Below, piece by piece: positions 1 to 34,671 of a stretch of DNA of 34,671 bases. The position numbers and the translations under genes are program-made. Each line of letters opens with the position of its first letter. The stretch's first letter is position 1. The DNA is from Rhodospirillaceae bacterium. GTDB taxonomy: Bacteria; Pseudomonadota; Alphaproteobacteria; Rhodospirillales; UBA2165. The notes under the pieces were generated by a model, which was not told the DNA's origin, did not search any database, and saw only the letters and a program-made list of their open reading frames with translations. The stretch covers positions 1 to 34,671 of the forward strand of contig JABIIH010000204.1 in assembly GCA_018649245.1 (NCBI GenBank). The letters run 5' to 3'.

Positions 1-323
1 CGAACCTTCCATACTACCTTAACTCCTAATTTCCTCAGGCTACCGCAATATTCTGCCGCACCTTACATTAAGTATAATCTTGGTGAAATAACCACCATTA
101 AATTTGCCAATTATTTTCTGAGAGTTGGTTGCTCCAAAGACAATCCACAATAGACCTAATTCGCACTTGAAAACTGAATTTTAAATATCATAGGAAATTG
201 ACCCCGGCAAACCGAGATTGCATAAAAAACCCGCTAATATACTGCAAAATAATCTCTTTATTTGTAGTGATATTCGGCTTTGAAATCTTCAATAATCGCC
301 AAATTCTGGAGTGCGGAACGAAC

Positions 324-818
324 TCAATCCGGAGCCTTGGCGAATCGGGCAAATTCGTTCACCAAAGTGTGATAAATAGACTTTTTAAACGACACTGCAA
401 TTTCTGGAATTTCCGTCAATTTAGCCCACTTCCAAGTACTGAATTCCGGATGTTCAACCCCGGTTGGATCGATTTCTATATCGTCGCCTAAGAACCGTAA
501 GGCGAACCATTTCTGTGTCTGACCACGATAGCGGCCTTGCCAAACCTTGCCCTTTAAATCGGGCGGCAAGTCATAATTCAGCCAATCTTCCACTTCACCG
601 ATAATTTCAGCGTTCCCGGTGCCGGTCTCTTCTTCAAGCTCTCTAAGTGCCGCCGCCGCTGGGTCTTCACCATTATCGATACCGCCTTGCGGCAACTGCC
701 ACGCGTCGGGATAGGTATCGAGGCGCTGACCGACAAACACCTGGCCATATTTATTGAATAAGACGATGCCCGCGCAAGCTCGGTAGGGCAGGTCAGTCGG
801 TGTTTGATCGGGGGACAT
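324..818 (-). CDS. rppH: RNA pyrophosphohydrolase (Nudix family)
   Basis: 164 aa; YRACAGIVLFNKYGQVFVGQR and Nudix box GGIDNGEDPAAAALRELEEETG. Confidence 0.93.
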   Translation of the reverse strand: MSPDQTPTDLPYRACAGIVLFNKYGQVFVGQRLDTYPDAWQLPQGGIDNGEDPAAAALRELEEETGTGNAEIIGEVEDWLNYDLPPDLKGKVWQGRYRGQTQKWFALRFLGDDIEIDPTGVEHPEFSTWKWAKLTEIPEIAVSFKKSIYHTLVNEFARFAKAPD

Positions 819-2362
819 TATTTTTGTGCTGGTGCTGGCGGTTGCCCGGCCGGAGCAGCTGGCGTTGCAGGTGCCACTTGAGCTTGATTTTCGCCACCGC
901 CACCACTGCCGCTGATTTTCACGATTGCCGAGATCGGTGCTAATATCAGTTTCTTACCGGGCAGTGTTTTGGTCCAGGCCATGATGTTGGTCAATGTGGA
1001 CGGTAAGGCGCGAGCGATGCCGATGGCGCTGGCATTTTTTTCTGCCAGTTCCACAAGTTTTGAAAGGCCGCGCATAATGCCAAGACGTGACGGGTCTTGA
1101 TCGATGTAAACATCGCTGCGCGCGCGCGGCAAAGCGATCGTCGAGGCGATTTTCACGATTTGGCTTTGGGCGACCAGACCATTATCAATCATTAATAAAC
1201 CGCGGATGCGAATTTCATTCAGCACCGGTGTCAACGCATCTTGCGAAGTTGTAAAGCGGGAGCCCATCGATTGGAGGAAACCGACATTGCCAATTGAAAG
1301 CGACATTATATATTGCAGACGCTCGATATTATCGTTTTGTTTTAAATCTGTTTGCAGGGCGAAAGGTCCAGGATCGGAGGTCGGAAAATCCGCAGTTTCC
1401 ATGGGCAGCATCATCAGCGTTTCGTGCCCTGCGGTGCGAGCCAAACCAACCCAATCACCAACATTTTTGGCATAGGGATTAAAAGCCAGAGTAACCTCTG
1501 CCGGCGTATGATTGACCGCAGCGATGGTGGCAGCCCGGCTAAAGCCCAACCCTTCAATAATAATGCCAATCCGGGCCAGGTTGGTAGCACCGGTAAACGG
1601 CTTGGCATAGACCTGCCACGGTTGGCGGCCATCAGCTGAAATTTTTGGAATTACGCTGCCGCCAACAGATTCGCCCAATTGCTTGTCCGGCCCGGGTAGC
1701 GGTTTCGGGTTTTGCATCATCGGTATGCCTTGGTAGGCTATGGCAGTTACCGACTTAATGATGACTCCAACACCGGCTTCAGTGCGGGGCCGGGAGGCTA
1801 TTGCTGGTGTTGTATTAGCTGGCGCGGAGGTAGATTGACCGGATGCTGGAACTTGGCTGGAACTTTGGGCTGGTTGGGATGCGTCTTTTTGGTCGGCAGT
1901 TGAGCGACCCATTTTCATTTTCCCGCCGGCCCGCGCTTTATTTTTTGGCGGAATTTTTAAGCTCAAAGCCGCTGCTGGCAGATTATTGTCGGCGGTTTCT
2001 TCTGCTTCATCATCGCCGCCACCGAGAAAGAACATTGCGCCGCCACTGATCCCGGCAACGACAACAAATACGGCGGCGCCAATAATAATCCATTTCTGTT
2101 TGTCGATACCTTCGCCGTCGTCATCTTCATCATCGTAATCTTCATCGAAATCGTCGTCAGGGAAATCGATATCTTCTAGATCAAGATCTTCGTAATCTTT
2201 GCCGTCACCATCGGCGCTTTCATCACCGCTATCCGCCAGCTCATCCTCGGCTGATTCTTCTGACTCATTATCTGACGCATCGTCCGGTGCCTCATCGGCA
2301 GCAGCCGGCGGGTCATCAAACATCGCATCGACTTCTTCTTGTGATTTTTCTTCATCAGCCAT
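818..2362 (-). CDS. Divergent polysaccharide deacetylase family protein with acidic N-terminal tail and one TM helix
   Basis: 514 aa; ~95-aa Asp/Glu-rich N-terminus, TM segment WIIIGAAVFVVVAGISGGAMFFLGG, C-terminal domain with RIGIIIEGLGFS...LAFNPYAKNVGDWVGLARTAGHETLMMLPME, typical of divergent polysaccharide deacetylases. Confidence 0.85.
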   Translation of the reverse strand: MADEEKSQEEVDAMFDDPPAAADEAPDDASDNESEESAEDELADSGDESADGDGKDYEDLDLEDIDFPDDDFDEDYDDEDDDGEGIDKQKWIIIGAAVFVVVAGISGGAMFFLGGGDDEAEETADNNLPAAALSLKIPPKNKARAGGKMKMGRSTADQKDASQPAQSSSQVPASGQSTSAPANTTPAIASRPRTEAGVGVIIKSVTAIAYQGIPMMQNPKPLPGPDKQLGESVGGSVIPKISADGRQPWQVYAKPFTGATNLARIGIIIEGLGFSRAATIAAVNHTPAEVTLAFNPYAKNVGDWVGLARTAGHETLMMLPMETADFPTSDPGPFALQTDLKQNDNIERLQYIMSLSIGNVGFLQSMGSRFTTSQDALTPVLNEIRIRGLLMIDNGLVAQSQIVKIASTIALPRARSDVYIDQDPSRLGIMRGLSKLVELAEKNASAIGIARALPSTLTNIMAWTKTLPGKKLILAPISAIVKISGSGGGGENQAQVAPATPAAPAGQPPAPAQK

Positions 2363-2397
2363 TACGGGCTTCCGGTATTTTTTATTAGGCGACTATA

Positions 2398-3762
2398 TTA
2401 GCCCTTCATACGCCGGGAAAACAGCGAAACACCGCGCAACAGATCAAGGGCACGTTGTAATTGAAAGTCCTGCTGATTGGTGTTCGATGCTGCAGGGGCG
2501 GGCTTTTTCTTGGAATCTGGCGCATTTTTAGACTTGTCGTCGGTTTTTTCTCCAGCTTTTCCATTTTTATCGCCGACGTGATTTTTGCCGTTATCATTCT
2601 TTAAAGCACCTCTGAGATCGGCTTCACGAGTCCGGCGGCGCGGTTCTATTGCTTCGATTCGCGCCTGTTCAACTTTGATATCGGGGGTCACGCCAATCTC
2701 CTGAATAGAGCGACCAGAGGGCGTGTAATAGCGCGCAGTCGTCAACCTCATCGCGCCATGCTGTTGCAACGGAATAATCGTTTGCACCGAGCCCTTGCCG
2801 AACGACTTGGTGCCGAGAATGATAGCGCGTTTATGATCTTGTAAGGCCCCGGCGACAATTTCCGAAGCACTGGCAGAGCCCCGGTTGATGAGCACGACAA
2901 TTGGCTTGCCGTCGGTCAGATCACCAGGTCTGGCATTAAAGCGCTGATGTTCTTCTTTATTACGGGATCGCGTCGAGACGATTTCGCCCTGGTCTAAAAA
3001 GGCATCTGAAACGGCAATTGCCTGATCCAAAAGGCCGCCGGGATTATTTCTGAGGTCAAGCACCAGGCCTTTGAAGTTTTTGCCGAGTTCTTTCTTGATT
3101 TTGTCCATCGCCTTTGAGAGCCCTTTGCCGGTCGGTTGGCTGAACGAAGATATTCGGACATAGCCGATATCACCACCTTCGGTGCGGGACCTGACGGTGC
3201 GGAGCGGGATAATGCCGCGGGTAACGGTGACATCGAACGGTTTTTTATCAATCCGCCGGATGGTGAGCTTGATATCTTCGCCGACTTTGCCGCGCATTTT
3301 TTCAACGGCTTGAGACAGCGTTAGACCCAGCACCTGTTCACCGTTGAGATGCGTAATGAAGTCACCCGGTTGCAGGCCAGCGCGATGCGCCGGCGTATCG
3401 TCAATTGGCGAGACCACTTTGATCAATCCATTTTCCATGGTTACTTCAATACCAAGGCCGCCAAACTTGCCCCGGGTCTGCACCCTCATATCTTTAAAGT
3501 TTTTTGCGTTGAGATAGCTTGAATGCGGATCGAGTGAAGTCAGCATGCCGGTGATGGCGGCTTCTATGAGGTCTTGATCCGAGGTCTCCGTGACGTAGCT
3601 GGAGCGCACTCGTTCAAAGACATCACCAAACAAATTGAGTAGGCGGTAAGTATCGACGTTCTTTTTCTTCTTTTCCTTCTCCGCCGCGTAGAGATCAAAA
3701 CTGCTGCCGATCACCGCGAGCGATAGCGCAATACCCGTAACCAAATACACAATTTTTTTCAT
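2398..3762 (-). CDS. S41 family C-terminal processing peptidase (PDZ domain)
   Basis: 454 aa; PDZ region LQPGDFITHLNGEQVLGL, catalytic region LVLDLRNNPGG, NRGSASASEIVAGALQDHKRAIILGTKSFGKGSVQT. Confidence 0.95.
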   Translation of the reverse strand: MKKIVYLVTGIALSLAVIGSSFDLYAAEKEKKKKNVDTYRLLNLFGDVFERVRSSYVTETSDQDLIEAAITGMLTSLDPHSSYLNAKNFKDMRVQTRGKFGGLGIEVTMENGLIKVVSPIDDTPAHRAGLQPGDFITHLNGEQVLGLTLSQAVEKMRGKVGEDIKLTIRRIDKKPFDVTVTRGIIPLRTVRSRTEGGDIGYVRISSFSQPTGKGLSKAMDKIKKELGKNFKGLVLDLRNNPGGLLDQAIAVSDAFLDQGEIVSTRSRNKEEHQRFNARPGDLTDGKPIVVLINRGSASASEIVAGALQDHKRAIILGTKSFGKGSVQTIIPLQQHGAMRLTTARYYTPSGRSIQEIGVTPDIKVEQARIEAIEPRRRTREADLRGALKNDNGKNHVGDKNGKAGEKTDDKSKNAPDSKKKPAPAASNTNQQDFQLQRALDLLRGVSLFSRRMKG

Positions 3763-3780
3763 CTGCTTAACCTTGTCATT

Positions 3781-5046
3781 TTAACTGCTTTTTCTTTTAG
3801 CCAGCCACGGAACAGGATTAATGGGCTGGCCGTTTCTCCGCAGCTCAATATAGAGCGACGGCTTACCTTTAGTGTGCGATCCCATAACACCGACGGGTTC
3901 GCCTGACAATAAATACTGCCCCATGACACCATCAATGCGGGACATACCGGCAAGGAGGCTATGATATCCCTCGCCATGATCAATGATCAAGAGTTGCCCG
4001 TATCCACGGAAATTTCCAGCAAAAACGACCTTACCATCAAACGGGGCTATTACTTGCGCAGAATCTCGAGTTTCGATCGATAATCCTTTGCGCGTTACGC
4101 CACGGCGAACGGTTTCGCCATAGTGTCCGTTGATGCGTCCCACAGCCGGATATCTTAACGAACCGCGCGATAAAGCAAAGGGTTTAAGATCAAGTGGCGG
4201 CGCCAATCGGGCAACTTTCTTGGGCGCTGAAGAGGTCTTGTTAGAATTTCCCTTTTTTGCCTCAAGTAGTTGTTTTTGCTTTCTTTTTCTATCCTGAACA
4301 AGCTGTTTTTTACGTTCTTGTTCGATATTGCCAAACAAATCACGCAAGTTTTGCGCCCGTCCGGTTAGGCTCTCAATTCGAAGCTTTGCTTCACGGCGCT
4401 CAGACAAGGCACGTTCACGCTCAGCGGCTTTAATCCGGATCAAGCCATCCAGGGTAGAGCGTTTGTTTTTAAACTCAAGACTGGTCTTGGCGAGCTGAAA
4501 TTTACGCTTGGCGATCAATTCTCGGGTTGCTGCAAGGGCGATCAAATCTTCGCGAAGTCGGGCTGCTTGGCCTTCAATTTGCGGTACAGCCGAGCGTAAC
4601 AGGATTGCTGTCCGGATCAGATCGGCGGCACCTGAGGGGTAGGCGATGACCGCTTCCGGCGGTAATCGTGATAATTTCTGCAACGCCATCAAGACGCCAG
4701 AGAACTGACCGCGACGCGATTCGAGCAGATTTCGCTTCTCGGTCTCGGCGTTATTGAGATCATCAATTTCAGTTTCGAGCTTCGACATCCGTTGCTCAAG
4801 ATTTTGGACCGCCGTGGCAACACCAATGCGATCACGGCTGGCTTTCGACAAATCACTTTTTAAGGTATCCGCCTGCTGCTTAAGCTGCCGGCTTTGTTTT
4901 TTGCCGGCCTCAATTGCCTTTTCGACTTCCTTGATTTGGTTGTCGAGCGCATTGTCTTTTTGCTGGGCGTAGCCCGTTATAGGCAGGCATAAAAGGACGC
5001 TAATGAAGAGAGCAGAAAATATGCGGTGACAATTAAGCCGAGACAT
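3781..5046 (-). CDS. Murein hydrolase activator EnvC-like, coiled coil plus M23 (LytM) peptidase domain
   Basis: 421 aa; signal peptide, long coiled coil, C-terminal VIAPFDGKVVFAGNFRGYGQLLIIDHGEGYHSLLAGM; the canonical HxH is partly altered. Confidence 0.9.
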   Translation of the reverse strand: MSRLNCHRIFSALFISVLLCLPITGYAQQKDNALDNQIKEVEKAIEAGKKQSRQLKQQADTLKSDLSKASRDRIGVATAVQNLEQRMSKLETEIDDLNNAETEKRNLLESRRGQFSGVLMALQKLSRLPPEAVIAYPSGAADLIRTAILLRSAVPQIEGQAARLREDLIALAATRELIAKRKFQLAKTSLEFKNKRSTLDGLIRIKAAERERALSERREAKLRIESLTGRAQNLRDLFGNIEQERKKQLVQDRKRKQKQLLEAKKGNSNKTSSAPKKVARLAPPLDLKPFALSRGSLRYPAVGRINGHYGETVRRGVTRKGLSIETRDSAQVIAPFDGKVVFAGNFRGYGQLLIIDHGEGYHSLLAGMSRIDGVMGQYLLSGEPVGVMGSHTKGKPSLYIELRRNGQPINPVPWLAKRKSS

Positions 5047-6628
5047 CTTCGGTCTGTTTTTCAGAGATCAGAGATTGTCCTGTCATTTCGGCTGGCTGTT
5101 CCAAGCCGAGCAGCCGCAACAATGTCGGTGAAACATCAGCCAGCACACCAGTTTTCAAACCTTCGGCAAAACTTGGCGGGTTCACCAGGATCAGCGGTAC
5201 TGGCGACAAAGTGTGGGCGGTGTGCGGCCCTTGGCTATCGGGATCGGTCATTTGCTCGGCATTGCCGTGATCGGCGGTGATTAACATGGTACCGCCTACT
5301 TTGATCAGCGCATCTTCGAGCCGGCCTAGGCAACTATCGACGGCCTCTGCAGCTTTGACTGCAGCTGCCATGATACCGGTATGGCCGACCATATCGCCAT
5401 TGGCATAATTGACGATAATGAGATCAAATTTCCCGGCTTCTATGGCTGCTACCAGATTGTCGGTGACTTCAGGCGCCGACATCTCCGGCTGCAAATCATA
5501 AGTTGCGACTTTGGGCGAGGGCACCAGGATGCGCTCTTCGCCGGGATATACTTGCTCTTCACCGCCATTGAAAAAGAAAGTGACATGAGCATATTTCTCA
5601 GTCTCGGCGGTGCGCAGCTGGGTCAGCCCGGCATCCGAGACTACTTCGCCGAGAATTTTCTCCAATTTGCGCTGAGGAAACAACGCGGACATAAACTGAT
5701 TGAGATGGCTCGAGTATTCGGTCAGGCCGGCCTGGGCCACAAATTTAAGTTCACGGGACCGCTTGAAGCCCTCAAACGCTGGATCAGTTAAACTTGCCAT
5801 AATCGCGCGCGCGCGGTCCGAGCGGAAGTTGAACATCAACACCGCATCGCCGTCTCTAATGCCGTCATAGTCACCAATGACGACCGGCAGCATAAATTCA
5901 TCTGTTTTGTTGTCATTATAGCTGGCTTGGATCGCTTCAACCGGGTCATCGGCTTTGGCGGCCTCCCCCTCGACAATGGCCTGATAGGCCTGCACCACCC
6001 GGTCCCAATTATTGTCCCGGTCCATTGCATAGTAACGCCCGGTCACCGTGGCGATGGAGAAATTTGCGAGTGCCGAGGTTTTGTCGACAACTTCCGTCAT
6101 AAAGCCTTTGCCGCCGGATTGTGCGATATCCCGACCATCCATAAAGGCGTGAAGTTTGGTGGTAATGCCTTTTCCATCCAATATTTCTGCAAGTGCAAGC
6201 AAATGATTTTGATGGGAGTGCACGCCACCTGGAGAAACGAGGCCGAGTAGATGACAGGCGCCGCCACTTTGCTTGAGCTTGGCGATAAACTCGGTGAGGG
6301 CAGGGATGTCTTTGAGCGTGTCATCGGCGATTGATTTATCAATCAGAGGTAAATTCTGCATCACCACACGGCCAGCGCCGAGATTTGTATGACCCACTTC
6401 GGAATTGCCCATTTGTCCGGCGGGCAGGCCGACATCCAGCGCCGAGGCTTCAAGTTGAGCTTTAGGGTAAATCTCCACCATGCGGTCCCAATTGGGAGTT
6501 GTGGCGTGGTGGATCGCGTTGTCTTCGGCGGCTTCGCGCTCACCCCAGCCATCGAGGATGCAGAGCACCACCGGCCGACGCGAATCGCCATCTGCTTTGT
6601 TGATCTTATTCATATGCATATGTCGCAA
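5033..6628 (-). CDS. gpmI: 2,3-bisphosphoglycerate-independent phosphoglycerate mutase
   Basis: 531 aa; RPVVLCILDGWGERE, GNSEVGHTNLGAGRVVMQ, HAFMDGRDI, ANGDMVGHTG, ITADHGNAEQM. Confidence 0.97.
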   Translation of the reverse strand: MRHMHMNKINKADGDSRRPVVLCILDGWGEREAAEDNAIHHATTPNWDRMVEIYPKAQLEASALDVGLPAGQMGNSEVGHTNLGAGRVVMQNLPLIDKSIADDTLKDIPALTEFIAKLKQSGGACHLLGLVSPGGVHSHQNHLLALAEILDGKGITTKLHAFMDGRDIAQSGGKGFMTEVVDKTSALANFSIATVTGRYYAMDRDNNWDRVVQAYQAIVEGEAAKADDPVEAIQASYNDNKTDEFMLPVVIGDYDGIRDGDAVLMFNFRSDRARAIMASLTDPAFEGFKRSRELKFVAQAGLTEYSSHLNQFMSALFPQRKLEKILGEVVSDAGLTQLRTAETEKYAHVTFFFNGGEEQVYPGEERILVPSPKVATYDLQPEMSAPEVTDNLVAAIEAGKFDLIIVNYANGDMVGHTGIMAAAVKAAEAVDSCLGRLEDALIKVGGTMLITADHGNAEQMTDPDSQGPHTAHTLSPVPLILVNPPSFAEGLKTGVLADVSPTLLRLLGLEQPAEMTGQSLISEKQTEDVSA

Positions 6629-6678
6629 AACTAGACGTTTGATGCAATGGGAGAGTTAGGGAACTGACGGAATAAATC

Positions 6679-6912
6679 TCACCGCTGTTTGTTATTCAAA
6701 TACAGCACTAAGGAGATGATGATCAAGAGGGCGATGATGGCGTTTTCGCCGGTGGCTTTGGCAAAGACGCCGATATTGTCAATGATACCGACTATAAACG
6801 TGCCCGAGGTTTGGCCAAGCAAGAAATAAATGAAAATAAGCAGGACGAGGCCGAGACTGAATATCTCGACAAGTGACCAGAGGGTCCGTCTCAATAAATC
6901 AATTTTGTCCAT
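6679..6912 (-). CDS. Small hydrophobic membrane protein of unknown function
   Basis: 77 aa with two hydrophobic segments (LVEIFSLGLVLLIFIYFLLG and AIIALLIIISLVLYL). Confidence 0.6.
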   Translation of the reverse strand: MDKIDLLRRTLWSLVEIFSLGLVLLIFIYFLLGQTSGTFIVGIIDNIGVFAKATGENAIIALLIIISLVLYLNNKQR

Positions 6913-6946
6913 AATTGACCTCGTCCTGAATTTTTAGAAAGTACGG

Positions 6947-7177
6947 CTATGCGGATCTGCTCCTGAGCAACCAGATAATAACGCCAAGAGCGATTAGTCC
7001 TACCAACCCTGCACCACCGAGATTGCCGATGAGGGCGGTTAAATTGCCGACAACGTCGCCGACGAAAGGAAGTTTATTACCAATAAGAACTCCTAATACG
7101 ATACCAAGTCCGATTAGCGACAAACCAATATCGGTAAGTGAGCCAATCCAGGTCCTAACTTGATTTAGCATAGACAA
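6947..7177 (-). CDS. Small hydrophobic membrane protein of unknown function
   Basis: 76 aa with two hydrophobic segments; plausible RBS (aggagac on the minus strand) just upstream. Confidence 0.6.
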   Translation of the reverse strand: MSMLNQVRTWIGSLTDIGLSLIGLGIVLGVLIGNKLPFVGDVVGNLTALIGNLGGAGLVGLIALGVIIWLLRSRSA

Positions 7178-7731
7178 AGTCTCCTAATAGTTTCAGTTAT
7201 AACTGCCTTTATGTCCCATATACAAAATGTAGTAGTAATATGGATATGGGTGCGCATATATAGCATAGATTCTCCAAATTAGTTCGAAAATATTGCTCGA
7301 CGAGTAAACGATTGCTCAATTTTTGGTGAGGTTAGCCAGCGGGTATTGTCGAATTTGGTGGCTATCAACGCCTTGCTTGATAATTGTGGCGAGATTAATG
7401 AGCCCGGCATATCAGAGAATTTAGGGTCCAAAAAAGGGTAATTTAATCAGTTTTTTCAATAATACCTATCAATATTATCTGATTGTTTAATGGTAGACGT
7501 ATTCTGTAAACTTTAACCTGACTCCTGGTAAGGGCAAAAGGAAGCTAGAAAAACTCAAGCTATAATTTTTCTGATACATTTTGCATTCGCTTAATCGCAC
7601 CGCTGGCGTTCGTTTTGATATGGATCAAATACGAAGTCGCCAGCATGTGAGATACTACTTTATTTATAGGTCTATAAATGTTTTGTAGAACTATAAATAT
7701 TTTACGGATCAATAGTTGGAGTATCGTTAAG

Positions 7732-9150
7732 GTGAGAGCGGTAAGGACATGGTCGGTCAGGCATTCCCGTTTTATTGAAACGGTGTGGCAGGCGTTTTCG
7801 TTTGTCCTCGATATGCTTGCGCCTCTATTACGTCATTTGCCTCGCCGGTTCCTTGAGGCGCCGCTAAAGCCGGTCGAAAAACTCGCTAAAAGATTTATGT
7901 TCGATTGCCAAATGTGCGGCCAATGTGTGCTCAGCCTGACCGGCATCGCCTGCCCGATGAATTGTCCGAAAACGCTCCGCAATGGTCCCTGCGGTGGGGT
8001 CTTGGCTGATGGCGGTTGCGAGGTATCACCGGAGATGACCTGTGTCTGGCTGGAAGCGTGGGATGGGTCCAGGCAAATGAAAAATGGCGCGTCCATTAAT
8101 GAAATCCAGCACCCGGTTTCACATTTAACCCGGGCCCGCTCGACTTGGGCAGCGAGCCTGCAAGGTGATCATTCCCAACCGGCCTGGCCGGAGATTTCCG
8201 TCGGCAGTACAGTCAAAACCACCGATGAGGTTCCGGCGCGGGCCAGCAGTTTGCAGCGGGTCCTTAATTCAGGCGCTTTTACCGTTACCACCGAGTTTAA
8301 TGCGCCGGATACGGCTGCGGCCGAGGATATCATTGAGGCAGTGCAGCCGCTAACGGATATCTGTGATGGCATTAACGTCACCGATAATGCTGGCGCCAAT
8401 GTCCATATCTCCAGCCTGAGTACTTGCGCGTTAATGGCGCGGGAGGGTTTTGAGCCGGTTATGCAGATGACCTGCCGTGACCGCAACCGCTTGGCCATCC
8501 AATCAGATGTTTTGGGGGCGGCGACACTTGGTGTCACCAATATCACCTGCATGACGGGCGATGCCATCACCAGCGGTGATCATCCGGACGGCAAGCCTGT
8601 CTTTGATTTGGATGCCGCATCACTGCTGCAGACCATCCGGCATTTGCGCGACGAAGGTAAATTTCTAACCGGGCGCGAGCTTAAAACCCCGCCCTATATT
8701 TATATGGGCGCAACCGCCAATCCGTCGGCGAAATTTCTTGATGTTGAAATTAGCCGGGTGGCTAAAAAAGTTCGGGCCGGTGCGCAATATCTACAAACTC
8801 AATATTGTTTCGATATGATGGCTTTGAAGAATTTCATCACTCGATTTCGAGATGAGGGGCTTGATGAATGGGCGCATTTGCTGGTCGGTGTTGGTCCGTT
8901 GCGCTCGGCTAAAAGTGGCCGCTGGATGCGAGACAATATTCCCGGCGTCCACATTCCGGACGATATTATAGAACGTATTGAGCGCGCCGATGATGAGCGT
9001 GCAGAAGGGCAAAAATTTGCCGCCGAGTTTATTGAGGAATTAAAGGATATGGCCGCTGTCTCTGGTGTTCATATTATGGCGATTGGCCAGCCTTTGCGGG
9101 TTGCCCAAATTGTCGAGATGGCTGGTATTGGGCCGAAATATAGGAGTTAA
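7732..9150 (+). CDS. Methylenetetrahydrofolate reductase with fused N-terminal MetV-like Cys-rich domain
   Basis: FMFDCQMCGQCVLSLTGIACPMNCPKTLRNGPCGG matches the MTHFR C-terminal/MetV-type Cys motif; then MetF-like TIM barrel (FTVTTEFNAPD...NVTDNAGANVHISSL...CRDRNRLAIQSDVLGAATLGVTNITCMTGD...GATANPSA...AQYLQTQYCFD). ORF opens at 7678, but GTG at 7732 (VRAVRTWSVRHSR) with GGAG upstream is the likelier start. Confidence 0.87.
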   Translation: MRAVRTWSVRHSRFIETVWQAFSFVLDMLAPLLRHLPRRFLEAPLKPVEKLAKRFMFDCQMCGQCVLSLTGIACPMNCPKTLRNGPCGGVLADGGCEVSPEMTCVWLEAWDGSRQMKNGASINEIQHPVSHLTRARSTWAASLQGDHSQPAWPEISVGSTVKTTDEVPARASSLQRVLNSGAFTVTTEFNAPDTAAAEDIIEAVQPLTDICDGINVTDNAGANVHISSLSTCALMAREGFEPVMQMTCRDRNRLAIQSDVLGAATLGVTNITCMTGDAITSGDHPDGKPVFDLDAASLLQTIRHLRDEGKFLTGRELKTPPYIYMGATANPSAKFLDVEISRVAKKVRAGAQYLQTQYCFDMMALKNFITRFRDEGLDEWAHLLVGVGPLRSAKSGRWMRDNIPGVHIPDDIIERIERADDERAEGQKFAAEFIEELKDMAAVSGVHIMAIGQPLRVAQIVEMAGIGPKYRS

Positions 9151-9276
9151 TTATTATCGTCTAACAACTGGACGCCGATTAAATTAGTCCAGATACTGAA
9201 TTGGGGGGGGATTTCAGCAGGTTCATTGCTTGCCGGTCTCCCATGGAAATAATTTTTTGGCACAGGAGCCGCAATT

Positions 9277-9933
9277 ATGAGCAATGATAAACATGATAAA
9301 TTAGTCAATCTAATCGCCGATATGGAAGAGGACGAGGCACTCGCCCTCACCCAGGAACTGATTGATGAAGGTGCTGAGCCCACCTCCATTCTTGAGATTT
9401 GCCGGGCTGCTATGGATATCGTCGGCCAGCGTTTTGAAGCCAACGAATATTTCGTGCCCGAGCTTATTCTAGCCGGTGAAGTGCTCGACCAGATGTCTGC
9501 GATGGTAAAACCGCTAATCGCCGATACCACTGAAGAGGATGACAAAGTTGATAGCGGCACGGTCCTGATCGGTACTGTGCATGGTGATCTGCATGACATT
9601 GGTAAAAATATTGTCACCTTCATGCTCGACGTCAACGGCTACAACGTCATTGATCTAGGTATTGATGTTTCACCCCAGGCTTTCATCGACGCAATTAAAG
9701 AAAAATCGCCTGAAATCGTTGGTCTCAGTGGCTTTCTGACACTGGCTTTCGATTCGATGAAAGAAACCGTTGAAGCGATTGATGAAGCTGGATTGCGCGA
9801 CGTGGTGAAAATCATGATCGGCGGTGGCCAGGTCGACGAGCAAATCCTCAAATATACCGGTGCTGACTCCTTTGGCCTCAACGCTATGAGCGCCGTTAAT
9901 CAATGCAAAGAATGGATTGGGGAGGCTGCATAA
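9277..9933 (+). CDS. Methyltransferase cognate corrinoid protein (B12-binding)
   Basis: 218 aa; helical cap domain, then VHGDLHDIGKNIV (DxHxxG at 9586-9603), GLSGFLT and MIGGGQV. Confidence 0.93.
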   Translation: MSNDKHDKLVNLIADMEEDEALALTQELIDEGAEPTSILEICRAAMDIVGQRFEANEYFVPELILAGEVLDQMSAMVKPLIADTTEEDDKVDSGTVLIGTVHGDLHDIGKNIVTFMLDVNGYNVIDLGIDVSPQAFIDAIKEKSPEIVGLSGFLTLAFDSMKETVEAIDEAGLRDVVKIMIGGGQVDEQILKYTGADSFGLNAMSAVNQCKEWIGEAA

Positions 9934-11189
9934 TGGCACCTAAGGATTCCGACCGGGACCCCAAGGAACTTTATCAGGAACGCACTCAGCGCATTGCTGA
10001 TGCGGCGGCTCTAAAGGAAACGGACCGGGTACCTTATATTTACGCCACTCGTTTTTGGAACGCCAAACTTGCGGATATGACCTGCAAGGACACCATGTAT
10101 GATGTCGAAAAGAGCATATCCTCCAACCGGAAAGCGATTGAGCTTTTGCAGCCGGATGCTTTCGGGGCAGCGAATTACGCCTACGGCGGTGCCTTGGAAA
10201 AGCTTGACTATCATCCGCTCGAATGGCCGGGTGGTGGCGCTGCGGACGATGTCTGTTTTCAATATATAGATAAAGAACTCATCGTGCCGGCTGAATATGA
10301 TGAATATTTGTTCGATCCGACGGCGTTCTACTTGCAAAAATACCTGCCGCGTATTGCCACCGGTTTTGAAGGCCTCAAGCATTTTCCAAATTTCCCGACC
10401 TTGTCGGAATGGAACATCGTCTACAATCTTCGAGCCTTCGCCAACCCGGAACTTCAGGAGTCTTTTAAGACCTTGATGGAAGTCGGCGAGATGGTCGACC
10501 ATTCCATGACCAGGATGACTGAGTTCATCAAAGAGATGATGGAAGCTGGCTATCCCATGGCGATCGGTGGTTTCTGCAAAGCGCCATATGACCACATCGT
10601 TGATTTTCTGCGCGGCTCAAAGGGCGGTATGCTCGACATGTTCCGTCATAAAGACAAGCTGTTGGAGACCATCGATAAAGCACGGCTTTTGCTGAACACA
10701 AATGTCGTCGAAGGCGCGCAACGCGTTGGTTGCCCCTATGTTTTTATCCCCCTTCATTGGGGCCTCGATGGCTTTATGTCGCCGGACCAGTTCAACGAAT
10801 TTTACTGGCCGAGTTTGCGCCAAACCATCCACGATCTGATTGAGGCGGAAATGACACCGGTTATTCTGTGGGAAGGCGATTGCACCACCCGGCTCGAATT
10901 TATCGGCGACATTCCGCCGGGCAAAGCCATTTACTGGTTCGAGCGGACCGATCTGCATACCGCTAAAGACGTGTTGGGGGATATTGTCTGTCTGCGCGGC
11001 AATGTTTCGCCGTCTCTGCTGAATACCGGAACAGCGGACGAAGTCGATGCCTATTGCAAGGACCTCATTGAATATGTCGGTAAGGGCGGTGGCTTCATGC
11101 TTGATGGCGCAGCCAGCATCACCGATGAAGCGCCGATTGAAAATATCGTCGCCATGGCAGAATCAGTACATAAATACGCTAACAACTAA
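9933..11189 (+). CDS. Uroporphyrinogen decarboxylase-superfamily methyltransferase, paralog 1
   Basis: ATG at 9933 overlaps the TAA of the corrinoid gene (taATG). UroD/MtaA-like: ETDRVPYIYATRFW, GFCKAPYDHIVDFLRGSKGGMLDMFR, LRGNVSPSLLNTGTADEV, GGGFMLDGAASITDEAPIENIVAMAESV. Confidence 0.9.
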   Translation: MAPKDSDRDPKELYQERTQRIADAAALKETDRVPYIYATRFWNAKLADMTCKDTMYDVEKSISSNRKAIELLQPDAFGAANYAYGGALEKLDYHPLEWPGGGAADDVCFQYIDKELIVPAEYDEYLFDPTAFYLQKYLPRIATGFEGLKHFPNFPTLSEWNIVYNLRAFANPELQESFKTLMEVGEMVDHSMTRMTEFIKEMMEAGYPMAIGGFCKAPYDHIVDFLRGSKGGMLDMFRHKDKLLETIDKARLLLNTNVVEGAQRVGCPYVFIPLHWGLDGFMSPDQFNEFYWPSLRQTIHDLIEAEMTPVILWEGDCTTRLEFIGDIPPGKAIYWFERTDLHTAKDVLGDIVCLRGNVSPSLLNTGTADEVDAYCKDLIEYVGKGGGFMLDGAASITDEAPIENIVAMAESVHKYANN

Positions 11190-11206
11190 ATTAAGGAAGT
11201 TGCCCC

Positions 11207-12454
11207 ATGTCAGATAAATCAGGCGCCGAGCTTTATGCCGAGCGCGAACAACGCGTTCAAGATGCGATGGACTTAAAGGAAACCGACCGGGTTCCCTTGT
11301 CGATGTTTTCTCATTTTTGGCCGGCGACTTTGGCGGGTATTACATTTGAGCAAGCGATGTATGACTATGACGCTTTCAATGATGCCATGCGTCAAACACT
11401 CGAGCTTCTACAGCCGGATATGTATGCGCTGAACCAGACCTATATTTGCGTCGGGCCGACGCTTGAGTTGATGGATTTTAAACAGCTCGAATGGCCAGGC
11501 CACGGCACCGACCCCAATGTCTCCTTTCAGTTTCTCGACCGGGAATATATGAAGCGAGATGAGTATGATGCCTATTTAAACGACACGACCGACTTTTTCC
11601 TGCGCACATACATGCCGCGGGTTGCCGGCGCCTTTGAGCCTTTTGCCAAACTGCCTTATCTGCCGGCCCAGTATTATTTCAAGATGATCCGGGTGCCGAC
11701 AGCTTTTGCCGGTGATGATATGATTGAAGGACTGGAGAAAATTCTCGCGGCCGGCAAGGAAATGCGGAAGATGTTAAAAGGCGCCTTGGGCTTCGCCAAG
11801 GATATGGCCGAACAGGGTTTCGTGCAAAGTATTGGTGGCACCGCCGCTGCGCCTTTCGATAATTTTGCCGATTATCTTCGGGGTTCCAAAGGGGCCATGC
11901 TCGATTTGTTCCGCAACAAAGACAAATTGCTAGAATGTATGGACCGGGTTGCTGACAACATTATCGAAGACACCATCGCTGGTGCCCAACACAATCCAAG
12001 CCGGCAAATCTTCATTCCGCTGCATTGGGGGCTCGATAATTTCATGTCGCCTGAGCAGTTTGAGCTGTTTTTCTGGCCACCCTTAAGAAAAGTCCTGATG
12101 GGGCTGATTGAAGCCGATCTCATCCCTTGTGTGCTTTGGGAAGGTGACTGCACCACGCGGCTTGAAACCATCGCCGATATTCCGGTCGGCAAGGCGGTTT
12201 ATTGGTTTGAACAAACCGATTTGGGACTGGCCAAGTCAGTATTAGGTGACATTACCTGCCTCCGTGGCAACGTGTCATCTTCCACTTTGATCACCGGCAC
12301 ACCGGATGATGTTGATGAAGAATGCAAAAAATTGATCAAAGTTGCCGGCAAGGGCGGTGGCTTTATTCTTGATGGGGCAATTGGTCTGCCTGATGAAGCT
12401 AAGGTGGAAAACGTGGTCGCCATGGCGGAATCAGTGCGGAAATACGCAAATTAG
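11207..12454 (+). CDS. Uroporphyrinogen decarboxylase-superfamily methyltransferase, paralog 2
   Basis: 415 aa, collinear with the preceding protein: ETDRVPLSMFSHFW, NFADYLRGSKGAMLDLFRNKDKLLE, IPLHWGLDNFMSPEQFELFFWPPLRKVL, GGGFILDGAIGLPDEAKVENVVAMAESVRKYAN. Confidence 0.9.
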   Translation: MSDKSGAELYAEREQRVQDAMDLKETDRVPLSMFSHFWPATLAGITFEQAMYDYDAFNDAMRQTLELLQPDMYALNQTYICVGPTLELMDFKQLEWPGHGTDPNVSFQFLDREYMKRDEYDAYLNDTTDFFLRTYMPRVAGAFEPFAKLPYLPAQYYFKMIRVPTAFAGDDMIEGLEKILAAGKEMRKMLKGALGFAKDMAEQGFVQSIGGTAAAPFDNFADYLRGSKGAMLDLFRNKDKLLECMDRVADNIIEDTIAGAQHNPSRQIFIPLHWGLDNFMSPEQFELFFWPPLRKVLMGLIEADLIPCVLWEGDCTTRLETIADIPVGKAVYWFEQTDLGLAKSVLGDITCLRGNVSSSTLITGTPDDVDEECKKLIKVAGKGGGFILDGAIGLPDEAKVENVVAMAESVRKYAN

Positions 12455-12464
12455 GATCTGACGG

Positions 12465-13169
12465 ATGCCGGTTAAAACTGATTGGCCTGATTTTTTTTCA
12501 AGCCCGAATTTCGAAAGTTGGCAGGAGCTGAATTGCAGCCGCACGCTGCATTCCCGCTTCCAGCGCGAAGTTCAGGAAATGCATGAATATGCACTCGCTG
12601 AAAATCTGGTCCAGCCGCGTCTTGCTTTTGTGTCTATGCCAATCACAGACAAAGGGAAAGATTGGATCGGCTTGGAAAATGGTATTGAGTTATCGAATGC
12701 CTCTGAAGTTGCCGATAAATTTGCCGCTGCCGATGAGCTCATATTGGCTGTCGGCACTATCGGAGACGGGCTGGAAACAGCTGCGGCGGAAATGTTTCAA
12801 AACAAAAAAGCGATTAAAGCGCTGGCCTTGGAGGAAGTTGCAGTTGCGGCGATTTTCGAATTCACCAACGCGGTTTTCTCCGCCATCGATGAATTTGCTG
12901 TAACCCGTGAGCTTCAAGCCAGTAGTCCGATCTATCCAGGTCATGGCAGCTTCGGCATTGAGCAGCAACGTACCGTGTTTGAGCAGGCCGGTGGAGAAGA
13001 GATCGGTATGCGGGTTTTAAAAACTGATATGCTGTTTCCGGCGAAATCTATTTCCTTGGTGTTTGGTCTGGGCCAGGATTTGCCGCGTTGGGACCGCAAA
13101 AAAGATTGTGAAACCTGTAAAGCGCGGGAGAATTGCCGGTTTCGTAACTCTGAAAGTCTCGCCGCATGA
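12465..13169 (+). CDS. Protein resembling the vitamin B12-dependent methionine synthase activation domain
   Basis: 234 aa; AVGTIGDGLE...ALEEVAVAAIFEF...SPIYPGHGSFGIEQQ...TDMLFPAKSISLVFGLG...CETCKARENCRFR, the pattern of MetH-activation-like proteins found with corrinoid methyltransferases. Confidence 0.72.
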   Translation: MPVKTDWPDFFSSPNFESWQELNCSRTLHSRFQREVQEMHEYALAENLVQPRLAFVSMPITDKGKDWIGLENGIELSNASEVADKFAAADELILAVGTIGDGLETAAAEMFQNKKAIKALALEEVAVAAIFEFTNAVFSAIDEFAVTRELQASSPIYPGHGSFGIEQQRTVFEQAGGEEIGMRVLKTDMLFPAKSISLVFGLGQDLPRWDRKKDCETCKARENCRFRNSESLAA

Positions 13170-15010
13170 CCACCTTCCAAATTTCCTTTGAGCCGATGCA
13201 CGAAGTCATCGAGTGTGCGGCTGGTGAGACGATCCTCGAAGCGGCTCGGCGAGAGCGGGTTAGGATATCAAGTTCCTGTGGCGGTCATGGCACTTGTATG
13301 TCCTGTGCGGTTCAGATCACAGCAGGTGAGCTGCCAGCAGCTCATGAGGCAGATTCTCAAGTGTTTTCTGATCGTCGGCTCGGTGAGGGCTGGCGGCGGG
13401 CTTGTATCACTGAGCCCACTGGAGATTGCACCATCTCCGTGCCCGCCCGGTCAACGGCGGCGCCGGTGCGCACTCAAGTGGATGGCCTTGGTAATGACAT
13501 GGCTAATTTGGTCGATTTTGAACCGGTGGTTAAAGTTATTCATTTTGAGCTTGAGGAACCCTCGCTTGAAGATGGCCGCTCCGATGAAACGCGTTTGCGG
13601 GATGCCTTGGCAGAGGATTATCCGGGTGCTTGTGAGACCTTTGATGCAGCGCTGCTCCGCACCTTTGCCTTGGACATAAGAAAGTGGGGCTGGGCTGGCT
13701 GGCTGGCTAGCACCAAGGGTGAAGTAATTGCTGCGGGATCGCGGGAAGCCAGGGTTTTCGGTATGGCGGTTGATCTTGGCACAACTAATATGTCCGGATT
13801 CCTGGTTGATATGATGACCGGCGAAACTTTGGCTGCTGAAGGTATGGAAAATCCGCAGACCAGCTATGGTGCGGATTTAATCACCTATGCCTCTCATATC
13901 CGGCGTAATCCTGAAACGGCTAAAATATTGCAGGAACTGGCGGTCGAGGCGATTAATGATTTGGCCACTGATATGTGTGACGCCGTCGGTGCTCAGGCGA
14001 GCGACATCGTTGAAATCACCATAGCCGGCAATACCATGATGCATCATTTGCTGCTTGGCTTGCCGGTAACCCAGCTCGCCATGTCGCCTTTTATCTCGGC
14101 CTATAGCGATGCCTTTGATCTCAAGGCCCGCGATCTCAATATTAAGGTTGCCCCGGGAGGTTATGTCCATCTACTGCCGAACATTGCCGGCTTTGTCGGT
14201 GGCGATCATGTAGCCTCGTTGCTGGCCTCCAAATCTATCGATGGCAAACCGGTGATCATCATGGATATCGGCACCAATACCGAGCTGTCACTGGTTGAGG
14301 GCAATAATATCACCAGTGTTTCCTGTCCCTCAGGTCCAGCTTTTGAGGGCGGTAATATTAGCTTTGGCATGCGGGCGGCCGCCGGTGCGATAGAATCCGT
14401 GCGGCTTAAAAATAATGCTGTTCAATTGCAAACCATCGGCGATGAGACACCGGTCGGGATTTGTGGTTCCGGCGTGATGGATGTGGTTGCCCAATTACAT
14501 TTGGGCGGTGTCTGCAATGAGCGCGGGCGCTTGCAGAAAGATCACCCGAGGGTCAAGGAAATCGGCAAAAATCTGGTCTTTGTCTTGGCTGATGAAGAAG
14601 CCACAGGCGGCCAGGAAATAACCTTTTCGCAAGATGATTTGCGCGCCGTGCAACTCGCCAAGGCCGCTATTCGGGCGGCGACGGATCTGCTGCTCAAACA
14701 CACCGGCTACGCGGAGCGGGATCTTGGGCAAATTATTATTGCCGGCGCCTTCGGCAGCTATATTGATGTCGATAGTGCGCTGGCCATCGGTTTGCTACCC
14801 GATTTGCCCTATACCCGTTTTGCCCAAGTCGGTAACGCTGCCGGTGATGGCGCGCGTTTTGCCCTGCTCTCTGAAAAACAACGCGAGGCCGCTAAAGATA
14901 TCGCCGACCGTTCCAACTACATCGAGCTCGCCAGCGACAAAGCTTTTATGAAGGTTTTTGGCGGTCGAATTAATTTTGAAAAACGACGGGCGCTGAAATC
15001 AGTTGCTTAA
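13166..15010 (+). CDS. ASKHA-domain reductive activator of corrinoid proteins (RACE-type, N-terminal 2Fe-2S ferredoxin)
   Basis: 614 aa; CGGHGTCMSCAVQI...C plant-type 2Fe-2S motif; AVDLGTTNMSGFLVD, EITIAGNTMMHHLLLG, IIMDIGTNTELSL, CPSGPAFEGGNISFGMRAAAGAIE, IIIAGAFGSYID. Confidence 0.94.
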   Translation: MTTFQISFEPMHEVIECAAGETILEAARRERVRISSSCGGHGTCMSCAVQITAGELPAAHEADSQVFSDRRLGEGWRRACITEPTGDCTISVPARSTAAPVRTQVDGLGNDMANLVDFEPVVKVIHFELEEPSLEDGRSDETRLRDALAEDYPGACETFDAALLRTFALDIRKWGWAGWLASTKGEVIAAGSREARVFGMAVDLGTTNMSGFLVDMMTGETLAAEGMENPQTSYGADLITYASHIRRNPETAKILQELAVEAINDLATDMCDAVGAQASDIVEITIAGNTMMHHLLLGLPVTQLAMSPFISAYSDAFDLKARDLNIKVAPGGYVHLLPNIAGFVGGDHVASLLASKSIDGKPVIIMDIGTNTELSLVEGNNITSVSCPSGPAFEGGNISFGMRAAAGAIESVRLKNNAVQLQTIGDETPVGICGSGVMDVVAQLHLGGVCNERGRLQKDHPRVKEIGKNLVFVLADEEATGGQEITFSQDDLRAVQLAKAAIRAATDLLLKHTGYAERDLGQIIIAGAFGSYIDVDSALAIGLLPDLPYTRFAQVGNAAGDGARFALLSEKQREAAKDIADRSNYIELASDKAFMKVFGGRINFEKRRALKSVA

Positions 15011-15028
15011 GAAATAAGGACCCCATCA

Positions 15029-15910
15029 ATGGCAATACCAGGACTTTCAATCATCGGCGAGCGGATTAATCCCGGCTTCCAAAGTACCAAGGCAATGTTC
15101 GATAATTCGGATATTGGCGCCCTTCAGGAGCTTGCCGTCAAACAAGCCGATGCCGGTGCCGTATACCTCAATATCAATATCGGCACTCGCGCTTTGGATG
15201 ACCCAGAATTTATGAACGAGGTTATTGACGGTATTCAGGCGGTCGTCGATATCCCGCTATCGTTTGATTTTCCTAATGTCGCGGTGCAGGAAATTTGTCT
15301 CAAAAAATATGACCCAGCGAAGGCAAATGGCCGGCCGCCAATTGTTAACTCGATCTGCGAAACCCGTTGGGATATGCTTGATCTGCTCAAAATCCAGCCG
15401 TTTAAAATAATCCTGATGTCTTCTGAGCGGGTCGAAGATGGCGTCGGCAAACAAAATAAAACAGCTGATGAAATGTGGCAGACGACCCGGCGCATGGCCA
15501 AAATAATTCTTGACGGCGATTACGGCTTAACCACCGATGATCTCATTGTCGATACCGCTATTGGCACGCTTTCATCGGACACCGAAGGCCTAATCCGGGC
15601 ATCCTTGGAAACCGTGAGTTTGATTAATCAGGACCCGGACCTTAAAGGCATTCATATGTCTGGCGGGCTATCCAATCTATCTGTGCAATTGCCCTCCAAA
15701 GAAATCGACGGCGCGCCGATGAAACTGCAATTGGAAAATTCTTATCTTACGCTGGCTGTGCCCAACGGCTTTGATATGGTGCTGGGCACGCCGTGGCGGG
15801 CTTACGAGTTTTTAGCCGATGACAATACGGTGCTCGGGCATTTCAAGGACATCATCGCCTTGGATGGCACCGATGCACTCCGGCGTATCCGAAAAATGTA
15901 CAAAAACTGA
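15029..15910 (+). CDS. Methyltetrahydrofolate:corrinoid methyltransferase (pterin-binding/DHPS-like)
   Basis: 293 aa; IIGERINPGFQST...QADAGAVYLNINIGTR...PLSFDFPN...PIVNSICE...DDLIVDTAIGTLSSDTEG...HMSGGLSNLSVQLP. Confidence 0.9.
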   Translation: MAIPGLSIIGERINPGFQSTKAMFDNSDIGALQELAVKQADAGAVYLNINIGTRALDDPEFMNEVIDGIQAVVDIPLSFDFPNVAVQEICLKKYDPAKANGRPPIVNSICETRWDMLDLLKIQPFKIILMSSERVEDGVGKQNKTADEMWQTTRRMAKIILDGDYGLTTDDLIVDTAIGTLSSDTEGLIRASLETVSLINQDPDLKGIHMSGGLSNLSVQLPSKEIDGAPMKLQLENSYLTLAVPNGFDMVLGTPWRAYEFLADDNTVLGHFKDIIALDGTDALRRIRKMYKN

Positions 15911-15913
15911 GCC

Positions 15914-17110
15914 ATGGCGCAAAGAACTATCCAAGCCAACAGCTATTTTGATGGTACCGAATACCACGATAAAGGTCCCTATTGTGTTCTAATTGAAGAT
16001 GGCTTGATCAAAGATATCTTAAGCGGAGATTTGCCGCCGGACCTTGAACTTGACGATGATCTGGATAGGCGCGCGGCCTTCATTATGCCCGGTCTGGTCG
16101 AAGCTCATTGCCATTTATTTCTTGATGGCGGCGAGTTGGATTTTAAAAACCGCAGTGCATATCTCAAAGCCTCCGAAGATGAGATGTTGGCGGTGGCCCG
16201 GCGCAACGTCGAGGCTAGTTTAACCACCGGTATTACCTTTATCCGCGATGCCGGTGATAAGTGGGGGATCAATCATCGCATTCGTCAGGAAATGGCCGCG
16301 GCGGACAAGTTGGTTCCCGAAATACGCTCGCCAGGTCTCGGTATTCGGAAACCTAAACGCTATGGCGGCTTTATGGCCCGTGAAGTTGAGACTCGGGATG
16401 AAATCGTCGCTGCTATTAAGGATCTCCTAAAAACTGGTGATGAGCTTAAAATACTGCTCACCGGTATCATTGATTTTGAATCCGGTACGGTAAAAGGTGA
16501 ACCGCAATTTGATGTCGACGAAGCAAAACTGATCGTTGAGACGGCGCACGATCTCGGTCGTCGCACTTTTGCTCATTGCAGCGGTCTTAAAGGTCTCGAA
16601 GTTGCCGCGGCCGCTGGGGTTGATTCTGTCGAGCACGGTTTTTTTATGACCCGCGACATTTTGGAAATTTTAGCCGAAAAACAAATCGCCTGGGTGCCGA
16701 CCTTTTCGCCGGTGCATTTTCAATGGGCTCGGCCTGAAATAGCCGGTTGGAGCGAAGAGAGTATCTTCAACCTTAAAGGCATTCTCGATTCCCACAGCGA
16801 ACATATCAAAATGGCTGACGAGATGGGCGTGCCGGTGGTTGTCGGCTCGGATGCCGGCAGTCATGGCGTTGTCCATGGTGTGGCCGTGATTGATGAAATT
16901 AAATTTCTCGTCGAGGCCGGCATGTCGATGGCCAAAGCGCTCAATGCCGCGACATCGTTGCCGCGCAGTTTGTGGGGCAGCACTTCAGCCGATATCAAGC
17001 CTGGCGATCATGTTGACATCATCGGCCTATCGGAATCGCCATTTGAAAATACCGCAATGTCATGGCAGCCTAGCTGGGTTATGATGGGGAGCGAATGTAT
17101 AACTCTCTAA
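15914..17110 (+). CDS. Amidohydrolase-family metal-dependent hydrolase (imidazolonepropionase-like)
   Basis: 398 aa; IMPGLVEAHCHLFLDGG (HxH), TFAHCSG, VDSVEHGFFM, VVGSDAGSHGVVHG. Confidence 0.88.
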   Translation: MAQRTIQANSYFDGTEYHDKGPYCVLIEDGLIKDILSGDLPPDLELDDDLDRRAAFIMPGLVEAHCHLFLDGGELDFKNRSAYLKASEDEMLAVARRNVEASLTTGITFIRDAGDKWGINHRIRQEMAAADKLVPEIRSPGLGIRKPKRYGGFMAREVETRDEIVAAIKDLLKTGDELKILLTGIIDFESGTVKGEPQFDVDEAKLIVETAHDLGRRTFAHCSGLKGLEVAAAAGVDSVEHGFFMTRDILEILAEKQIAWVPTFSPVHFQWARPEIAGWSEESIFNLKGILDSHSEHIKMADEMGVPVVVGSDAGSHGVVHGVAVIDEIKFLVEAGMSMAKALNAATSLPRSLWGSTSADIKPGDHVDIIGLSESPFENTAMSWQPSWVMMGSECITL

Positions 17111-17811
17111 GTCAGGCGGAGCTTGAAAAAATGACCATTGCTTATTTTCAGACGCTAAATGTGCCGACAGAAGCTGGTCCGGATATTCGCGCGAGTTTTC
17201 GTGAGCAAGCTGTGCCAAAGCTGTTACAACACCCGGAAATTAATTGTGTCAGCGTATATGCGCCTGAACTTGTCGATGATCCTTATGTCGATGATGGCGC
17301 GCCGCCGGAATTGGTGGTGCAGTTTAATGTCGCTGATCTTGAAGCGCTCGCTACTGTGCTTGCCGACAAAAGTGTTTTAGAACAACTCGCCACCCCGGAA
17401 AATGCCACGGTAAGTTCAGAAGTTTTTGAAGTCGTTGCCTATGATATTGAAGGTGTCGCCGAGCCTGCAAAACGTACCGCGCCATTGTCTTTTAACGTCC
17501 GCTACTACGCCCCGGTCACGGATGAACAGCATTTCCGTGACTTCTATGTCAGCCACCACCCGCAAATCCTGGCCGAACTTCCAGGCATTCGAAATGTGTT
17601 TTGCTATCTGCCAGTGGCCCCGCTGGGCGCGTCACCCCATCCAATCTCTATTTGCATTTTAGGTAATGAAGTGGTGTTTGACACACTTGAGGCGCTTAAT
17701 GAATCAATGAAAACCGCAGTACGACACCGCTTGCGGGACGACTATAATGCCTTTCCGGTCCGCCCAGGCCCAAATTCCCATTACGCTATGCAGCGTCAGG
17801 ATTTTTCATAG
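17095..17811 (+). CDS. EthD-like / dimeric alpha-beta-barrel protein with two ferredoxin-fold-like halves
   Basis: 238 aa; C-terminal half VRYYAPVTDEQHFRDFYVSHHPQILAELPGIRNVFCYLPV is EthD-like; N-terminal half FREQAVPKLLQHPEINCVSVYAP...PELVVQFNVADLEALATVL has similar topology. Start overlaps the amidohydrolase end. Confidence 0.6.
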   Translation: MYNSLSQAELEKMTIAYFQTLNVPTEAGPDIRASFREQAVPKLLQHPEINCVSVYAPELVDDPYVDDGAPPELVVQFNVADLEALATVLADKSVLEQLATPENATVSSEVFEVVAYDIEGVAEPAKRTAPLSFNVRYYAPVTDEQHFRDFYVSHHPQILAELPGIRNVFCYLPVAPLGASPHPISICILGNEVVFDTLEALNESMKTAVRHRLRDDYNAFPVRPGPNSHYAMQRQDFS

Positions 17812-18397
17812 CTGGGTACTCTTTGGGTAGGGTCGATACGCCATCCATCGACATGGTAAAGAAGGTATCAATAATTTCTTCGATGGATACATCCTTGGAG
17901 GGGTCGTACCAGCGCGACATCCAATTACACATGCCGAGAATGGCAAAAGAGATCATCTTGGGATCGAGATCGGCGTTAAACTCGCCGGCTTTTTGGCCGT
18001 CAATAATGATATCCGTCCACAACTTGCCGTATTCATCCCAGGTCTCACTGAGTTCAGTGGCTTTTTCTGAATCGGCAAAGAAATGCTCCTCACGGAAAGC
18101 GACTGTCATTTCAATATAGCCCGGGGTAAACTCAGACAAATGACTTTCGAGCGCTGCTTTTAACTTTTCACGATTGGTCAGATTGGTCTGGCAGATTAGT
18201 CGCATGCTTTTAAGCAGTGTCCGGCTAGTCGGCAACAGGATTTCCAGCAAAATATCGATGCGGCTTCTGAAATAGTAATAGATCGCTTCGCGTTTGACGC
18301 CAATGGCATTGGCAATGTCTTCCACGGAGGTGTTCGAGACACCTTTACGCGCGAAAATTTCGGCGGCACGTCTGAGAATTTCGGTTCTTCGATCCAT
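17786..18397 (-). CDS. TetR/AcrR family transcriptional regulator
   Basis: 203 aa; N-terminal HTH RRTEILRRAAEIFARKGVSNTSVEDIANAIGVKREAIYYYFRSRIDIL. Confidence 0.93.
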   Translation of the reverse strand: MDRRTEILRRAAEIFARKGVSNTSVEDIANAIGVKREAIYYYFRSRIDILLEILLPTSRTLLKSMRLICQTNLTNREKLKAALESHLSEFTPGYIEMTVAFREEHFFADSEKATELSETWDEYGKLWTDIIIDGQKAGEFNADLDPKMISFAILGMCNWMSRWYDPSKDVSIEEIIDTFFTMSMDGVSTLPKEYPAMKNPDAA

Positions 18398-18461
18398 TTA
18401 ACGTCATTTGCCTCCTTCAGGGGCGTCGCCACGATAACAGATTGGATGGTATTTTACAATT

Positions 18462-18483
18462 AATTTTACAGTACTGTAAAATT
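18462..18483. promoter_or_regulatory. Perfect 22-bp palindrome AATTTTACAGTACTGTAAAATT, probable operator of the adjacent TetR regulator
   Basis: Exact inverted symmetry in the divergent intergenic region between the TetR gene (start 18397, minus) and the MaoC gene (start ~18609, plus); further half-site ATTTTACA at 18451-18458. Confidence 0.75.
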
Positions 18484-18608
18484 TTCGTTTACATATGGAG
18501 CCGGATTAGGTAGCCTATGATGACGGTCTTTAAAATTCTGGTGAATAAGTCGTAGAAATAGCGGCGCGCCGACATAAAGTAAAAGTTCAGTAGGAAGGAA
18601 ATATCTTG

Positions 18609-19067
18609 ATGGCGGATGCAGATTATATCGGCAAAGAATACCCATCCTTTAGCGTCGATGTTGAGAAAGGGCGGATTAAAATGTTCGCCGCTTCAATCGG
18701 TGAAGAAAATCCTATCTATTTTGATGAAGAAACGGCTAAGAACAACGGATATTCAGGTATTCCTATACCGCCGACTTTTGCCTTTACGTTGACTATGGAG
18801 GCCGGCCAATCTTTTAATATATTGGAGGATATGGGCATCCCTAAGACCCAGGCCATGCATGGCGAGCAGGGCTTCACCTATTATGATCACATTTACGCCG
18901 GTGACACTGTTACTGGCTCGCAGCGCATTACCGATATTTACGAGAAAAAAGGCGGGGCCTTACAGTTCATTGAAGCGGTCATTGAACTGCGTAATCAGAG
19001 CGATGTTCATGTAGCCGATTTACGCTCCGTAATAGTCGTACGCCATAATGTCGAGGAGCAAAGCTAG
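18609..19067 (+). CDS. MaoC-like / FAS1-type dehydratase domain protein
   Basis: ~152 aa; YPSFSVDVEKGRIKMFAASIGEENPIYFDEE...GYSGIPIPPTFAFTL...HGEQGFTYYDHIYAGDTVT. The track start is TTG at 18606; ATG at 18609 is likelier. Confidence 0.88.
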   Translation: MADADYIGKEYPSFSVDVEKGRIKMFAASIGEENPIYFDEETAKNNGYSGIPIPPTFAFTLTMEAGQSFNILEDMGIPKTQAMHGEQGFTYYDHIYAGDTVTGSQRITDIYEKKGGALQFIEAVIELRNQSDVHVADLRSVIVVRHNVEEQS

Positions 19068-19489
19068 TGAGTAATATTGTCGATTATGCCAATCTCAATG
19101 TTGGCGACGCAATTCCCAATATGGTTAAAGAAAACATTAGCCGGACGCAATTGGCGCTGTTTGCCGGTGCCTCGGGTGATCACAATCCGATTCACCTTGA
19201 TGACGAGGAAGCAAAATCAGGTGGCCTGCCCGGTGTTATTGTGCACGGCATGCTGACGATGGCCTTCTTGGGCCAAGTCTTAACTGGTTGGGTGCCGCAA
19301 AATCAATTGCGCGGCTGGAACGCCCGTTTTGTCTCAATGGCTTTCCCGGGTGACACGATTACCTGCAAAGGCGTGGTCGCTGAGAAAATATCTGAGAATG
19401 GCGAGAATCAAGTAAAGCTTGATATTTCGGCTGAGAACCAAAAAGGTGACAATATCTTAATCGGCACCGCTGTTGTCGCAATTACTTAA
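19067..19489 (+). CDS. MaoC-like (R)-specific enoyl-CoA hydratase/dehydratase
   Basis: 140 aa; ISRTQLALFAGASGDHNPIHLDDEEAKSGGLPGVIVHGMLTMAFLGQVL (hydratase-2 motif). Confidence 0.9.
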   Translation: MSNIVDYANLNVGDAIPNMVKENISRTQLALFAGASGDHNPIHLDDEEAKSGGLPGVIVHGMLTMAFLGQVLTGWVPQNQLRGWNARFVSMAFPGDTITCKGVVAEKISENGENQVKLDISAENQKGDNILIGTAVVAIT

Positions 19490-19506
19490 AGAACGGAACT
19501 AGCACG

Positions 19507-21618
19507 ATGAAAATTGGTATTGATGTTGGCGGCACGTTTACGGATTTCTTCCTGGTCAAGGACGGTGAAGCTCCGCTTATCCACAAAACGCTTTCGACCC
19601 CCGAAGATCCCTCAATCGCCGTCCTGCAAGGCATGAATGATCTCGCGGGTATGATGGAACCGGCGATGTCGCCTGAAGATTTCGCCAAAGAACTTGAAAC
19701 TATCGTTCACGGCACCACGGTCACGACCAATGCAACGCTGACCCGGCGGGGCGCCAAATCGGCATTGCTGACGACCAAAGGCCTCCGTGATGCGCTGGAA
19801 ATGCGCCGTGGTATTCGCGAAGAACAATATAATAACCGCTATACCAATGTTGTGCCGTTGGCTGAGCGCTATCTGCGCACCGGTATCGGTGGCCGTTTGG
19901 ACCGCAACGGCAAAGAATTAGAGCCACTCTCTAAACAGGATGTGCTGGACGCCATTGAATTATACAAAAAGGAAGGTGTTGAGGCGGTTTCGATCTGTTT
20001 TATGAACGCTTTTGCCAATCCGGAACATGAACAAGCGGCGGCGGAGATTGTTCGCAAAGAATTGCCGGATGCCTATTTGACGGTTTCAACGGAATTATTA
20101 CCGTCGATCCGATTTTATGAACGCGTTTCGACGACCGCGCTAAATACCTATGTCGGACCAATCCTGAGCCACTACCTTGGCCAGCTTAAAAACCGGCTCA
20201 AAGATGTTGGCTTTGGCGGTATTTTGCTGATTATGCAGTCCAATGGCGGCGTCATGTCGCCGGAAATTGCCGAGCGGAAACCGGCCCAAACGTTGTTGTC
20301 AGGTCCGGCGGGTGGTCCTGGTGCGGGGTTGATCTATGCTCAGGCTCACAATCAAAATAAATGCCTGACCGTTGATATGGGCGGCACCAGTTTTGAAGCC
20401 TCCATGGCGGTCGACAGTCCGATCATGGTTAATGATGGCGAAATAGATCGTCACCGCATCGCACTGCCGATGCTGGGTATTCATACCATCGGTGCCGGCG
20501 GTGGCTCAGTCGGTTGGATCGACAAAGGCGGGTTGCTGCGTATGGGGCCGGAAAGTGCCGGTGCTGATCCAGGGCCGGTCTGTTATCAAAAAGGCGGCGT
20601 CAAGCCAGCCACCACGGATGCCAATTTGGTGCTCGGCTATCTTAATCCCGGCTTTTTTGCCGGTGGTAAAATCGAGCTCAATGTTGATGCAGCGCGGGCT
20701 GCCATAGAAGAACATATTGCCAAGCCGCTGAATTTGAGTATCGAAGAGGCAGCTGCCGGGATGTACCGCATCGCCTGCAATAACATGGCGCAGGGCGTGC
20801 GCGAGATTACCATTAAACGCGGCTTTGATCCGCGTGAGTTCCCGATGATCGTCGCTGGTGGTGCTGGACCAATCCATTCCTGCCTGATCTGTAACGAGCT
20901 TGAAATTCCGTTCCAGATTGTACCGCGCGAAAGCTCGATCCTATGTGCAGTTGGCATGCTGATGGGCGATCTAAAACATGATTTTGTCAGAACATTTGTT
21001 TCGCCTCTGAAGACCGTCGATTGGGACGAGCTGCGTGGTGTCTTTGGTGAGATGTCTGCCGAAGGGGCCGAGATGCTTACCGAAGAAGGTATCGACCCGG
21101 CAAATCAGGAATTCCATCTTAAATTCGATTGCCGCTATCTCCAGCAATATCATGAAGTCTCCTTCGTCGTACCGAACGAATTCGTTGAAAAAGGCGATGC
21201 CGACGCGGTTGCCGAGGCGTTCCATAAAGAGCACAACCGTCTTTATGGTTATTCTCTTGAGGAATTGGACGCCGTCGTTGAGATTATAAACGTACGAGTT
21301 CAAGCCATCGGTCAAACTGATAAACCGGTCTTCCAGGAGATCGAGCGAGTAGACGAAGACCCCGCGGCGGCGCTTAAGGGTGAACGTTCGGTCTATCTCC
21401 CCGAAACCCAGAAATTTGCCGATGTACCGATCTATGACGGGCATAAGCTGCAATACGGCCATAAAATACCCGGACCGGCGATGATTGAAGAAGTAACGAC
21501 AGCGATATTCGTCAGCGACTCGTTCGATTGCATTGTCGATCAACTGGGCTCTTTCGTGCTTTATCGAAAAGGCCGGGAAGATCTTGTTGAGGGAACATTA
21601 AAGGGAGCAACAGCATGA
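19507..21618 (+). CDS. Hydantoinase/oxoprolinase family protein, subunit A
   Basis: 703 aa; MKIGIDVGGTFTDFFLV, VHGTTVTTNATLTRRGAKSALLTTKGLRDALEMRRG, TLLSGPAGGPGAGLIYA, VDMGGTSFEASM, GAGGGSVGWID. Confidence 0.95.
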   Translation: MKIGIDVGGTFTDFFLVKDGEAPLIHKTLSTPEDPSIAVLQGMNDLAGMMEPAMSPEDFAKELETIVHGTTVTTNATLTRRGAKSALLTTKGLRDALEMRRGIREEQYNNRYTNVVPLAERYLRTGIGGRLDRNGKELEPLSKQDVLDAIELYKKEGVEAVSICFMNAFANPEHEQAAAEIVRKELPDAYLTVSTELLPSIRFYERVSTTALNTYVGPILSHYLGQLKNRLKDVGFGGILLIMQSNGGVMSPEIAERKPAQTLLSGPAGGPGAGLIYAQAHNQNKCLTVDMGGTSFEASMAVDSPIMVNDGEIDRHRIALPMLGIHTIGAGGGSVGWIDKGGLLRMGPESAGADPGPVCYQKGGVKPATTDANLVLGYLNPGFFAGGKIELNVDAARAAIEEHIAKPLNLSIEEAAAGMYRIACNNMAQGVREITIKRGFDPREFPMIVAGGAGPIHSCLICNELEIPFQIVPRESSILCAVGMLMGDLKHDFVRTFVSPLKTVDWDELRGVFGEMSAEGAEMLTEEGIDPANQEFHLKFDCRYLQQYHEVSFVVPNEFVEKGDADAVAEAFHKEHNRLYGYSLEELDAVVEIINVRVQAIGQTDKPVFQEIERVDEDPAAALKGERSVYLPETQKFADVPIYDGHKLQYGHKIPGPAMIEEVTTAIFVSDSFDCIVDQLGSFVLYRKGREDLVEGTLKGATA

Positions 21619-23291
21619 GCAAAATAGATCCCATTTTACTTTCCGTTTACGCACGGACCTTTAAATCCATCACTGACGAAATGAGTATTTCAGTGGAGAA
21701 AACGGCGCGTTCGCCGATCCTTTGTGAAGCCAAAGACTTTGTCACCGGCCTTTATGATGGTGAAGGTAATATGTTGGAGCAGACCGAGAACCTGCCAATC
21801 TTGGCGTTTTCGCTGGCCCCGGTTTGTAAATACATCCTGGAATATTTTGGCGACGATATTCACGAAGGTGATGTCATTTTCCACAACGATGTCTTCTCGA
21901 TGGGCAATCAAAACAACGACGTTGCAGTTTATAAACCGATCTTCCACGAAGGTGAATTGGTCGCTTGGACCGCCGTTAAAGGTCATCAGGCCGATATTGG
22001 CGGCGCTGTTGCCGGCGGCTACAACCCCAATGCCACCGAAGTTTGGCAGGAAGCGCTGCGTATCCCACCGGTTAAGGTTTATGACAAAGGCGTGCTCCGT
22101 AAGGATGTCTGGGAACTGATCTTTGCCAATGTCCGGCTCGATATAGTTGAGCACGACATGCGGGCGCAATTGGGCGCAACTGTTATTGGTGAGCGCCGGT
22201 TCTTGGCACTGCTCGATAAATATGGCGTTGAAAGCTTTCAGTCGCACAAACTTGCATTGTTCGATTCGACCCGCAAAATGATGGAAGCCGAGATCGAAAA
22301 AATCCCGAACGGCACCTATTATGGTGAGGGCTATGTTTATTACGACGGCCATCATCTGGGCTCAGAGTTCACTATTCGTGTGACCATCGACGTCGAAGAC
22401 AATCACATCAAATTTGACTATTCTGAAACCGACGATCAGACTAATGGGTTTGTTAATGGCACCTATACTTCAAGTGCTTCAGCGACAATTTTGACCTTGT
22501 TGCAGATGGTCAACCCGGACATTCCCCATAATCAGGGCATGGTCGAGCCGATCGAGATCATTATCCCGGAAGGCACGCTCCTCAACGCGTCCTATCCGAA
22601 AGCGACGACTTTCGGTAATCATATTTGCCCACCAAATGCCGATGCGATTATGAAAGCGTTGGCCCCGGCCATTCCGAATAACATCACGGCGGGCTGGAAT
22701 CATTTGTTGTGCTCGCTGACGGCAGGAATGGATGATGATAAAGGTGAACGTTACGTCGATATCTTTTTCCTCGGCCAAAAAGGTGGTTCGGGCGGTATGA
22801 ATGGCACTGACGGTTATGACCATATTGGTATGATCGATGCTTCTGGCGGTGTGTTGACACAAGACTATGAAATGTTTGAACAGCAAACGCCGCATGTTTT
22901 GAACTTGCATGAATATACGATTGATTCGGCCGGTGCCGGACAATGGCGAGGTGGCATCGGCACAGAGACAATTTATACAATTGGCTCCGACGACACCCAG
23001 TTCGTGACCTTTGGTGACGGCGACTTTATTCCGGCTTTTGGTTTGTTCGAGGGTAAGGATTCAACGCTAAACTCAATTGTCCTGACTTTCCCGGACGGCA
23101 CCGAGAAAACACCGAATAATAAAGACCTCTGGACCGGTGTGCCGAAAGGTACTGTCTATCGTCAGTTTGCTGGCGGTGGCGGTGGTTATGGAAATCCTAA
23201 AAACCGCGACCGCGAAAAATTGGCAGCGGAAATTCGGGATGGCCTGATATCCGAAGATGCTGCCAAAGAAATTTATGGATTAGGAGCGTAA
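21615..23291 (+). CDS. Hydantoinase B/oxoprolinase family protein
   Basis: 558 aa; DEMSISVEKTARSPILCEAKDF, GDVIFHNDVF, VKGHQADIGGAVAGGYNPNATEVWQEALRIPPVKVYDKG; ATGA overlap with the HyuA stop. Confidence 0.95.
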   Translation: MSKIDPILLSVYARTFKSITDEMSISVEKTARSPILCEAKDFVTGLYDGEGNMLEQTENLPILAFSLAPVCKYILEYFGDDIHEGDVIFHNDVFSMGNQNNDVAVYKPIFHEGELVAWTAVKGHQADIGGAVAGGYNPNATEVWQEALRIPPVKVYDKGVLRKDVWELIFANVRLDIVEHDMRAQLGATVIGERRFLALLDKYGVESFQSHKLALFDSTRKMMEAEIEKIPNGTYYGEGYVYYDGHHLGSEFTIRVTIDVEDNHIKFDYSETDDQTNGFVNGTYTSSASATILTLLQMVNPDIPHNQGMVEPIEIIIPEGTLLNASYPKATTFGNHICPPNADAIMKALAPAIPNNITAGWNHLLCSLTAGMDDDKGERYVDIFFLGQKGGSGGMNGTDGYDHIGMIDASGGVLTQDYEMFEQQTPHVLNLHEYTIDSAGAGQWRGGIGTETIYTIGSDDTQFVTFGDGDFIPAFGLFEGKDSTLNSIVLTFPDGTEKTPNNKDLWTGVPKGTVYRQFAGGGGGYGNPKNRDREKLAAEIRDGLISEDAAKEIYGLGA

Positions 23292-23296
23292 GCTAG

Positions 23297-24430
23297 ATGG
23301 TTCTCAATCTCAACGAGGAACAAATCGCCATCCGCGATACCTTTGCCCGCTTTACCGATGAGCAAATTATTCCCAATGCGGAAGCTATTGATGAAGCACA
23401 TGAATATCCGCGCGACATCGTCAAGCAATTGGCTGATCTCGGATTTATCGGCATGCGCTATCCGGAAGAAGTTGGCGGCTCAAACGTCAATTTAGTGACT
23501 TTTTGTCTGTGTGTTGAAGAAATTGCGCGGGGCTCGATGTCGGTAGCTGGTTGCGTTTCGATGCAGTCGCTGATGGGCACCAAGTTCTTGGAAATGCTCG
23601 GCAATGATGACATCAAGGAGCGCCTGTTCAAGCCGGCGCTTGAGCTGGAAAAAATTGGCGCGATCTGTATGACCGAACCCAACGCCGGCAGTGACCTTGG
23701 TAGTCTGGCGACCTCGGCAACTAAAGTCGATGGCGGCTATGTCTTGAACGGTAATAAAATTTGGGTGACCGCTGCTCCGCTGGCCGATTTCTTTACAGTT
23801 TTTGCCCGCGTGGGTGAGGAAAAACTGCTTTCCATTTTTCTGGTCGAAAAAGATTTTGACGGCATCAGTGTCGGCAAGACGATCGAAAAAATGGGTGTTT
23901 GGGCGCTGCCAACATCTGAATTGGCGCTTGATGAGTGTTTTGTGCCGGACAGCCATTGTCTGAGCAAAGAAATCGGTGACGGTGAGGAGCATCTTCGTAA
24001 GCTACTGTCAGAAATCCGCATCATGACGGGCGCACTGGGCTTAGGTATTGCCCGGGCTGCGCTTGACGAAGCCGTAAAATATGCCGCCGAGCGCCAACAA
24101 TTTGGCAAACCGATCAATCGCTTTCAGGCAATCCAATTGAGACTTGCTGAAATGGCGACAGATTTGGAAGCGGCGACGCATCTGGTTTATCACGCTGCCC
24201 AGTTATTGGATGAAGGCAAAGAACACCGCAAGGAAGCTTCGATGGCTAAAATGTTTGCTTCAGAGGCTGCCGCCACAATTTGTGAAAAAGCGGCCCGGAT
24301 TTTTGCCTCTTACGGTTACGCCATGGAATATCCGGTACAGCGCTTTTTGCGCGATGTCCGCTTCATCTTAATCGGCGGCGGCACCAGCGACATACTCAAA
24401 CTTATTATTGCCAAGGAGTTATCGACATGA
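23297..24430 (+). CDS. Acyl-CoA dehydrogenase family protein
   Basis: 377 aa; ICMTEPNAGSDLGSLATSATKVDGGYVLNGNKIWVTAA, AAERQQFGKPINRFQAIQLRLAEMATDLEAA, RFLRDVRFILIGGGTSDILKLIIAKEL. Confidence 0.95.
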   Translation: MVLNLNEEQIAIRDTFARFTDEQIIPNAEAIDEAHEYPRDIVKQLADLGFIGMRYPEEVGGSNVNLVTFCLCVEEIARGSMSVAGCVSMQSLMGTKFLEMLGNDDIKERLFKPALELEKIGAICMTEPNAGSDLGSLATSATKVDGGYVLNGNKIWVTAAPLADFFTVFARVGEEKLLSIFLVEKDFDGISVGKTIEKMGVWALPTSELALDECFVPDSHCLSKEIGDGEEHLRKLLSEIRIMTGALGLGIARAALDEAVKYAAERQQFGKPINRFQAIQLRLAEMATDLEAATHLVYHAAQLLDEGKEHRKEASMAKMFASEAAATICEKAARIFASYGYAMEYPVQRFLRDVRFILIGGGTSDILKLIIAKELST

Positions 24431-24846
24431 GTAACGGAGACAATAGTAAAATTAAAATCCTCGTCGGCAAGCCCGGCCTTGATGGTCATGATGTCGGCGC
24501 CAAGGTTGTTGTTCGTGCCCTGATGGATGCCGGTTTTGAAGTTATTTATACCGGCCTGCGCAAAACACCGAGCGAGATTGCGCAACAGGCCTTGGACGAA
24601 GATGTTGATGTTATTGGCCTCTCCAGTCTGGCTGGTTCGCATTTATTATTTTGCCAGAAATTAAAAGGTCTGATCGATCAATACGGGCTAAAGGAAAAGC
24701 TCTGGCTGATTGGTGGCTGCGTGCCGAAAAAAGATCATGCCGAGCTTAAAAAAATCGGTCTCGACGGTATTTTCCCGAACGGCAGCAAGCTTGAAGATAT
24801 TGTTGAATTTATTGAAGCAAATGCTCAAGTGAAGGAGGTGGCGTGA
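24427..24846 (+). CDS. B12-binding small subunit of an acyl-CoA mutase
   Basis: 139 aa; KILVGKPGLDGHDVGAKVVVRALMDAGFEVIYTGLRKTPSEIAQQALDEDVDVIGLSSLAGSH...IGGCVPKKD; ATGA overlap upstream, coupled to the large subunit downstream. Confidence 0.95.
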   Translation: MSNGDNSKIKILVGKPGLDGHDVGAKVVVRALMDAGFEVIYTGLRKTPSEIAQQALDEDVDVIGLSSLAGSHLLFCQKLKGLIDQYGLKEKLWLIGGCVPKKDHAELKKIGLDGIFPNGSKLEDIVEFIEANAQVKEVA

Positions 24847-26456
24847 TGGATGGTTCATCGAGTGATCCGAAGAAAGTCTTCAACGAATCCGGCATTGAAA
24901 TTAAACCATTATACGGCCCAGAGGACGTTGAAGAATCCGGCGGTATCGAGTTTATTGGTGAGCCTGGAGAATATCCGTTTACCCGTGGCATCCATAAAGA
25001 AATGTATCGCAAGCGGCCCTGGACGATGCGCCAATATTCTGGCTTCGGCAATCCGATCGACACCAATCAAAGGTTTAAGTTCCTCATTGAGAACGGCAAC
25101 ACCGGCTTAAACGTCGCGTTCGACCTGCCCACCCAGACGGGGCTCGATACCGATAATGTGCTGGCTGAAGGTGAAGTTGGCCGTGTCGGAATGGCGGTTG
25201 ACTCATTGCGCGATTTTGAAATTGCTTTTGATGGTATTGATCTTGAAAAAATCACCGTTTCGCTGACCATTAATGGCTCGGCTGCGATCTTGATCGCGAT
25301 GTATCTCGCAATGGCTGAAAAGCGTGGCTATGATATAGCTAAACTGCGCGGTACTGCTCAGAACGATATTCTCAAAGAGTTCATTGGCAGGGGCACTTGG
25401 ATATTCCCCGTCGATGCGTCGGTCAAGCTGGTTGGCGACACGATTGAATATTGCGCTGAACATGCGCCAAAATATTCGCCGGTTAGTGTCTGCGGCTATC
25501 ATATTCGGGAATCCGGTTGTAACCCTGTGGAAGAGATGGCTTACGCCTTTTGTATCGCCAAAGCCTACGCCCATGAAGTGATGAAACGCGGTCTGGATGT
25601 GGACGAATTCGCTGGGCGTTTGTCATACAATATTAATAGTTTCGGAAATATTTTTGAACAGGTGGCCAAATACCGTGCTGGCCGTAGCCTTTGGGCAAAA
25701 ATTGTCAAAGAGGATTTAAAAGCCAAAGATCCCAAATCGATGTGGCTGCGTATGATTGCCGGTGGCGGCGGTGGCGGGCTGACCTTTGAGCAGCCGGAAA
25801 TGAATATTGTGCGTGGTGCGTACTACGCCTTGATCAGCGCGCTTGCCGGCACTCAAACAATGGCGCTTTGCTCGTTTGATGAAGCCTATACCATCCCGAC
25901 CGAATATTCGGCGCGTATTTCGCTTCGTACCATGCAGATGTTGACTCACGAGATGGGTCTCTGCGAAACAGTCGATCCTATGGCGGGCTCCTATTACATG
26001 GAAACGCTGACCAATCAGATGCGCTCCAAAATGGAAGAAGTTATGGCGGACGTCGATGAGGAGGGTGGTATCAAAGAAATGGTTCGAGACGGGCGTATCC
26101 AGGCAAAGGTATCGAAACAGGCCTATGATATGCAACGGAACATTGATTCCGGCGCATTCCCTAAAGTTGGTGTTAATTGTTTCCGTATTGATGAAGAAGA
26201 GGAGCGGGAGGTCGAGTTCCATGATTACGACACCAAGGACGCCGATCTTCAAGTTGAAAGCCTGAAAAAAGTCCGGGCATCGCGCGATCAGGCGGCGGTT
26301 GATAAATGCTTGGCCCAACTCAAAGCCGATGCCGAGGCCGATAAGAACGTCATGCCCGCGATTGTCGAGGCCGTGAAAGCTTATGCCACGGTTGGTGAGA
26401 TGACCGACACCATGGTCGAAATTTACGGCCGTTATGAAGAACCCATCGTTTTTTAA
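24843..26456 (+). CDS. Methylmalonyl-CoA mutase-family large subunit, substrate unassigned
   Basis: 537 aa; RPWTMRQYSGFG, LNVAFDLPTQTGLDTDN, GTAQNDILKEFIGRGTWIFPV, VCGYHIRESG, VDPMAGSYYMETLT. GTG 24843 or ATG 24846 start. Confidence 0.93.
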   Translation: MMDGSSSDPKKVFNESGIEIKPLYGPEDVEESGGIEFIGEPGEYPFTRGIHKEMYRKRPWTMRQYSGFGNPIDTNQRFKFLIENGNTGLNVAFDLPTQTGLDTDNVLAEGEVGRVGMAVDSLRDFEIAFDGIDLEKITVSLTINGSAAILIAMYLAMAEKRGYDIAKLRGTAQNDILKEFIGRGTWIFPVDASVKLVGDTIEYCAEHAPKYSPVSVCGYHIRESGCNPVEEMAYAFCIAKAYAHEVMKRGLDVDEFAGRLSYNINSFGNIFEQVAKYRAGRSLWAKIVKEDLKAKDPKSMWLRMIAGGGGGGLTFEQPEMNIVRGAYYALISALAGTQTMALCSFDEAYTIPTEYSARISLRTMQMLTHEMGLCETVDPMAGSYYMETLTNQMRSKMEEVMADVDEEGGIKEMVRDGRIQAKVSKQAYDMQRNIDSGAFPKVGVNCFRIDEEEEREVEFHDYDTKDADLQVESLKKVRASRDQAAVDKCLAQLKADAEADKNVMPAIVEAVKAYATVGEMTDTMVEIYGRYEEPIVF

Positions 26457-26491
26457 AGCCCAAAGTTAAAACGTGGCTTAAAGGAAAGTTT

Positions 26492-27352
26492 ATGAGCACA
26501 ATTGAAAATTATTTAGCCCCCAGCAGCATTGATGATGCGGCGGCGGCCTTGGCAGCGGGGTCGGCAACCATTGTCGCGGGTGGCACGGATCTGATGCTGC
26601 AAGCCGGCTCGGGCCAGAAAGAATACGCACCAACTTTGATCAACATTCAGAAAATCACCGAGATGCGCGGTGTTTCATTGGATGGTGACACGATCCGTAT
26701 TGGCGCGCTGACGACGATTACGGATTTGCTGACAGATGAAATCATTGCCGAGCATTTGCCGGTGATGGCTACGATGGCAGATAAATTTGCCAGCGATCAA
26801 ATTCGCAATGCTGGAACGGTTGGGGGCAATATCTGTAACGCCTCACCAGCTGGGGACGGAATTGTACCGTTGTTGATGTATAAGGCGGAAGCTGTTTTGG
26901 CGTCGAAACCTAACGGATCGACCGAAACCCGCAAGGTGCCATTGGACGAGTTTTTTACCGGTCCCGGTAAATCCGTCATCCAGGAAAACGAATTGCTGAT
27001 CGGTGTTGATATTGCTGTGCCGCCGGCTGGCTTTGTCGGCGGGTTCGGCAAGTTTGGCCCGCGCCCGGCGCTAGAGATTGCGATGGCCGCTGTTGGCCTT
27101 GGAGGCGTGGTTAAAGACGGTGTCATTTCTGATGTCCGGGTGGCTTTTGGTGCAGTGGCGCCAACGCCAATCCGCTCAGCCGAAACTGAAGCTGCCCTAG
27201 AAGGCAAAAAACTAGACGAAACAACCATCAGCGCTGCCGGTGAGATTGCCAGCAGTTCTATTTCGCCAATCACCGATATTCGCGCATCTGATTGGTACCG
27301 GCGGCATTTGATCCGCGTTATGACCGAGGAGATTTTGAACGATGTCAGCTAA
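26492..27352 (+). CDS. Molybdenum hydroxylase FAD-binding subunit (CoxM/XdhB-like)
   Basis: 286 aa; TIVAGGTDLMLQAGSG, IRNAGTVGGNICNASPAGDGIVPLL. Confidence 0.94.
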   Translation: MSTIENYLAPSSIDDAAAALAAGSATIVAGGTDLMLQAGSGQKEYAPTLINIQKITEMRGVSLDGDTIRIGALTTITDLLTDEIIAEHLPVMATMADKFASDQIRNAGTVGGNICNASPAGDGIVPLLMYKAEAVLASKPNGSTETRKVPLDEFFTGPGKSVIQENELLIGVDIAVPPAGFVGGFGKFGPRPALEIAMAAVGLGGVVKDGVISDVRVAFGAVAPTPIRSAETEAALEGKKLDETTISAAGEIASSSISPITDIRASDWYRRHLIRVMTEEILNDVS

Positions 27353-27809
27353 AGTTGATATTACCTTTACCGTAAATGGTGCGGTGAAACAGGTGAGTGT
27401 TCCGGCGAATATGTCGGCGCTTGATATGCTGCGTGATCAGCTTGATTTAAAGGGCGCCAAAGAAGCCTGCGGTGAAGGTGAGTGCGGCGCTTGTACCATT
27501 ATCATTGATGATACGTCAGTGTGTTCCTGCTTGATGTATGCTGCAGATTGCGATGGCCGGACAATTGAAACCATTGAAGGCGTGCAAACCGAAGACGGGC
27601 TGGACCCCATCCAGCAAGCCTTCGTCGAACATGGCGCCGTTCAATGCGGCTATTGTACGCCCGGCATGGTGATGCAGGCCAAACATATGTTGAACAAAAA
27701 TCCTAATCCAACGGAGGGGGAAATCCAGCGCGGTTTAGAAGGCAATGTTTGCCGTTGTACCGGTTACCGCAAAATAATTGATGCGGTCGCCGAAGTCGCG
27801 CGCAGTTGA
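27342..27809 (+). CDS. Molybdenum hydroxylase 2Fe-2S subunit (CoxS/XdhC-like)
   Basis: 155 aa; CGEGECGACTIIIDDTSVCSC and QCGYCTPGMVMQAKHML...GLEGNVCRCTGYRKI. Confidence 0.97.
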   Translation: MSAKVDITFTVNGAVKQVSVPANMSALDMLRDQLDLKGAKEACGEGECGACTIIIDDTSVCSCLMYAADCDGRTIETIEGVQTEDGLDPIQQAFVEHGAVQCGYCTPGMVMQAKHMLNKNPNPTEGEIQRGLEGNVCRCTGYRKIIDAVAEVARS

Positions 27810-27822
27810 TCGGAGAAATCAG

Positions 27823-30141
27823 ATGGATCAAATAGTCGAAAAACCTGACACCCTCATAGGTAAGCCTATTCCCAAGCCGGATGCGCCTGACAAAGTCGTC
27901 GGCAAAACCACCTATATTAACGATATGGTATTGCCGCGCATGCTGATCGCCAAGATCAAGCGGACCGACCGGGTGCACGCAAAAATTCTAAGCGTTGATA
28001 TCAGCGCAGCCGAGAAAGTGCCAGGCATTGTTGCCATTGCCACTGCTGAGAATTCACCGAAAGGCTTGATCGGTGTCCTGAAAGATAATCCGCCGCTCAA
28101 GGGCGACAAAGTACGTTGCATTCGGGACGAAATTGCCGGGGTTGCCGGCGAGACCGAAGAAGCCGTCGATGAAGCGCTTAAGCTTATCAAAGTCGAGTAT
28201 GAAGACTTGCCGGGCGTGTTTGATCCGGAAGAGGCGCTCAAAGACGATGCGCCGCTCATCCACGATGATAAGCCGGGCAATCTCAGCCTGACCTTTGATT
28301 TTGAACATGGCGATATTTCAAAAGCGGAGAAAGATTCCGACATCGTATTGGAAGAGAAATATGAGCTTCACTATGTCACCCATACCTGCATGGGTCCGGG
28401 CTGCGTCATTGCCGATTTTGATACCCACGGCAAACTGACAATCTACACGCAAACCCAATATCCCTATAACTACAAAATGGATTTGGCTCCGGCTTTGGAT
28501 ATTTCAGCCGGTGACATTCGGGTTATTCAGCCGCCAGTTGGCGGTGCCTTTGGCTCGAAATTGGATGTTTATCCGTTTGAACCGATTGCGGTTTATTTGG
28601 CCAAGAAAGCGCGTCGTCCGGTGAAACTGTTTTTCTCCCGGGAAGAAGAATTTATCGCTTCGCCGACCCGCCAACCTGCCCGCGTTTATATCAAGCAGGG
28701 TGCCAAGAAAGACGGCACCATCACCTTCCGGGATGTTAATGTGTATCTCAATAATGGTGGCTACACCTCTTGGGGTGCAACCATTCCAGCCGTGATGATG
28801 CGGACCATGACCGGTCATTTCCGCATACCGAACGTTGAGTTCCATTCCAAAGCGGTCTACACCAACAACCCGTTTGCGGGCTCCTTCCGGGGCTATGGCA
28901 ATGTCCAAGCGACTTATGTAACGGCGACGCTGATGGATAAGATGGCCGAAGAGCTCGGCATGGATCCCATCGAATTCCGCCTCAAAAACGCTCAAAAACC
29001 AGGCGAGCGCACACCGCAGAATAGTCTCTTGAAAACTGCGGCCTTAGCCGATTGCATTAAGATCGGAGCGGAAAAAACCAACTTCCTTGAAAAACATGCT
29101 GCCAACGTGGCGGCGCGCGAGAAGCCGGGTCGCATCCGTCAAGGTATCGGTATTGCAACTTCGATCCATAATGCTGGTGGTGCGAAAATCCATAAAAGTG
29201 ATGGTTGCGGCACAATCCTAACCATGGATGATTATGGCAGGGCAACGGTGATTACCGGTGCCTCCGAGATTGGTCAGGGTATTGATGCGGTGATTACCCA
29301 GCTCGTTAGTGAAGAGCTCGGCATTCCGACCTCCGATGTTATTATTGCCAATAATGATTCTGCCATCGGGCCGTGGGATGTTGGTGTCCATGCCAGCCGG
29401 ACGACTTTTATTGCCGGTAATGCAGCCCGCAATGCAGCGGTCAAAGCGAAGCAGCAAATTCTTGCCGCAGCCGCGCGTCAATCAAATGTCAGTATTGATA
29501 AGCTTGATCTGCGTGGTGGTCACGTTGTGCAAAAAGACAACGGTGTTTCGGTGACTAAGCTCGATCGCTTGCTGCGCCAGATGCATTTCGCCGGCGATGA
29601 TGCAGAATTGGTGATGGTCTCCGAATACTATGAGCCGCCAAGTGAGCTCGAAGACAAAAACCATGTTGGTGATATTTCGGCAGCTTATTCGCATGGTGCC
29701 TATATTACTGAGCTTGAAATCGATACTCTAACCGGTGGCGTCAAACTGCACAAAATGACCTGCGTCCAGGATGTCGGCAAAGTCATCAATAAGCTTGGCA
29801 TCGAAGGTCAAATGGAAGGCGGTATCGCCCAAGGTATCGGCTACGGTCTGTCGGAAGAATTGATCATTGAAGAAGGCATTGTCAAAAATCCGAACTTCCG
29901 CGATTACAAAGTGGTCACCGCACCGGAAATGCCGGAAATTGAATGTCACTTTATCGAAGACGATGAAGAAACAGGTCCTTTCGGTGCTAAAGGAATTTCC
30001 GAATTGCCGTGCATTATTCCAGGCGCTTCTATCGCCAATGCGGTTTATAACGCGATTGGCGTGCGTTTTGATAATCCGCCGATCACACCTGAAAAGATCG
30101 TGCGCGCTCTCCACGGCGACAAAATTGAGGCCGCTGAGTAG
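27823..30141 (+). CDS. Molybdopterin-binding large subunit of a xanthine dehydrogenase / 4-hydroxybenzoyl-CoA reductase-like molybdenum hydroxylase
   Basis: [82 protein letters not shown]. Track start 27778; ATG at 27823 (MDQIVEKPD) with RBS is likelier. Confidence 0.93.
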
Positions 30142-31334
30142 TGAGACCACGCACAGTTCTTTCCATGGAGCAGGCATTGTCTATGCCGTCTGCTACCTTG
30201 CGTTTTGCCCAGCTTGGCTGGCGTGTAATCCGGGTTGAGGCGGTGACGTCAGGCCGCGGTAATCCAGGTGATCCCAACCGCTATATCGGCAGTAAAGTCG
30301 CCGACGAAGATCGGCATTCTTATTTCATTGCCCCTAATGTCGGCAAGGAAGCGATTGCGCTTAATCTTAAGGAAAAAGAGGGCCAGGAAGCGCTAAAGCG
30401 GATCATCAAAGAACTCGATGTAGACATTTTCTGCTGCAATACCGTGCCGAGCCGCTACGAAAGTCTCGGCATCGATTACGAAACACTATCCGCTGTTAAG
30501 CCCGATCTGATCTGGGCCGGAATTTCAGCGCTTGGGCCCGCCTTTCCGAATGTGCCCGGCTATGATCCGGTGATCCAAGCGTTGGCCGGCTATATGGAAC
30601 TCACCGGTGATGCAGATGGTGATCCGACGCTGTCCGGAATTCCGCTGGTCGATCTCAAAGCAGGTGACGAAGTCTATGCCGGTGTTTGCCTCGCCTTGGC
30701 CGAGCAAGCTGAAACCGGTGAAGGCAAACGCATTGATGTCTCAATGTTTCAAGCCGCAGCCTCCTGGCTGATTACGACCCTGCCGCTGATTGATTTTGGC
30801 TGTGATTATTCCGAGATCACGCGCTCCGGCAATGAGCACCGTAAATTTATTCCGACCAATGCTTACAAATCCAAGGACGGCTTTATTTTCATGGCGCAAG
30901 GCAGTGACGTGCAATGGCAGCGTTTTATTGCCATTCCTAAATTCGCTTCCTTGGAGGACGAAGGCCGCTTGACCAATAACGGCCGGCTGGAAGGACGCGA
31001 GAAATTGCAGCGCGACATCGGTGACATCATGGCCAAGTATGATACTTCTGAACTGGCCGCTGATTTGCGCGGAGCAACGATCCCTTGCGCGCCGATCTCG
31101 ACAATTCCGCAGGTGATTGAACGCAAAGAGCTCGACGGCAAGCTGACGACGACAACGGCGCTGGACGGCAAAACCATCCGTATGCAGCCGATGGCGGTTG
31201 ATCTGCCGAACGGTAATTCGAACCTGAATTTCCCACCAAAATACGGCGAGCAAACTGAAACGATCCTGTCTGAGGCCGGTTATTCGGCAGCGGATTTGGC
31301 AGGTTTAAAAGCAACCAATATTATTCCAAGTTAG
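30141..31334 (+). CDS. CaiB/BaiF (class III) CoA-transferase family protein
   Basis: 397 aa; [79 protein letters not shown] start overlapping the upstream stop. Confidence 0.9.
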
Positions 31335-31361
31335 ATTGAGTTATCCACCAGAGGAAAGAGA

Positions 31362-32192
31362 ATGAGTAATAAATTAGAAAATAAAATCGCCCTTGTGACC
31401 GGTGCCGGCCGCGGTATTGGCCAGGCTATTGCCACCAAATTAGCTAGCGAAGGCGCCAATCTCGTGATCAATGATTTGACCGAAGAGCCGGCTCTGGAAA
31501 CGAAAAAAATTATCGAAGATATGGGCCGAGAGTGCGAGATCGTTGTTGGTGATGTGACGACACAAGATTTTGGCGACCGTCTCGCCAAGGCGGCGGTTGA
31601 TCGTTTTAATGCGATTGACATAATTGTCAATAATGCCGGCTATCCCTGGGATGGCGTTATCCAGAAATATACCGATGAGCAGTTTCAGGCGATGATGGAT
31701 GTCCACGTCACCGCACCTTTCCGCATATTGCGCAGTGCGGGTGAAGTTATGCGCCAAGCTGCCAAGGATGAGAAAGCTGCAGGTGAGGTCGTGCATCGTA
31801 AAGTCGTCAACATTTCCTCTTTTGCCGGTCTTTACGGTAATGCTGGTCAAATCGGTTATGCCTCGGCGAAATCAGCTCTGGTCGGCATGACCCGGACGCT
31901 GGCTAAGGAATGGGGCCGCTACAACATCAATGTCAATTGTGTCGCCTTCGGATATATCCAAACCCGCATGACCAAAGATTTGGGCGATGCTGAAGCAGTG
32001 GCACAAGTGGGCAACCGCGAAATTACCATGGGCGTTCATCCCGATATGACCAAGGCGTTGGTGCAAATGATCCCGCTTGGCCGGGGTGGCACACCTCAGG
32101 AAGCCGCCGATGCAGTCTATTTGATGTGTGCGCCTGAATCTAATTACATCAGCGGTCAAGTTGTCTTAGCTGCAGGTGGTCTGATTATCTAA
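31362..32192 (+). CDS. SDR family NAD(P)-dependent oxidoreductase (FabG-like)
   Basis: 276 aa; ALVTGAGRGIGQAIA, IIVNNAGYPWDG, YASAKSALVGMTRTLAKEWGRYNINVNCVAFGYIQTRM. Confidence 0.95.
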   Translation: MSNKLENKIALVTGAGRGIGQAIATKLASEGANLVINDLTEEPALETKKIIEDMGRECEIVVGDVTTQDFGDRLAKAAVDRFNAIDIIVNNAGYPWDGVIQKYTDEQFQAMMDVHVTAPFRILRSAGEVMRQAAKDEKAAGEVVHRKVVNISSFAGLYGNAGQIGYASAKSALVGMTRTLAKEWGRYNINVNCVAFGYIQTRMTKDLGDAEAVAQVGNREITMGVHPDMTKALVQMIPLGRGGTPQEAADAVYLMCAPESNYISGQVVLAAGGLII

Positions 32193-32213
32193 CCTGGAGA
32201 TTGCCGACGTAAC

Positions 32214-34671
32214 ATGGACCAGAAAGTCACAGCCAGCCCGGTAACTTTGGAAGACCGCTATAGTCTTGCTTCCGGCAAAGCCTATATGAACGGGACCCAG
32301 GCTTTGCTGCGTCTGCTGCTTGAGCAGGCTTGGCGGGATAAGGCTGCTGGTTTGAACACGGCTGGCTTTGTTTCCGGTTATCGCGGCACGCCGCTCGGCG
32401 GTTTTGATTTGGCTTTGTGGAAAGCAAAGAAGTATTTGCAGGAAGACAATATCCATTTCGAACCGGGTCTCAATGAAGACCTTGCCGCCACAGCGGTTTG
32501 GGGTTCACAGCAAACCGATATCTTCGGTTCCGAAAAATATGATGGTGTATTTGGCATGTGGTATGGCAAAACGCCCGGGCTTGATCGCTCAGGCGATGCC
32601 TTTAAGCACGCTAATATGAGCGGCACTTCGCGTTATGGCGGCGTACTGGCCGTCAGTGGTGATGATCCTGGTGCATCTTCGACCTCGGTGCCGTCTCAAA
32701 GTGAGCACACCTTCGCCTCTTTTATGATGCCGGTCATTTATCCTGCTAACATCGAAGAATTTCTCACTATGGGACTGCTGGGCTATGGCATGTCGCGTTA
32801 TTCCGGCAATTGGATCGGTTTTAAAACCCTCTCAGATATCGCCGAGACGTCGGCCTCAATCAATATCGGCACAGCGCTCCCAGAGTTTAAACTGCCCGAC
32901 AATCATGGTGATATTTGGGAACAGGTCAGTATTCGCTGGCCCGATGACCGCTGGGTTGCTGATGTCCGCCTCCAGGAAGTTCGCTTGCCGGCGGCGGTGG
33001 CTTTTGCCCGAGCCAATCAATTTGACCAAGTTGTCATTAAACCGGCCAAACGCCATTTCGGAATTGTTGCAGCTGGCAAAGCCTATTTGGATGTGCGCCA
33101 GGCGCTTGATGATTTGGGCATTACCGAGGAAGTTGCAGCCGAGATCGGGCTGACAGTTAATAAACTTGGCTTGATCTGGCCGCTTGAGCGCGACGGCATG
33201 ACCGAATTTGCCCAAGGCTTAGAAGAAATTCTGGTGGTTGAAGAGCGCCGCGCCTTTATTGAAACGCAAATTAAAGAACTTGCCTTCAATTGGGATGCGT
33301 CTTCGCGTCCTAACGTGATCGGCAAGTCAGATGAAAACGGCCAGCCGCTCATACCCTCGACGGGTGAAACTTCGCCGGTGTTACTGGCCGAAGTTTTAGG
33401 CCGCCGCTTATTGGCGAAAACAGATCATCCGGCAATTAAGCAAGCACTGGCCCAAATCGAAAGCCGCAAGCAACAAGCCGTCGCTCAGCCGAGCAAAGAA
33501 TTTCGTGTACCGCATTATTGCCCCGGCTGTCCGCATAATCGTGGCACCTCAACGCCGGAAGGCAGCATCGCCATGGCCGGCATTGGCTGTCACTCATTGG
33601 CGATGTGGATGCCGAATAACGATACCGTCACCTTTACTCATATGGGAGCTGAAGGAGCGAATTGGATCGGCGCCCAGGCCTTTGTTGATCAAAAACATAT
33701 TTTTCAGAATGTCGGTGATGGCACCTATGCTCATTCCGGCAGTCTCGCCATTCGAGCTGCCCAAGCTGCCGGCTGCACCATGACCTTTAAAATTCTTTAT
33801 AACGATGCAGTTGCCATGACCGGTGGCCAGCCGGTTGAAACACATTTTAGCGTGCTCGATATTGCCCGCCAAATCCTAGCTGAAGGCATCAATAAAGTCG
33901 TCGTCGTTGCTGATGACTTGAAAAAATATGATGCCTATGGGCCCGACTATAAATTCCCGCCTGAAGTTGAACTGTTTGGCCGGGAGGAAATGACTTCCGT
34001 GATGAGAGCCTGCCGGGAGTATCAGGGTGTTTCAGTATTAATCTACGATCAGGTTTGCGCCACCGAACGCCGGCGGCGGCGGAAACGCGGAGACATGCCG
34101 CCTTCGACCAAGCGTGTGGTGATCAATGAGCGTGTTTGTGAAGCCTGCGGCGATTGCTCGATCCAATCAAACTGTGTCGCCATCAGGACTCTGGAGACGC
34201 CGCTCGGTACCAAACGTCAAATTGATCAATCAAGCTGCAATATGGATTTACTGTGCCTCGAAGGTTTTTGCCCTGCCTTAGTGACGGTCGAGGGTGGAAC
34301 TTTGAAAATGCCAAACCCGTCGGAAGAGCTCGATATTCCGCTTGAAGAACCGGTTGCCCAAAATTTAACAGAGCCCCGTGATATTTTGATCGCTGGTGTT
34401 GGAGGCAGCGGGTTAATCACGGTCGGTAGTTTACTCGGCATGGCGGCGCATCTCGAAGGCAAAGAATGTTCCGTGCTGGATAATACCGGTATCGCGCGGA
34501 TGGGCGGCTCGGTATCGACCCATGTCCGCATAGGCGAAAGTGGTGCCCGGCTTAACGCATCACGGATCGGCGACGTCAACGCGGATGTGCTGATCGGCGG
34601 TGATCCGGTGGTCTCGGCAAGCGCTGAAGTTCTGACCCGCATTCGTGCAGACCAAACACAGGCGGTAGTAA
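32214..34671 (+). CDS. Indolepyruvate:ferredoxin oxidoreductase family protein (fused alpha/beta), 3'-truncated by the window end
   Basis: Manual translation from ATG 32214: MDQKVTASPVTLEDRYSLASGKAYMNGTQALLRLLLEQAWRDKAAGLNTAGFVSGYRGTPLGGFDLALWKAKKYLQ...; TPP-region and 4Fe-4S motif VCEACGDCSIQSNC...C near 34.13-34.27 kb, then start of the gamma-like domain ILIAGVGGSGLITVGSLLGMAA. Frame stays open to 34671; absent from the ORF track. Confidence 0.9.
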   Translation, partial: MDQKVTASPVTLEDRYSLASGKAYMNGTQALLRLLLEQAWRDKAAGLNTAGFVSGYRGTPLGGFDLALWKAKKYLQEDNIHFEPGLNEDLAATAVWGSQQTDIFGSEKYDGVFGMWYGKTPGLDRSGDAFKHANMSGTSRYGGVLAVSGDDPGASSTSVPSQSEHTFASFMMPVIYPANIEEFLTMGLLGYGMSRYSGNWIGFKTLSDIAETSASINIGTALPEFKLPDNHGDIWEQVSIRWPDDRWVADVRLQEVRLPAAVAFARANQFDQVVIKPAKRHFGIVAAGKAYLDVRQALDDLGITEEVAAEIGLTVNKLGLIWPLERDGMTEFAQGLEEILVVEERRAFIETQIKELAFNWDASSRPNVIGKSDENGQPLIPSTGETSPVLLAEVLGRRLLAKTDHPAIKQALAQIESRKQQAVAQPSKEFRVPHYCPGCPHNRGTSTPEGSIAMAGIGCHSLAMWMPNNDTVTFTHMGAEGANWIGAQAFVDQKHIFQNVGDGTYAHSGSLAIRAAQAAGCTMTFKILYNDAVAMTGGQPVETHFSVLDIARQILAEGINKVVVVADDLKKYDAYGPDYKFPPEVELFGREEMTSVMRACREYQGVSVLIYDQVCATERRRRRKRGDMPPSTKRVVINERVCEACGDCSIQSNCVAIRTLETPLGTKRQIDQSSCNMDLLCLEGFCPALVTVEGGTLKMPNPSEELDIPLEEPVAQNLTEPRDILIAGVGGSGLITVGSLLGMAAHLEGKECSVLDNTGIARMGGSVSTHVRIGESGARLNASRIGDVNADVLIGGDPVVSASAEVLTRIRADQTQAVV

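Follow-up and report, generated by a model that had tools for sequence, protein, structure and literature searches.

A conserved gene cluster with UroD-type methyltransferases in marine Alphaproteobacteria, the likely hub of a demethylation system dependent on B12 and tetrahydrofolate

Introduction

Corrinoid methyltransferases besides MetH have long been tied to anaerobes. The DNA analysed here (the window, a stretch of 34,671 nucleotides from a Rhodospirillaceae bacterium) carries, according to an original prediction made from the sequence, seven adjacent genes for a complete corrinoid- and tetrahydrofolate (THF)-dependent demethylation module, which raises the question of whether these genes form a real unit, which known system stands closest to it and what it may demethylate. 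Our analyses indicate that the locus is likely to be the common hub of a system for B12/THF-dependent demethylation in Alphaproteobacteria of the sea with genes for terminal oxidases; the unit is real, complete and conserved, and the system to which it belongs is probably a functioning one.

The gene cluster and its products

All seven genes lie on one strand in the predicted order, and Pfam/NCBIfam domain, profile and fold matches agree on their identities (Table 1). Intergenic spacing from the corrinoid protein (CP) gene to the MTII gene ranges from −31 to +18 bp. The GTG predicted as the metVF start is most likely the correct one, since the equivalent Met begins the orthologue in a relative (G006), while the frame in the window is open from 7678. 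The start of the first UroD-type gene (MTI_1) is probably at 9933, where the gene forms a TAATG overlap with the corrinoid gene, rather than at 9903. The unit does not end with MTII at 15910, as had been supposed, since the amidohydrolase gene that follows is conserved with it. A scan for promoters and terminators revealed no excess over shuffled sequences, and an Rfam search gave no match.

Table 1. Positions of the genes of the cluster and of the gene that follows it in the window
Product	Position	Strand	Basis or remark
metVF: MetV (DUF5981) fused to MetF-type methylene-THF reductase	7732..9150	+	PF12225 + PF02219
Free corrinoid protein (CP)	9277..9933	+	B12-binding + B12-binding_2, DxHxxG
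MTI_1, predicted UroD-superfamily substrate:corrinoid methyltransferase	9933..11189 (open frame from 9903)	+	URO-D, PF01208
MTI_2, predicted second UroD-superfamily methyltransferase	11207..12454	+	URO-D; own clade
ORF5, MetH-activation-fold protein, 234 aa	12465..13169	+	Profile + Foldseek
RACE, ATP-dependent reductive activase of corrinoid protein	13166..15010	+	RACo domains, N-terminal [2Fe-2S] domain
MTII, CH3-THF:corrinoid methyltransferase	15029..15910	+	Pterin_bind
Amidohydrolase, prolidase/ochratoxinase type, eighth conserved gene	15914..17110	+	3-bp gap after MTII
EthD-like protein	17095..17811	+	Sub-threshold Pfam match; retained in G006 only

The metVF ORF (472–490 aa) carries in one frame a complete MTHFR domain (E 2e-34) after the DUF5981/MetV domain (3e-24), the latter with eight conserved Cys. 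Within the CP, two domains were recognized by Pfam (B12-binding, 1.6e-20; B12-binding_2, 3.7e-16), with DxHxxG at residue 104. RACE has the RACo N-terminal, linker, middle and C-terminal domains (E down to 7e-78) and the plant-type [2Fe-2S] motif CGGHGTCMSC, and MTII matches Pterin_bind (1.8e-9) and the MeTr model (8e-29) with an intact GLSN motif. The closest solved relatives of MTII are 4o0q, a methyltransferase annotated as DHPS, and AcsE; 4o1e and 4o1f, sister entries of 4o0q, serve as models for CdmA (PMC13222342). Parts, motifs and linkage thus agree with the claim of a complete gene set for methyl transfer, methyl oxidation and cobalamin repair, the reactions themselves being predicted from sequence.

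ORF5 has no match in Pfam, even at E<1, or in NCBIfam, and its description as MetH-activation-like is borne out where Pfam is blind: a profile of eight ORF5 homologues matches TM0269/1j6r, a MetH activation domain (E 9e-6), and the AlphaFold model (pLDDT 84.5) matches 1j6r in Foldseek with E 1e-10 and TM 0.78, as well as further MetH entries. By profile and model, ORF5 has the fold of the standalone MetH activation proteins of the TM0269 type. A C-terminal CxxCx5C (three Cys) is kept in 8/8 homologues, and its invariance suggests a metal or Fe-S site.

Conservation of the unit

Our family sample comprised 24 genomes, many of them incomplete MAGs. The co-occurrence to be expected of a real unit was found: MTI genes are present in eight genomes and RACE in the identical eight (agreement 24/24), with MTII in seven of these (agreement 23/24), the exception being G004, whose contig ends inside RACE. 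The chance overlap of two such genome sets would be about 1e-6 for independent genomes, which these are not. Among the other 385 genomes sampled from the class none reached E 1e-20, and of 399 genomes sampled from the phylum a single one did so, the complete genome G592 from another alphaproteobacterial family. There the order metVF–CP–MTI–ORF5–RACE–MTII–amidohydrolase recurs in full with a single MTI, and the enzymes are 43–60% identical to those of the window (MTII 56%, MTI 44%, RACE 43%), ORF5 being 28% identical. This synteny, together with the co-presence of MTI and RACE across the family sample, shows that the gene block is not a chance assembly. With one MTI in G592, a single MTI may be the ancestral state of the unit, which would make the window's duplication a family-level elaboration.

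The amidohydrolase lies directly 3′ of MTII in six family genomes (G000, the window genome, and G002, G006, G011, G017 and G020) and in the same position in G592, to which its identity (54%) is close to that of MTII and above those of MTI, RACE and ORF5. It occurs in no family genome that lacks the hub, and one genome (G010) has the hub without it. It retains the prolidase-type pattern (HxH, Lys, two His, Asp), and the structures nearest to it are ochratoxin-degrading and prolidase-like. On this sequence evidence the amidohydrolase belongs to the unit, and of all the parts it is the one whose role is understood least.

RACE and MTII are single in every module genome (MTII unseen on the cut contig of G004), and MTI paralogues number two to six in the family genomes, a count that includes some fragments at contig ends. 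The module CP is single in 7/8 family genomes and in G592; G020 has a second CP, beside an MTI. An MTI_1-like gene is found at every hub locus of the family. No metVF was found in the hub-bearing G010, G017 and G020, for which gaps in the MAGs may account in part. The pair of UroD genes, noticed at the outset as a duplication, is indeed present, and is better read as two of two to six substrate modules on one hub. As far as copy number goes, the most economical reading has several MTIs, each specific for a substrate, drawing on a single CP/MTII/RACE hub.

COX1 (haem-copper oxidase) was found in 9/9 module genomes, whose bearers are therefore probably oxygen-respiring, and the MttB family (PF06253) gave no match in any of the nine. 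The public contigs of close relatives are seawater MAGs, with TARA-type run numbers or the designation SI053 (probably Saanich Inlet).

The UroD-type methyltransferases

The two MTIs of the window match URO-D in Pfam with E-values of 8.9e-21 and 8.2e-22 and are 50% identical to each other; 25 aligned MTIs share the same residue at 67 of about 415 positions, and the tree separates MTI_1, MTI_2, a hub-linked third type (G010/G017/G020) and loners into clades. The nearest solved sequence is CdmB (E 7e-33 with a single sequence, 1e-52 with a profile), with 26.9% identity over residues 174–426, the C-terminal barrel. Since identity to CdmB is only about 27%, methyltransferase activity is assigned by homology and context. 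In a tree with CdmB the long branches meet and the placement is not resolved. A plasmid search for UroD relatives returned one match of 25%, from Sporomusa, with no hub genes among its listed neighbours.

Given the URO-D fold, and with UroD decarboxylases as the best Foldseek matches (the CdmB structure 9rui is absent among the Foldseek matches), the MTIs might be decarboxylases or other non-methyltransferases that cluster with the remaining genes by chance. We give this explanation almost no weight, considering the obligate link of the UroD genes with CP, RACE and MTII and a nearest solved sequence that is a corrinoid methyltransferase. In particular, the MTIs were ruled out as HemE: the true HemE is encoded elsewhere in the genome (400 bits) and is 15–17% identical to them.

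The cmu chloromethane pathway, to which the logic of the module had been likened, turned out not to be the closest one, nor CmuA the nearest relative. The MTIs score 25–26 bits with TIGR01463 (MtaA/CmuA; cut-off 235), 26–35 with NF040654 (MtaA; 400) and 36–51 with NF004889 (MtbA; 244), and at the residues aligned with the HxCG zinc motif, which is missing, they have WEGDC; scores and motif together rule out a Cmu relative. In G024, which belongs to the same order, an unrelated UroD pair carries HSCG. Among the characterized families compared by model (CmuA, MtaA and MtbA), none takes in the MTIs, which may form a clade of their own.

Relation to known systems

Of the layouts that we found, the nearest is not that of cmu but that of the glycine-betaine cluster mtg of proteobacteria, MttB–CP–DUF1638–MetV–MetF–MTII–RACE, which the original prediction did not consider. 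Systems of the mtg type demethylate glycine betaine in Ruegeria pomeroyi, with up to seven MttB-type genes (PMC12478193), and mtgBCD with metV–metF2, DUF1638 and RamA is known from Ruegeria, Paracoccus, Sinorhizobium and Azoarcus. We found MttB-MTI, CP, DUF1638, MetV, MetF, MTII and ASKHA/RACE on a Paracoccus aminovorans plasmid, and the equivalent hub beside betaine transporters in Azoarcus KH32C. Common to mtg and the window are a separate CP, one MTII, dedicated MetV and MetF and RACE, and probably also an oxygen-using proteobacterial setting and several MTI paralogues on one CP. The MTIs of mtg, however, belong to the MttB family whereas those of the window are UroD proteins (PF01208); the MetH-activation-fold protein stands in the place of DUF1638, MetV and MetF are fused rather than separate, and no conserved amidohydrolase was seen in the mtg clusters. 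Sequence identity to the mtg clusters is about 50% for the metVF of the window, measured against their unfused MetV and MetF, and much lower for CP (35%), RACE (32–37%) and MTII (about 27%). Considering the related reductase and similar logic, but another MTI family and another helper protein, the module looks like a parallel assembly.

The separation of UroD and corrinoid protein, taken at the outset as unusual, is standard in the O-demethylases and in the chloromethane system CdmBCA (PMC13222342). The layout of the O-demethylases MtvB, OdmB, VdmB and MtoB, i.e. a UroD-type MTI with CP, MTII and an activating enzyme (PMC13222342), is present in the window in all its parts, including the ATP-dependent activase; the hosts of these enzymes are anaerobic acetogens and archaea, and the likeness to the window is one of described layout. 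CdmBCA of Acetobacterium dehalogenans (PDB 9rui) likewise combines a UroD-superfamily MTI lacking HxCG at the zinc site with a separate CP and MTII, but its host is a strict anaerobe and cdmBCA, as described, lacks a fused metVF, ORF5 and the amidohydrolase. Cmu (CmuA, CmuB, MetF2), for its part, resembles the module in occurring in aerobic Alphaproteobacteria and in passing methyl from a UroD-type protein via corrinoid to THF for oxidation, but has the UroD and corrinoid domains fused in CmuA. Since the mtg hub and UroD systems with a separate corrinoid protein were already known, the system is less singular than first thought; what remains of its proposed novelty is the combination of features, which we did not find in the literature searched.

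Proposed mechanism

We suggest that one of several UroD-type MTIs would bind the methylated substrate and transfer its methyl group to Co(I) of the single CP, from which, as CH3-Co(III), MTII would pass it to THF. The MetV–MetF fusion, extra to the housekeeping MetF, would then oxidize it to methylene-THF for C1 oxidation or assimilation. Accidental Co(II) would be rescued by ATP-driven RACE via its 2Fe-2S domain, probably with the assistance of ORF5, and the amidohydrolase would most likely process what is left of the main substrate after demethylation; action on a folate intermediate is less likely. Two of the substrate modules would be MTI_1 and MTI_2, and MTIs encoded elsewhere in the genome may plug into the same hub. 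The reaction steps, their direction, the sharing of the hub and the use of oxygen are what we infer from the genes.

The direction of the reductase step bears on whether the module is catabolic. A canonical MetF is encoded by a separate gene in the window genome and in G592, and a dedicated MetVF beside it, in parallel to metF2 of Ruegeria, argues for oxidative use. For the MetVF of acetogens, activity with ferredoxin has been reported in vitro (PMC8760232), and MetVF could in principle run reductively. An anabolic module that feeds methionine or CH3-THF, in the manner of a split methionine synthase, would be in keeping with the dual roles of MtgC and MtgD in roseobacters (PMC12478193) and with the loner MTI of G006 that adjoins a MetE-C-like protein. 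We regard this as very unlikely, given that the module has no homocysteine-binding subunit, that most module genomes have a MetH-length ORF bearing a CP-like domain, that most have a canonical MetF, and that RACE and an additional reductase suit a catabolic flux.

Candidate substrates

Characterized UroD-type MTIs act on methoxyaromatics or haloalkanes (PMC13222342). By analogy, we would tentatively, with low confidence, place the substrate among small O-methylated or halogenated methyl compounds. By way of argument only, N-methyl quaternary amines are less likely, since in the systems known to us such amines are handled by MttB-family proteins. The neighbourhoods of loner MTIs were also considered; they include a branched-chain-type ABC transporter, a metallo-beta-lactamase with UPF0261, a Mo hydroxylase and an amine oxidase/ETF, and gave no firm outcome since they vary.

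If MTI_1 and MTI_2 acted on CH3Cl, CH3Br or CH3I, the module would be a Cmu/Cdm-like methyl halide dehalogenase and a cmu-independent aerobic route. This is consistent with CdmB, a haloalkane:corrinoid methyltransferase and likewise without HxCG, being the closest solved relative, and with the degradation of CH3Cl by marine and soil Alphaproteobacteria that have no cmu genes (PMC4197683, PMC9080209). We nevertheless consider it unlikely, since barrel identity to CdmB is 27%, Cdm-like candidates are spread across the superfamily (PMC13222342), and the number of paralogues, the amidohydrolase and the lactamase and Mo-hydroxylase neighbours are ill-suited to a one-carbon halide.

Downstream of the unit, the operon at 18606–34671 has genes for an ATP-dependent lactamase of the CapA/CapB kind, an XDH-type Mo hydroxylase and a B12-dependent mutase resembling 2-hydroxyisobutyryl-CoA mutase (HcmA-like), together with MaoC and a CoA-transferase, and hints at a heterocycle as substrate. 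MTI_2, and perhaps MTI_1, might then N-demethylate a ring such as homarine or an N-methyl lactam, with the operon and the amidohydrolase opening and degrading the ring; genes of the MTI_2 clade indeed lie near Mo hydroxylases in the window genome, G006, G011 and at two loci of G020. These hydroxylases, however, belong to different subfamilies, and the operon adjoins the hub in the window and G006 only; in G002, a member of the same genus, it does not. Moreover, we know of no UroD-type MTI that acts on N-methyl groups. A heterocycle of this kind is thus a rather improbable substrate, if a slightly better candidate than a methyl halide. The MaoC/CapAB/mutase operon, conserved in G006 only, was therefore left out of the module.

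Finally, a broader proposal, which we put forward as speculative, is that of a UroD hub-and-spoke system parallel to mtg, in which the MTIs open methyl donors as yet unassigned (e.g. algal O-methyl or heterocyclic N-methyl compounds) and the amidohydrolase is a new dedicated partner.

Significance

Work on mtg has established that a corrinoid methyltransferase system of the MttB type matters in the oxic ocean. The module points to a second such system, of the UroD type, among marine bacteria that lack MttB and carry terminal-oxidase genes. It also provides a defined gene set, one hub and about 25 aligned MTIs, for the direct testing of substrates; one possibility among these is cmu-independent use of methyl halides, an open question in earlier work (PMC4197683, PMC9080209). 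If confirmed, the system would constitute an unrecognized, B12-dependent sink for marine methylated organics.

Gene neighbourhood of the module

The catabolic operon downstream of the methyltransferase module is kept as a block only in G006, a genome of the same family that carries the module. The fused indolepyruvate:ferredoxin oxidoreductase has a 51% homologue (L100:848–4435) immediately upstream of the module in G592, an alphaproteobacterium of another family, which otherwise has little in common with the window genome around the module. Mo hydroxylase genes lie near MTI_2-clade UroD genes in five of six loci (the window, L043, L044 and L048 among them), and differ in subfamily (4-hydroxybenzoyl-CoA-reductase-like, CoxL-like).

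Features of the window discussed here
Feature	Position	Remark
MTI_1	9933–11189	
MTI_2	11207–12454	
TetR gene	17786–18397	strand opposite to operon
Downstream operon	18606–34671	
Two MaoC hydratases	within operon	
CapA/CapB-like ATP-dependent lactamase	within operon	
Acyl-CoA dehydrogenase	within operon	
2-Hydroxyisobutyryl-CoA-mutase-like B12 enzyme	within operon	small and large subunits
XDH-type Mo hydroxylase	within operon	three subunits
Class III CoA-transferase	within operon	
SDR	within operon	
Fused indolepyruvate:ferredoxin oxidoreductase	32214–34671	start of gene only, at window's end

UroD-family methyltransferases

Both window MTIs share two conserved barrel blocks, HWGLDxFMS and WEGDC..RLE, which possibly hold catalytic residues; MtaA-type enzymes have their zinc motif at the site of WEGDC. 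In G024, another genome of the order, a UroD pair carrying an HSCG motif and a corrinoid protein (together L054:8122–11714) constitute a different, MtaA/CmuA-like system. In G006 a loner MTI, outside the module, is adjoined by a MetE-C-like protein of the core methionine synthase type (PF01717; L037:11812–12996), for which the corrinoid protein might serve as direct methyl donor.
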